The notes under the pieces are model-generated. The model searched no databases, was not told the DNA's origin, and saw only the letters and a list, made by a program, of their open reading frames with translations. From the NCBI GenBank assembly GCA_016617855.1, contig JAECUM010001818.1, forward strand, positions 1 to 64,000: 64,000 bases of DNA, in the 5' to 3' direction. Position 1 is the first letter of the stretch, and the number at the start of each line of letters is the position of its first letter. Below are positions 1 to 64,000 of this stretch, piece after piece. Position numbers and translations under genes: made by a program. The DNA comes from Megalonaias nervosa (lineage: Eukaryota; Mollusca; Bivalvia; Unionida; Unionidae).

Positions 1-567
1 TAACAAACTGCGAGTTACTCATGCTACAATTTTTTGGTGGGGTTTATATACAGGGGCAAAAATCTACATAAAAGCACATCTTGAAAGAGGTGCACACAAG
101 GAGTTAATGTGAATGTTTTTTATACCGATCACAAAATCACAAAATAAAATTTTTAATTCTTTTGATATATGGTAATTTCTAATGATTTATTACTGGGAGG
201 AATTATAAGAATTGCAACGAAGAAAACTATGGCAAACATGGATTCAGCTTGATTATTTTACAGTCAAGACGTGCAGATTTTGTCAAGAGGTCCTTTGGTT
301 TGGTAGTATTAAAACATTGTTTTTACAAGCGATATTGGGTCCCATCGGAGTGGTTTAGTGGAGCTAAGAAGCAGCATCACCAACTTGAGAATAGGCGTCG
401 ATCTTTATAGAGACTGATACAACTTGTGGCCAGGGGAGAGCACTGCATTAATTTATACTTAGTATCTCTTGTGCAAAAAAGATAGCATTCATTGTTTTCT
501 GTTGGTTTCTGAATGCATTTTATCAGTCATAGCCTTCAGCTTCAAATATATTTTAAATTCATTTCAG
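1..567. other. intron upstream of the first visible calmodulin exon
   Basis: No coding exon is visible here. The stretch ends in a pyrimidine-rich tract and a splice acceptor (ATTTCAG, 561-567). The calmodulin start codon and first residues must lie upstream of the window, because no sequence coding the N-terminal residues before EFKEAF is found. An open frame that reads from 513 into the exon simply runs through the acceptor and is not the real N-terminus. Confidence 0.7.
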
Positions 568-711
568 AATTTAAAGAAGCTTTCAGTCTTTTTGATAAAG
601 ATGGAGATGGCACAATCACGACTAAGGAACTGGGAACTGTAATGAGGTCTCTTGGCCAGAATCCAACTGAAGCAGAGTTGCAAGACATGATCAATGAAGT
701 TGATGCTGATG
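568..711 (+). CDS. CALM: calmodulin, internal exon (EF-hands 1 and start of 2)
   Basis: This 144-bp exon encodes residues from [16 protein letters not shown] to NEVDADG. It contains the complete EF-hand 1 loop ([12 protein letters not shown]) and the first half of loop 2. It is bounded by acceptor ATTTCAG (561-567) and donor GTAATT (712). It starts in phase 1 (split Glu codon) and ends in phase 1 (split Gly codon), which matches the start of the next exon at 7,495. Calmodulin is the cytosolic/nuclear Ca2+ sensor that activates kinases, phosphatases and channels. The sequence is the near-invariant animal form with no break. It looks like the functional host gene and not a processed copy, because the introns are retained. 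Confidence 0.97.
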
Positions 712-1424
712 GTAATTCCTATGTGCACTTGTTGAATTTTTTAGCTTTAACAGCTACTGCTCAACATTTTGTACTAAATGTAACTTTGATGGTACAAAAA
801 TGTTGACGAGGCCATTGTCAAGGCCAGAACAATGTAATAACAAATTATGTCCTCATTTGTAGTGATTGTTGCTTTGCACATAACTGCATCAAAGTTATTC
901 AAAATCTCCCTGCTGGATTGGGGATGTAGAATAGTCCTGATGCACCCTTCCACATGTTGCAAGTTTGGTGAAAAGTTTTAACCTTCAGTTTGTGGGATGT
1001 GTGCATTTGACATTTTGACCCCAAAATGAACAGGAGTCATTTTGTTTAAATGCAAGCCATCCACAGATTATTCTTGAAGTAGGTAAAGCAATCTGATTAA
1101 AATCAGATATCCACTGTCCAATGTGAAGATCTGACAGTGACCACTTTGGGGCCGTATTCTGGTGACCTTTTAATTTGCCAGTGAAAGTGCACCTTTCAAA
1201 AATATGGAAGTGAATCTAATCGTTCGGCACAGTGATGCTCTTGAACTATATTGCTTAGTCTCCCAAATGAGAAGATACAAGATTTCATCTGATTGGCTTA
1301 TAAAATTAACAATTATGGTAATAACATAGGTCATCAGAACATGCCCTGTAAGTGGTCACTGTCAGACAATCACTAGGACAGTGGAGATCAGATTTTACTC
1401 AGATTAGTAGATTAACCCTTTACC

Positions 1425-3570
1425 TCATAGAGTGTATGGCTTTTTATCCAGTTGATAAACACATAACAAAAGTTGCACAGTGCAGTACACAATTAATAGA
1501 ACATGTGTTACCTATTTGACACATACACAAAGGTCTGCCTGTTAACTGTTAAGCAGTGTAGTATGTTACGTTTAACATCAGTTTTAACCATAGTACATTT
1601 TTGGTACACATCTATTATGTAAGATTTAAGAGTAAAATCCCACGATTGTTATAGCCATATAATTATTTTTCACAGAAGAATTGACCTATCGCCACTTGTC
1701 AATCACGCTGGATCATTTAACCAATCAGCGAGCGTAAATTAGACACACCTCTAGGCATTGCTTAAGTCCACCATTTTCCTCTGACAAGCTGCTTGTAGCA
1801 ACAATGAATTGATTATGATAAGTATTTACAAATTTTGCAATGATTTGTTGATTTCTCGATCGATAACGGTGAAAAGAAGTCTTGTAATTCTGACATTCAA
1901 TATCCAGATCGTCTAAATGGAGGAATTAGATGTATTCCTTTCCCAAAACATAGGTGAAACTTCGATGGATAACGACTTGTCGCGTGTACGATCAGCTGAA
2001 TAAAGACACAATTGATGCCAATTACAACGTGTTTGTTTGCATAAAAGTATGTCCCGTTGATAGCTTGAAAAAAAAGAATTTGAAATTGAAAAATATATAT
2101 GTAAAAATTAACGTTTCAAGAATATAGGTGGAGAACGCCCCAACTTTCGGGTCTCTGATATATATATATATTATTTATTCTTGTATAGGAAGCACTGAAC
2201 CCAAGGCTGCATTATTTTAAAGTTTGAAAATTTACACTTCAATGTTGGCTTGTCCCAAAATTAATGATTTATCGTCTCGATCTTTCAGACACTAGAGTGA
2301 CGCTTTACTTTCTCATTGGGTTCAAGGAGGGATGGGGATACAAAAATGTAATTAGTGCGAGTGTGATTGTGATTTAGATTTTTAACGTAGCTTTTTTTAA
2401 CAATTTTTCAGTCATATCGCTAAAATGTAATTAGTAATAAAGAAATACAAAATAAAGGTTTCAAATAATTATCTTCTGATATATTAAGCATGCATTTACA
2501 TGTTTACATCAACAGACATCCTTGATCAAAATTCCATCTGACAAGCATAGCAGACCTTAAAATTATTATGTACAACAGTATACTTCTAAACAGTAATTAT
2601 TTACAATTTTGTTATTAATTTTTAATTCATATACTTCCAAGGCAGCATAAACATAAGTCAGATAAAATTAACAAGGATAACATTATCTGCTAAATACATC
2701 GGCATCTTTTGGAGCAAGTTTCCTTTCATATGAATAAGTTCTTAAACAGCTTTACAATTGATTGTTATTATTTACTGAAATAAAACACTTAGGTTATTAA
2801 TGTACGAACTTGAACTACATACATAAATATTGTCTACTGCAGTTTAATTAATGCAACTTGGTAATTTTATATTTTTAAGAATAATACAAATTACATTAAA
2901 TAAACATATCACTTAAACTGAAACATATTTCTTTGCCAAATGCTGCATGTTTGTCGGAGGTTAAGTCACGTGATTTGGTAGGCGGAGCGATCTATCGTCT
3001 GGCATAAGGTCAATTTGTTATGAGCTTTAAAATCTTGAGAGAACCTGTTCATCGTCAAGCCAGTGAAGCCATGTGACCAAATGTAGCTGTCATTTCTCAT
3101 ACTCAAAATTTACAAGTTCTTTGTCAATGTCTACATCACCAAATCCTCTGAATTTGATAATTTATAAAAACTAATTGTTGCCTACATCAGTATCAGCTTT
3201 TACTCTAGTTAGTGAAGTTTTCATGGTAGTGATTCTGATCATGCAAACTCGAGAAGTACTGAACGAAATCCGTGGCCTCCATTTTGAAAAGTGGAGAATA
3301 TGACCCAGTTCATTCACGTCAATGAATATAGTATCTAATAGGGGGTTTTCCCAGAAGGTGGTGCTGTGAAAACCAGCTCCAAATGGCTGATGTTTACAGC
3401 AGGCGACGAAAGGTGCCTCCATGAGAATGGTGTAGAAGTGTCAAAACACGCTTCCATGCGAGTCGGGTATTGGTATCCAAAAGTGCTTCTAAGAGAATGG
3501 AGTAGAGGCATCCAGAGGCACTTGCATAAGGTAAAAGTGGGATTCTGGAGATCATTCAGAAACCATTTTT
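1425..3570. repeat. dispersed repeat family R1, copy A (interrupted)
   Basis: Blocks at about 1,425-1,682 and 3,012-3,570 match, in the same order, blocks at about 23,500-23,940 and 28,461-28,830. Shared landmarks are TTTAAGAGTAAAATC, CTTTAAAATCTTGAGAGAACC, ATGCAAACTCGAGA/ATCCAAACTCGAGA, and a tail with repeated GTGCTTCCATG-like words. Copy A is split by the element at 1,683-3,011. Copy B is split by an LTR retrotransposon. No coding function is visible. Confidence 0.7.
1683..3011. mobile_element. 1.3 kb non-autonomous DNA transposon-like insertion
   Basis: The ends are imperfect inverted repeats (left GACCTATCGCC, right reverse-complements to GACCTTATGCC). The insertion is flanked by AATT on both sides (1,679-1,682 and 3,012-3,015). 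Copy B of the surrounding repeat (about 23,735-23,760) lacks the insertion and shows one AATT, so it acts as an empty site. No transposase frame is visible. The family is not identified. Confidence 0.6.
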
Positions 3571-6339
3571 AGCAGAGATGTAGGCTGCATGATTGGGATT
3601 GCTGCCGTGTTTTTAGCAACAACAAATATAAGGGGAGAAAAGCAGCACAAAAGAAATAAAATTCATCCATTTTATATAATGGTGCATATTAATTGGTGTT
3701 GCACATAAGCGTGGGGTCATGGATTCCCACAGTTTATTGTCCTATGTTGCCCAAAACTTGACCCTTTGCACCTGCGATGGGAGTATTTTGTTTGGGGAAA
3801 AAATAGAACAACATCTGCAACTTTTCTTGTGTGATTAGAGATTCCACTTGGGTTGTGAATTTATTGGTACTTTGTACCTGCAAGGACAGGAAAAGTTTGT
3901 ACAAGGTCAAACTACACCTCTCCTTCGCTAACACACGCACAATGGGGGTCCACAAACATAGACCGCACTATAAGCGAGGGCGCAAGTTACAAGGGACCTC
4001 CAAAAATTTTAAAAATTCGCCTAGATATCGATAAAACAGCCGGGGGGGGGGTCGGGTTGGGGAACTGGGCCATTTAATGACTGAATGCTCATTCTACGAT
4101 CATGTCGATAATAATTTTTAATAATGCACTTTTTCTAATGCAGTTGTTCATTATTCTGTTTAAATAACATTTATTTTCAAAATGTCCAATATGTGAAAGA
4201 TCGTTCCAAATGGTTTCAACAACCATCACGTGTACACAAAAAACATCTGTGTATTATGTCACTGCCTTTTGTTTTTTTGATGAGTCTGGTTCTCGGAGTG
4301 GTATTTAATAGTATCCTACCGTATCGGGAGTCAAAAGAGTGGGCAACTCGACTAACTGTCGATACACCACCAAACAAGATTCCATTTTTTCAAAAACATG
4401 AGAAATTTATTTCGTGAGAGAATTGTCTACATTGAATCTCCATTTTTGTATTGTTCAGTTAGTACAGTATTGATGTCATGATTTCATTGGAAGTAATAAT
4501 GAAACTTCTTCTCATCTCTGAGGATATCGCTAAGTGCCAGTTCAAGAAGTCTCAGAAACTCGCTTGCCCACAATGGTCCGTATCTGTGAAACCAAGCTCT
4601 TTATTTTACGAAGTATTCATTTCGCTTGGTTGCCTTGCTATCTTTGATCACAGTTACCAATGAGTCAGTTAATTTACGGTAGTGTATGTTACATACACAA
4701 TAACATTTATAACAGTGATTGATCAAATGAAGTGAGTTCACCCGACATACGACCAGGGCTGCTAGATTTTAAGTTTGTTGGATTTTCGTGCCTTTTAACT
4801 TTTCTTTTATTCCAGCTCCTTTATTTGATTCAAAGACATAATTAACGTGATAATACAAAGGATGCCAGCTTTTAATTCATTGCAACAGTACAACAAATAC
4901 TTAAGCAAGTCAGTTATGAAAACAGTGGTCGGCACCTAATTAGGTTCTCCAGACATGCCTACCATCCGCATTTTGCGTATTAGTCCCTCAAAATGCCCAA
5001 ATTTTCCTTTGCGTCCCACAAATACACATTTAGTGTTGAAAATCCGCAAAAGTGGGGATAAAATAACCGCATGTCATAAAATATGCTATCACCTACCAGA
5101 ACAGGAAATCATATATCTGCGCATGCGCGATGGTTTAAAATAGCCATTGCAAACACGTGTGCTCTGAGGCGGTTCTGATATAAAAATCTACATTCACAGA
5201 TTCTTTTACATTCTGTTTACACTGAGTTGTGTTTTGATTCTGGACAAAAAATTCATGGCTTCTAAAAACCAATTGGATGTCGATGAAAGTAATTAAAAAC
5301 TTGCATAAAAAAAACCTTCAATGTTTTCGTAAAGAATACACTGAGTATGAATTCTTGAAGCCAGAAAAAATGCAGACACAAATGCTTTCTGCAACATTTG
5401 TAATTGTGAATTTTCAATAAAGTCTGGAGGAATGTTCGATATACACGTTTCAGGAAAAAGGCATTCCGATCTTGAAAAAGAAGTTAAATGCTCTAAGAAA
5501 ATTGTTGGATTTATTTTATTATAGGCTGGATCTAGTGCAACTTCATCTTCTCTGCCTAAGTCTACTGTAATTAGAGCTCAAGTTATGTTAGTAGATATCA
5601 TTACTGAACTCAATCTGCCTATGAGCACACTTGATACATTTTCAAAGGCTTTTAAAATTATGTTTAGTGACTCTGACATTGCTAAACAATTTCAGTGTGG
5701 AAGAACAAAAAGAACTGATATTGTTAAAATAGCGGCCAATACTACATTAAAATTAGATGAAAGAATGCGGAAATTGCCCATTCACTGTTTCTGCAGATGG
5801 AAGCAATGATCAAGGAAACTTCAAGGTCTTTCCTGGACTTGAATTTTGTATATTTGTATATATTGTGAATAGGTGGGTACTGGGTTTTATACAAAAATAT
5901 TATAAATATGCATTACTGGTATTTAATGATGTTATGAGAGAATTTATTATGTTTATTCACGCTAACATACTTGTGTTCCTCATTTTCATGTTCTGTCCCT
6001 CATTTTTGGTGGTGGCGTCCCTCAAAAACGTTTTCTGGGGTAGGCATGTCTGGGTTCTCAGAGAAACGCTCGCGGACATAACTGTTACGATAGATTGACA
6101 CATTTTACGTTTAATTACAAGAGGACACATTTTGCATTTATGACAATTACACTTAAAAGGAACTAAACAATAGAACTAGAACATAAATTTCAATTAATAA
6201 AAAAAATTATTTAATTTGTATTTATTTGTTAAAGTGCTGCCTCCACTTGGCGTAAGTGACATTTTCATTTATCGAAATTTCCTTGCATATTGTTAATTGC
6301 GGTGTACTACCATTTGGAAAGAAAATGTAAAAAATTGTA

Positions 6340-6611
6340 TGACTTATTTTTAAATTTGACTACATTGTGAGCAAAACTGAAATTATCTGGAGATTTTGTG
6401 CTTGCCAAATTTCCAGGAGAAATGGCAGTCAGAACAACTGTGATCTTGCAGATAAAAACCAGGGGGAGGGTAACCATGTTACCTGACTTTTTTGTGAGCA
6501 AAACTGAAATTGTCTTGAGATTTTGTCCTTGCCAAATTGCCAATAGAAACGGTAATCTAAACAACTTCTTTGATTTGCTGATAAAACTTGGGGAAGGGTA
6601 ACCATATTATG
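6340..6611. repeat. two-copy tandem repeat, period about 127 bp
   Basis: The block beginning TGTGAGCAAAACTGAAATT occurs at 6,366 and again at 6,493, each followed by GAGATTTTGT, CTTGCCAAATT and a GGTAACCAT segment. The copies are diverged. No gene is recognised. Confidence 0.75.
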
Positions 6612-7216
6612 TGACTTGATGTCTTATTTGATTTAAAATGCATACCTTTGCATTATAGTACCACTAAATGTCAGGAAATCTTAGGTTTGGAAGGAAAAGA
6701 GAAATTTTAATGGCTCTTGTTTAGAATTTTGATTCATTTTTTTCTTTGTTAGACTGGTGATTGTGTAAATTAATAGTGTTATTGTTGTGCTAGAATGACT
6801 TGTATGGCTGGTGATGCCAGATGAAAGTTGTTGGAACTATCTTTCCAAAAGTGGCTATTGCCTTGTATCATGTACCTTGGTATATAGATTCGTCATCTGG
6901 ACTACTGCACCTTTAACTAAAACCATGTCACTGACTTGTATGAGATGCTTCAATTCCTTCCATTAAGCATTGCATCAAATTTTATTTTGGACACTTTTGC
7001 CTGTGGAGTAGTGTAACATTTGATGAGTGCAGTATAAGTACTACTGTACTACTTGAGCTAAACAAAATTGGAAGATGGCCATATCACCATTGTCGATTAT
7101 CTTGTCTCGTTAACCGGCAATAATTTTTACATCAGACCCAATCAGAGTTCACCCAGCCTTATTACACCAGTATTTACTGGCAAGATTTGATAAATTTACA
7201 ACACCTAGCTTGTGCG

Positions 7217-7242
7217 CACACACACACACACACACGCACGCA

Positions 7243-7277
<35 letters not shown>
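7217..7277. repeat. (CA)n microsatellite with CG interruptions
   Basis: Dinucleotide run of CA with internal CGCACG interruptions, inside the calmodulin intron. Confidence 0.95.
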
Positions 7278-7278
<1 letters not shown>

Positions 7279-7368
7279 CCATTCATTATATAGTAGTAAA
7301 ATTGCATGCAAATTGTACTTTATAAGGCAGTCTAGCTACAAGTTGCTATCCTCAGACTTCCATGGATA

Positions 7369-7372
<4 letters not shown>

Positions 7373-7408
<36 letters not shown>
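7373..7408. repeat. (GT)n microsatellite
   Basis: Uninterrupted TG dinucleotide run. With the CA tract about 100 bp upstream it could form a large inverted structure. Confidence 0.95.
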
Positions 7409-7412
<4 letters not shown>

Positions 7413-7472
7413 CTGTTGTGCAAGTCCACCAGTTACTGTTGTATTTCTTGTTACTTTTCAGGAACAGCGTAA

Positions 7473-7793
<321 letters not shown>

Positions 7794-8211
7794 TGAAAAG
7801 TACTAAAATGCCTTTTATCTTCAGCAGTAAAGACGAATAAAGCTAGAGGTGAAAATCTTTTAAGTAGTTGTTGGCCAATTCAAGATTCAAAACATGAAAA
7901 TTTTCAAGAATTTGTTGGACCCATTAAAAACCCTTCAATAGGTGGTGGGTGGGTGTTCTTCAATCTTTCTATTCTCTAATGTTGCAAGACCAGGAAAGCT
8001 TATGCAGTCATCCCTCATCTGATATATTGCATCCATTTGCAATTATTTGTACACGAGACTTCATAGGAAGTCTGTCTTGGCATGGCAGTTTTTCAAATCA
8101 TGTATCATACATTGTATTTAGGTCCCTCCTCCCCCCCATGTGCATTTCCTGTAGCACTGGTTTTAAAATTTGGATAGGTAGGTAGGTTTTTAAAAATTTA
8201 TTGCGTGTGTA

Positions 8212-8245
<34 letters not shown>

Positions 8246-8438
8246 CAGTCCTACCCACTTATATCGACATCACTTATGTCGACAAACCGCCTATTTCGAC
8301 AAAAAAGCAAAGTCCCGGTCCCTTGGTCTACTATTACTACCAAAATTGTCATGCTTATGTCGATGTTGAGATAAAAAAATAAACGTACATGTTGACAGAA
8401 CCCCTTGGTCCCAGCTTGAACAAATCCTTTGTTTTCTA

Positions 8439-8700
8439 ATCATTTATGTTGACAAGCTGCCAGTTCCGACCCATTCTTTGTTGAACAATTAGTTGATCTT
8501 GCCGCCAGGCTTTAATTTTCCCGCCTTATCATTTATGTCGACCAGCTGCCAGTTCCGACCCAAACTTTTTCAACAATTAGCTGATCTTGCTGCCAGGCTT
8601 TAATTTTCCTGCCTAATTATTTATGTCGGCAAGCGGCCAGTTCTGACCTGTACTTTATTCAACAATTAGTTGATCTTGCCGCCAGGCTTTAATGTCGTGG
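8439..8700. repeat. three tandem copies of a sub-repeat, about 90 bp
   Basis: The order TTTATGT(T/C)G(A/G)C, GCCAGTTC(C/T)GACC, CAACAATTAG(T/C)TGATC, CCAGGCTTTAAT is repeated three times inside the pogo-like element. Confidence 0.8.
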
Positions 8701-8868
8701 TCGGTTAAAAAAACAGGCTTTTGTTTGGTCCTATAAAGTTGACCTCTCGCGGCGACTTAAATAAAAGCAATGAAATCTGATCGGTTCTTGCATTTTCCAA
8801 AGTGATCGTTGATTAAAACAAGTTTATTGTGCTGTGAAATTTCCTTTTTAACTTTATTTATATTTACG

Positions 8869-8988
8869 ATGGCTACCAACGGCAGTGTAAAACGCAGATT
8901 AAATTTACAGTCTCTGGAAACTAAATATCTGGCTGTTAAGGAAGTTGAGGGTGGGGCATCTCGCAAAGATGTCTGTGAAAAATTTTAA
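8869..8988 (+). pseudogene. fragment of pogo/CENP-B type N-terminal HTH
   Basis: A 39-codon frame beginning MATNGSVKRRLNLQSLETKY and continuing with KEVEGGASRKDVCEKF. The pattern of basic start, helix, GGASRKDVCEKF turn-helix resembles the CENP-B/Tigger N-terminal DNA-binding domain, which in these families binds the transposon ends. It stops at TAA (8,986) before the second helix-turn-helix. The rest of the transposase is missing. Assignment rests on motif resemblance and the TA-flanked element around it. Confidence 0.6.
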
Positions 8989-11964
8989 ATGTATACCACT
9001 TGTGCTGACATTGTTACAATATTGTATTGTCAGAATCATTTTCTTTTAATACCTCATTAGCAGGTGTCAATGTATACAATATTATGTCTTCATTAATCAT
9101 ATCAGCCACATCTCTTGTTCGCTTTTATGTACTTTTCATGATGACTTCTGTAACTAAATACACGTACTGTTTAAACCAACTTGTCGACAGGTTTTCATTT
9201 CCCCGTGAATAGCCCCATCCCCTTGGTAGCCTCAGTAAGATGGGAACAGACTGACCAAAATCTAGACCAATTTAAGTACATGTACTTGAAGCATGTAAAT
9301 AACAACTACGCAACCATGTGTTTATGCCGACAAGGAAAATTGTAGTGAATGTTTTTCATATCAGGATGTGACCGATGCAATATTTTATTGTGGATTTTAT
9401 TACACAAAGGTAACCAAAATGTAATTTGTCAATATACAAGTGTATTTGACACTGGTTTTGTCTTCATGTAATCAAAATTTGCATTGTTTGTTTTCTGAAA
9501 GTGTAAATGCTACCCACTGACAGGTCACCACTTGTTTATGAATTTAACTTGTACCTTTTTCAGACCCCTCCCAACCCCCCCCCCCCAACACTTATCTCGA
9601 CATCCGCCTATGTCGACAATATTTCCTCGGGCCCAAGGATGTCGACATAAACGGGTAGGACTGTATATATATAATGTACTAAGCACTGTAAGTACTGGGC
9701 TAAATCGCTCAATTAGACGCACAAATCAATTTTGGGAATTTTATTCTTTTCAATTCTTTTGATGAAATTTTTGTGAACTTTTTTTTGCAAAATAATTTTA
9801 ACATATATATTATTGATGATTAGTATATATAATACACTTGGCGCTTCAAGTACTGGGTTAAACCAGCTCAATTAGATGCATATACTTTTTGACTTGGGGG
9901 GGGGGGAGGGGATATGCTAAGGTCACTATGAAAAAGGGAGGCAGTCGGCAGACTTGAAATACACATTTTTTTTCCCCTAATGGATGATTCAGTAATAAAA
10001 TAAATATGATTGTGTTCACTTCGAATTTGTGAGAAGCAATACAAGTAATGTTTATTATTCAATAAATAAGATGCACAATAATTAAATCCCAGTCTGCTGA
10101 TGGATATTTTGGTCTTGCCAGCTTGCATTGTTGTATTTTGGTTCTCCACAACAGTATCAAACATTACAGACATTATAATCTATAGCTGCTGCTGCTACCT
10201 CTAAAATTCAGAGTGGAATGTAAGGAAACTTTTTAAAGTCGTCATGGGATGGGGGTCTGAAAATAAATTTTTACATTACTTCCAGCATTTGACTGGTAAT
10301 ATCATCAGCTGGCAAATATCAAACTATTTTCAGTGTCCACTAACTTATTTATTTTGAAACAAAAATTTGATATTTCCAAAATATCCCTTGAAAGAATTTT
10401 TTTTAGCAGTATCAAAACTGAAAGTAGGTCAGTGCTAACATCAACTTCAAACCCAGGGGTCTAGCTTGTTTTCAGATTGTGCTGTTGTTAAGTAGAACAT
10501 TGTTACAATTGATTCATGTGTGTGTGTGTGAGCCAAAGACTTGGCCAATAGATCAGTTATTGCAGTACACAGAAATGAAATGGGTTTGAAGTTGGAACAT
10601 TATTTTCTCACATGGATTCTATTTTTGATTCCATTTAGAATGAGAAACTGATAACATATTAGTGAAGGGAACACGATGGAGGTTGTCACTTGGCAGGTCT
10701 AACAAATATATACAAGTTGTTCACATCTCTGGCAGCTTTGGAGAGGTTGAATCTTGTGTTTAAAATTTGGGGAGTTAGGTGTAATTGATTTCTTTTGTGT
10801 ATTGTAATGGATATATAATTTGCTCAGGTCCCTATTGCATATGGGCTATACTTTGTTTAGATTTTAGATAGGGTCCCAGAACCTAGACATGGTGAAAGTC
10901 CAAGTATGAGTTGGAGCCTGGAGAGTTTTTTGGGCAAGTTTGGTGTCAAAGCTTTAAGTTGAGACATTTTCGTTGACTTGTCCTTTTTTCATTTTTTTTT
11001 TTTTTATGGAAGTGCCTAGTGCAAAATTGATGTTAAAAATTTGTCACAATATGTTTGGAGCAAAAATGCACATTTAAATGCCATACAGTATTTGGCCTCT
11101 TTGATAAATACAGTACAGCTAATCGTTTTTTTTTCTTATGCACATTGTGGTGGGAGTAGAGAAATGATAGAGAGAATTAAGAAAGTCCCTCCACCATCTC
11201 CAGAATTTCCAGTGCTTCTCTCTGAATAGCACTGTACACATACATTCTCACAGAATTGCATCAAATGATCACCATGCAGTGAGCATGATTAACTGTTCAG
11301 GTAAGGATGCACTAAAGGGTTTCATTGAGAGTATGTTGGGCCATGAACTAATTACATGCCCTGGACATGCTTTTGGGGGCCTTTATTATTTTTTAGACCA
11401 TGTTGTATATTGGATGAAGTTTCATGTACATCTGCTATTTATAATGGATACTTGATCAGATTGGTAAAACAGTTCTCTTATTCTCTTTTTAAATGCATCT
11501 TTCTGATGCAGGCACATTGACATTAAAGTGCTATTGTTGGAGAAGTGGTTCTTTGCTACTTGTATATTAATGTACTTACGTAAATATCATTTTCTATTTT
11601 AAAGAAATTGAGCTTAGATCAAAACATGGACAAGTTTGTGAGTAGTTTAATGTCGTTATTTAAATTAACTACAATTGCTGAAGACAGTTGACTACATAAC
11701 TGCTTATTTTCACAAAAACTGGATAAATGGTACATAAAACAATCCAGGAATAATTTTTTTTTTCCATTTGCAGAATTAAAAAGTATGTATGATTTGTTTG
11801 ATGTATATCTGGTTTTGTTTTGGGTTGTATGACAGGGTCAGATGATCATTCTAGCCCCCCACCCCAATGTTAGATGCTGAGGCATTTTGTAGATATTTGG
11901 CAGATTTGCTTACAATGGTGTGATTATGGATATGGCACTTAACAATGAACCATAGTACAGTAGG

Positions 11965-12025
<61 letters not shown>

Positions 12026-12042
12026 CATATATATATATATAC
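11965..12042. repeat. (TA)n microsatellite
   Basis: Long AT dinucleotide run with ACACATACAT interruptions. A further TA run lies at about 12,089-12,103. Confidence 0.95.
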
Positions 12043-13419
12043 ATGCATACATACATAATTTAAAGAAAGGGTGGAAAAAAAATCCCAATATATATATATA
12101 TATTTTTACACATCTTTCCTTTAAATGAGTAAACTTGATTAACCAAATGTTGACTTGACATAAAGAGAGAGAAATTTTTGGATAAAGAGAACTGGTAGTC
12201 TTGAATGTTGTACAGTTTGTCAGGAAAAGGAATTGCAAGAGAGCAGACCATAATTGTGAGAGGTGCTTCTCATTTGAGGACTTCCAACAAACTTACACTG
12301 TTAATTGCTCGGTTAGATAGGTGTGTCTCTAAGATATGACACCCCAAGTCGGATGGCTTCATGTAATAATTACATCTTTCCCAAGTGAAAATTGACATCC
12401 TTATCCATTCCTACTTCTTTTTCATACTTAATCACTGTGTTGACAACGGTGCTGCTTTGAAATGAACATTTTGGGGTGGGGGTGGGATAGGGATTCTTTT
12501 AGTAAAGAAATTGTCTTTTAATTAAAGAAAAAAATTCCATTATGAAAGAAAATCCCAGCCCCCAACTTTTCCCTTCAAAAGATGTGCCTCTTGTTGACTC
12601 ACAATTTAGGCTTGTCCAGATTTCTTTGAATAAAGTATAGATGTAAAATTCCTATAACCATCAATTATTATTGATCCACATACTGTGATATAAAATTCTT
12701 GAGCTTCATTGTTTAAACTGAATTGGGATTGCACATGAATTTTTGACATCAGTAATTACTGTAAATGAAAGTTTTGCATGGAAGCCAATTATTCTTTTAT
12801 ATACATGGCATGTATTGAATATACAAGACTTTTAAACATTTTCCTGTATTACTGACATGAAGACCATTGATTATTCAGATGTTTTCTCATTGTTAATTTT
12901 TATAAGTTTAAGTCTTTCCATAGGTGTTCTTCATGCATTGGTTATTGAAAATGTTGATCATTAATGTCAACCAGCCCTTCTGTGTGATGGAAGTTGAATG
13001 GCAATTTGTAGGCTTTTTCCCTCCACCATGGAGGTTCAATATAGAGCAAGCAGGGAGAGTTTAACAGCCCCAATGGAACTTGGGGAGAATTAAAAAACTA
13101 CTTGAGCTGTACTGTATATAATAGACAAAGTTTGCATACTAACTTGAGAAATTTGTTTAACACCCAGGTCTCGATTTCTTGATGGTATGCATATTTGCTA
13201 TGATACTTTTCAATGATTCTGTTTTGTTTTTTTGTTTTTTTATGGAGGAACTTTTATTTTAAATGAGTTTTCATTCCTCTTAACAAGTTGCACCTCTGCA
13301 TACATGTGACAGAACTAGAACATCAAACCAGTAGATTTTCACATTTTGGTCAGTAGATAGCCCATCAGATTTTGTATTGATACATTTTTTTCGTGTTTTG
13401 AAGTGACTGATGTATTTTG

Positions 13420-13672
13420 TTGTTTTGGTTTAACGCCATTTATTAGTGCAAGATGGACTATACATGGTGGCCAGTATAAATGGTGGAGGAAGAACCTGGG
13501 AAAACTCGGGGGGGGGGGGGGAAGAACCACTGACCCACAAACGCTACTGACAAACTTTCTCACATACTTGCTTTGGCCGTGTTTTAGACCTGGGCCCATG
13601 TGGACATATGGGATAGCAGTGAGCGGTAAAGGTGAATGCTTTAAACCACTTGGCCACCCGGGCATCCTTTAA
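13420..13672 (+). repeat. SINE-like dispersed repeat
   Basis: It begins GGTTTAACGCCATTTATTAG and ends CACTTGGCCACCCGGGC, with a G homopolymer in the middle. The GTTTAACGCC start and the tRNA-like end resemble mollusc SINEs of the DC/tRNA type. Its exact family and boundaries cannot be fixed by eye. Confidence 0.45.
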
Positions 13673-14049
13673 GGAGACTGAAAAGACCAGTGCATATTTT
13701 GCCATAATGTGCATTCTTTTGATACTACAATAATCGGCAAGTCTTGCACATTCATCAGATTATGAAGGAGATTATTAAAGACCGAGTTGATCTCATTCAT
13801 TTGTTTAGATTTTGTTATTTAGTTTTAAATCTGCAAGCATTTTTAGTTTCCTTGACGAGATCACTGATTGGTGAACACTGATGACAATGATTATGATTTG
13901 AGTTTCACACCTGACAGACTTGCAATAGTTTACTGGTCCAATTTCAACTTGAATCACTTTGTAGTTTGTGAAGAATGGAGAATGGCCTCACCATATCAGC
14001 ATCAGAATGTGGCAGTGACAAAACAGCCACGTTCACAGACCTGCCTATC

Positions 14050-14970
14050 CTTACAATTTTAAGTCTTACGAATATGGCCTTTTAAATACGGACTTGACGG
14101 AATAAAAAGAAAACTAGGGAAATATGATTGTTATCGTAAAATCTAGGCTTGTCCATGTTTGATTTGGATCTGGGTTTCACATTAAAATTAGTGGAATTAG
14201 ACAACCAGACTAACTTTATAGTAGTACCTCTGACACTTTAAACTGCACATTTTTCCATGCGAAGCATCTGTATGATCGAATTGTTGATTATAAATTTTTT
14301 TTAAAATGGCATCCAGCTACTGATACATGTTAAAGATGAAAGAAAATAAGAAGCCCCATGAAAAAATTTTAATAATCAGTACAGAAGAAATAAAAGGAAT
14401 ATTCAGGTTGTTCTGAATAAAAGCAAGAACAGACACAATTATGTTTATTGGACATCATGTGTTGATATGAGAATGTTGTCTGGCGGGAGAAACGATTGCC
14501 ATCGTGTAAAATGAAAAGAATTCCAAGAAGTACATCAAATTGAGAGATAGCATCAAGCCATTGAGCTGCATAGGGTTTGGAACTGAAGGTGTATGTGTAC
14601 TTTACAAACTTTTGAGATGAACATAATGTTTACCATCAATGCATCAGTTTTTAATACCAGACTTTTTAAAAACACGTTTTCCAACTTGAAAATAGCAGCA
14701 CATGATATTTTGTTACACCTTGCTGAAAACTGTTAAAACTTTGGGCAAAAAATGACCTGCCTTTTACAGAGACAATCTTGTTAGGGTTGGAAGGTCTGTT
14801 TTCAGCCTGCAAAAAAAGTTTAAACTTCAGTTTTCTTGTGGCTTTGTTTAGCGGTTTTATTGTGCTCTTCCAATATTTTCTGGAGAGGCATACAGTGTGG
14901 CCCATTTCCTCCCAACCTCTGTGTCCTGAGCTTAGTGTCTGCTGTCAATTTTTTCATGGACTTGATTGAT
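14050..14970 (+). repeat. dispersed repeat R2, copy 1
   Basis: It matches about 18,290-19,080 in the same orientation. Shared landmarks are GAGCTGCATAGGGTTTGGAA, TGATATTTTGTTACACCTT followed by TGAAAACTG, and GGGTTGGAAGG/GGGTTGGCAGG. The short frames inside are not recognised and look like repeat shadow. Confidence 0.7.
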
Positions 14971-15642
14971 CAGAACCAAATTTTGTATGAGAACAGAGAT
15001 GAGGATACTTGGTCAGGGTTGGATTTTCATTCTTTGTTGAGCTATTTGTGGAGCCTGTTTACAACTTGTATTAAACCATGGTTGGTTTAATCGTACCATG
15101 TTGATGTTGAGGCATGTGTGTCTGGTGAACATGTCTCTTGTATCATGAGAGTTCAAGGTAAGAGCATAATCTGCAAATAGCACAGTAGAATGAAGTGCAA
15201 TTCTTTGCTGCCATCCATATGTCGGTACATCGCGAATTCCTTTTAGCACAATATAAATGGGTACTTAACGTTGTGAATCACAGTCCTAACTAGATAATCT
15301 GGCCTGAATTTGACCAATGGAGCTAAATTTTATTGACCAATCATATCTTAGGAGTCCGTAATTTACTTATGAATTTGAGATCTACACCTTAGTGGATTGA
15401 CATATTTCTGCACTTAGGGTCTGTGAATTTCATTGTATGCAGCAGCAAGCCACTGCATCAGATCAGAGTTGTTCAGATTTGAACACTGTTCTTGCATGAT
15501 TGAGACAAGGTAGCACATAACTTGACTGGACTCCTCAATAAACGATTTTCTACTGCTGGTATGTCTTTGTACAAATACCTTCCACTCGAATGTACCAGTA
15601 ATGTCTTCTTTCTGGTACATAGTCATACTTTCGATGTTAAAC

Positions 15643-16284
15643 TTACAAAGTATCCTTTTGAAGTCGATGGCCTCCACCATTTTTGGCTGATGTACAATGC
15701 ACTGCTGTTATATGCTTTTGGTTAGTTGGCATTACTAAGGGAGGTAACTTGTGAAATCCAGTAATGTCACTATGACATGCCACAAAAATATCTGCTCGAT
15801 CCACCAAGTTGTAGATAGGATTAACATATTGAAACCTTGCCGAGTGAAGATGTAGAATACTATGAAGAATTAAGTGACATGATTTTAGAGCTGTTGTATA
15901 AATGCCCTGTTCATGTACAACAGCATTAAAGCCTGTTAGAAACATGTCCATACAGTTTTCATATTGGTGGTGACAGTGCTTTGTACCATACATTCCTGCA
16001 TAGCAAACAGTAAAGAAATCTATCATTGATTACATTGTTATCCAATAAGGCAAATTGCAGCGAGTCGCAAGGTTCGGAACTCCGTCTGTGTCCTTCCATT
16101 TCCACACCCAATATTCCTTGAACAGTGAGTTGTAAGATGTGGTTTTCACAGGAATGATGGTCCTTGTATTAGTCCAGAAACTGACCGAAGGCATTGCATT
16201 GCAGAGACAATGTATTCCATCACATACTGTATAGTGTAAAAACTTCTGTTCCACAGAGGAGTAGGGGTGAGCTTTTTTCTGCAA
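15643..16284 (-). pseudogene. unrecognised coding remnant, minus strand, in calmodulin intron
   Basis: Two frames (16,284-16,030 and 16,026-15,643) share one reading frame and are separated by a single TAA, giving about 213 codons with one stop. A third frame (15,680-15,414) overlaps in another frame. The composition is protein-like: aromatic and Cys/His-rich, for example KEYWVWKWKDTDGVPNLATR and FVACHSDITGF. I do not recognise the family. Part of the sequence (about 15,690-15,800) recurs at about 18,065-18,180, so this is probably a decayed transposable-element gene and not a host gene. Confidence 0.4.
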
Positions 16285-16436
16285 GAGCAGTAAGATTCTT
16301 TCTTGTTACGGTTCATTCATTGCATGAAAATAATTTGTTTTGCTGTACTGAAACTTAAACTTATGATAGTACTGAATTGCAATATTTCGGTTTTTTGTTT
16401 TTTTTAAATTAAAAGTATTTGCACTTTCTTTTCCAG

Positions 16437-16465
16437 AATTTGTGACGATGATGACCTCGAAGTAG
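16437..16465 (+). CDS. CALM: calmodulin, last coding exon
   Basis: The acceptor TTTTCCAG ends at 16,436. The exon completes the split Glu codon and encodes FVTMMTSK followed by TAG (16,463-16,465). The Ser-Lys end with FVTMM is the invertebrate calmodulin C-terminus (vertebrates have FVQMMTAK). Together the three exons encode calmodulin from residue EFKEAF to the stop. Confidence 0.97.
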
Positions 16466-17056
16466 GCGCCCTCTGCAGGAATATGTTTGATTGGACATTG
16501 TGTTACACTTTCATTTGATTCTTTTTATATGGAAAATTTGAAGCCTTTTGTGGGAAGCCAGTTTATGAACAGTACAGGCAAACTGCATCAGCAATGAAAG
16601 AAAGAAGAGTTTCCAGAAAATTCATTCAGATGCATGAATGGGATGGGAGGCATCAGTTTTTCTGCATATGTAGCAATGCAGTTTTGGTTTTCTGGGCATT
16701 GCTGATTCTGGCATTATTTGAATTTCCATTTAGTAGTGCCAAATAAAAAAAACCATCCTTGTATTTTGAAAAGATGCCTCAGATATGATTGTTTAATATT
16801 GCCTTTGGTAGGGTCAGAATTGAAGCTAGTCTGGCAAATGTCAACGTTCTTTACTATAATGAAGTTACCTCTCTCAGATGTTGTAATTTTTCTCTCTCTG
16901 ATCATTTTAATAGGTACTTGCACCAGATTTCATTTTCATGCATGTCATGTGTTATTCCAAGATGTACAAATTGTTCACACAATCCTTCACTTTTATATCT
17001 TGAAAAGATCTGTATCTTTAAAAAAAATGAGTTAAATAAACTATGTCAGTGATAAA
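16466..17056 (+). other. calmodulin 3'UTR with two poly(A) signals
   Basis: After the stop codon there is non-coding sequence with AATAAA at 16,742 and a second AATAAA at 17,035. Either or both could define the mRNA end. The exact cleavage sites cannot be read from the sequence. Confidence 0.65.
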
Positions 17057-17099
17057 ATTTGTTTCTTATTTTAAAAAAAAAAATCTTTAAATAGAAAAC

Positions 17100-17830
17100 T
17101 AATTTTTGGTGGCTATACTGGTGAACTTGTGAAATGACCTGTTGTCCATCATCTGACATCTGATGTCCGAATATCCATTAGCACAAGCTCGTTATCACTA
17201 CTCCTAAACTACTTGTAGGATTTGATGAAACTTGACACATGTTCACTCATCCCAAGGTTTAGTGGTCTTGGATGAAAATGGTGCTGCTCAGATATCCAGT
17301 ATGGACTTAACATCCATATTGAAATTATTGTCATTGCTCCTGGTCATATCGACATGGATTTTTTTTCTTTTTTTTTCTTCAGTTCTTCTAGTCTTAGACC
17401 AGGAGAGCTTATTGGGATGGTCTGTTCATCATCCGTAGGCTAGCACAAGTTTGTTGTTGCTTATAGGGTTTTCACAAAAAGACTTGTTACAATGTATAGT
17501 TGGTCTTAAATGAAAATGGCACTGATCTTACTACTACTCTTCATGAATGGATGACCATATCAGAATGTGATTTTCACTAAAAGGCTTCCTATGATGTCTA
17601 GCAGGTCCAAAATGAAAATTGGTCTGATTATATAAAATTTTACCACCACTATTGTCATCTTGAAAATCTTGTCACAGCTCCACTTGAATGGAAAGTTATT
17701 TTGACATGGTGTTTTCACCAAATGTGATCTGATTGATTATAAATGAAAAGAGTTCCAATCTAACTTAAGTATGGTTGCCACAGTGGCCATCTTCAAAGAC
17801 CTTTTGGGGTCCCCACTTGGTCCAGTGGTA
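17100..17830. repeat. degenerate satellite-like repeat R3, block 1
   Basis: Diverged monomers of roughly 170-220 bp. Recurrent words are AAATGAAAATGGTGCC, GGCCATCTTGAAAATC, CTTGTCACTGCTCC, TGGATGGxCATATTGACATG and TTTTCACxAAAAG. Further blocks occur at about 20,440-21,420 and 22,600-22,930. No gene is visible; short frames here are by-products. Confidence 0.7.
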
Positions 17831-17869
17831 CCAAGCGCTCTCCTTTGATGATCACTGCCATATAATCTC

Positions 17870-18060
17870 TGCCCTCATCGCTTTGTCTTGGGATTGGGCA
17901 AATAGGGTACGTGAGTAAGCTTAAAAGTAGCTTCCCTTGAGTTTGTGGTTCTTGCTTGAGGTTTACTCTGGTTTTTCATCCACAAGTTGTCCCAGCCGCT
18001 ATGTATACCCAATTGTGTGCAGAAAAATAGCGTTGAACCCACAACAACAAAAATCATCTT
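17870..18060 (+). repeat. SINE-like copy 1
   Basis: It contains TTTACTCTGGTTTTTCATCC and ends GCGTTGAACCCACAACAACA. The same layout occurs at 48,418-48,585 (GGCGCTAAACCCACAAAACA). The GGCGTTAAACCC-A-rich end is typical of tRNA-derived SINEs common in mollusc genomes. Confidence 0.6.
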
Positions 18061-18289
18061 TGGTCAATGTACAGTGCATTGCAGTTGCATGGTATTGGTT
18101 AGTTTGCATTACATGTTAAGGGAGGCAACTTGTGAAATCCAATAGATGTTGCTAGGACAAAGCACTGAAATATTGATCTGTGAAGGTTTAGATAGGTTGA
18201 GGCTAGCAAAGATGGATCCTAAGTGGAAAGGGTGCCAATCTGACAACCAGCATGCCACAAAGGCAGCCATCTTGAAATGGACCTGACAA

Positions 18290-19080
18290 CCCTTTGCAGC
18301 AAGTCTTAAGAAAATAACCCTTAAAATATGGACTTGCAGCATAAATGTAAGAACTAAGGTAAAATTGTTCTTGGTGAAAACTCTGGGATAATTGGTTCAT
18401 CTGAGTTTGATTCGGATCTGGGTTCCATATTTGAGTTAGTGAAATCAGTCAGGGAACCAAACTAACTTTACAGCGGTACCTCGGAAGCTTTAAAATGCCA
18501 ATATTTTCTTGCAAAGTATCTGCATGATCAAACTGTTGATTATTGAATTTTTTTAAACTTGCATCCAGCAAGCGATGCATGTTGAAGGCAAAAGGGAAAA
18601 TAATCAACACAGAAAAATAAAAAGTAATATCCAGATTTTGTGTATAAAACCTGGAAGGGACACAATTAGTTTATTGGACATAACATGCCAATTTGAGTAT
18701 GTCTCATGGCAGGAGATACAAGTCTCGTCTTGTGAAATGAACAAATTCCAAGAATTATATCAAGTTGAGAGATAGCAACAAGCCATTGAGCTGCATAGGG
18801 TTTGGAACTGAAGTTTTGCAACTGTACTAGTAGTAAATAAGGTACTTTACAACTTTTCAGTTAAACACAATGTTTACCATCGCTGCATGTTTTGAATACT
18901 TAATTTTTAATTATGTTTTCCAGCTTTACGATAACAGTTTATGATATTTTGTTACACCTTACTGAAAACTGGTCAAACTTGCTGAACAAAATTTACTGCC
19001 TTACTGAGATGGTTTCATCAGGGTTGGCAGGTCTGTTGAAAATCAAGTTGCTATCACAAAATGGAAAGTCAAATCAGGAT
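18290..19080 (+). repeat. dispersed repeat R2, copy 2
   Basis: Direct repeat of about 14,050-14,970 with the same landmarks. A shorter shared block (about 18,065-18,180) matches 15,690-15,800, so the two regions together look like parts of one larger repeat family. Confidence 0.7.
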
Positions 19081-19181
19081 GGGGTTTACATCAGAAGACT
19101 TCCTATGATGGTGGTCTTGAATTAAAATGGTGCCAATCTTGTTTATGTAGGTGGCCATGTTGAATATCTTTTTTGCCACTA

Positions 19182-20408
19182 CACCACTCCCTCGATAACT
19201 CGCGCCCAGATAACTCGCGAACCCGCTCAATGACAGAAAATCTGTGCATCATAGATAGGGTTCATAATGGCGAAGCGAGATCCAACGTTTGCAATGAACT
19301 AAACAATTGCTGAGTCGACATTTAGAGGTTGGCTTAAGGATAAGCAGAAACTTTGGGATTATTTACATGATGTTGATTCAGATAATGGGATCAAATGAAA
19401 ACGAGCACGGATTGCAAACGATACTGAATTAGATGATGCTGTGTACGCATGGTTCACACAGCAACGTGAACAAGGTGTTCCCATCTCTGGAACAATTCTC
19501 AAGGCCCAAGCAGAAAAAATGGCAGAAAGTATGGAGAATGAATCTCGTTTTAGGGCAAGCCGTGGATGGCTTTGGAGATTCCAGCGCCGACATAGAATTA
19601 AACAAAATTCATTGTCGGGAGAAATACGCTCAGCGAATCAGGAAGCCGCATGTAATTATCCATACCAGCTCAGAGAGATAATCATCCGTGAACAATACAC
19701 AGAGGCGGCAAAAAAATCAAAGAGTAACACAAAAAAAAATAAAAATAAAATGAACAGATGTTTTCAAAATCTGAAGTGATATTTGTCAAACGTGTCACAA
19801 ACTGCAAGTATTATCGTGTTCTAATTTACGTTATTTTAAATTTGTAGACCCATTAAATACTTGTTGGTAATGGTTAACCCTTGTAAATTTTTTTTTTCAT
19901 TTTACTTCTACCGCAATCAAATCTACCCATCGTTCGATCGACATTGTTTCTTCGAAATGAGTGTATATCTTTTGTAAAAAAAAAAAAGTCTACTTTGGAT
20001 CAAACAATAAAACTAGAATTTATCCAATTTAGCACAAAAATTTGTGACGTAGTACACAATGTGCGAAGTCGTACATGTGTTAAGAGAACCGAAACCATGT
20101 GGAATAATGTTTTGATGATCTCCTCAATATACTGTAAGTTATCCTGAAATTAATGTTACTCTGTGAGGAAAAAAATAAACAAAGTACACCGCTATGTAGA
20201 GATATTTATTCACAGTTAATCTTAGCACGATTATTAATTGAGTATTCAACACTAACATGCCAACCCAACCCACCCCCCTTTTGTCTCTACGTCGATCCCT
20301 TTGTTAGTTTTGTTGTTTGGTATAGGTCCCTCGATAACTCGCGCCCTCGCTTATAACGCGGTCGATGTTTTTGGACCCCGTTGTGCGCGAGTTATCGAGG
20401 GAGTGGTG
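19182..20408. mobile_element. pogo/Tigger DNA transposon, deleted copy
   Basis: The terminal inverted repeats are perfect for about 24 bp (left CACCACTCCCTCGATAACTC, mirrored at 20,385-20,408). TA target duplications flank both ends (19,180-19,181 and 20,409-20,410). The interior encodes a Tigger/CENP-B DNA-binding region (about 19,309-19,779) but no DDE catalytic core. The 1,227-bp copy is an internally deleted, non-autonomous element. Its ends differ from the pogo-like element at 8,246, so two families are present. Confidence 0.88.
19309..19779 (+). pseudogene. Tigger/pogo transposase, CENP-B DNA-binding domain remnant
   Basis: One frame reads TFRGWLKDKQKLWDYLHDVD, then an in-frame TGA near 19,396, then a long open stretch from about 19,399 to 19,779. 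That stretch has the CENP-B/HTH-CenpB pattern: DDAVYAWFTQQREQGVPISG, KAQAEKMAESM, and RFRASRGWLWRFQRRHRIKQ. In these families the domain binds the transposon termini. The catalytic DDE domain that should follow is deleted. Frame and order support a genuine but dead transposase. Confidence 0.8.
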
Positions 20409-20439
20409 TACTTCTAAATAGAGCCATTTTAAGGAGGGG

Positions 20440-21420
20440 GGGCGGGGGGTGTTTCAGCAGAAGAGTGGTCCAAAATGAAATGATTCAAACTGACCGACTG
20501 CCATCATGTTGGTCATCTTGAAAAATATGGTCATCTCTACTGTTTCCGAATGGATGGCATATTGACATGTTATTTTTTTTCTCCATTGGACTTGTTGTGA
20601 TACCTAGTTGATCCTAATGAAAATGGTGCCAATTGTACATCCACTATTGGTTGTCTTGACAGTCTTCTTGTCACTACTCCCTCCTGATGGATGGGCATAT
20701 TGACATGAGGCCTGTACCAAAGGACCTCTGTCAATGTTGGTTCTAAATGAAAAAGTCAATCTTAGATCTAACATGTCCACCACGGCAGTAATTTGAAATT
20801 CATGTCATTGCTGAGGAATATTTGGAGATGCATTCAGCACTTGGCAATTGATGGAAGAAATGGTCTTGTCCAGAGTTCCTGGAGATTCTTTTCAGAGATT
20901 TTTTGCAAGGTATAGTTGGTTTTAAATGAAAATAGTGCTGATCTGAAATCTGCTTAGGCAGCCATTGTGGCCTTCTTGATAATGTTGTTGTCTTGAGGCA
21001 CCTGAATGGATTGTCATATTAACATGGACATGTTTCACTGAAAGTCATATGATGATGTATAGTTGGTCCTAGGTAAAAAGTCATATGATGATGTATAGTT
21101 GGTCCTAGGTAAAAATGGTGCCACAGCAACTTCCTTGAAATCTTCTCATTGCTTCACCTAAACGAAAGGTCATATTTTCTCATTGCTTCACCTAAACGAA
21201 AGGTCATATTTGTTGACTTGGGGGTTTTCATCATAAGAGTTCTTGTGATGTCTATTAGACTTAATTGAAAATGGTTCCACTTGGACATCCAATGTGACCT
21301 TGTAGAAAATCTTGTTGCAACTCCTGAATGGATGGTTGCATTGTGGGGTTCTCGCTAAAAGATCTCCTGTGCCATCAGTTCATCCATGACGAAAATGGTG
21401 TGAATCTGAAAGGCAGTGCG
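20440..21420. repeat. degenerate satellite-like repeat R3, block 2
   Basis: Same word set as block 1 (17,100-17,830). It includes two short perfect local duplications: AAAGTCATATGATGATGTAT at about 21,041 and 21,078, and TTCTCATTGCTTCACCTAAA at about 21,143 and 21,177. Confidence 0.7.
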
Positions 21421-21917
21421 GATAGATGCTGTTTACAAGTTTCTTGCTAAAATAAACCAGAGTCGAGCAACTCTTAAAATTAGTTCAGCCTCATCAGGGG
21501 GGGGGGGGGAATTACACAAATTATTTGTGGTTCCCGCGATTTGTTATACTCGGTGTATGATTTATTTTTTGTGTTTTAGTTGGGTTGATCAGTTTGCCTT
21601 TTTTGCCATTTCTCCTTTATCTCGATTAATCCTAATTGATTAAGAAGATCTGTTGGAGTATTGTAGAAACTATGGAGGTGTGAATTGTTGCCTGGAGGGA
21701 TATAGTTAAATTGATCCATCAATCGGCCATTAACACACAGAGTGTCATTGAAACAAAAGATGATTTCTGAAGGAAAGGCAGCAAGACGGAAAGATAATCT
21801 GGTAAGGAAAAAAGTAGGGACGATAAAATATCTTAACTGAAAGCGGAGATGCAGAAATAAGCGGCGGCATGCTGATGCTGTTGTTGACTACGGTTAGAGC
21901 CTTGTATAAACTGTTTT

Positions 21918-21918
<1 letters not shown>

Positions 21919-21990
<72 letters not shown>
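21919..21990. repeat. (TA)n microsatellite
   Basis: Uninterrupted TA run of about 70 bp. The surrounding 21,420-22,600 holds no supportable gene. Confidence 0.97.
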
Positions 21991-21991
<1 letters not shown>

Positions 21992-22599
21992 TGAAAACTA
22001 ATTCCTGAATCTATTGAGATGGGCCATAGTTGCAGCAGTTGTGCCTTCATAAAAAGCTGATTGTGAAATGGAATCGGTTCTCAAAGCAAAATTCACACTT
22101 CATGTATTCGGAGGAATAGGCTAACCACAGACCTTTGAAACGTGATCACTCATTTTAAGAAAATCTCAAAAGATGAATAAAAAAGTGCAGAAATATAATT
22201 CGGTTATGTAGTTGTGTGGACAGAAAGTAATTATTTTTGTTGAACTTTTCCAAGATATTCTGACATATTCATTTCTACATTAATAGAGTTTCAGAATCAT
22301 GTGGGCAAGCATCTGAAATGGAAAATAAGCTGACTATACAAATTTGTGGTTGAATAAATTATTTTCAGTTTGCAAAGGCTTTTTTTTTTTGTTTTGAAGG
22401 GAAATGACAAGAAACAAGAAGATCAGCTGAGCAACAATTAGGTATGCTGATACCTTGTAGATTGTCAAAGAAGTGTTACCAAATCATGAAATGCTTGTTT
22501 AAATTGGGATTTTCAGCAGATTATTCTGATGTTACCCATCAGCTACCATTCTGCATAGTTTACCCCACCCCTTCCCACACACCCCTCCATCAATCTTGT

Positions 22600-22930
22600 C
22601 AATACTCATCATAGGTGGAAATTCATATGAACATTGGTGTCATTAGAAGACTGTTTAATATGTTGTCATTTGTACTATGCTAAATGAAAAGGGTGCTAGT
22701 CTGTTGGCTGTCTTGAAAATCCTTGTTGCTACTCCTAAATGCAAAGGCCTCGTAAAATGGGTTGTTATATCTAGTGCCCCTTGAATGGAAATTGTGCCAG
22801 TTGAACCTCAGATATGGTGGCCACAATGAATATCTTGAAATCTTGTCCCTGATTCATCTAGTATGGGTGCCACAGTGGCAAATTTGAAAATCTTTTAACT
22901 TTGGAGGAATGTCACAGATGGCTTTAACAC
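22600..22930. repeat. degenerate satellite-like repeat R3, block 3
   Basis: Further diverged monomers with AAATGAAAAGGGTGC, GTCTTGAAAATCCTTGTTGC and GCCACAGTGGCAAATTTGAA. The following 22,930-23,500 contains one 83-codon frame (23,242-23,493) that I do not recognise. Confidence 0.6.
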
Positions 22931-23499
22931 TTGGCTGTAGAAGAGAAGAAATCTTGTCTTGAATTTATGGAATTCTTTCGAGATGGTGGACTCTTTTTGA
23001 GTAGACTAGTTCCAAATGCATAGTTTAACTTGCAGATAAATATTGCCACAACTAAACTTTTAAACTATACATCATGTATCCAACTATTTTTTTTTTATAT
23101 TTATACCTGTTTTCATGCGTTGAGGACATGTTGCATGCTTCATTCTATTTACGTTTAAAGCGATATGTTCCAGTATTCATGCTGAAAAACTGATTAATTA
23201 ATTGAGCCTTTCTGTTTGTCTTTTTTTTTTTTATTGGATGAATGTTGAAGATGAACCCTGTAATGAAAGACCAGACAGCTCAGTTGCATCTGATCTGTCT
23301 GATTGTCAGGCAGTATTTGTTATTTTTAGTTTCTCTGTTTCAAATTGACCGAGAACATTCTGTTATGAAGGTCTTTAAATTTTCTACAAACAAAACCAGT
23401 CAAGTTCAAGATTTGGCAGCTGACAATGAAAATGGGAAAATTATTGAACAACTCAATAAAACCATTCAGAAATTTGAAGGTGCCTTGGCTTGAGGGCTT

Positions 23500-23936
23500 A
23501 TAACCTTTTACCTCCTAGTACCTGGCACAGTGTAGGTTGTTGATTTATGTGTGTCAAAAGACATGCAATGAAATGCACTATAAACAGAACATACATTACC
23601 TAAATGACTACGCAAATAGGCCTGCCTGTACAATTTTACAGGATTGTAGTAAAGTTCAACCTTTATTGGTACATATATAGAGTGTTTTAAGAGTAAAATC
23701 TTATTTTTATAGTTGTGTAATTATTTTTCATGGACATTCAATTTTATATGCTTTAAAATCTTGAGAGAACCAAGTCAAGTCCATGAATCTCTGACCAACC
23801 ACAGCTGCTCTTTACTCGACCTCTAATCGTTGAGTACATTTGTATCATTAAATTTTCTGAATTTGATAAATTACCAAAAATCAGTGTTGCCTATATTAAT
23901 CTCTGAGTCTATATCTGACTTGTTCTAGTCTTCAGT
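23500..23936. repeat. dispersed repeat R1, copy B, left part
   Basis: It matches copy A (1,425-1,682 and 3,012-3,230). It is continuous across the point where copy A carries its 1.3 kb insertion. It is interrupted at 23,941 by an LTR retrotransposon and resumes at 28,461. Confidence 0.7.
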
Positions 23937-23940
23937 CATA

Positions 23941-24360
23941 TGTCGCCGTTATATTAATGCTTAACATTTCCCTCCAATTTATTGTATTGATATTGATTAT
24001 CATTAAGACAAGAGACATGGGTGTGTAGGGTAGTTTTAGTTCAAAGGATTTTAAGCAGTCAGATATGGTAATGTTAGAAACAAATTCTACATAGTTCACA
24101 CATCTGATACTGATAAAGATTCTGACCCATTGGACTTGGAGTCTGTATTTGTCATCACTGTAAAGGCAAGAATTTATACTGTTAATGAACACAGACTTTG
24201 CCTCCATTCTGTAGTTTTGATAAACTATTGCCCTGGTGTAAAACTACCAATCTGTTCTCTGTTAAGGGAAGTCGTCCTGAGCCCTAACTTGGATGAACAT
24301 TACAAATTGGCTGGGAATCTACTTAGTGTTGGATGTTGGCAACTTTTGTACCCAGTAAAA
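23941..24360 (+). repeat. left LTR
   Basis: It starts TGTCGCCGTTATATTAATGC and ends at about CCCAGTAAAA. It is the direct repeat of 28,039-28,460 with scattered substitutions and small indels, so the insertion is not recent. Confidence 0.88.
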
Positions 24361-24534
24361 GTTTTGGTGGCAGCGGTGGGATAGTAAAGTTGTTGGAAAT
24401 TTGACAGTAACATTGAAACAGCACAAGTACCAAAGTTTTGTCTGAGTAGTGGAGCTGCAAATTGCTGTTGGATATACTCAAACTTTGTGCATGTGATTCC
24501 TGTTAAGCCAAGGATAAACTTGATAAGTATTAAA

Positions 24535-25320
24535 ATGGCGACCCAAGGTAGCACTATTGATGAGGAAGGAGGAACGATTGTTGAAGAGCACACCATTGCA
24601 AGGGATAGAACCAGAAGGAAACAACAAACAAAATTGATGCATTTTATAGATATTGAAGGAGACCTCAATGATGAAGAAGCAGTTGACATGGATATAGAGG
24701 AAGAGCACCCTGTAAGAAAACTTGAGAAAACACAGAGCAAACTAAAAACATCCAAGGACACCAACAAGCAAACTGAACACGACTGGTTGCAGTTAGAGAA
24801 TGTGCAATTGAAAGACAAAAATTAGAGCGTGAAAGGGTGAAGTTGCGAATGGAGCACAATCTTAAACCTAAAGAGCTGAAGTTAGCGATAGAAAGAGTGA
24901 AACATCAGAAAGACGTAGATAAAAAGAATGACAGCCTCCCATTCAAAGTCAAACTTCAAACAAACAAGCGAAAGAAAAAAAATTCTTACATTTCTCTCGG
25001 AATGTGGCTGATCATACAAAATGGGGCGAAGAAATGAAAACCCTGCAACTGAGAACGCTGCTAACAGCAGAGGCAAGAGAGTTAGCACAGCAAACAAGCA
25101 AGAACTATGTTGAGCTAAGAAAGGCCCTGATAAATAGGTTTGGAAAAAGACCTCACGAATATTTTAGCCAGTTAGTTAGGATAAGAAGGGATGATAACGA
25201 AACATACAGAGGTTTGATGGCGCGTATAGAGCAGCATTCTATACGGTCATTGACAGTCGTGATCCGCATAGGTGTTTAGCAGATGAGTGCTTTTTGAAGG
25301 CTCTCCCGCCAGTGCCTGCC
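24535..25320 (+). pseudogene. gag-like remnant of the LTR element
   Basis: It starts at ATG 24,535 (MATQGSTIDEEGGTIVEEHT). A Lys/Glu-rich helical N-terminal part stops at 24,825. It continues through frame changes to a capsid-like segment at about 25,004-25,279 (TKWGEEMKTLQLRTLLTAEA, then YVELRKALINRFG and YFSQLVRIRRDDNETYRGLM). That segment has the spacing of Ty3/gypsy capsid regions (a LLTGKAREL-type helix, then a LKxALLxRF helix). No zinc knuckle is visible. The gene is broken by several frameshifts. Confidence 0.6.
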
Positions 25321-25389
25321 CAGTGGATAAGGCGCAATAAGGACAATGGGTCTGTTGTCGACGCCGCTTAGGACGGTTTCCCTAAATAC

Positions 25390-26830
25390 AGTGATGTACG
25401 GTAATGGGCAGTAATGGAGATCAAAATACTGTAATGTAAGAGAAATTCCAGGAATGGAGTAAATTAATGGAACTAGTTTTATAAGATCTATATGTAAACC
25501 TGTTATATACTTACACTCTTACAATATTCCTGTTTCATAATCTCTTCTGCTCCAAACTTCTTTACTTTTTCTTTCTTGCATCTTTAATGTTTTCTCTCTT
25601 CAGACTATCCTCTTGTCTTCTTGTACCTATACCCCATTGTATAGTAGCTCAAAAACTAGCTGTTTGAAGCATTTATACAGAGGACATGGCTTATTTAGAA
25701 AAAAGAACCGTATGGCAAGTAGACAAGCACACAATTTTTGCGCCAAGTTATTTTGCATTTGGTAATCCTTCTTGCTCGTATGGATTTCCAACAGAAAATG
25801 GCCATCATTTTTTTTTTAATGCAGAATATTTAATGAAACAAGAAATGAACTTTATCGCAGATTATCAGTAATCAATACTGATTCTGATACACTTTTATTT
25901 AGTAGTGAACTTTATACTGTAGGAAAAAAAACAACACATTTTGCTACAAAAGAAATGCAGAAATTTGTTATTAACAGAAAAAGATTCAGAAACATATGTT
26001 TACTGTTTGTGTGTGATTTAAAATTTTACATCTATCACATGAATCACTACCACTCTGTTTTTATCCTTCTTTTATCCCTCTCGCTTAATTATATGTATGT
26101 ATGTAAACTGTCTTGACTTTTTCCAGACCTCGTGCCTTTATGTTCATTAATTATGTATATAATAGAGTAAAACTTGTAAGTTTAAAAACTTATGTCAAAT
26201 CCTTTTGCTCTGTATACACACATGTGATCTTCATGGCAATAAAATATGTAGAACAAAACAAAAGATATATGTTGGTACTTGTGAACGGTATAGTCTAATC
26301 TACGTTAGCAAATAATAACATGGAGTTGCATAGCTATGGAACTGAACCTATTTATCATTTTATTTCTGTCTCCATTTAAGATACTCCATTTAAGTGTTCG
26401 TTTTTAAAAAATTTTCATCGAAAATAGTTAACTGATTTTTATTTTAGGACTAATGGCTGAAACATTTAAATTGCATAACCAGCTAAAACTAGTAGAACTT
26501 TCATCAAACGCTGCATTCACACCAGTCGCACTTGTCTTTGATGTCGTTGATATCCACTTTAACTGCACATATAATCCAGTAAGTTGAGCAGGCAGTGTCA
26601 TGTATGACCAAACATAATTATCGTTTAACAACATACTTTGAGATGTAACGGTCAATGAACAATAATAGAATTGAATAGAGGTATGAACATCATTGTTTGT
26701 TACAGACTTGAATTGATATATGAACAATAGTGCTTGTTGCAAACTTTCCCTAATGTTTAAACATGATATAGAAAAATATAACAAAACTACAAGACTACAA
26801 GACTAAAACTCAACTGAAATAATCGTGCTG
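25390..26830. other. AT-rich segment inside the LTR element, no recognised gene
   Basis: In place of protease and reverse transcriptase there is AT-rich sequence with short frames on both strands (for example 26,784-26,428 minus) that I do not recognise. It could be a nested insertion or a replaced internal region. No RT motif such as YxDD is found here. Confidence 0.5.
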
Positions 26831-26837
26831 CACGTGC

Positions 26838-27470
26838 AAGATGGCATACTGCAGAGAGCTTACAGATTTGGAGAAATATTTCAAAACAAGAAGAGCGGAA
26901 ACAACAGAAGGCTCGTTCCTAGAATGAGCTTATATAGAGGGCACCCAGAAAATAGATTTACCATGAATTCCCTTGGAGAGAAGACCTTCAGTGGTATTAT
27001 TGATGAACGCTGTTAAATGGGTAAACAAAGACTTTACCAAATCAACTGACGGGCTAAATAGAAAGGGAACAACAGGCTATATTTTAAGACCACTGGGAAA
27101 ACAGCCGATAATCCCGTACGGAGAAATGGATATTGGAGGGGAAACAGCAGTGATAAAAGAACCATCACAAATATTACTGAAAATACTCCCCCCCCCCCCA
27201 AGAAAAAAAAAAAAAAGAGAGAACTAGACCTATCAGACTTGCCGCTAGAAATACCCCTGCAGGCAACAATTGAAATGTTTGAAAAAAAAGTTCCAACTAA
27301 AAGTCACAAATGCTAGAATGGACATATATCCCTATACTTCAATAAAAACGGGATAAGGATTCTGGAAATAGAAAAAGCAGAACTGAAGAATATGAAGTCA
27401 GTCTTCTTCTTACACGGGTTACATGAAGAAAAAATGTCCAACGACTTTAGAGAAAGAAGAATAAACTTAT
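26838..27470 (+). pseudogene. unrecognised coding remnant within the LTR element
   Basis: Frames beginning MAYCRELTDLEKYFKTRRAE and including VKWVNKDFTKSTDGLNRKGT, then KQPIIPYGEMDIGGETAVIK, are interrupted by stops and a C/A homopolymer near 27,190-27,215. The sequence looks once-coding, but I do not recognise the family. It might be an element-specific accessory or envelope-side gene, or a fragment of another transposon. Confidence 0.35.
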
Positions 27471-27499
27471 GTCACAGAAATGACGATTTTCCCCACCCA

Positions 27500-27660
27500 A
27501 AAGGGTAAAAAGAAGGAACAAGAGCAACCAAAAAGCTGTCGAACTCAACCAAGGAAAAGTCTGAGATGGTCCTTGTGTCTGCAACCATACGAGTTCACGA
27601 TCAAACACCGTCGGGGAGCAGAGAATGCTTGTGCTGATGGATGGTCACTTGCAGGAGTCT
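27500..27660 (+). pseudogene. RNase H C-terminal remnant (Ty3/gypsy pol)
   Basis: The segment RWSLCLQPYEFTIKHRRGAE followed by NACADGWS matches the end of gypsy RNase H domains (RWxLxLQPYxFxIxHRxGxxNxxADxLS). It is truncated on both sides. It supports classification of the surrounding LTR element as Ty3/gypsy-like. Confidence 0.75.
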
Positions 27661-28038
27661 AAGATTGTGTTTTAGTGTTCATTCTTGTTGGACATATCTG
27701 AATTAAGACCCATGTGGTGATGTCTTATATCTTGTGTACTAATTAAGTACTTTCGTAATGCAGATCAGTTTGATTTTAAGTGAATCCAAAATTTTTGTTT
27801 TAGATGTTGTGCTAAATGTTGTATTCGGAATATGGAAATATTTAGCGAGTCATTGAATGCTTGTACTGTATATTATTTGATAGAACTCTAATTGCCAGGG
27901 CGATGCTAGAACTTTTATATTTCGCGAAGTAAAGTAATTGCATAGAACTGTATGCAGCCAAATAGTGACTCTTCAATCTTGCTTATCCATCCTTTATAAT
28001 TTTGTTCGAAAACTAAAGTTTTCTCTTAAGGGGGAAGG

Positions 28039-28460
28039 TGTTGACGTGATATTAATGCTTAACATTTCCCTCCAATTTATTGTATAGATATTGATTATCA
28101 TTAAGACAAGAGACATGGGTGTATATGGTAGTTTTAGTTTAAAGGATTTTAAGCGGTCAGATTGGGAATGTTAGAAACAAATTCTACATGGTTCACACAT
28201 CTGATACTGGTAAGATTCTGACCCATTGGACCTGGAGTGTGTATTTGTCATCACTGTAAAGGCAAGAATTTATACTGTTAATGAATCCAGACTTTGCCTC
28301 CATTCTGCAGTTTTGATAAACTATTGCTCTGGTGTAAAACTACCAATCTGTTCTGTGTAAAGGGCAGTCGTCTTGAGCCCTAACTTGGATGAACATTACA
28401 AATAGCTGGGAATTTGCTTTGTGTTGGATGTTATTGTTTGCAACTTTTGTACCCGTAACA
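28039..28460 (+). repeat. right LTR
   Basis: It starts TGTTGACGTGATATTAATGC directly after the purine tract and ends CCCGTAACA. It is the direct repeat of 23,941-24,360. Confidence 0.88.
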
Positions 28461-28830
28461 CATAACTCTAATCATCCAAACTCGAGACAGTACTAACGGA
28501 ATCCACAGTCTCTATTTTGGTTAATGGAGAATCAAATCCAGTTACTTGAAATAGATTATGACAATCTTAAATAGCAGCTGTGTGATGTCACACAGTGGCC
28601 ATTTACCTCAGTGCCTGTAGTTGCTAATAGGGTTTTATTTCCCCAGAGTTGGTGCTAAGAAAACCAGCTTGAAATGGCTAATGTTTACTATAGGCATCAA
28701 AATGTGCTTCCATGTGGATGATGCACAGGAATCCAAATGTGCTTGTATGCGAATCAGATGGAGGTATTCAATAGTGCTTCCATGAGAATGCATGGAGGCA
28801 TCCAAAAGTGCTTATATGCGGTGAAGGGTT
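28461..28830. repeat. dispersed repeat R1, copy B, right part
   Basis: Continues copy B after the LTR element. It matches copy A from about 3,225 to 3,560 (AAACTCGAGA, TAATAGGG, AAAACCAGCT, GTGCTTCCATG words). Confidence 0.7.
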
Positions 28831-29420
28831 AAAGTTTTGAAGAAATGCCATTCAATCCACTAAATATGGCAACATTTACTAACAATAAACCAACCTTTAT
28901 ACCTTTCCAGAAAAGAAAAAAAAAAAAAAAACCTTTTAAATTTTACCTTTAAGTTTGATCAACTAACAAATAAAGCCATCATTACTAAAAATGTGAAAAG
29001 CTTTTACTGACACCAAAAAATATATAGCAATTGAACCAAATTCGAGAAAATGCACCTAAGCACAAAGACTTTCAAGTTACCTTGATGTAAATAGTAGAGA
29101 AACCTTTAAACTTCTCATATACCTTCGAAATGAATTATGTTTTTTTGTGGACAAAATATGTCCAGCATTACTAAAATCAATAAAACCCATGTTAATATCC
29201 ATAATACCTTGTCTCTCACCATTTTTAAACTTGCTCTTTCCGTAATGGAAAATCTTGTCCCTGTTAGATGCATTCTTGCTCCAGTATACAAATTCCTAGA
29301 ACATGTATTGACTCAGTCCGAACTATATCATCGAAACAAGTAATAGCATGTCCTCGTTCGTTTTTAAGACATCTTCAATCAGACATGGAAAAAATGCTCC
29401 CTTGAAGACAAAATACTTTT
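28830..29420. other. no gene seen
   Basis: AT-rich sequence with a poly(A)-like run near 28,914-28,931 and one 68-codon frame (29,137-29,343) that I do not recognise. Confidence 0.6.
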
Positions 29421-31205
29421 AGTTATCGTTAAGTTGTATCAGGGTTTAATATTCATATTTTTGTATACTGAAAGGTTGCCCTCGGCAAGATTCTAATAGG
29501 AATTCCTCTGTGTACCACCAAACTCCACTCCTCTCTGTATAGCCAGTGCATCAGATTCACAGAGGGGAAGGGCTCAGAGTTCGAAGGAGGTCCATGGATG
29601 GGAGCCTTCTACACAAAAACAACTGTGTTGGACTGTGTTCTTGGCCCTGAAAGATTATGTTAAGGGGCACTGCATCATTGTCTCCTGAGATAAAACATCA
29701 GTGGTTGCATTCCTCGGAGGACATGAAGGTACTCGTGTTCCTTTGTTCTGTGTGTTAGTCTGGAACCATCGACACTGGACAGAGTAAAAAGGGATTACAC
29801 TAGGGGTTCATCACTGCAGGAAAGAAAACATCCTTGCAGACAGTTTGTCCAGAACAGGCAAGGTAGTCCTTGTAATGGTCTCTACATCGAGACAGTTGCA
29901 GAGTTTATGTTAATTGTATGGGAGAAACCTCTAATGGACCTGTTTGCAGTGAAACTAAACAACAAGCTCCCAGTAACATTTCTCCAGTTCCAGACCAAAA
30001 GGCTTTAGCAGTGGACTCCTTCAGCATGATGTTGGATAGACTGTTCGATTATGTATTTCCTCCCTTGAGATTGATTCCATGGGTACTTAACAAGGTCAGG
30101 ACATCCACAGCTCAGATTATCGTGATGTCGTCTCTGTGACCCACAGGTCTTAATTCAACGACTTCCTCGACCTTTTGATTGACCTAGCGGTATTACCCCT
30201 GGAATAAATTGTTTTTGCAACACAAAGTTGTTCTGTTTCATACCAATCCTCAGATTTTCCACAGTCATCTTTAGCTCATTTGGAGTGACCTATGTGCCAG
30301 GCAAGGTTTTCGAGCAAGGGTTTCTGACTGCATCATCCAAGCCCTGAGACGTTCTACATCAAAGGTCGTTGATGCAAAGTGGAAACTCTTGTGTGATTGG
30401 AGTACTAGGAAACACGTTCATCCTAGCTCACTCTCTCTTGCTGCAGTAGCAGATTTTCCTACTCTTCATTTTTAAGGCGAGATCTTGTTTGGTCTCCACA
30501 ATCAAAGTTATATGGCTGCCCATCAAAACATTCTTCAATTCTCCACTTCAAGCTTCAAAGACCAGCATCTCACTCTCTAGTGCCAAGAGTGAAACTCTCG
30601 TGTTTTGTGGGTGTTGTTAAAAAAAACCTTACTAACCTTTCACTGAGGCTTCATTCGAAAACCTTGCTCCAAAAACCACCTTTCTAATAGCAGTAGTGCC
30701 TGCACAGAGAATAAGCTACCTACACGTTTTATCAATAGAAGAGGGATGATAGGATTCCCTGTGAATTATGATTCTGTTTTCCTAATTATGCTTTCCTAGC
30801 AAAAGCCTTGGCTAGATCTCCAATCGAGATCAGAGTGTTAGTCACATCTGTGCTGGGGACGATCACAATAAACTTCTTTTCCTCATTAGGTAGGAGCATC
30901 TTTTATCTCCCTAGTAGGGGCTAAGCTGGCATTTCAGCAGGCACTATCTCAGGATGGAATTCGCTCAAACCAAGAGAACTTGTCTGTCTCTCATCTAGTG
31001 AGACCCCTCATTCATGGAGATAAAAGACAATGAAAAGTTGAGACAGTCGTTACTTCTTGGGGCTATCTCAACCACTTTTGAGAATTTTATGAAGGCTGTA
31101 TTTTGACCATAACACACGACCTTTTCATTTTACCTTTGGTCCTCATGAAAGCTGAGCCAAGGTATTTTTTCTCTGGGTCCAATTGTTGCTACACAAACAG
31201 TGGCC
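29420..31205 (+). mobile_element. DIRS-like tyrosine-recombinase retroelement, 3' remnant
   Basis: Broken frames match the 3' half of DIRS-type elements. At about 29,918-30,139 the stretch SPVPDQKALAVDSFSMMLDR with YVFPPLRLIPWVLNKV resembles the RNase H/methyltransferase-proximal region (SPxPDPxAxAVDAxSxxW, YAFPPxxLxPxVLxKV). At about 30,300-31,170 frames such as SDCIIQALRRSTSKVVDAKW, VPAQRISYLHVLSIEEG and SLGPIVATQTVAQTAA resemble the tyrosine recombinase N-terminus, core and tail. Many stops and frameshifts are present. It ends almost exactly where Polinton P1 begins. Confidence 0.65.
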
Positions 31206-31237
31206 CAGACTGCCGCTTAAGTAGTATAGTGGGTTAC

Positions 31238-31450
31238 CGTAGCGACAATGGGAATTAGCATTACAGACCCCCCCTGGGCCAGTATAGCCCCAAGAAGTAG
31301 GTCAACACCCTGGGCCTGTATAGCGACAATGGAAAATGGAGTAGAGGGACTACAACACCCTGGGCCTGTATAGCGACAATGGAAAATGGAGTAGAGGGCC
31401 TAGAACACCCTGGGCCTGTATAGCGACAATGGAAATTTTGTAGAGCGGTG
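31238..31450. repeat. P1 left subterminal repeats
   Basis: The words CCCTGGGCCTGTATAGCGAC and AATGGAAA recur at about 50-bp spacing (near 31,310, 31,360 and 31,411), with a variant near 31,272. The extreme end itself carries a related CCGTAGCGACAATGGG. Iterated subterminal motifs are plausible binding sites for integrase or replication proteins (inference). Confidence 0.75.
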
Positions 31451-31494
31451 ACTAGGAGACTGTGGGTTTGTAGAGCGATAAGCGACAGGTGGCA

Positions 31495-31544
31495 TGACGT
31501 CACACTGGTAACACTGTAGCAAAAAGAGAAGTACTGTGACGTCA
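31495..31544. promoter_or_regulatory. two CRE palindromes (TGACGTCA) in the left TIR
   Basis: Perfect TGACGTCA sites at 31,495-31,502 and 31,537-31,544. This octamer is the CREB/ATF response element of animals. Both are conserved in the right TIR (47,172-47,179 and 47,214-47,221) although the surrounding bases differ, so they may act as a terminal enhancer. Function is inferred. Confidence 0.6.
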
Positions 31545-31659
31545 AGCTACCTGAGAGAGGGCTATAGACAAACACGAATCAAGAGCGTTCGTGTTTTTTT
31601 TAGTAGAGGAAGGGTTTTATATATATTCGTTTAGGGTGGAGATAAAATGAAAATTAAGA

Positions 31660-31696
31660 TCTTTTCGAGGCATTGGAAGTGGTCCTGAAAAGGGCC
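31660..31696 (-). terminator. histone-type 3' stem-loop and HDE, gene T1 left copy
   Basis: On the minus strand, GGCCCTTTTCAGGACC (31,696-31,681) is a 6-bp stem with TTTC loop and one C/A mismatch, preceded by CCCAAA. A CGAAAAGAT element lies 14 nt downstream (about 31,667-31,659). The right copy has a perfect stem. Confidence 0.85.
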
Positions 31697-31713
31697 TTTG
31701 GGTTCTTCTTCTT

Positions 31714-32280
31714 TTATCTTCTCCAGTTCTTCCACCATGTCCTGACTTTTTGAATAATTCCTTTCTTCTTTTCTTCTTCGGGCATCCAGTCAGGATGTCC
31801 GAGAGCTCTGAATTTTTGTTGGATTTTCATCCAGTTCTGATTTAGTTTCTCAAGCTCTTCTTTCTTCTTTTGGTTTTCTTTGTCCTTTCTTTCTTTCTTC
31901 CACGTTTCCTTGATCTTTTCCACTTCTTCTTTCAGTACTTTTCTCATTAGGTCTTCCGCTTTCTTGATATTGTCTAAGCCTTTTTTGACAAAAGACCATT
32001 CTGTTAAAGAGAAGATACCTTCCAAAAAAGATTCCAATTCAACTACAATATCCAAAATCTCCTTCAAGGTTCCTACTCTCACATATTTTGGATAGTTGAA
32101 ACCTCTCAACTTATCCGCTTCTTCCATTATTATCATTTGCAAATGATAACTTGCTGCTTTGAGTCTCGCCATAAAGTCTAGGCTGACTTCAAACCTCCAC
32201 TCCTTTTGAAGTTTTTCCACTACATAGACTGCATCTACCATCCAGCACCAACTATCTCTTAACTTGTTGATTAAATCCAT
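31714..32280 (-). CDS. TIR gene T1, left copy: helical, highly charged protein (188 aa)
   Basis: The function is unknown. The start chosen is the ATG at 32,280 (MDLINKLRDSWCWMVDAVYV), because an open frame extending further upstream runs through the TATA box of its own promoter (about 32,333-32,343). The N-terminal 100 residues look like an amphipathic helical domain. Residues about 120-165 form a Lys/Glu-rich coiled coil (KKERKDKENQKKKEELEKLN). The tail is basic and aromatic (VRTWWKNWRR). It is a near copy of 46,438-47,004, differing at a handful of residues (E/K, S/P, L/F, N/S), and both copies are open. The mRNA should end in a histone-type stem-loop. Position in the TIR, its own promoter and the 3' end suggest an early/regulatory protein (inference). 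Confidence 0.8.
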   Translation of the reverse strand: MDLINKLRDSWCWMVDAVYVVEKLQKEWRFEVSLDFMARLKAASYHLQMIIMEEADKLRGFNYPKYVRVGTLKEILDIVVELESFLEGIFSLTEWSFVKKGLDNIKKAEDLMRKVLKEEVEKIKETWKKERKDKENQKKKEELEKLNQNWMKIQQKFRALGHPDWMPEEEKKKGIIQKVRTWWKNWRR

Positions 32281-32315
32281 TTTTCTTTTCCTTTTTATTC
32301 TGTGTAGAATGGCGC

Positions 32316-32372
32316 GAATGACGAACGCTATGCTTTTATATACTTCAAGCACGGACGTGAAGGAAAACATGC
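32316..32372 (-). promoter_or_regulatory. promoter module of gene T1, left copy
   Basis: On the minus strand: TTCACGTCCGTGCTTGAAG, then TATATAAAA, then an initiator-like TCATTC about 20 nt downstream. The same module precedes T2 (both copies) and T3. Confidence 0.8.
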
Positions 32373-32394
32373 CTTACACTCACTTCACATATGA

Positions 32395-33202
32395 TATACT
32401 ATCCTCACCAACGAACGAGCAAGCATAAAACACACACACACAATATACTATCCACACCAACGAACGAGCAAGCATAAAACACACAATATACTATTCACAC
32501 CAATGAACGAGCAAGCATAAAACACACAAACATACCATCCACACAATCGGGATGAGAAAAAAACATATTATATACTATCCACACCAACGAATGAGCAAGC
32601 ATAAAACACACAAATATACTATCCACACCAACGAACGAGCAAGCATAAAACACACATACTATCCTCACCAACGAACGAGCAAGCATAAAACACACACATT
32701 ATACTATCACACCAACGAAGGAAGAGAAGAAAAACACACACCCATATACTATCCACACCAACGAACGAGCAAGTATAAAACACACACAATATACTATCCT
32801 CACCAACGAATGAGCAAGCATAAAACACACAAACATACCATCCACACAATCGGGATGAGAAAAAAACATATTATATACTATCCACACCAACGAACGAGCA
32901 AGCATAAAACACACAATATACTATCCACACCAACGAACGAGCAAGCATAAAACACACACTATACTATCCTCACCAACGAACGAGCAAGCATAAAACACAC
33001 ATTATACTATCTATCACACCAACGAACGAGCAAGCATAAAACACACAATATACTATCCTCACCAACGAACGAGCAAGCATAAAACACAATACTATCCTCA
33101 CCAACGAACGAGCAAGCATAAAACACACATTATACTATCACACCAACGAAGGAAGAGAAAAAAACACACACCCATATACTATTCACACCAACGAACGCGC
33201 AT

Positions 33203-33205
<3 letters not shown>
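32395..33205. repeat. minisatellite between T1 and T2, left TIR (about 17 units)
   Basis: The unit is about 40-50 bp: CACCAACGAACGAGCAAGCA followed by TAAAACACACA and an ATATACTATCCTC-type spacer. Variant units (GAAGGAAGAGAA and CAATCGGGATGAG types) recur in a higher-order pattern. It lies upstream of the T1 promoter and downstream of T2. Open frames across it are repeat artefacts. Confidence 0.92.

Positions 33206-33247
<42 letters not shown>
33206..33247. repeat. (CA)n microsatellite, left TIR
   Basis: CA run at the inner end of the minisatellite. The right TIR has a longer GT run in the same place. Confidence 0.95.
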
Positions 33248-33250
<3 letters not shown>

Positions 33251-33316
33251 CAGTAAAGAGTGAGTGTTTATAGTCACACTACACTACATTCACACGAATT
33301 GGCAAATTGAATAAGT

Positions 33317-33354
33317 TCTCTTTTCTAGAGATCTGGTTAGCCCTGAGAAGGGCT
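33317..33354 (-). terminator. histone-type 3' stem-loop and HDE, gene T2 left copy
   Basis: On the minus strand, AGCCCTTCTCAGGGCT (33,354-33,339) forms a perfect 6-bp stem. The loop is TCTC instead of the usual TTTC. TAGAAAAGAGAAC follows 11 nt downstream. Confidence 0.82.
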
Positions 33355-33368
33355 GTTTTTTTAAACTT

Positions 33369-33381
33369 CAGATGCACCTGG
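33369..33381. repeat. stop-proximal half of a T2 inverted repeat (left)
   Basis: On the T2 sense strand this 13-mer, directly after the stop codon, reads CCAGGTGCATCTG. It is the exact reverse complement of CAGATGCACCTGG near the T2 start (33,855-33,868), so the two ends of the T2 mRNA could pair. Confidence 0.8.
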
Positions 33382-33897
33382 CTAATGGTGACATCTCCCA
33401 GGGCAGGCACCACACACGCATCGCCGGCTCCAGTCCTGCTCCCAATTGATGCGTGTGGTTGGGAGCGCAGAGGGAGGTTGATTGGCTTCACTATCCCACT
33501 CCTCAGTTTGAGGGATAGTGAATACTTGTTCCCTTCTTCTTCTATTTAGCACCCTGGGATGCTGACGTCGAGGCTCCCACTCTTGCCTCTGTCTTTCCAA
33601 TTCCTCCTCCCAGTTTTCTGTTTGGAGGACAGTGACTCTTGGTACAGTTTGCCGTACTGCTACTGGTTGTGGAGGCGTTGTTGTCCTCACCTCAGGTTTG
33701 ACCTCACATTGAGGCCTAAGGAATAGGTGAGGTAGTATCCCTCGCTTCTTTTCCTTCTCCTCTTCTTTCTTCTTTTTTTCCTCCTCTTCCTTAAGTCTGT
33801 CACTTTCTGCAAGCGCCTCCATAGTCAGTTCATCCAGGAGACGCCTGGCATGCTCCAGGTGCATCTGGAGTTCTATTAGTTTTGTTAGTCTACTCAT
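33382..33897 (-). CDS. TIR gene T2, left copy: coiled-coil/disordered protein with CxC..CHH tail (171 aa)
   Basis: I recognise no family. The start is ATG 33,897, 54 nt after the TATA box. The N-terminal helix (MSRLTKLIELQMHLEHARRL) leads into a Glu/Lys coiled coil (about residues 35-52). A Pro/Thr-rich middle follows, then a basic RRRR-type patch (possible nuclear signal). The C-terminus is CVCGACPGRCHH, with Cys and His spaced as possible metal ligands. It is paired with 44,943-45,476. The last half of the protein is almost identical between copies while the first half differs strongly. The 3' end carries a histone-type stem-loop. A regulatory or nuclear role is inferred from context only. 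Confidence 0.8.
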   Translation of the reverse strand: MSRLTKLIELQMHLEHARRLLDELTMEALAESDRLKEEEEKKKKEEEKEKKRGILPHLFLRPQCEVKPEVRTTTPPQPVAVRQTVPRVTVLQTENWEEELERQRQEWEPRRQHPRVLNRRRREQVFTIPQTEEWDSEANQPPSALPTTRINWEQDWSRRCVCGACPGRCHH

Positions 33898-33939
33898 GTT
33901 GTTGCAGCTGCTACGTCAACGTGGGTAACCAGACTGACG

Positions 33940-33985
33940 ATCGCACCGATTTATATACTTGTAGCACGGACGTGAAAGTAAACAT
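33940..33985 (-). promoter_or_regulatory. promoter module of gene T2, left copy
   Basis: On the minus strand: TTTCACGTCCGTGCTACAAG, then TATATAAA (about 33,958-33,951), then CGTCAGTCTGG as a candidate initiator. Matches the module upstream of T1 and T3. Confidence 0.82.
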
Positions 33986-34240
33986 TCCCTAGCACTCAAA
34001 TTTACCATCACATGTAACACGCGGACTTAAAAGAAGCACTCACGTTGACTTTTTTACTTTTTACTTACAAACACAGGCAGACACGATTGGACAAGACAGA
34101 GAAACGAAGTGCTTATAGGCACACTTCTAATTTACTGTGAGTTCGTCAAAATACAAGTGAAAAGAAAAGAATCATTGCATCCGTTACGTCACCGATGTTG
34201 GAACCACTGGTACCTAAATGCTATAAGAGGATTGATTCTG

Positions 34241-34528
34241 ATGAAAGTGTTCCAGTGGTCAGACATTGATCAACTACTCGTGAGCAAGAAGAATTGTGTT
34301 GCTGATAGTGATTATTTTTACTACCAGGTACACTTACTGCATCGAATTCCAGATGAAGAGTTAGAGGGTTACCAAAATCTTGTACACAATGTAAACTTAG
34401 TTGAAGAGGAAACTTCTGAACGACGTGTGATGTGCAAGTTAGTGACTAAATATTTTAGATACGCCGACGGAATACGACCACTTCTGTGCAAAAAGTACAC
34501 TTATAGCAGCCGAAAAAAGAGGGTATAA
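34241..34528 (+). CDS. P1 small early-region protein E1 (95 aa)
   Basis: Not recognised. The start chosen is ATG 34,241, since the open frame extends upstream only from a GTG inside the TIR end. It looks all-helical, with a basic tail (SSRKKRV). The core SERRVMCKLVTKYFRYADG resembles WGRRVVCVLVTCFLGF in the next ORF, so the two appear to be tandem paralogues. A TATAAAAA box lies at the end of this ORF and serves the next. The compact helical size could fit a death-fold or Bcl-2-like host-interaction protein, but that is speculation. Confidence 0.6.
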   Translation: MKVFQWSDIDQLLVSKKNCVADSDYFYYQVHLLHRIPDEELEGYQNLVHNVNLVEEETSERRVMCKLVTKYFRYADGIRPLLCKKYTYSSRKKRV

Positions 34529-34540
34529 AAACGTTCTACC

Positions 34541-34768
34541 ATGCCACGACCTTTATCATTCGTGATACAACAGATTCCGTGGAAGGAAATCAATGACAGT
34601 ATTCAAACGGTAGGGGATTACCAACACCTATTACGAGAACTGTCTCCATTGAATTGGGGTCGACGTGTAGTGTGTGTCTTAGTGACTTGCTTTCTGGGAT
34701 TTCGTTTACCAGCTGATTCTTTGTGGACTCTTTACGAACGGTACCTATTACTCCAAAACAAAACATGA
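34541..34768 (+). CDS. P1 small early-region protein E2 (75 aa)
   Basis: Starts at ATG 34,541, only about 10 nt after TATAAAAA (34,524-34,531), so either the leader is very short or that box drives the following gene. The sequence MPRPLSFVIQQIPWKEINDS, then DYQHLLRELSPLNWGRRVVC. It shares a YQxLL...RRVxCxLVT core with E1. NWGR followed by SLWTLYERY superficially recalls Bcl-2 BH1/BH2, but the spacing is far too short for a firm call. It overlaps the next ORF at ATGA (34,765-34,768). Confidence 0.55.
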   Translation: MPRPLSFVIQQIPWKEINDSIQTVGDYQHLLRELSPLNWGRRVVCVLVTCFLGFRLPADSLWTLYERYLLLQNKT

Positions 34769-35016
34769 AAGTGATCCCTTTAAATGTCCACGAGAGACTC
34801 ATTCTGCTCAAAGCTTTGCGCTTTCATTTGGATACTTCTCAACCTCTACGGAAAAACAAGATTCGTCAACTTTTAGGCACTGAAGATGTGTACGACGACG
34901 TGTGTGTAGCTTGTGACTTACACCCTCACTGGACAGATGTACGTGACTGGAAAAGTTTGGGGTTTGAGGCTTGGGCTAAAGAAGTGGCACACTATGCCCA
35001 AGATTTGTCATCCTAA
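34765..35016 (+). CDS. P1 small early-region protein E3 (83 aa)
   Basis: Not recognised. ATG 34,765 overlaps the E2 stop (ATGA), a tight polycistron-like arrangement. It starts MKVIPLNVHERLILLKALRF and is predicted mostly helical, with an acidic/Cys middle (TEDVYDDVCVACDLHPHW). There is no membrane segment. It sits in the leftward unique region with E1 and E2, before a pair of AATAAA signals near 35,352-35,368. Confidence 0.55.
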   Translation: MKVIPLNVHERLILLKALRFHLDTSQPLRKNKIRQLLGTEDVYDDVCVACDLHPHWTDVRDWKSLGFEAWAKEVAHYAQDLSS

Positions 35017-35057
35017 AACATTAACACGTACCGTGAAAAAAAGTCACTTTTAAACCT

Positions 35058-35309
35058 GTGTTAGTGTCCATACCAGAAGAACAGTCTGTCACCGAGGAAA
35101 ACCACTCTCTTCAAGACAGGACTGTCATTGACATTCCTGAAAGACCATTTCGGGAGGACCCTTGTGTGACTGAACCAAGGAATGTACAGACTCTCAGAAC
35201 ATTACACACTACTCCTACGATTTCACCTCTTGATCACAAAAAATGTTGTACAGAGACTTGTTTATATTCCACTATGGTCGTTTTGTTGTGTTTTTATTCC
35301 TGTACTTAA
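35058..35309 (+). CDS. possible P1 protein E4, no ATG start
   Basis: An 83-codon open frame (after an in-frame stop at 35,034) with no ATG near its beginning. It reads SIPEEQSVTEENHSLQDRTV and ends with a short hydrophobic tail (STMVVLLCFYSCT). It may be a downstream exon, a frameshifted continuation, or not a gene. AATAAA at 35,352 lies just downstream. Confidence 0.3.
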   Translation: MLVSIPEEQSVTEENHSLQDRTVIDIPERPFREDPCVTEPRNVQTLRTLHTTPTISPLDHKKCCTETCLYSTMVVLLCFYSCT

Positions 35310-35351
35310 CCATATGGCTTTTATGTATTTTTGTCTTTCGTGTTGTTCACT

Positions 35352-35368
35352 AATAAAGATGACAATAA
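35352..35368 (+). terminator. poly(A) signals after the E1-E4 block
   Basis: Two AATAAA hexamers (about 35,352 and 35,363) lie between the small-ORF block and the ATPase promoter. Confidence 0.6.
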
Positions 35369-35384
35369 ACGTGTCCTGAAAAAG

Positions 35385-35392
35385 TATAAAAA
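35385..35392 (+). promoter_or_regulatory. TATA box of the P1 ATPase gene
   Basis: TATAAAAA 57 nt upstream of the ATPase ATG. Similar boxes precede many core genes: 36,193 (TATAAAAA), 36,962 (TATAAAA), 37,267 and 37,820 (GATAAAAG), 39,659 (TATAAAAA), 40,910 (TATAAAAG), 42,643 (TATAAAA). Confidence 0.7.
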
Positions 35393-35448
35393 CTCTTGTC
35401 TTGTCTGTCTTCGTGTCACAAGTGACATTTTATTACACTACTACTACT

Positions 35449-36177
35449 ATGGCTACCTCTACTGTCTCTGCTCCCTCTTCCTCCACTGTCAAAGTCATTG
35501 ACGAACACGTAGATCGGACTAGTTGGGAGGCCTTGTATCTTCGCCATCCCTTTAACATGCTTATTGCTGGACCTAGCGGTTCAGGCAAAACCGAATTTGT
35601 CAAACGTTTGATCGAACATAAACATCATTTGATCGATCGTCCTCCTCAACGAATCGTGTGGTGCTATAAAGAGTGGCAATCGGCGTGCAGCCTTCTGCGA
35701 GAAAGTCAAGGCGATTCCATCGTCTTTGTGGAAGGCATTCCTGTCGAAGACGACGGAATCGTGTCTGACCCTAGTCAAACTCATTTGGTTATTTTTGACG
35801 ACATGTTAGGAGAAGACGAAGAAGAAATTAAACTCTGGTTTACGCGCAAAGGGCATCATCGTAATGCCAGTGTCATTTACATTACCCAAAATTTGTTTCA
35901 ACAAAGTAAAGCCCATCGTACCATCAGTCTCAATGCTCATTACTTGGTGTTGTTTAAAAGCCCTAGAGATAAATCGCAAGTACAAGTCTTAGCCAAACAG
36001 TTAGGAACGCCTTGGCTGATTCATGCGTACGACGATGCCACTCAAACCCCACACGCTTATTTACTCGTGGATTTAAAATCCACTACTCCCGATTATTTGC
36101 GATTTCGTACCCATCTGTTTCACCCCTGGTGCCAAGACGGAGGACCTATCGTGTACACGTCTCCGTCGTCGACTTAA
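35449..36177 (+). CDS. P1 packaging ATPase (FtsK/HerA-A32 type, 242 aa)
   Basis: Genome-packaging P-loop ATPase of the Polinton/adintovirus set, which in relatives pumps DNA into the capsid. The Walker A motif GPSGSGKT is at about residues 40-47. Walker B is THLVIFDDMLGEDEEE. An arginine/sensor region follows with VIYITQNLFQQSKAHRTISL. Length is normal for the family. The start is ATG 35,449 (MATSTVSAPSSSTVKVIDEH); the frame extends upstream only without ATG. The gene is intact. It is diverged from the P2 ATPase at 63,331, showing separate lineages. Confidence 0.93.
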   Translation: MATSTVSAPSSSTVKVIDEHVDRTSWEALYLRHPFNMLIAGPSGSGKTEFVKRLIEHKHHLIDRPPQRIVWCYKEWQSACSLLRESQGDSIVFVEGIPVEDDGIVSDPSQTHLVIFDDMLGEDEEEIKLWFTRKGHHRNASVIYITQNLFQQSKAHRTISLNAHYLVLFKSPRDKSQVQVLAKQLGTPWLIHAYDDATQTPHAYLLVDLKSTTPDYLRFRTHLFHPWCQDGGPIVYTSPSST

Positions 36178-36237
36178 TCACCCCAAAAAATCTATAAAAA
36201 CCTCGGTCACTTGGACTCTGTCTCACACATTGTCAAC

Positions 36238-36966
36238 ATGACGTCCCTTCAGTCTCATCTTCCCATTAAATTGATTCGTGCCTTGTACGGCATCAGTCGC
36301 GAAAAAAATCCACAAATACGTGCTCGTGTCTTAGAAGCTAGTCTCAAAGAAGTCTTACGATGGTTTACGGTGACAGCACGTCAATTACTGCAAGGCATCA
36401 TTCAGATTCCACATCAAACCAAACGTTTTTTTGAGAGAAACAAAGTTGCCTTGACGCAACTAGCCGATCCTCGCATCGACACTCAAACCAAAAAGCAAAT
36501 CATTTTGAAACCTGGAGGAAGTGGATCTTTAGGAGGTGTCATCATTCGTTCCCTCTTAAAATGGGATCCTAATGCTCCCAAAGTTGTCCCCAAGAAAAAA
36601 GCCACACCCAAACGTACCCAGAAGAAAAAGAAAAAGAGCAAGGGTGTCAAGACCAGGTCACAACCTCAGAAAAAGAAAAAGAAAAGCCCACAGAAAACAG
36701 CTTTTACTCGCAAGAGAGTGTCTCCAACAACTTCTCCTCCAGCAGTGACACCCTCTTCCTCTTTAGCGGCAGTAGCCGCGGCTCACAAAGTACCTGCCCC
36801 CAAAGTCAAAGTCCAAGAGAGAACGGGTGTGTTACAGAGTTTACTGGATTTGTCCAAGCAAGAACTGTCTCGATTTAGTCCGTTGCGAACTCCTCCACGG
36901 CGTGTGTTGCCTGTCATCAAGTTGATACGACGTAAAGACAATCAGTGGCGACGCATTCCAGTATAA
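36238..36966 (+). CDS. P1 X-like protein with long basic tail (242 aa)
   Basis: The N-terminal 100 residues follow the adintovirus X pattern: helix (ASLKEVLRWFTVTARQLLQG), then IPHQTKRFFERNKVALTQL, then KKQIILKPGG. The gene at 37,348 has the same order (ASKDVIDTVCECCLNVLKGT, LSKHQKECLGKHRHVLRQM, KKKMLVQRGG), so they look like paralogues. Residues about 118-160 are extremely Lys-rich (KKKATPKRTQKKKKKSKG) and histone H1-like. A Ser/Pro/Ala stretch and a basic C-terminus follow. A DNA-condensing virion core protein is the likely role (inference). The start is ATG 36,238, 38 nt after TATAAAAA. Confidence 0.75.
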   Translation: MTSLQSHLPIKLIRALYGISREKNPQIRARVLEASLKEVLRWFTVTARQLLQGIIQIPHQTKRFFERNKVALTQLADPRIDTQTKKQIILKPGGSGSLGGVIIRSLLKWDPNAPKVVPKKKATPKRTQKKKKKSKGVKTRSQPQKKKKKSPQKTAFTRKRVSPTTSPPAVTPSSSLAAVAAAHKVPAPKVKVQERTGVLQSLLDLSKQELSRFSPLRTPPRRVLPVIKLIRRKDNQWRRIPV

Positions 36967-37024
36967 AATGACCTGAGGCAAGCCATACGGATCAGTATTT
37001 TTTTGTGCTACTGCACGTCCAAAG

Positions 37025-37255
37025 ATGTTCCCTCCAAGAAGTGTACACCGTTACCATCGTCGTTCTTCTTCTTCGGTCCAAAAAGGAAAAGGAAAACGAA
37101 AAAGACAGTCACGTCATCCTAAGAAGCGCTTAGTCAAACATCGACGTCACCCCCAGAAAAGGCACACTCGTCCAAAGAAAAAGAGGAGTCACCAAAGAGG
37201 AGGATTCTTTGGTGATTTTGGAAAACACATCGTCACCTTTATGACAAAGCGATAG
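37025..37255 (+). CDS. P1 protamine-like basic protein (76 aa)
   Basis: A very basic small protein (KGKGKRKRQSRHPKKRLVKH, then HRRHPQKRHTRPKKKRSHQ) ending in RGGFFGDFGKHIVTFM. Basic residues followed by an RGGF-hydrophobic tail recall adenovirus pX/mu and pVII-type core peptides that condense virion DNA. Starts at ATG 37,025, 56 nt after TATAAAA (36,962), which overlaps the stop of the previous gene. Confidence 0.72.
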   Translation: MFPPRSVHRYHRRSSSSVQKGKGKRKRQSRHPKKRLVKHRRHPQKRHTRPKKKRSHQRGGFFGDFGKHIVTFMTKR

Positions 37256-37347
37256 TCCCCCAAAAGGATAAAAGACCGTGCGACAAGTCATTGACGTTAG
37301 TGAATTTTTTGTTGTATGCCACGGAACCAACAAACCCACTGAGAAAG

Positions 37348-37799
37348 ATGTCACCCCAAAAAAGACATTCCTCTTCTACCTCCAAAGGAAAGAAAAGGAA
37401 AGGACTGCCACCTCGTTTAGCCAAACATTGGGACATGTTGTCCGTCCTGTCCAAAGCTCCTTCACCCATGCGAAAAAACTCATTCAAACAGCCTCCAAAG
37501 ATGTTATTGATACCGTGTGCGAATGTTGTCTGAATGTCTTGAAAGGCACAATACCTTTGTCTAAACACCAGAAAGAATGCTTAGGCAAACATCGACACGT
37601 TCTTCGTCAAATGATCCAAAAGAAAATACCTATTCGTCAAAAGAAAAAGATGTTGGTGCAACGCGGAGGAATTTTACCCTTTTTACCCATGTTACTGAAA
37701 GGAGTCATGGGTACAATAGGAGGACCCTTACTGAAAGGAGTCATGGGAACAATAGGAGGACCCTTGCTGCAAGGAGTATTGGGAAACATGGGAGGATAA
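37348..37799 (+). CDS. P1 X protein (adintovirus/Polinton pX-like), frame-broken
   Basis: The conserved part lies in one frame from about 37,440 to 37,799. It has helices, then LNVLKGTIPLSKHQKECLGK, RHVLRQMIQKKIPIRQKKKM and LVQRGGILPFLPMLLKGV, the hallmark of adintovirus X proteins (basic, then a GGxLPxLLP hydrophobic segment). The only ATG-initiated N-terminus (ATG 37,348, basic MSPQKRHSSSTSKGKKRKG) is in another frame, so an apparent single-base loss lies around 37,440-37,480. The C-terminus carries a duplicated KGVMGTIGGPLL unit plus a third variant, from a tandem DNA repeat at about 37,690-37,780. Probably a membrane-active or core minor virion protein. Confidence 0.72.
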
Positions 37800-37871
37800 A
37801 GATCAAAAGGACCAAGAAGATAAAAGGGACCTCTGAAATCAAAAGATCTCAGACGTGATCCTTGAAATCTG

Positions 37872-38561
37872 ATGGAAGGACGAAAACTAGCTTTAGTCCC
37901 TTACAAACGATGGATGGAATACCATCGTTGGCAAGAACAACGAACCCCACATTTACCTCCCAATCCTCATTTGACCGAGATGTCCCAGATACAACACGAA
38001 CTGCAATCGTTGATGGATCGCAGCGATTTGTCAGAAACGGAAAAATCGCAACGGTACGGACAGTTGTTGCAACGACTGCAACTCTTTCACCAGCAAGCTT
38101 TAGACGAAACAGCTCCACCCACTCTGAAAGATTTTAAGGCCTTGATGAAAAGTCCATCACCACCACCACTACCACCACCACCAGCGGTCAAGACAGACAC
38201 AACCCCACGAAGGCCTGAGGAAGAAGAGGCACGAGAAGTTTTTCAAACACCGTCAGCAGCTCCCATTCCTAGTAAGATTGCAGCGTCCTTGTTGACCCCT
38301 TCCCCTACACCGCAACGAGAAGAACTTAAAGCTTGGGTTAAAAAGATGATGTCTACTCCACCTTCGACAGAGGTGAAAAAGAAAGAAGGGAAACCAGAAG
38401 TGAAAAAAGAAAAGAAGACCAAAGCCATTCCATTACCACCACCTTCACCACCACTACCTTCCACTTCTACGCCCGTGGCACATCGGACACGTAAGACCGT
38501 TTCCAAACCACCCCCTCCTTCCATTCCGACTAGCATTCGTGAAAATTGGATCACTTATTAA
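37872..38561 (+). CDS. P1 proline-rich protein with LVPYKRW start (229 aa)
   Basis: The N-terminus MEGRKLALVPYKRWMEYHRW has the short LVPY/LVPxxxY motif seen at the start of a protein commonly found next to X and integrase in Polintons. A helical part follows (LMDRSDLSETEKSQRYGQLL). The rest is low complexity: polyproline (PSPPPLPPPP), Lys/Glu and Ser/Thr/Pro. The end is SIRENWITY. Function is unknown; it may be a scaffold or a minor virion protein. It is intact and ends 3 nt before the integrase ATG, suggesting co-expression. Confidence 0.7.
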   Translation: MEGRKLALVPYKRWMEYHRWQEQRTPHLPPNPHLTEMSQIQHELQSLMDRSDLSETEKSQRYGQLLQRLQLFHQQALDETAPPTLKDFKALMKSPSPPPLPPPPAVKTDTTPRRPEEEEAREVFQTPSAAPIPSKIAASLLTPSPTPQREELKAWVKKMMSTPPSTEVKKKEGKPEVKKEKKTKAIPLPPPSPPLPSTSTPVAHRTRKTVSKPPPPSIPTSIRENWITY

Positions 38562-38564
38562 AAC

Positions 38565-39673
38565 ATGGAGAAGGTGTTAACCAGCATTTACTACGATCCA
38601 GCTCATCCTGCAGGTTACGGAGGAGTTCAGAAATTGTATCGTGCTGCCAAAACTCGACTGAAAAGTATCCGTTTACCTCAGGTGCAACGCTGGTTACAAG
38701 AACAAGCCACGTACACCTTACACAAACCCATTCGACGAAAATTTTCCAGAAGTCGCACCCAAGTGGAGGGTATCGATCACCAATGGCAAGCCGATTTAGC
38801 CGATGTCTCTCATTTAGCCACCTACAATCGTGGCTACAAATATTTGTTTTGTGTCATCGACGTCTTTTCCAAATTTGCTTGGGTCGTACCATTGACTTCC
38901 AAATCGAGCAGTGAGTTAGTGCGAGCCCTCAAACTGGTGTTGAAACAAAGTGGTCGTCACCCTCTTCGATGGCAAACGGACAAGGCACCGAATTTCTAAA
39001 CCAAGCTTTCCAAAGAGAATTGAAGAAACGTGACATTCATTTTTCCACCACGGAGAATCCCGAAACCAAAGCCAGCATCGTGGAACGTTTTCAACGTACC
39101 TTGAAAGAACGCATGTGGAAATATTTTACGCATCAACACACTCTCAAGTACATTGACGTCTTGCCACACCTCGTTCAATCGTACAACCAATCTTACCATC
39201 GGAGCATTGGACGTGCCCCCCAAGAAGTGACTCCCGACAACGAAGTGACCGTCTTCGAGCGCCTGTTTGGACCGTCCACGACAGTGCCTGTCCCCAAGAA
39301 AGGTGGAGTGTTGGCCACGGGAGATTGGGTACGCATTGGCAAAACCAAACGCACTTTCGACAAAGGTTACTTACCCAATTGGACCACCGAATTGTTTCGT
39401 GTCACTGAACGTGTGCGTGGTCGTTATCCTCCCGTCTATAAATTAGAGGACATGAACGGGGAAGTGTTAAAAGGAACGTTTTACTTACCCGAGTTACAAC
39501 GTGTGACCAAAAAAGAAGACGACGTGTACGAGATCGAAAGCATTCTCGATCGAAGAACTCGTAAAGTAGGAAAGAAACGTGTCAAAGAAGTCAAAGTACG
39601 TTGGAAAGGATATCCTCCCAGTTTTGACTCTTGGATCGACGCTTCGCAACTCATCGACTATAAAAAGAAGTGA
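38565..39673 (+). CDS. P1 integrase (retroviral-type DDE, chromodomain), frame-broken
   Basis: Catalyses insertion of the element. N-terminal GYGGVQKLYRAAK and WLQEQATYTLHKPIRRKF are typical of Polinton integrases. The rve core follows: first Asp in WQADLADVS, with FCVIDVFSKFAWVVPL after it; second Asp in QTDK at about 38,982; third residue Glu in SIVERFQRTLKERMW. A C-terminal chromodomain shows as YEIESILDRR, then KVRWKGYPPSFDSWID. The frame changes at about 38,985, within the second catalytic Asp motif, by an apparent single-base loss. No stop codons lie elsewhere. The P2 integrase (61,870) is clearly different. Confidence 0.9.
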
Positions 39674-40078
39674 CCATCCTGCCCTTCAACACAGTCTCAG
39701 CTACTGCAGTGACCACTCCTTCCCCCAGTTCTTCTCTGCAAGATCTACAAAAACAACCCTTGTGGGTGTGGTGTGGAGAACGTGTGCCTAAAACGCAAAT
39801 CGTCTTTTTCTGCCAAATCTTTGTGGTGTATTGTGTCATCGGTGCTGCCATTGCCAATTTGAGTTTGCAACAAGGATAAACAATTGTGGACCATTTTACT
39901 CAGCAGTTGCATTGGTTACCTTCTTCCCAATCCGTCTCTGAAATATTCCTCTAACGGAAACAACAACAACGGGAGTCTTGTGTCCAACGTCAGTTCCAAC
40001 AGTCACCCTAACCATCCTCTTTTAGACACTCCTCACACTTCCAGTGACTCCTCGGATACTAGAACTGTGGAATTATGA
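39670..40078 (+). CDS. P1 small membrane protein, frame-broken
   Basis: First part (39,670-39,879): PLWVWCGERVPKTQIVFFCQ followed by a hydrophobic membrane segment (IFVVYCVIGAAIANLSL). Second part in another frame (39,884-40,078): WTILLSSCIGYLLPNPSL and a Ser/Asn-rich tail. In related Polintons these two blocks occur in one protein between integrase and penton, so an apparent single-base insertion near 39,875 splits it. There is no ATG at the start (GTG 39,670), so initiation is uncertain. TATAAAAA at 39,659 is just upstream. The role is unknown; a virion membrane or assembly protein is possible. Confidence 0.65.
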
Positions 40079-40994
40079 ACAACCAATTTTACTTAACGTT
40101 ACCCAGTGACAGTTCCATGGAGGTGTTTCCCAATAACACTTTGTGCTGTTTCTCGGCCAAATTACCTCAGGCCATCCGATTGGATCACGACGCCCGTTGG
40201 GAAGTGGCTTTGGTAGAAATTATTCACCCTACACAAATCAAAAACATCGTCGAAAATCAAAACACTTTGACGATAGAAGTTTGTGACGATCAAGTGCAAC
40301 AAGTCATGGATGAACGCGCTAGTGGTGGTGGTGTAGCTGACTTTATCAAAACACCAAACCCCATAACTAAACGAACCACTTATCTGTTGAAAGTTCCTGC
40401 AGGTTATTATTTTAGTGGTCAACATTTGGTGAACACCATAGCTGAGAGGTTCAATTTCATGTTTAGTAAAGCTTTGGAGAAAGCCAAAAAAGTGTCACAA
40501 TCGAGTACCACAAAATATCTCGTCGCCTACTGATGAAATTTTCTGAGGACAAAATATTGGCCATTACATTTTGTCCTGAATTGTATCACATTTTGGGTGG
40601 AGACCCTAAGTTAATCAAGATTGCAAAAGAAATACCAGCCGTGACCAGTAACGTGGATTTTGCGAAATATTTTCGATTCCCTGTAGAAATGAACCTAGGA
40701 CTGAATTTGATTTTTGTGTACTCCGATGTGGTGGAGTACAACGTAGTGGGACACACCTCCGTACCGTTACTGCGTGTCATTCCTTTCAAAGTGGATTCTG
40801 CCACGAGGGCTGACGAGGAAGGTGGAAACACCTATCACGTTCACCGTGAATTTGTAAATCCTCACTATTTGTCCGTCAGTAAGCCGTATTTCGACACTGT
40901 CAACATTACTATAAAAGGAGATCTGGGGCAAAATATTCCATTCACCAAAGGGAAAGTCACAGTGAAACTCCATTTTCGAAAACGATTACTCTAA
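40075..40994 (+). CDS. P1 penton / minor capsid protein, frame-broken
   Basis: Single jelly-roll vertex protein of the Polinton/adintovirus capsid. The N-terminus FYLTLPSDSSMEVFPNNTLC and WEVALVEIIHPTQIKNI match the penton pattern LPSxxS..FPxNT..F...L...W.VALxE. The first frame ends at 40,533. The second starts there and continues with LAITFCPELYHILGGDPKLI and the terminal VTVKLHFRKRLL. The change is an apparent single-base loss just before 40,533. The ATG (40,075) overlaps the previous stop as ATGA. Confidence 0.78.
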
Positions 40995-41007
40995 CTTTTT
41001 GTCAGTC

Positions 41008-41448
41008 ATGTATCCTGTGTACCAAGGAGTTGCTCGACAGCGAGGACATGGTTTAGGTGATATGCTCAAATCGGCCTTTCGTACAGTGGTTCCCATTTTG
41101 AAACCGATGGTGACACGAGGATTGCACGCCTTAAAAGATGCCGCGTTGACGCAAGGTAAAGAATTTCTCCAAAATGTCATCATTGACAAACAAAGCCCCA
41201 AAGAAGCTTTCTTGAGAGCAGGCAAAAATGTTTTGCTTCAAACGGGCAAAGACCTTTTGGGTCGGCGAGAAACTCCTATAAATGCCCTGGGCAATGCTGA
41301 GTTAGGCATTCCTGCTTCCCTGAGGCCACAGCAAGGACAAGGCAGAAAAAGACGACGAAAACACCCTTTCAGAGGACTTCACGCCCCTAGAGCTAGAAAG
41401 ACAAAGACAAGAAAAACCGTCCGAGAGTTAGACGTTTTTGATTATTAA
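41008..41448 (+). CDS. P1 pVI-like minor virion protein (146 aa)
   Basis: The start is ATG 41,008 (MYPVYQGVARQRGHGLGDML), about 90 nt after TATAAAAG (40,910). The pattern VYxGxxxQRGxGxGxxL..FRxxVPxLKP, then KxxLxxGKxxLxxV and a Lys/Arg-rich tail (GRKRRRKHPF), is typical of the adintovirus/Polinton protein likened to adenovirus pVI/pX. That protein is packaged under the capsid and may act in membrane disruption. It is intact and lies directly before the MCP. Confidence 0.78.
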   Translation: MYPVYQGVARQRGHGLGDMLKSAFRTVVPILKPMVTRGLHALKDAALTQGKEFLQNVIIDKQSPKEAFLRAGKNVLLQTGKDLLGRRETPINALGNAELGIPASLRPQQGQGRKRRRKHPFRGLHAPRARKTKTRKTVRELDVFDY

Positions 41449-41457
41449 AAAAGGAAA

Positions 41458-42778
41458 ATGATGCACCGAGAGTCTTGTGCTTGTTCCAAGTCGGAACTGG
41501 ATCTGTTTGCCATGCCACCCACCATGATGACGATGCAAGAATCCCAATGGGTGGAATTTCATCCCGTCTCCTCTTTGGTGGATTCCGCTCCCATCGAGTT
41601 TGAAATCAAAGGACAGCCCGAAGATTACATCGATCTGAATAATAGTTACTTGTATCTAAAGCTGAAAGTGATCAAAACCGACAACACCAATCCGGGAGCC
41701 GATGCCGCAGTAGCTCCCGTCAACAATTTCATGCATTCCTTGTTCAGCGAAGTGGATTTGTACTTGAATAACAAACTGATCAGCAGTAGCACGGATACTT
41801 ACCCTTACCGAGCGTACCTAGAAAATCTCTTGACGTACGGAAAAGAGGTCAAGAACACTCATCTGGATGCTTGCGTGGTATGGAAACCTGACACCGCGGG
41901 TGAGAACACGTTTAACGACAGAGCCCTGACAGCCGATGACGATCCTCACAATGTGGGTTTTAACGATCGTCGAAGGAAAATCCTGCAAGGTCGTAGTTTA
42001 GAACTGATGGATCGTTTGCATTTGGACATGTGGTTGCAAGAGAAGTATTTGCTGAACGGAGTAGATATTCGCCTGAGACTCAATCGCAGCAGTGTCGCTT
42101 TCCATTTGATGGCTCAAACCAACGAGTACAAAACCATCATCCAAGAAGCCAGACTTTACGTGCGACGTGTAGAAGTGTTACCTAAAGCGGGAAACGACAT
42201 CAGTCAAACATTGAGCAGATCGACCGCCAAATATCCGATACGACGTGTCGAAGTGAAAACATTCACCATTGCTGCTGGACTCCGATCCAAGATCGAAGAT
42301 CATCTGTTCCAAGGACAGTTACCCAAACGTTTAATCGTTGGTATCGTCAGTAATGCAGCCTTCAACGGAGCCCACGATCAAAATCCTTTCCAGTTTAAGC
42401 ACTACAGAGTGTCCAAAATTGAAGTCAGTCGCGATGGCAAGACTTTGTGTACCAGACCCTTCGAACCTAACTTTGCCCAGAAGAATTACTTGAGATCGTA
42501 CTTGTCCCTGTACGAAGCTACGGGGCAACTAGGAACCAACGCCAGTCACGGTATTTCGTACGAAGATTATGTCAGGAGGTTACACTTTGTGGGCCTTTGA
42601 TTTCACTCCAGACCAAGGCAGCGACGAGGGACATTTCCACCCTATAAAATCCGGTCAACTGCGTGTGGAACTTCAGTTTGCAGAAGCTCTCACTGAGACG
42701 GTCAACGTCATCCTGTATGCTGAATTCGATAATACCATAGAAATCAACAGTTTGAGAGAAGTCATTCTAGACTATTAG
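41458..42778 (+). CDS. P1 major capsid protein (double jelly roll, hexon-like), frame-broken
   Basis: Forms the icosahedral shell. The N-terminal segment (ESQWVEFHPVSSLVDSAPIE, then YIDLNNSYLYLKLKV) and FMHSLFSEVDLYLNNKLISS are strong Polinton/adintovirus MCP signatures. Later come LHLDMWLQEKYLLNGVDIRL and LPKRLIVGIVSNAAFNGAHD. The C-terminus (GYTLWAFDFTPDQ to VILYAEFDNTIEINSLREVI) is in another frame after about 42,565-42,575, an apparent single-base insertion. Total size is about 440 residues, close to family size. There are no internal stops. The start is ATG 41,458. Confidence 0.92.
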
Positions 42779-42783
42779 ACACA

Positions 42784-43290
42784 ATGGAAGACTCCTATCC
42801 CTCTTTAAACAGTGGAGAATCTTTGGACATGGAATGGGAGGATAGCGTGAAAACAGAACCCCAAGACGAAGTCAAAGAGGACGAGGTAGTCGTCAAGTCC
42901 AGATGGCCAGAACAAGAACAACATTTAGTGTCCTGTTTTGCTAAACACCTAGCGAATACAATTACGGAATTGTCCAAGAAATATTGTTATGGATGTCAAA
43001 ACGATCATCCCAGTCAAATTCAACACGATAAATGTATGATGATGAGTCAAGAAGAAAAATTGGACGAGTATCTGGACGACGCTTGGAGTCTCATCTCAGA
43101 AGAAACCGTGTTGCATGAGTGGTATAAAGGCTTGCGTGATCATTCCTGTCCTCCATTGACTACTCTAGAGATCTATCGCATCGAAGCTCTCTTAGCCCAG
43201 AGTGCGGAGACAAGGCAAAGAAACGGATACTTGACAGATCGTTTCAAACAAAAAGTCAGAATTGAATTGATGACTTATCATTACCTGTGA
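42784..43290 (+). CDS. P1 Polinton protein with CxxC..H..C cluster (168 aa)
   Basis: The start is ATG 42,784. The N-terminus is acidic (EWEDSVKTEPQDEVKEDEVV). The centre has CYGCQNDHPSQIQHDKCMM, a Cys/His cluster with possible zinc ligands, in a form I associate with a conserved but uncharacterised Polinton protein near the MCP and protease. The C-terminal half is helical (LISEETVLHEWYKGLRDHSC). Intact. KTEP also resembles a SUMO-attachment type motif, which may be fortuitous. Confidence 0.7.
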   Translation: MEDSYPSLNSGESLDMEWEDSVKTEPQDEVKEDEVVVKSRWPEQEQHLVSCFAKHLANTITELSKKYCYGCQNDHPSQIQHDKCMMMSQEEKLDEYLDDAWSLISEETVLHEWYKGLRDHSCPPLTTLEIYRIEALLAQSAETRQRNGYLTDRFKQKVRIELMTYHYL

Positions 43291-43315
43291 AAAAAAAAAA
43301 ACAACACAACAGAAA

Positions 43316-43873
43316 ATGGATACCTGGGAACTTTATTACCTTTTGAACAATAGTTCGTATACTGCTTCTTGGAATCCTGTCGTGTGCGCTAAAGATGAAC
43401 TACCTCATCGCAAACCTAAAGACCATCAAGCTTATGTCATCAACACGGACGAAAGTCATCTTCCAGGCACTCACTGGGTTGCCGTCTACTTCCCTCAAGA
43501 GAATTGTGTGGAATATTTTGATTCGTATGGATTACCCCCTTTGGAAGACGATATCATTGACTTTATGAGAAGAAATGCCCAGACGACACGATACAATAAT
43601 GTGAAATTACAAGGCACAGATTCCATGGTGTGTGGACAATATTGTGTATATTTTCTTCATCAACGCAGTCTTGGATATCCTTTAGAACATTTGGTGACTT
43701 ATTTTGATCGTCACTCTTCTAGAAACGATGAGAAAATAGATCGATGGTTTTGTGACCATTATAGTTATCTTTTGTCTTTAGCTAGGAAACGTGGTGTACA
43801 TCAATGGCCTCATGACTTCCATCAATGGAAATCTCACATGATTTCACAACGTTGTCAACCTTGTCAAAAATAA
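43316..43873 (+). CDS. P1 adenain-like cysteine protease (185 aa)
   Basis: Maturation protease of the Ulp1/adenain (C5) family that cleaves virion precursors. The catalytic His is in GTHWVAVYFPQ, the Asp/Glu position in CVEYFDSYGLPP, the oxyanion Gln in KLQGTDSMVCGQYC, and the nucleophile Cys in MVCGQYCVYFL. Length is typical. The start is ATG 43,316. Intact. It is the last gene of the rightward core block and is followed by AATAAA at about 43,926. Confidence 0.93.
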   Translation: MDTWELYYLLNNSSYTASWNPVVCAKDELPHRKPKDHQAYVINTDESHLPGTHWVAVYFPQENCVEYFDSYGLPPLEDDIIDFMRRNAQTTRYNNVKLQGTDSMVCGQYCVYFLHQRSLGYPLEHLVTYFDRHSSRNDEKIDRWFCDHYSYLLSLARKRGVHQWPHDFHQWKSHMISQRCQPCQK

Positions 43874-43935
43874 TTTGTTTGATGTTACTTGTTACTTGTG
43901 ACTTATGACTTGTTACTTGTTACTTGAATAAAAAA
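43874..43935 (+). terminator. 3' end of the P1 core block, AATAAA
   Basis: A TTACTTGTTACTTG-type repeated 3'UTR leads to AATAAA at about 43,926. No other AATAAA was noticed between 35,400 and 43,900, so the core genes may be 3'-co-terminal. Confidence 0.65.
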
Positions 43936-44057
43936 TGTTGTGTTTTGAAAAAAAAATGTGTCTGTCGTTTGTTTTCAAAAAACACTGTGAATATATGCTC
44001 TTTGACTTCTTTCTATCCCTCATCATGACATTCGCTATCATAGCGTTCCGACACTAA

Positions 44058-44125
44058 AACCGAGTAGGGATGTTTTCTATCGCGTCCGCGTTTGAACCAT
44101 ATAAAGCGGGTGGGTCTCCAGTCTG
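44058..44125 (+). promoter_or_regulatory. promoter module of gene T3
   Basis: GGGATGTTTTCTATCGCGTC, CGCGTTTGAACC, then ATATAAAG (44,099-44,106) and CCAGTCTGACC as initiator. It is a diverged version of the T1/T2 module. Confidence 0.7.
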
Positions 44126-44151
44126 ACCATTCACTGTTGACTCGTCAACCT

Positions 44152-44521
44152 ATGAAGATGCCTTCCAGACTAGCCCAGCTGAACGAAGCTTACGTCAATT
44201 TACATCGTGTCAGGCTAAAACCTGATACCGAAGCCTGAAGAAATAGAGAATGTTAGGATGCTCTCCACAGTCCAAGGTCTGATAGAAGAGATGTTTAGAG
44301 AGGAAATTAAAAAAGAACAAGAAGAATGGACTGAGAAATACAGACTTCAGAAGAAGCAGAGAGAAGAACAACAACAACAGCAACAGCAGCAGCAAGAACC
44401 AGACAGAGGTTTTGTGGACTGTCGAGTAGACACCAAAGAATTCTCTTTCTCTTTTCGCAGAAGCAGACCGTATCCAATAGGAAAGCCTACTGCCAGACGG
44501 GGACGCAATCTTAGACAGTAA
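44152..44521 (+). CDS. gene T3, paralogue of T2, frame-broken
   Basis: ATG 44,152 opens a 28-codon frame (MKMPSRLAQLNEAYVNLHRV) resembling the T2 N-terminus (MSRITKLLELQMHLEYARRL). The rest is in another frame (ATG 44,258 to TAA 44,521): LIEEMFREEIKKEQEEWTEK, a polyglutamine run (9 Q), and a basic tail (RRSRPYPIGKPTARRGRNL). The 3' flank (stem-loop, then TCATTCAATTTGCCAA) matches that of T2. An apparent one-base shift lies around 44,230. Unlike T1 and T2 it lies just inside the right TIR and is single copy. The polyQ tract is encoded by mixed CAA/CAG codons. Function unknown. Confidence 0.65.
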
Positions 44522-44556
44522 AAAAAGATTGCCATTACTTCCGTGAACACAAAAAC

Positions 44557-44593
44557 AGCCCTTTTCAGGGCTACCCAATACTCTCGAAAAGAC
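44557..44593 (+). terminator. histone-type 3' stem-loop and HDE, gene T3
   Basis: AGCCCTTTTCAGGGCT (44,557-44,572), a perfect 6-bp stem with TTTC loop, is preceded by ACAAAAAC and followed by ACCCA, exactly the histone consensus flank. CGAAAAGAC follows 12 nt later. It lies 36 nt after the stop. Confidence 0.92.
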
Positions 44594-44628
44594 ATACTCA
44601 TTCAATTTGCCAAAATTTGTCATTAGAA

Positions 44629-44662
44629 AATAGAAGTGTGTCTATAAGCACTTCGTTTCTTT
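44629..44662. repeat. extra copy of the TIR inner-end motif
   Basis: TAGAAGTGTGTCTATAAGCA followed by CTTCGTTTCT repeats the inner end of the right TIR (44,711-44,743) with one change. An A-rich spacer separates the two. The core AGTGTGCCTATAAGCACT is an imperfect palindrome. Confidence 0.75.
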
Positions 44663-44849
44663 TGTCAGTAAAACAAAATATTTGTGTGTTTGTATGTTTA
44701 AAAAAAAAAATAGAAGTGTGCCTATAAGCACTTCGTTTCTCTGTCTTGTCCAATCGTGTCTGTCTGTGTTTGTAAGTAAAATGTAAAAAAGTCAACGTGA
44801 GTGCTTCTTTTAAGTCCGCGCGTTACATGTGATGTTTAGTTTTGGGGCC

Positions 44850-44910
44850 AGGGAATGTTTACCTTCACGTCCGTGCTACAAGTATATAAATCGGTGCGAT
44901 CGTCAGTCTG
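44850..44910 (+). promoter_or_regulatory. promoter module of gene T2, right copy
   Basis: GGGAATGTTTACCTTCACGT, CCGTGCTACAAG, TATATAAA (44,883-44,890), then GTCAGTCTGG initiator (about 44,902-44,911). The same layout as for T1 and T3. Confidence 0.85.
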
Positions 44911-44942
44911 GTTACCCACGTTGACGTAGCAGCTGCAACAAA

Positions 44943-45476
44943 ATGAGCAGAATAACAAAACTACTAGAACTCCAGATGCACCTGGAATATGCCAGACGGT
45001 TGCTAGATGAGCTGGCTATGGAGGCTTTAGCCGAAGAAGCCAGGCTTGAAGAGGAGGAGAAGAAAAAGAAAGAAGAGGAGATGAGAGGGATCCTACCTCA
45101 CCTCATGCTAAGACCTCTGTGTGAGGTCAAGCCTGAGGTGAGGACGCCTCCACAGGCAGTAGCAGCACCACAACAAAGACAGCCACAACCTCTGCCGCCA
45201 GTAACACCAGTACCAAGAGCCGCTGTCCTCCAGACAGAAAACTGGGAGGAGGAATTGGAAAGACAGAGGCAAGAGTGGGAGCCTCGGCGTCAGCATCCCA
45301 GGGTGCTGAATAGAAGAAGAAGAAGGGAACAAGTGTTCACTATCCCTCAAACTGAGGAGTGGGATAGTGAAGCCAATCAACCTCCCTCTGCGCTCCCAAC
45401 CACACGCATCAATTGGGAGCAGGACTGGAGCCGGCGATGCGTGTGTGGTGCCCGCCCTGGGAGATGTCATCATTAA
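44943..45476 (+). CDS. TIR gene T2, right copy (177 aa)
   Basis: Paralogous copy of 33,382-33,897. The N-terminus is MSRITKLLELQMHLEYARRL, followed by a Glu/Lys coiled coil, and a Pro/Gln-rich middle that is longer and differently composed than on the left (PQQRQPQPLPPVTPVPRAAV). Then comes a nearly identical C-terminal half with an RRRRR patch and CVCGARPGRCHH. The left copy has one more Cys (CGACPGRC). Open from ATG 44,943 to TAA 45,474-45,476. No family is recognised. The contrast between the diverged first half and the conserved second half points to gene conversion between TIRs or to selection on the N-terminus. Confidence 0.82.
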   Translation: MSRITKLLELQMHLEYARRLLDELAMEALAEEARLEEEEKKKKEEEMRGILPHLMLRPLCEVKPEVRTPPQAVAAPQQRQPQPLPPVTPVPRAAVLQTENWEEELERQRQEWEPRRQHPRVLNRRRRREQVFTIPQTEEWDSEANQPPSALPTTRINWEQDWSRRCVCGARPGRCHH

Positions 45477-45489
45477 CCAGGTGCATTTG
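45477..45489. repeat. stop-proximal half of a T2 inverted repeat (right)
   Basis: CCAGGTGCATTTG directly after the stop can pair with CAGATGCACCTGG at 44,973-44,985. The single difference from the left copy (C to T) still allows a G-U pair in RNA. Confidence 0.75.
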
Positions 45490-45503
45490 CAGTTCTAAAA
45501 AAC

Positions 45504-45543
45504 AGCCCTTTTCAGGGCTAACCAGATCTCTAGAAAAGAGAAC
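45504..45543 (+). terminator. histone-type 3' stem-loop and HDE, gene T2 right copy
   Basis: AGCCCTTTTCAGGGCT (45,504-45,519), 6-bp stem and TTTC loop, preceded by AAAAAAC and followed by AACCA. TAGAAAAGAGAAC starts about 12 nt later. It lies 27 nt after the stop codon. Confidence 0.92.
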
Positions 45544-45607
45544 CTATTCAATTTGCCAATTCGTGTGAATGTAGTGTAGTGTGACTATAAACACTCACTC
45601 TTTACTG

Positions 45608-45608
<1 letters not shown>

Positions 45609-45684
<76 letters not shown>

Positions 45685-45710
45685 TGTGTGTGTGTGTGTG
45701 TGTGTGTTTG
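45609..45710. repeat. (GT)n microsatellite, right TIR
   Basis: About 100 bp of GT with one TC interruption, longer than the matching CA tract in the left TIR. Confidence 0.97.
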
Positions 45711-45714
45711 CATG

Positions 45715-46325
45715 CACGTTCGTTGGTGAGAATAGTATATTGTGTGTGTGTTTTATGCTTGCTCGTTCGTTGGTGAGGATAGTATATTGTGTTTTATGCT
45801 TGCTCGTTCGTTGGTGAGGATAGTATATTGTGTGTGTGTTTTATGCTTGCTCGTTCGTTAGTGAGGATAGTATATTGTGTGTTTTATGCTTGCTCGTTCG
45901 TTGGTGAGGATAGTATATTGTGTGTGTGTTTTATGCTTGCTCGTTCGTTGGTGAGGATAGTATAGTGTGTGTGTGTTTTATGCTTGCTCGTTCGTTGGTG
46001 TGGATAGTATATTGTGTGTTTTATGCTTGCTCGTTCGTTGGTGAGGATAGTATATTGTGTGTGTTTTATGCTTGCTCGTTCGTTGGTGAGGATAGTATAT
46101 TGTGTGTGTTTTATGCTTGCTCGTTCGTTGGTGAGGATAGTATATTGTGTGTTTTATGCTTGCTCGTTCGTTGGTGAGGATAGTATATTTGTGTGTTTTA
46201 TGCTTGCTCGTTCGTTGGTGAGGATAGTATATTGTGTGTGTTTTATGCTTGCTCGTTTGTTGGTGAGGATAGTATATTGTGTGTGTGTTTTATGCTTGCT
46301 CGTTCGTTGGTGAGGATAGTATATC
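45715..46325. repeat. minisatellite between T2 and T1, right TIR (about 14 units)
   Basis: The unit GCTTGCTCGTTCGTTGGTGA followed by GGATAGTATATTGTGTG and TTTTAT is 40-50 bp with variable GT length. Fewer units and fewer variant types than in the left array. Frames across it are artefacts. Confidence 0.93.
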
Positions 46326-46344
46326 ATATGTGAAGTGAGTGTAA

Positions 46345-46405
46345 GGCATGTTTTCCTTCACGTCCGTGCTTGAAGTATATAAAAGCATAGCGTTCGTCAT
46401 TCGCG
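46345..46405 (+). promoter_or_regulatory. promoter module of gene T1, right copy
   Basis: GGCATGTTTTCCTTCACGTC, CGTGCTTGAAG, TATATAAAA (46,376-46,384), then CGTCATTCGCG as initiator. It decides the T1 start: translation must begin downstream, at ATG 46,438. Confidence 0.85.
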
Positions 46406-46437
46406 CCATTCTACACAGAATAAAAAGGAACAGAAAA

Positions 46438-47004
46438 ATGGATTTAATCAACAAGTTAAGAGATAGTTGGTGCTGGATGGTAGATGCAGTCTATGTAGTG
46501 GAAAAACTTCAAAAGAAGTGGAGGTTTCAAGTTAGCCTAGACTTTATGGCGAGACTCAAAGCAGCAAGTTATCATTTGCAAATGATAATAATGGAAGAAG
46601 CAGATAAGTTGAGAGGTTTCAACTATCCGAAATATGTGAGAGTAGGAACCTTGAAGAAGATTTTGGATATTGTTGTTGAATTGGAATCTTTTTTGGAAGG
46701 TATCTTCTCTTTAACAGAATGGCCTTTTGTCAAAAAAGGCTTAGACAATATCAAGAAAGCGGAAGACCTAATGAGAAAAGTACTGAAAGAAGAAGTGGAA
46801 AAGATCAAGGAAACGTGGAAGAAAGAAAGAAAGGACAAAGAAAACCAAAAAAAGAAAGAAGAGTTTGAGAAACTAAATCAGAGCTGGATGAAAATCCAAC
46901 AAAAATTCAGAGCTCTCGGACATCCTGACTGGATGCCCGAAGAAGAAAAGAAGAAAGGAATTATTCAAAAAGTCAGGACATGGTGGAAGAACTGGAGAAG
47001 ATAA
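46438..47004 (+). CDS. TIR gene T1, right copy (188 aa)
   Basis: The same protein as 31,714-32,280 with about five or six residue changes. MDLINKLRDSWCWMVDAVYV, a helical domain to about residue 115, a Lys/Glu-rich coiled coil (KKERKDKENQKKKEEFEKLN), then a basic aromatic end (VRTWWKNWRR). There is no signal peptide or membrane segment, and no recognised family. Both copies are open, which suggests that the protein mattered until recently. The stop TAA (47,002) is 17 nt before a perfect histone-type stem-loop. Confidence 0.82.
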   Translation: MDLINKLRDSWCWMVDAVYVVEKLQKKWRFQVSLDFMARLKAASYHLQMIIMEEADKLRGFNYPKYVRVGTLKKILDIVVELESFLEGIFSLTEWPFVKKGLDNIKKAEDLMRKVLKEEVEKIKETWKKERKDKENQKKKEEFEKLNQSWMKIQQKFRALGHPDWMPEEEKKKGIIQKVRTWWKNWRR

Positions 47005-47021
47005 AAGAAGAAGAACCCAAA

Positions 47022-47059
47022 GGCCCTTTTCAGGGCCACTTCCAATACCTCGAAAAGAT
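47022..47059 (+). terminator. histone-type 3' stem-loop and HDE, gene T1 right copy
   Basis: GGCCCTTTTCAGGGCC (47,022-47,037) is a perfect 6-bp stem with TTTC loop, preceded by CCCAAA as in animal histone genes. CGAAAAGAT lies 13 nt downstream (from 47,051). Confidence 0.93.
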
Positions 47060-47117
47060 CTTAATTTTCATTTGGTCTCCACCCTAAACGAATATATATA
47101 AAACCCTTCCTCTACTA

Positions 47118-47145
47118 AAAAACACGAACGCTCTTGATTCGTGTT
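47118..47145. repeat. short inverted repeat in the right TIR
   Basis: AACACGAA and TTCGTGTT enclose a 9-nt spacer, preceded by a TATATATAAA stretch. The same pair is present in the left TIR near 31,572-31,596. A cruciform or protein site is possible; function unknown. Confidence 0.55.
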
Positions 47146-47171
47146 TGTCTATAACCCTCTCTCAGGTAGCC

Positions 47172-47221
47172 TGACGTCACAGTACTTCTCTTTTTGCTAC
47201 ATTGTTACCAGTGTGACGTCA
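47172..47221. promoter_or_regulatory. two CRE palindromes (TGACGTCA) in the right TIR
   Basis: TGACGTCA at 47,172-47,179 and 47,214-47,221, matching the pair in the left TIR. Confidence 0.6.
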
Positions 47222-47264
47222 TGCCACCTGTCGCTTATCGCTCTACAAACCCACAGTATACTAG

Positions 47265-47395
47265 TCGCTCTACAAAATTTCCATTGACGCTATACAGGCC
47301 CAGGGTGTTCTAGTCCCTCTACCTAATTTTCCATTGACGCTATACAGGCCCAGGGTGAGATTTTATTTCTTGACGCTATACTGGCCCAGGGGGGG
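47265..47395. repeat. P1 right subterminal repeats
   Basis: CCATTGACGCTATACAGGCC followed by CAGGGTG occurs twice, with a third variant ending CTGGCCCAGGGG. Mirrors the left subterminal array with one unit fewer. Confidence 0.75.
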
Positions 47396-47444
47396 GTCTG
47401 TAATGCTAATTCCCATGGACGCTACGGTAACCCCATATACTACT

Positions 47445-47490
<46 letters not shown>

Positions 47491-47492
47491 GT
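47445..47492. repeat. (TAGA)n microsatellite at the P1 right end
   Basis: ATAGATAGATAG run starting immediately after the P1 terminal CT. It may have replaced or hidden a target-site duplication. Confidence 0.92.
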
Positions 47493-47783
47493 TCGTAAAA
47501 TGTCGAAGCAAAAATACCGAATAGCAGTAGCACACTCCGTAACAATTTCCAGCCGTTCCAAGGCAGCCATAGTCATTAAGGCAATTAACTGGATCATAGC
47601 AATTCTCAGCATCTGTGATGATAATAATAATATGGTTGGGTTTGATGCATTAGGGAACAGCAAGACATGTAGGTAATTTAGTAGCGATACAATTAGAATA
47701 AATGACCTACTTGTGTTGCTGTGCAGTAAAACACCAAAACCAAGCCATGTTATTATTATCATCAGAGATGCAATGTGTTGCAA

Positions 47784-47821
<38 letters not shown>

Positions 47822-48415
47822 GTAATGACGATAATAATAATGACAAGGTCATAAGCATTTTCAAGGTTATGCTGAATCTCAGTCACTGAACTGTGCTTTT
47901 TAGTGGAAATCGTTGCATACATTTTTTAATATGACTATCGTATTATGATCGAGACAACCATTTTGTTGAAGAAATTATGATTTTTAGTACTGTGATAAAA
48001 ATAATGCGACATTTGTTCTCATTTCAAATAGAATTTATAACCGTCGTTGAACAATTTCATTTTTTTTCCTCCAAGAGAGCGATATATTAACATTGTCCGC
48101 TAAATTTTATAAATATAAATTGAAATTAGTTTTTATGTAGGATCATCTACTTAAGCATTGTTGACTAATAGTATACAACGTTCTGCATCGTCTACATCAC
48201 CATGACATATTCAGTAGTAGGTGGTTAAAAAGGTCTTGGTTATGAAATACATCAATATGAAATTCTAGTCCATTTATATTCAAGAACAGTTGCATTAGCT
48301 GCTCTAAGCCGTTATTTTCTTGCCATTATATTCCATTCTATTATTATTAATTATTATTATTATTATTATTAAATAAATATTGTACTTTATTTCATTAGAT
48401 ATACTATGTATGGAT
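47493..48415. other. no gene seen; ATT microsatellites
   Basis: AT-rich DNA with an (AAT)n run at about 47,785-47,820 and an (ATT)n run at about 48,341-48,371. Frames on the minus strand here are encoded by these repeats. Confidence 0.7.
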
Positions 48416-48417
48416 AC

Positions 48418-48585
48418 GAGTCTCAGCTCGGCCATGGTGGGTATGTGAAAAAGTTTGCCGGTAGCTTCCAGTGGGTCGGTGTTTCTTTTTCTGGGTTCTT
48501 CCTCCACGTAAATTATTGGCTGAAAACGTACAGTATATCATGTACTGAAAAATGGCGCTAAACCCACAAAACAAAGCAAAATATA
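48418..48585 (+). repeat. SINE-like copy 2
   Basis: CTCAGCTCGGCCATGGTGGG start, TTTTTCTGGGTTCTTCCTCC middle, and GGCGCTAAACCCACAAAACA end. Same family layout as 17,870-18,060. The A-rich end runs into a TATC-rich tract. Confidence 0.65.
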
Positions 48586-48809
48586 TCTATCTATTCATTC
48601 ATTTATCTATTTATTTATTTAGCTATATAATTTTCTATATATTTAAGGATCGACTTATTTATCTAGCTAAACTTTCGTCTTCATGTTCTCATGTCTTCAG
48701 AAAACCCTATTATCTAAATGGAGATATTTTGTATTTTTTAAAATATATATGATAGAAAAGGTAAGGAACTTACATGCATTCACCACGATATACAAAATGG
48801 AGGCTACAA

Positions 48810-48810
<1 letters not shown>

Positions 48811-48869
<59 letters not shown>

Positions 48870-48885
48870 AATAAATAAATAAATG
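48811..48885. repeat. (AAT)n/(AAAT)n microsatellite
   Basis: AAT trinucleotide run changing to AAAT tetranucleotides. The 79-codon minus-strand polytyrosine frame here is an artefact. Confidence 0.95.
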
Positions 48886-48959
48886 AATAATGGAAATGAT
48901 GATCATAATGATGATAATGATGATGATCATCGTCATGACTACTATTCTACCATTATCAT

Positions 48960-50560
48960 CAAATTCTTCTTCCTCGTCTACTTCTTGTTTTGATGCTTGT
49001 TATGTATATTTAATTTAATTGTTTGTTAGTTAGATTTTTTTTTACATAAAATTGTAATGTAACATTGTATGTTGGACTTGACCTTGTCCAAAATTGAGTT
49101 AATTCATGCTTGACCAAACTGACTTTTTTATTTTATTCTGTGTAAACAGCTAATACATAGCTAAATCATTCTCTATGGGTATGGGATTAAAATCAGTATT
49201 ATTATTAATAGAGGTAAATATATTTATTGGGTCTAGGTCTAGGTTTTGGAATCTCCTAAGTGAATTTTACATAGTTCAGGTTATGATTTGTATAGTGCAA
49301 ACATCAAGATCATTATAGAAGGTTATTTTCCATTAGGTAATGTATTTTTTATTTATGCAAAATGCTAATTGTGACCTGAGGTCACGTAGAGAACTATATA
49401 ATCTTTCAGCTGTTCTTTAAGACCTAGCACTTTTAAGTTGTATTATATGTTGTGTCCAGTATTTCATTTTTGGGCTGGAGAATTTATTTCTTAAAATTAT
49501 TGAATTCAAGTGATTATTTTCTCTGGAAATACAAAAGTACTCTGATAAAATTAATGGATAGGGACATTCACTGGAATTTATAGTGAACTCAGACCTGGAA
49601 TTATATTCCTGTGATACAACAAAAGACTGTTGACACATCAACACTTTATAAGCTACCACAGACACATCATCCTCTTCAGTTTTTGCATTTATTCTGGACT
49701 TTTACTGAATTTTATTCAGGATTTTAAATTACTAGGATTTATGATATCTGTAATTGTTGAATTATTTTGGGATTTAATTCGCAATACCGTTATTTTTTTT
49801 CTTCTTCACATTTTCACTTTGTATTCTAGGAAAATAAATTATTTGTTAAAATAAAAAAACAACAACTTATTTTTCACTCTTTTCTGTTACTTATTTTAAG
49901 AGCATAGACTCGTAACATTCTCAATATCTAACAATCATATCCACTCCACAACAATATGTACTACAGGGATAAGAAGCAAGTAGTCAGAAGTAAGAAATAT
50001 ATTCTGTGTTGATACAACAACAGTGACCTATCCAACCGTGGCCATTCGCGCAACCAAGTTGATATCTAGGCAGTAATGACTGCCACATCATATACGGTTT
50101 GTTGTTGGGTATGGTGAGGATGGCGATTTATAATCTAATAAAAGTAGTACTTTACGAAAAGAATGCAACTAATCCTTGAATTTTAGTTGACACTGTGTAC
50201 TATTCTCTTCTATTTACTTATTCGGTTCCAAGAAATATTTAAACGTGCACTGAAAATGTTATCGATATCCCCGGGGCCCGGGCCCGTAAGGAGGACCGGG
50301 CCGAACAACGCTTTTTAATTTTATAAAAGAAAAAATATTTTGAACAAGAACTAGGAGAGGCTCGGGTGTTTCTTACCGCAGGGCCCGTGATAGCTGTCTA
50401 CGGCCCTGCTGGCCTATAGTTTGCCCGCCGAAAGAATTATTAGCATGTTTTGCTTAAAACCTCATTAAAGAAATTATTTCATGCCCGGCTGGAATATGTT
50501 AAAGCCTCCCAACAGAGAACTTAATCACTGTGTCCAGAAATAATATGTGCATGTTTTATT
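48960..50560. other. no gene seen
   Basis: AT-rich non-coding sequence. A GC-rich patch (CCCCGGGGCCCGGGCCCG, about 50,269-50,286) stands out. The frames at 49,417-49,854 are not recognised. Confidence 0.65.
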
Positions 50561-50561
50561 C

Positions 50562-50885
50562 GATATATGTATATATGACTTCTCACACGCTGCTATGTGT
50601 ACACCTGTTTATGGCATATTGTTGATATATGTATATATGACTTCTCACACGCTGCTATGTGTACACCTGTTTATGGCATATTGTTGATATATGTATATAT
50701 GACTTCTCACACGCTGCTATGTGTACACCTGTTTATGGCATATTGTTGATATATGTATATATGACTTCTCACACGCTGCAATGTGTACACCTGTTTATGG
50801 CATATTGTTGATATATGTTTATATGACTTCTCACACGCTGCTATGTGTACACCTGTTTATGGCATATTGTTGATATATGTATCTC
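50562..50885. repeat. 62-bp tandem repeat, 5 copies
   Basis: The unit GATATATGTATATATGACTT, CTCACACGCTGCTATGTGTA, CACCTGTTTATGGCATATTG repeats with only single-base differences. A sixth partial unit ends at ATCTCTTG. High identity implies recent expansion. Confidence 0.95.
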
Positions 50886-51068
50886 TTGATCACTATAGTT
50901 ATAGATATTAATTCATTTTTAAATCTGTGAGTACGTGTGCGGGCATACTTGATTGTGTGTAATTGAGATTTGAAAAAAATAATTATTACATAACCTGTTA
51001 CAGAAGTTGAAGACAACATGGCAGATGGGTCTATCATAACTAGATGCGTTATCATCATTAAATAAAGA

Positions 51069-51071
<3 letters not shown>

Positions 51072-51118
<47 letters not shown>
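51072..51118. repeat. (ATT)n microsatellite
   Basis: Trinucleotide run following an A-rich TTAAATAAAG segment. Confidence 0.95.
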
Positions 51119-51575
51119 TTATGTATCCGCATTCACAAACGTGACGTTACAACTATTTTGACATGTAATGACATGTATTGCTCCCTTATAGCTTAAAAGG
51201 CCATGCTAAGGTCAAGATAGTGAAGCACGTAATCAGAAATTTCTGCATTTGTTCGAGAACGAGTAATTGGATAGCTTGCTATAAACCAAATCTTGCGCCG
51301 TTTTCAAAGTATGTATGCTCTTTACTGTTCTATTTATTTCCTGCATAATACATGCTACATCTACTCGGGTTTTATGAAGGATGTTGACATTACTGAGAAC
51401 ACATTAGGAAGTGTTCATGGATAATAGTCTTTATGGCGCCATAGGTTAACGTCTTCATTACGTTTAATTTGACAAAAATTGGCAGGGTTCAAGGTTCAAA
51501 ATTCAATCCTTACTGCACTAGAGTTAACTGGGCACTTGAGCTCTGCTGCTTTGTATTTTCTGCTACCATTGTTAT

Positions 51576-51578
<3 letters not shown>

Positions 51579-51638
<60 letters not shown>
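51579..51638. repeat. (GA)n microsatellite
   Basis: Uninterrupted GA run of about 60 bp. Confidence 0.97.
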
Positions 51639-51639
<1 letters not shown>

Positions 51640-51640
<1 letters not shown>

Positions 51641-53289
51641 AGTTTGAAGTATACTTACCAGTGAAGAGGAAAACGCGGAAAAGGTTCATGGTCGAAGGGA
51701 ATATCGTTATATGACTATTGTTTTGAGACTAAACTTGCCCTTGCATCTACGTTTTAATTTATACCAAACAGAACGTGATCTACGTAGGCAAGACGATCCG
51801 AAAATGCACTTTTCATATGCTGCAGGTCCCACGATCTAGATAGCACGATGACCTGAACTTTCTGTTATACGTATGATTGTTTGAATTAAAATTTCAGGTA
51901 GCGTGAAAAATAGACTGATGTGATATTCTCAAGCATTAGTAGTACTAAAGTCGCTTTTGTACAGTTTGAACGTGTGACTAGAGCCCTCATTGTTTGGTAC
52001 ACAAGGCTATGATAAATGACACCAAGAAGAACGAAACATCACAAGCTATGTTTTAAAAGTGCAAGAGACTTTGAAATATTTCGAACATTATAATCTTGAG
52101 TATGAAAATACTATAGCAAATAGAAAAAGAACAAAATGGCTAACTAATAGATTAACTAAGTAACACACGCTAAGTTATTCTTTAACGTTCTATATTATTT
52201 TTAGGAGATTGTAGTTGCTTCCATTCTACGAATATGATACATTTTATTAAAGTCATAATTTTATTATGCTGATGGACCAATGTGTCAACTCACTTTATTT
52301 TTCATAGTTTTCAGAATTTATTTTGTTTAAAATTACAACAAATTAAATTGAAATCATGCATTAAATAGAGGGGCTATACTTACCTAGCTGCATTCAGACA
52401 TGCTTACCTACCTAAATATTTATGAATCAAATATGTAGATACATACATAGATACATACATAGATACAAACATAGATACATACATACATACATACAAACTG
52501 AAAATATTGAAATCATTATAGCTCTTTTTGGATGAAACGCGGAGATGATTTAATCCTGCCCGTCCTTGTATATGTGTCTTTGTGTGCGTATGAAGTAAAT
52601 CAAACCCTGTAATATAATTGTGGTTCGTACATGTGCACAACGGTTTAAAATTCTCATGCCAATGAACAATTTGTCTAATAAATCAACCTCCGCCCCCTCA
52701 AAAATTTGTGTTGATACCGGTGGACTATTTGTGGATCTGATGTCAGCTGTTTGTTAAAATGTACAATGTTGCTGCATTCAAATGTGTCCCGAACACACCA
52801 GCGTACAGTTTAGATACGTACTGGTATTTGGTAAAAGCTGTATGCAGTCACAAAATTCAAAATGGCCACAGGGCATAGGGTTTTGTTATTCCAAGTGGAT
52901 TTACAAGTCGTCAAACATAGGATTTGATCCGGAAACAGTCCGTACATTTCGCCAAAAGGACTCTTCAACCAAATATTGTAAAAGAGACTCGAGAAATACC
53001 CAACATTGTTCGAGTTTACAATGTACGGACGACTGATTATTATTGTCAGAATCATGTGCATAATATTTTTTTTATGTCAAGTGACAAAACCAGGCATGTG
53101 AACCTTGTTTGCAATATGAACCAAGAAACGTGATCATCTATTATTTGCAACACAATTCAGACTTTATTATCATACTGATATTCAATCGCCACGTGTCTTG
53201 AATTGTGTAAAGGATAACTTCTGTCCAAACTTGGGTTTACAATATTATAGTTATTGAGGATTTAAACCTCTTGTAGTATTGCATCAAAA

Positions 53290-53290
<1 letters not shown>
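51640..53290. other. no gene seen; ATAC-rich tract
   Basis: Contains a (CATA)n-type tract at about 52,436-52,497. Short frames on both strands at 52,780-53,130 overlap one another and are not recognised. Confidence 0.65.

Positions 53291-53292
<2 letters not shown>

Positions 53293-53386
<94 letters not shown>
53293..53386. repeat. (CA)n microsatellite
   Basis: Nearly 95 bp of uninterrupted CA. Confidence 0.97.
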
Positions 53387-53387
<1 letters not shown>

Positions 53388-55113
53388 CGAGTATTTTACA
53401 AATTCAGAATATTTTCTTATAACTTTTCCGTTTCTTTGAACCTGTCAATAAATTTACCGTCGATCGACAGACAATATCGTTCTATAAATTGGACTGCAGT
53501 TCAATATGCAGCACTTTTGTTGGGGACGATTTATGAAGATGGTTGATATTCAGTTGAAGATATTTCTATTATTACATACATGAATCCATTAGATGTTTTT
53601 AATATTTTGAATAAACATTTGAAGCTTAGAAAGGTCTGCTCAAGATGGTTCCCGCTTTTGTTGACAGATGATAAATACAAACATACTCGAACTAAAATCA
53701 TCAAAATATATATCCCCCAAGTATGAAAAAGGTGACTATACATACTGAAAAGTGATGAAAAATCGATTCACTTTTTTAATTTGATTCAAGAAAAGAAAAT
53801 ACAATTGGCACTGGAGAAAACGACCAGAAATCACGAATCGTTCGACGTAGTCGTCGTCGGACAGTCAGGAGAGGTTTTTATACGCATTATTCTTCGATGC
53901 AAAACGCCTTATCATCCAGGTACAAACGTCCAAAGTGCTGCCAAAAGGTATGGAAAACAACAGAACCACTCGTCCCCGCCCCTGTAAGTAGCGATTGTAA
54001 AGGGGTTCTGGCCCAAACCCCTATTTTGAACTTGACGACAGAGTGATTTTTACCCCATCAATGACCCCCTCAAATTAATAAAACGAATACGAAAGCGATT
54101 TTGTTGAGGCAACATTATCGATTTCATTATCGATTACCTAATTCGAGGACCATGTCATTGAATCAGCATTGTCGTCGAAGAAAAAAAAGATGTTTGATCA
54201 GGAAACAACCTCCCTTTAATCCACTACTGCGATTTTACTTGAAATTGCTAGCAATTTCATATTTGATATTCACACACAATTTTACTTGAAATAGCACGCG
54301 ATTTTATATTTGATATTCACACAAAATTTACTGTAATAACCAATCTAAAAAACCTATTTTTCTAAAATCAACATCATACTTTTTATAACCCAACTGTCAT
54401 CAGAGCAGTATCGCTTATCATCAAAATTACAGAGTTCCGATTTTATAATAACATCTGTTTCAATTTTTTGACATTTAGATTTTATTGCCATCATTTCAAC
54501 ATGACCAGAAAACCCGTCTTACGCAGACTTATAATTATCAAATCCGATTACTTTACCAACTACATTTCTTTTGATTCCTTTGGCTCGTTTCTTAACTTTA
54601 TTATGCTAGTTTTAAGCAAGACATTTTACCTCGAAATCCGATAAACTCAACGATAGGAACAAAATTTATTTCATCTTTAAATTTTCCTATAACTTTTTTA
54701 TTGTCATCGCAATGAAATCCACTAGTTTTTGGGTAATCTGAAAGATCAAACAGTTCTTGATGTTAGCAAAACTCTTGATAAATATCATCAGATTCTATCT
54801 TATACATCAGCGATTCAGTATCTGTGAACACCAGTTCTGCTTAAGGCCATTTGACCTTAATAAAATCGTATTTACACCAGTACATAAGCGCCTTTAATAT
54901 CTCAAGTACTGCCATACCGACATAAACTGGCTTGTTTAACTTTAGATTTGTTTTTCTTTTATGTACCGCTACCAAGTTTTCGTTAAAAATCTTTTCTCGA
55001 ACGAAATTATCAGATGCAACATGTTTATTACGACGATCAACGTAAGTAACAATTTCAATATTGACTCGCTTTCTGATATTTTCCATAGTCTTGCTAAAGA
55101 CTCTGTTATTCAT

Positions 55114-56783
55114 ACCATCAGAGATAAACTTGACAACATAGTTTCAGTTGACTCATCGTCACCATACAGTTGCGATACAGAATTTCAGCGGCTACCGTTA
55201 GCAGCATTTGAACCTGTCTCTATGGATTTAGTACGTACAATCGTGATGAAGAGTGCACCAAAGTCATGTGAACTTGATCCGATTCCGACGTCACTGCTGC
55301 TAGAGTGCTTAGATCCAATATTGCCTTCACTAACTGATGTTATTAATACCTCTCTCTCATCTGGGGAATTCCCATCATTTACAAAACTGCCATTGTAAAG
55401 TCTCTGCTGAAGAAACCAACACTCGACCATAATGATTTAAAGAACTACCGCCCAGTTTCTAATCTCCCATTCATGTCAAAAATCTTAGAAAAAGTTGTTC
55501 TATCCCAACTTGTATCTCATCTGAATTCAAACAGTCTTTTTAGCAATGTACAGTCTGCATATCGCCCTTGCCACAATCCTGAAACTATTCTTCTGAAAGT
55601 AGTCAATGACCTTCTCTCTGCTTTGGATAGCGGAAAGATTACAGTCCTCACTCTCCTTGACTTGTCTGCAGCATTTGACACTATAGACCATGATATATTA
55701 CTTCACCGTCTCCTGCATGTATGTGGCATTCATGATACGGCCTTACTATGGTTCAAGTCCTACTTGGTCAACAGGACACAAATTGTGTCCGCAAATGGTA
55801 AACACTCCAGCCCAGTTGATCTATGCTGTGGTGTTCCACAGGGGTCTGTTCTTGGACCTGTTCTCTTCATTCTATACACTCAGCCACTCTCAAGTGTCAT
55901 AGATCATCATCCAGTGTCTCACTAATTGTATGCTGATGACACCCAAATATACAAATCTAGCCATCCAGCTGAAGTTGAAGCTACCATCCAAGGCGTAGAG
56001 AGGTGCATTTCCGATGTGAAATCATGGATGACATGTAACAAGCTGCAGATGAATGATGATAAAACTGAAGCCATTCTGATTACAACACAAAGACTTTCTC
56101 ATTCACATCCTTTACCACAGACAATAAATATCATCAACACCAATATTAAATTCACACAGTCAGTACGAAACCTCGGTGTTACTCTTGACAGTACTCTCTC
56201 ATTGCACCAACATGTCATGAACATATGCAAGGCTGCATATCTTGAGCTGAGACGCATCAGCTCCATTCGCAAGTATCTTTCAGTTGATGCCACTAAAACA
56301 CTTGTGTGTTCCTTAGTACTTTCAAGACTGGACTACTGTAACTCAATTCTGTCTGGTTCGTCTCAATATCTACTTCAAAAACTTCAAAAAGTTCAAAACA
56401 CAGCTTCTCGGATCATCCTTAGAGTACCACGATCAGAGCACGCCTCTTCCCTGCTCTGTACCCTACACTGGCTATCCATACGATCCAGAATTAAACACAA
56501 AATTTGTTCTCTGTGCTACGTTTCACTGAAAGGCTCCAGTCCAACATACCTATCTGACCTCACCCATGTGTACACACCTGCAAGATACTTACTCTCCTCT
56601 TCTGACACTCGTATTCTCATTATTCCCACTATGAAAATGAAATCATATGGACAACGCTCTTTTGGATACCAGGTCCCGGCAATGTGGAACGAATTGCCCA
56701 CTGCACTTAGACGCAAAGACACAGTGATCTCATTCAAGAGCGCTCTTAAACCTCACCTATTTCAACTGCAAGAACAGACTTAA
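55114..56783 (+). pseudogene. LINE reverse transcriptase ORF2 remnant
   Basis: An RT-upstream part (about 55,114-55,398, VRTIVMKSAPKSCELDPIPT with LPSLTDVINTSLSSGEFPS) is followed, after a one-base shift, by 55,473-55,925: ILEKVVLSQLVSHLNSNSLF, SAYRPCHNPETILLKVVNDL, motif A TLLDLSAAFDTIDH, motif B GVPQGSVLGPVLFILYTQPL. An in-frame TAA precedes motif C (YADDTQIYKSS, 55,926). The C-terminal part to 56,783 includes NLGVTLDSTLSLHQHV, RLDYCNSILSGSSQYLL, LHWLSIRSRIKHKICSLCY and the end SFGYQVPAMWNELPTALRRK. The endonuclease domain is absent by 5' truncation. Inactive. Confidence 0.93.
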
Positions 56784-56990
56784 AGACCTAATAATGTATC
56801 CTTATAATGTATCCTTACCTTAAATATTTACAGCATGTTTTCAGTTTCTAATTTCGTGGTGTTTGTTTTTATTTCTGTAATCATATCGTTATATATGTTT
56901 TTTTTCTAAGTGTTGTCAAATGTTGTAAAGCGCTAAGAGCTTCTAAAGATTAGGCGCTATACAAAGTCCTCATTATTATAATTATTATTA
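55114..56990 (+). mobile_element. CR1/L2-like non-LTR retrotransposon inserted in P2 PolB
   Basis: 5'-truncated LINE on the plus strand. TTATTCAT occurs on both sides (55,106-55,113 and 56,991-56,998), with at least ATTCAT as target duplication. The 3' end carries TGTAAAGCGCTAAGAGC, GGCGCTATACAA and an ATT-repeat tail in place of poly(A), characteristic of CR1/L2-type LINEs. The insertion lies between the KLMNN and VFSKTMEN segments of PolB motif B. Confidence 0.92.
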
Positions 56991-59489
56991 TTATTCATGA
57001 GCTTGAAAAAGTTCTTTTCGAATTCAGTTTTTGCAGCTGCTCTTCGGCTAGTATTAACGTCGATATAATCTTTCATCCATGTTGATTGATTAAATTTTAA
57101 AACTCGATGAACTTTTCTTAATATAAGACCATGATCAAGTGCCTGCTTCAGATTTTTGTAATGCAAAGTATATTTTCGTTTGTCAAGCAGATTTGGAACT
57201 AGTTTGTGAACACTAGATTTGTTTACAACAGATTTACCTTGTGAATAACGTTGTTTTTCTGATAATAAACTATAGTTGATCAGCATAAGTCGTTATGCTT
57301 ATCATGGAACTCAGCAGGATAGTCAATATAAATCTCAACAAAATAACTGATATCAGGATTCAAGCATCTCTTATCAGTTTCTTTGAAAAACTGTTCTTCG
57401 CTGATCCACTTAAAACCATCAACTGGCTTTGGCTCGGACATCGCATAACCATAAAGATTCTTTGTGCCAACATAAGTTATAACACTTGATGGTAATGTCT
57501 TATTATAGTCTGGTAAATGTTTATTATTGGCGACAGTATATTTCTTAGTGATAACACTAATTCCGCCTCGGATACCTCGTTCAATGAAACAGAACAAGCC
57601 AAGATCTATTAACAATTCTAGTTTTATTTTGCTGTGCTTGAGTAACGCCTCCCAGCTTAGTCGAGTTGCAGAATAACACCAAGCTGGGTCAAGTCCATAG
57701 TTATCAGCGATGACTTCTCTGAAATTTTCAAATATATCTGCGAGCAATAACACATCTGTAATCAGATATGTCATGACAATCTCCGAACGTTTTACAGTCG
57801 AATGAATCCCAAATCGACTTAGCATAATAACAATCATCATCGGTGACACTTTCAACATTTAAGTTTGAGTAAAACGTATCCTTGTCAGGTAAACTTGTTT
57901 CAGTAAATCTGTTCCAATCACGAGATATTCATAAGGAAAGACACGTTTTCGTGTCAATAAACGTGACTTGTTAACAAAATGTTTAGTCAAATTATCAAAC
58001 TTACCGCAACCTTTTACGAGTGCATCCAACGACGCAACCGTAAACTGCAGACTATCAATAAATCTTGACTTGCCAGGTGTTGCTGACATATATTTTTCTG
58101 TTATTCGGAATGCACTTTATTTTACCGTTGTTGCTATTTTTCAGACGGTTAATTATGTCCTTGTTGCCGAACGCTTCTACGATAATATGAGAATCATAAC
58201 CACGAACATTGTGAAAGACAACAGGAACAAGACCTGGTGCAGTATATTTTAAATTACATTTGTCATGAGCTGGACCTCAAGACTTACCAGTAATATGACA
58301 GCGATCCTTTTCACGATCTTGAGGCGCAAGCGTCTGCTCACAGATATGACATATTTTTGCTGTGGCAAATTCAGCTTTTTGTTTTATAGTCAGAGGTTTC
58401 ATCATTGCTGTCTTACCAAGCATCATCATGATGACATGAATCTCGTGGATAAGATTTTTCAACAGCCAAACAGCGGGCTGCTCTACAGACTGATCTAGTT
58501 CTGATGTTGACATTGGGCGGTAAATTTTTACAGGTTTTGGTAAAGATTGATCAACAGCACAGAAAACTTTATATGCTACTCCACAATAACCGTGTTGTTG
58601 TACTTTTCTTGCAGAAGATTTATCAGGATTATTATCTGCTCCTAGTACTGGAAGCAAAATAAACTCGAAATCGGTGTAGATTATAAAAGGAACTTTCATC
58701 TTATGTCTGTAGTTTGTACACTGTAATATGTTTTCATCTTCGCCCGGCATAGATATTCGTTGTACATCAGAACAATACTCGAGATGTCGATCGAGAACCG
58801 GCTGAGACTTATATGCGTGCAAGCATCTGAAACAGAAATACTTTTTTTCTTTGTGTTTATTATACTGACTTCCAGCTAGCCCGTTAAAATTCTTAATCCA
58901 CACGTAATGGTTATTATTTAACAATAAATTTATTGTTGTTTGTGATGCCAGATTGCTGATGTATTTTGAAAAGATCTTTTGTGACTCATCGTCGACTCCA
59001 GACACGTTAATCCCTCCCGTAGGAAAATCTATCCCGCTAAAATTCAGATTGTTAGAATGACAAATGTAATTTGATAATCTGTCAGCATGTTTATCAACTG
59101 GAAATAGCGCTGATAACACTGCCCACTAAAAGCACTCGTTGTCGCTGTTCTTGATAAGAATACATCATTTTTAGAGTTGTTTAGTTTAGTTGACAAATCG
59201 ATATATGAGCTACCTCGCAGTGGATTGTATTTCATAGTGTGAAATAAATTTCTGTTATTTTATCGAATCTCCAACCAGATCCAGATGTTGTGTATTCATC
59301 GATATTTTACCATATTTCTTGAAATATATCATCTGACAATGACATCAAATTTGTTCTAATTAAAACTCGACGTGGTTTTGACGTTATGTAAAGATCAGCA
59401 AGTTTTCCGAATTGTTGCTGTTGATGAGACGCAGGCGTCAGAGCAGCTTGCTGCTTGGATGTTTGAATCCCCGACGAAATACTTAACAT

Positions 59490-59840
59490 TGAAAAACGAA
59501 CATGAAACTGAACTATAATCTTCAGACCCTCGTGCGTGGCAAGTTCAGATTTTACAGTTTGGCAGAAGCAGGTGATACAAGTTTGTAGATGAGAAATTCG
59601 TTAGTAAAAGTTGATTATCAAATCTCCAGCTGTTGTCAAACCCGGCAAATGCAGTTGCAATATTTTTAGACTGATATCTCTCTTTCAAGAACAAGCTTTG
59701 TTTTTGCAATATCAGCAAGTTTTAACATCTCTATATCTAATGTTTTTCATTTATTTAATTAAGTATGGTGTGACAATTATTAATTAGAGATTTGAAATTA
59801 CTGTAGCAAAAATTCCACAAAATTTATATCAAGGATCTAT
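59490..59840. other. P2 gap between PolB and the HNH-like gene
   Basis: AT-rich sequence between divergently oriented genes. No frame is recognised. It may hold the promoters of PolB and the HNH-like gene. Confidence 0.5.
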
Positions 59841-59844
59841 TATC

Positions 59845-60657
59845 GTGAACGATCTTGCAAGGTGTCAGAAGATTTTCTGGTGCTATCCGAGATATAACCT
59901 GTTCACCGGCAATGAACTTGGTGTTGTGATAAATATCCGAACAAAACATTCGATCGGAGTTTTAACACCGGCTGGTTACAAGATAAAAGTAAAAACGGAA
60001 GATGATACTGAATACACTAAAATGTTCTTAGACGATTTCATCTGGACTTTATTTTATGACGATATTTCACCGGGAATGCGAGTTTCTCATTCCAATAATC
60101 AAGTCACTGACAATAACATCGCATATTTTTATTTTCATGATGAATATAAAACACATCCTGTTTATAATTTTGTATGAGGCTAACATAAGAGGAATTATTA
60201 GAAATTCTAAAACAGAAAAAGTTGTTGGAAATATCATTAATAGTGGACATTTACTGGTAACAGTACGAGGAACACAAACTGATTATATCAATTATCTCTC
60301 ACACAGATTTATTTATGTGCTTTTTCAATGGGATTATTCCTGAAGGTCTTGTCATCGACCACAGGAACAGAAATAAAACCGATAATCGACTTGACAATCT
60401 TGATCTTGTCACCCCTTAAAGAAAACGTACGACGAGGTAAAGGGAAGTTTAATCTTAAACAACCTGTTCGTTCTGTTATGGCAACTAACTCTATTACAGG
60501 AGAAGAAATATCATTTTCATCAATCTATGTAGCATCTAAACATTTTAGCATTCACTCACAATCAATTAAATCTGTTGCTGAAGGTATTACCAAATCCGCA
60601 TTTTCAAGAACGACATTTGATAGAATCTTCTTTCGATACGAATCACTTGCTATTTAG
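59845..60657 (+). pseudogene. P2 HNH endonuclease-like gene with two HNH-type modules
   Basis: The first frame (59,845-60,177, no ATG at the start) contains FLDDFIWTLFYDDISPGMRV followed by SHSNNQVTDNNI, resembling a degraded HNH_3 motif. A second module in other frames (about 60,180-60,420) reads IRNSKTEKVVGNIINSGHLL, YLSHRFIY, then GLVIDHRNRNKTDNRLDNLD, the classic HNH pattern with Asp-His and Asn ligands. The C-terminal part (60,480-60,657) has SITGEEISFSSIYVASKHF, like NUMOD/IENR DNA-binding repeats. At least one frameshift lies near 60,315. It is the only plus-strand gene here and is probably a homing-type nuclease cargo. Confidence 0.65.
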
Positions 60658-60915
60658 TATAGCAGCGACATCATTATTTGTCAAACAACAATTGGCATAC
60701 TTGTTTAAAGCTTCTCTGTCGTACTCGATCCAAATCTTTCCATATTTCAGCATTTGATCCTGCTCAACATTATTTAGCAAAATTAAATAGTTTTTTTTTT
60801 TCTTGTTCTACTTCGAAGTGAGCTAAAGCGTTAACATCACCACGAAACATACTCCTTATAGCTTCTTCTATCTGATTGGGGTTGATAATATTAGCAAGAG
60901 TAACAAAACGCTTCA
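60655..60915 (-). pseudogene. P2 small protein S1, frame-broken at a poly(A) run
   Basis: ATG at 60,915 (MKRFVTLANIINPNQIEEAI). The frame is lost in a run of A at about 60,790-60,800 and resumes with DQMLKYGKIWIEYDREALNK and ANCCLTNNDVAAIL. The resumed part resembles the C-terminal half of the neighbouring S2 gene. Function unknown. Confidence 0.5.
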
Positions 60916-60979
60916 TGTTATTTAATGATTAACACAAAATTAGAGTGTGAAGCACTCCAAGTGCAAAACACTTCACTGA

Positions 60980-61276
60980 TCACAGATCAATCTTTAAAAT
61001 ATTTATAAGATCTTCTCTTCTTAAGCGACAATGTGCCCACTTCATGACAGTGTCTCTGTCGTACCTGACGAATATTTTAAAAAAAATTTTGAGTTCTGAT
61101 ACCGGAAAGTATGTTAACAGTACATCGATCGCCGAGTAAGGATCGTATCCAACGCGATAAGATTCATATATTTTGTCTTCTGTTTTTTCATTGCTCATGA
61201 AGATCTTGACCGCGTCAAACAACAAGTTCATATTTAAGATTTTAGCTCTGACAATACTTCTTATTTCGTCTGGCAT
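60980..61276 (-). CDS. P2 small protein S2 (98 aa)
   Basis: Intact frame MPDEIRSIVRAKILNMNLLF to LRREDLINILKIDL. The end (KIFFKIFVRYDRDTVMKWAH) parallels S1 (KYGKIWIEYDREALNKYANC), so S1 and S2 look like tandem paralogues. The region between integrase and PolB in Polintons often carries lineage-specific genes. No function is assigned. Confidence 0.55.
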   Translation of the reverse strand: MPDEIRSIVRAKILNMNLLFDAVKIFMSNEKTEDKIYESYRVGYDPYSAIDVLLTYFPVSELKIFFKIFVRYDRDTVMKWAHCRLRREDLINILKIDL

Positions 61277-61313
61277 TTCTATTACAGTAATTAGATAAAA
61301 GTTTTATGTAATA

Positions 61314-61710
61314 ATGACGCTGATAAAACATGACATGTTTCAACAATTATCTGATCTTCGAGCTGACCCTGACGAAATTGAAGATTATAATCGAGTGACA
61401 ACAGCGCATTATGATTCGAAGAATCCCAGTAGTGCTTGCAGTCAACATGCTGCGCATCAGGATTCGATATTATCTTGAAAAATATCTGTTGCCTGTCATC
61501 GAAGATCAGCTTGCCGATGAACCAAATATTATACCTCAGCATGAGCAAGTTTATGTTGTAGCGCAATCACGGTATACTGTCAAGTATCAACTTGCCAAAA
61601 AGATCAAGACATTTGATTTTACTGTCACAGAGCATCAGCTAATTTGGGAAATGCTCAAGCAGTTTATGCGGATTGGACAACTAGAAGTTTACGGTCGTCA
61701 AAAAATATAA
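61314..61710 (+). other. possible P2 plus-strand gene, unrecognised
   Basis: ATG 61,314 opens a short frame (MTLIKHDMFQQLSDLRADPD) that runs to about 61,480. An overlapping frame, 61,411-61,710, continues with YYLEKYLLPVIEDQLADEPN and a helical end (IWEMLKQFMRIGQLEVYG). They could be two halves of one frameshifted gene. A minus-strand frame over the same bases is probably a shadow. Confidence 0.4.
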
Positions 61711-61869
61711 AATTTGATTATTTTTGCAAAGATTTTGAACTTGATGACAGATTTAACAACAGCTCGAAGACAACATCTAATGTTGCTGTGCAGACCTGTA
61801 AAGTGTAGGTCTTTTCTGCTAATATATGAGAAGATTAACAGCGATCTGATTAGACTAATAGAAGTCCAA

Positions 61870-62911
61870 GATCTTTGATTTCACTAGTTAGAATCCACCT
61901 ATTAAAATTATCACCGTAACTGCGCCATTTAACCAAACTTGTTTTACCTCGCTTTGCTATCACCCGCTCGATAACAAATATATCTTGTGATGTTTGTTGA
62001 AGTTCCTGTTCGCAGAAACTTCCTATTACGTCTTTACCTGAAAGATCTTTTAGCTTTTACGTTACTGGTATTGTTGTCAAAACTTTGTCGATGACAAACA
62101 CTTCTTCAGACCAGTTACGAGTAAAACCTTTTTTTAAAAGTTTCTAGTTAATGAAATTCTGACAGATCACCAACACTAAACTTATGTTCTAGTTTGCAAA
62201 AATCGGATTTTTTATAGCGTCGTTTGGTGACATACCTGTTGTACTATATTTAGCATCATTGTAATCTGATATTATCGCTGGCAGATCATCAAAATACCTG
62301 TTAGTGTTTTTTGCTGTGAGATGTTTGTAGATGTTTTCTTTGATAGTGCGGTTAGCGCGTTCGACAACAACACTCTTTCCTTCATTACCAGTCACATGCT
62401 TTTTCATGTTCTTCTGTTTCAGAAACTGCTCAAACTGTTTATTAAAAAATTCTGATCCATAATCGGTCCAAATCTTATTTGGCTTTCTTTCTGTTGCAGT
62501 TATAATACCTCGAGTCGCATTTGTTACTGCAGATCCAGATTTATCAGCAACAGGAACACTAGCGCGTATTTACTAAAAACGTCAACGATATTTAACAAGT
62601 ATCTTTTGTTATCTTTATCCTTAGCAACATTTGACATATCAGCAAGATTTATCGCCCAGATATCATCGACTGCGTTTGCGATGACCTGTCGTCTAAGAAA
62701 CTTCTTTTTTTAGGTTTGTGCATGCTGATCTGACGCAAGCGTCTCTGCTGCCAGAGTGCACTGGGCATGTTTTTATATCAATGCTTGGCTTTCCAAGCCA
62801 GAGTTTATATTTTGCTCCAATGATACCTTGCACAAACTTTCGATCAATGTTTCCTCGCAGCCTGTGAAACAGGCCACCGCTCGTTTCCATCTCTCGTAAT
62901 TCGTCAACCAT
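61870..62911 (-). pseudogene. P2 integrase (retroviral-type), frame-broken
   Basis: N-terminal part 62,911-62,693 (GGLFHRLRGNIDRKFVQGII, GAKYKLWLGKPS). The first catalytic Asp is in WAINLADMSNVAKDKDN near 62,650, followed by LLNIVDVFSKYA. The second Asp is in WTDYGSEFFN-type coding near 62,465, in a shifted frame. The catalytic Glu is in VVERANRTIKENIYKHL (62,407-62,189). A chromodomain-like C-terminus (FVIERVIAKRGKTSLVKWRS) lies near 61,900-61,960. Several frameshifts and stops. It belongs to a different integrase lineage from P1. Confidence 0.82.
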
Positions 62912-62915
62912 GGCC

Positions 62916-63294
62916 TTATTGCAACCTGGTTTGCTGATCTATTTCAGCTTGTCTTGCAACAGGATTAGCTATATTTGCTGCAAGTCCCTCGGCTAATCTT
63001 CTTTTTTCTTCTTCAGATCTTTCAATAATTTTTCCAACGGCCGCTTCTTGTTCTTCTTTAATGAATCCTAGTAAACCTTTTTCTTGTAATTTTTTAAATT
63101 CTTCTTCTGATAGTGGTTTCAGGTTGTTTTCCAAGTAAAGCCTCAGTAACTGGTTTGAGAGCGGCGGCTGTTGTTTCTGCTGCAGCCACTTGACCACGTC
63201 GTGCTTGTTGGATCATCTGCCTAAGTTCAGCTTTAGATTTAACAAGTATTTTTAGATTTTCTATATGTTTTCTGTACTTTGCTTGTCTTTCCAT
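62916..63294 (-). pseudogene. P2 coiled-coil protein, frame-broken
   Basis: Frame 63,294-63,094 (MERQAKYRKHIENLKILVKS, ELRQMIQQARRGQ) and overlapping frame 63,197-62,916 (PLSEEEFKKLQEKGLLGFIK, IIERSEEEKRRLAEGLAANI) look like one Ala/Glu/Lys-rich helical protein split by a one-base shift around 63,100-63,190. It lies between ATPase and integrase, where Polintons often encode such a protein. Probably a minor virion or scaffold protein. Confidence 0.6.
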
Positions 63295-63330
63295 TTTATT
63301 ATATATTAAATTTTATAAAACTAACAAAAA

Positions 63331-64000
63331 TTACTGTATATATTTTCCAATAAAGCATCGAAACATTTTACTCGTATCATTTGTTAATTTATCAAACAAA
63401 AAAAAGTCATATTTATTTGCCGTTGCTTTATGATATAATTCAATAAATTTATCTGTTGTTACATCACTACATTGCTCATTCGCGATATTTCTAACGTCAA
63501 CATTATCCAGTCCTGGAAATAATATAAAGCAACCAGTATTTCGCCGAACAAATCTGTCAACATTATAAAAACGCTGAGCGAGATAAACAGAATTACATTT
63601 CTTATTTCGTGATAGTGAAAAATATGATCTTATTTTATTCATTTCCTCGTTGCTTAGCGGAATATCATCAAAAACAACTATCTTGTGTTCGGACGAATCA
63701 AGTTGATTAACTGGGACAAGTTCTTTTGGTTGTTTGATAATAAAAAAGTCTTCACCAGCCTCAAGATCATCACGAAGTTTGTCATTATAATTGTTAAGTA
63801 GCTCGTACTTATCTTGTTGTGGATTAAATGTGTAAATATAAACGCGATCGTAGTTAAAATTATCTCCTAGAAGTAAATTCATAAGCAAGTTTGTTTTCCC
63901 AGATCCAGTTCTTCCAACAATAAGATAATGACAATCTGGAAGTTCGTTTTTATGTTTATGTTTCACCAACCTCTCTGTATCAAAGTTCAATATCGACGAT
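63331..64000 (-). CDS. P2 packaging ATPase, 5' end beyond window
   Basis: FtsK/HerA-A32 type ATPase for genome packaging. Walker A IVGRTGSGKTNLLMNLLL, then VYIYTFNPQQDKYELL. Walker B HKIVVFDDIPLSNEEM. Then SVYLAQRFYNVDRFVRRNTG (sensor/arginine region) and the C-terminal FFLFDKLTNDTSKMFRCFIG. The frame is open to the window edge; the first possible start inside is non-ATG (TTG 63,990), so the true start may lie just outside. No break is seen. It is the best preserved P2 gene. Confidence 0.9.
   Translation of the reverse strand, partial: SSILNFDTERLVKHKHKNELPDCHYLIVGRTGSGKTNLLMNLLLGDNFNYDRVYIYTFNPQQDKYELLNNYNDKLRDDLEAGEDFFIIKQPKELVPVNQLDSSEHKIVVFDDIPLSNEEMNKIRSYFSLSRNKKCNSVYLAQRFYNVDRFVRRNTGCFILFPGLDNVDVRNIANEQCSDVTTDKFIELYHKATANKYDFFLFDKLTNDTSKMFRCFIGKYIQ

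Follow-up and report, generated by a model that had tools for sequence, protein, structure and literature searches.

The window, by which we mean the whole 64,000-nucleotide stretch of Megalonaias nervosa DNA that was analysed, contains a Polinton-type element (Table 1) that likely resides in the mollusc genome. Like Polinton/Maverick elements and adintoviruses, it has inverted repeats, an integrase with a chromodomain, an A32-like ATPase, a putative adenain-like protease and a presumed capsid protein. The Pfam matches to rve (37.3 bits), Chromo (38.9 bits), and Pox_A32 (32.4 bits) were all above cut-off, and Peptidase_C5 fell short of its 21.3-bit cut-off at 17.3 bits. The protein that we take to be the capsid protein (double jelly-roll) was labelled through a link to 'F54H12.2-like' relatives and gave no meaningful Pfam or PDB match. 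Unlike those elements, this one yielded no protein-primed DNA polymerase B in the 16 ORFs scanned, a subset of the frames of a copy that has decayed and contains broken or split genes. No target-site duplication was seen by eye at 31220/47444, where the DNA adjoining the element on the right is a short tandem repeat.

The terminal-repeat genes are the left and right copies of T1 and T2, together with T3. Nine homologues each of T1 and T2 were found, from contigs of 684 to 1511 bases at most. An earlier note on this DNA had called the T1 and T2 proteins unrelated, which holds when their profiles are compared (hhalign probability 1.4%), and the T3 frame showed no relation to the T2 profile. Neither T1 nor T2 matched a Pfam family, histones included. 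No PDB fold matched T1 with an E value of 0.001 or less, and the T2 model is mostly of low confidence (pLDDT 66). The T3 gene appears to be split over two frames, because a short frame, recognized by eye, starts at about 44151, ahead of the longer frame.

Table 1. Positions of the element, its terminal-repeat genes and their putative expression signals in the window
Feature	Position	Strand	Remarks
Polinton-type element	31220..47444	.	inverted repeats; ends by eye from AGTAGTATA / TATACTACT; ATPase, integrase, protease
Inverted-repeat arms	about 31220-34133 and 44707-47444		BLAST 93% over 1675 columns
T1 left, 188 aa	31714..32280	-	tblastn 97% to T1 right
T2 left, 171 aa	33382..33897	-	tblastn 80% to T2 right
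T3 longer frame, 87 aa	44258..44521	+	from ORF list
T2 right, 177 aa	44943..45476	+	homologues
T1 right, 188 aa	46438..47004	+	basic, predicted helical; homologues; structure model
Promoter motif, T1 left	32335..32357	-	CGTCCGYGYT-N-TATAAA
Promoter motif, T2 left	33950..33972	-	CGTCCGYGYT-N-TATAAA
Promoter motif, T3	44083..44105	+	CGTCCGYGYT-N-TATAAA
Promoter motif, T2 right	44868..44890	+	CGTCCGYGYT-N-TATAAA
Promoter motif, T1 right	46361..46383	+	CGTCCGYGYT-N-TATAAA
Histone-type stem-loop, T1 left	31681..31696	-	one broken pair; RF00032 23.6 bits, below gathering score
Histone-type stem-loop, T2 left	33339..33354	-	loop TCTC; RF00032 26.1 bits, below gathering score
Histone-type stem-loop, T3	44557..44572	+	RF00032 31.9 bits, below gathering score
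Histone-type stem-loop, T2 right	45504..45519	+	RF00032 24.7 bits, below gathering score
Histone-type stem-loop, T1 right	47022..47037	+	RF00032 34.9 bits over 47017-47062, above gathering score
GAAAAGA, HDE-like, T1 left	31660..31666	-	14 nt gap after stem
GAAAAGA, HDE-like, T2 left	33319..33325	-	13 nt gap; exact AAAGAG core
GAAAAGA, HDE-like, T3	44586..44592	+	13 nt gap
GAAAAGA, HDE-like, T2 right	45533..45539	+	within AGAAAAGAGAA; 13 nt gap; exact AAAGAG core
GAAAAGA, HDE-like, T1 right	47052..47058	+	14 nt gap
AATAAA, likely poly(A) signal of structural genes	43927..43932	+	54 nt after protease stop

Hairpins Downstream of the Terminal-Repeat Genes

The hairpins that the earlier note had located after the five terminal-repeat genes are all present at the coordinates and on the strands listed in Table 1, each downstream of its gene with 17, 27, or 35 nt between stop codon and hairpin. 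The letters that it quoted were perfect at 44557, 45504, and 47022 but one base off at each of the two left sites, and its description of a 6-bp stem with a TTTC loop fits the same three sites. The left T1 hairpin reads GGCCCTTTTCAGGACC, with one pair broken and a fold energy of -4.2 vs. -11.4 kcal/mol for right T1, and the left T2 hairpin reads AGCCCTTCTCAGGGCT, with the loop TCTC instead of TTTC. The loop is 4 nt long and the stem is fully paired in four of the five. The second stem pair of a histone stem-loop is as a rule G-C, and it is G-C in all five hairpins. The ACCCA/ACCA-like 3′ flank that had been described holds as ACCCA at T3 only, the flanks being ACTTC at T1 and AACCA at T2. Covariation among the hairpins was limited to one pair and was equalled in 57 of 500 shuffles.

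The Rfam covariance search suggested in the earlier note matched Histone3 (RF00032) to all five sites on the gene strand, with E values of 7e-7 to 0.012 (4227 families), but only T1 right passed the gathering score of 34 bits, the other four scoring 23.6 to 31.9 bits. With E values up to 5 admitted, Histone3 matched nowhere else in the window, the only other Polinton part there included. Because the unrelated family sR52 reached E 0.017 in the same scan, the two weakest sites would not be decisive by themselves.

The five sites are copies of one cassette and weigh less than five independent events, since two pairs, those of T1 and T2, are inverted-repeat duplicates, and the end blocks of T1, T2, and T3 align with one another; the coding parts no longer do. 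The 16-mer pattern, allowing up to three mismatches, was matched six times against 0.83 expected, and none of 100 shuffles reached six; the sixth match, at position 810, was set aside as a stray with three mismatches. A strict hairpin pattern, composed after the sites had been seen, gave four matches (left T1 fails), all four followed by the purine block described below, and 300 order-2 Markov windows gave 0.03 strict hairpins per window and none with a purine block. Divergence between the arms was considered as a test of hairpin constraint and rejected. At the start of the T2 gene 29 of 138 ungapped positions differed, a count inflated by indels, followed by 4/162 in the gene tail, 6/74 in the 3′ block, and 1/70 beyond it, and in T1 there were 11/567 in the gene and 2/61 in the 3′ block. 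Differences as patchy as these cannot serve to show constraint on the hairpin.

Purine-Rich Block, Poly(A) Signals, and a Shared Promoter Motif

GAAAAGA was found downstream of every stem at a distance of 13 to 14 nt, a narrower gap than the 11 to 14 nt claimed for the purine block in the earlier note, and past the element's 13 other stops it never occurs within 120 nt. AAAGAG is the sequence that pairs with CUCUUU, the core of mouse U7 (PMC7026596). Scored against this mouse core, from which the host U7 may differ, T2 has six of six letters and T1 and T3 have five of six. In the bivalve Lucina, purine-rich elements near the stem-loop were reported in some histone genes only, and at other distances (PMC6210712).

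Neither AATAAA nor ATTAAA lies within 500 nt at any of the five terminal-repeat genes, but this is a weak mark of a histone-type end because 9 of 11 structural-gene stops are likewise without either hexamer within 400 nt. Read-through transcripts could use an AATAAA at 46419, 943 nt past T2 right. The protease is the last structural gene, and its stop is followed by an AATAAA (Table 1).

The promoter motif CGTCCGYGYT-N-TATAAA lies upstream of exactly the five terminal-repeat genes and nowhere else in the window, a new observation that goes beyond the earlier stem-loop claim. The structural genes in the window have neither the promoter motif nor the hairpin signal. T1, T2, and T3 therefore form a class with common start and end signals, both being confined to them.

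Interpretation of the Start and End Signals

The covariance model match, the HDE core and its spacing, the position after the stop codon, and the absence of a near poly(A) signal make a histone-type 3′ end of the terminal-repeat genes well supported by sequence. The earlier proposal that the element hijacks histone mRNA processing is thus partly supported, and histone-type processing of these mRNAs is likely. PMC12775136 and PMC5011920 treat a poly(A)-minus stem-loop end as what distinguishes the replication-dependent histone mRNAs of animals. The element's genes resemble the metazoan histone mRNA end in their 6-bp stem and 4-nt loop near the stop, a short UTR, a purine-rich block 13 to 14 nt on, and no near poly(A) signal. 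They differ from metazoan histone genes in sitting in a mobile element, in lacking any match to a histone family (Pfam was run on T1 and T2), and in that four of the five sites fall under the RF00032 cut-off.

T1, T2, and T3 have a promoter motif in common, and we consider it probable that their histone-type 3′ ends are processed by host SLBP and U7, which would place their expression in S phase. Their pre-mRNAs would likely be bound by host SLBP and U7 snRNP and cleaved a few nucleotides past the stem, leaving no poly(A) tail. If these mRNAs behave as histone mRNAs do, they would persist during S phase, when SLBP is plentiful, and be degraded thereafter, so that the T proteins would be made during host nuclear DNA replication. 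The structural genes would likely be under ordinary polyadenylation, with the one AATAAA at 43927. A broader reading, which we put forward tentatively and rate a little below an even chance, is that a histone-gene style programme of promoter block, stem-loop, and U7 site has been taken over for the terminal-repeat genes. Proteins with no relation to each other, among them a basic, helical one that may package DNA, would then be made from poly(A)-minus mRNAs in S phase alongside the histones, and the structural genes would be polyadenylated.

Virophages, which are Polinton kin, offer a parallel for a mobile element equipped with start and end signals from a different expression programme: Sputnik and Mavirus use the helper's late promoter, and Sputnik also uses the helper's hairpin poly(A) signal (PMC6723459). 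Promoter motif and hairpin co-occur here too, and the hairpin might be a transcript end or poly(A) hairpin peculiar to the element, of the kind found in both Sputnik and Mimivirus, and not read by histone machinery. We regard this as rather unlikely, since the letters of stem, loop, and flank fit the histone model, a U7-type purine block at a near-constant distance would be needless for a generic hairpin, and the structural genes are without the hairpin. Unlike that of Sputnik, the end signal of the element resembles the one used by histone genes of the animal host, not one of a giant virus. Also unlikely is a history in which the element acquired a histone 3′ end a single time and the repeats carried it along, so that it is now a passive relic on mRNAs polyadenylated elsewhere. 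The alignment of the three cassettes, the broken or split genes, the damaged left T1 stem, and the AATAAA downstream of T2 right would all agree with such a history, but stem, spacing, and purine block have been retained although T1, T2, and T3 no longer align over their coding sequence, and four of the five stems remain fully paired.

The location of the sites inside or adjoining the terminal repeats would suit hairpins that act mainly as SLBP decoys, or as a DNA palindrome for replication or packaging, and not as mRNA ends. This seems very improbable, given that strand and position track the genes in five of five cases with the purine block always downstream, and that the T3 site falls outside the repeat arms. 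Chance resemblance to the histone 3′ signal is scarcely credible: it could draw on the four scores below gathering and on the small E values that low-complexity DNA of the window gives with other families (mir-297, 3e-6), but the hairpins are not low-complexity, the Markov windows yield hardly any strict hairpins, and Histone3 matches nowhere else in the window.

Should host histone-type processing of the T mRNAs be correct, this non-histone use would let the effect of the signal by itself be studied in a natural experiment, and a nuclear DNA parasite would be timing its expression to host replication by host signals only. Other Polintons and adintoviruses could also be screened for such genes by a simple sequence mark. 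In the part of the literature covered, no histone-type 3′ end was described for a Polinton or viral gene, and such ends on its terminal-repeat genes would set this element apart from the Polintons and adintoviruses described there. Protein-based scans of viral contigs found no relatives of the element, and pattern scans of viral contigs gave one and eight loci. Loci L001 and L010 had no Histone3 match; among seven further pattern loci the sole match was a weak one at L005 (21.3 bits, E 0.26, stem only), and the pattern loci were judged to be chance matches. Two short genome contigs, L002 and L003, neither with a Histone3 match, encode proteins distantly related to the presumed capsid protein.

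Hairpins and purine blocks behind the terminal-repeat genes

An earlier note had placed a histone-type hairpin after every copy of T1, T2 and T3, the terminal-repeat genes of a Polinton-type element (T1 and T2 lie in both arms, T3 is single), and its coordinates were borne out at all five sites by a sequence check (table); its claim of a TTTC loop fails at T2 left, where the loop is TCTC. The covariance search that it had proposed, run under permissive filters with the Rfam histone 3′ stem-loop model (Histone3, RF00032), matched all five sites on the gene's strand, with E-values of 7e-7 to 0.012 computed across all 4227 families, but the gathering score of 34 bits was reached at only one. Because sR52, an unrelated family, scores E 0.017 in the same all-family scan, the two weakest sites are insufficient alone. 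No Histone3 match at E up to 5 was detected in 1-31000 or 47300-64000, and the remainder of the window therefore serves as a negative control. In the T1 left hairpin one pair is broken, and its folding energy is -4.2 kcal/mol; the other four fold at -9.0 to -11.4 kcal/mol. Covariation is slight, the outer pair being A-U in three hairpins and G-C in two, and the observed score was reached by 57 of 500 shuffles.

Features of the element and its surroundings
Feature	Position	Strand	Remarks
Polinton-type element with terminal inverted repeats	~31220-47444		ends placed by eye
T1 left hairpin	31681-31696	-	23.6 bits
T2 left hairpin	33339-33354	-	26.1 bits
Presumed major capsid protein ORF	41458-42600		380 aa; relatives named 'F54H12.2-like'
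T3 hairpin	44557-44572		31.9 bits
T2 tail RCVCGARPGRCxH	45435-45476		nearly invariant, also in homologues P0130-P0138
T2 right hairpin	45504-45519		24.7 bits
T1 right hairpin	47022-47037		34.9 bits
Second Polinton part	56957-64000	-	divergent, decayed, cut by window end
Weak PolB match, second part	57283-57858		15.3 bits, under cut-off
Integrase, second part	61871-62709		28-37% to first element's integrase
A32-like ATPase, second part	63334-63999		

The stem lies 17 nt (T1), 27 nt (T2) or 35 nt (T3) past the stop, and after a further 13 or 14 nt at all five sites comes GAAAAGA, a purine-rich block likened to the histone downstream element; this word was not found within 120 nt past any of the 13 other stops in the element. 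Neither AATAAA nor ATTAAA occurs within 500 nt downstream of any of the five gene copies, a weak mark by itself since 9 of 11 structural-gene stops likewise have neither within 400 nt. AATAAA at 43927, 54 nt past the protease stop, closes the forward structural-gene block, and ATTAAA lies 88 nt past the ATPase. Another AATAAA, at 46419 (943 nt past T2 right), could be used by read-through transcripts.

A shared cassette and promoter motif

The two copies each of T1 and T2 are inverted-repeat duplicates. Across the three genes the 3′ blocks, GAAAAGA included, are mutually alignable, so a single cassette has been copied among them; those of T2 and T3 share a further aligned stretch, ATTCAATTTGCCAA. 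Profile comparison confirmed that the T1 and T2 proteins are unrelated, as had been claimed, and found no relation between the longer T3 frame and T2. Stem, spacing and purine block are thus retained while coding parts have diverged or been replaced, which argues for a signal in use.

The pattern CGTCCGYGYT-N2..14-TATAAA, written post hoc with the sites already known, has five exact matches in the whole window on both strands, one upstream of each T1, T2 and T3 copy, and a longer surrounding block is alignable across all five. The TATA box lies 51-62 nt upstream of the ATG, that of T3 having been picked by eye. Among ten structural ORFs checked, a TATA-like word stands in the 200 nt preceding six, and one, the presumed capsid gene, is preceded by CGTCCG with the rest of the motif missing. 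T1, T2 and T3 have start and end signals in common, the pattern expected of a co-regulated class.

Nine homologues were identified for T1 and nine for T2. Between arms, dN/dS is ~0.24 for T1, with 11 nucleotide differences over 188 codons, and ~0.17 for T2, with 50 differences over 165 aligned codons. T1 is basic (pI 9.65; above 8.7 in all nine homologues); its model is helical (pLDDT 78), and a search of the PDB at E up to 0.001 gave no match. The cysteine-rich C-terminal tail of T2 is nearly invariant and perhaps metal-binding; the remainder was modelled with low confidence.

Probable histone-type processing and its parallels

The best reading of these sequences is that T1-T3 mRNAs would end by histone-type 3′ processing, with SLBP occupying the hairpin and U7 snRNP the purine block. 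According to PMC7026596, AAAGAG of the downstream element is the pairing partner of the CUCUUU core in mouse U7, and histone pre-mRNA is cleaved 4-5 nt past the stem; a cut here would therefore land between stem and purine block, and poly(A) would not be added. Six of six letters of the AAAGAG core are present in T2 and five of six in T1 and T3, relative to mouse U7. Timing of T1-T3 to S phase would follow only if the rules of histone mRNAs hold for the element's mRNAs. Published work reports that SLBP increases about 20-fold in S phase (PMC12775136), that expression of cnidarian histone genes that have a stem-loop and a purine-rich element but lack a poly(A) signal is confined to S phase (PMC5011920), and that histone mRNAs of the bivalve Lucina have the stem-loop, with purine-rich elements nearby in some genes only and at distances unlike those seen here (PMC6210712).

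The Sputnik virophage, described as having the promoter and hairpin poly(A) signal of its helper (PMC6723459), is the closest mobile-element parallel. Searches of an open-licence library gave no account of Polintons or adintoviruses with histone-type 3′ ends, which does not prove absence from print, and 'stem-loop' is absent from the main text of two 2024 Polinton/adintovirus preprints (PMC11071296, PMC11071308). According to the former, a histone-like 'Histoid' gene occurs together with adintovirus-like virion proteins in an adomavirus from a dataset of the clam Tegillarca, another possible clam virus-histone link.

The element and its neighbours

A Pfam scan of the element identified an A32-like ATPase, an adenain-like protease scoring under the cut-off, and a chromodomain-containing integrase split between two frames; DNA polymerase B was not found among the 16 element ORFs scanned. 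The capsid label presumes a link between 'F54H12.2-like' proteins and Polinton capsids. Among at least 120 matches listed, relatives of this ORF are mostly ~400-475 aa, so this copy is likely truncated, judging by length; the closest have 95, 86 and 78% identity, and the nearest animal-named ones come from the bivalves Mercenaria (55%), Ostrea (48%) and Crassostrea (46%), which makes a mollusc the likely host. In each arm, T2 and T1 are separated by long arrays of a degenerate TG-rich tandem unit (TATGCTTGCTCGTTCGTTGG...), at 32394-33215 and 45609-46324.

Histone3 had no match in the second Polinton part, whose ends are not both within the window. Scans of sequence collections yielded no terminal DNA of any relative. 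A retroelement reverse transcriptase (RVT_1) occupies two frames at 55347-56783 (+), and a direct repeat pair outside the element (14157-14800 and 18405-19037) has 74% identity.
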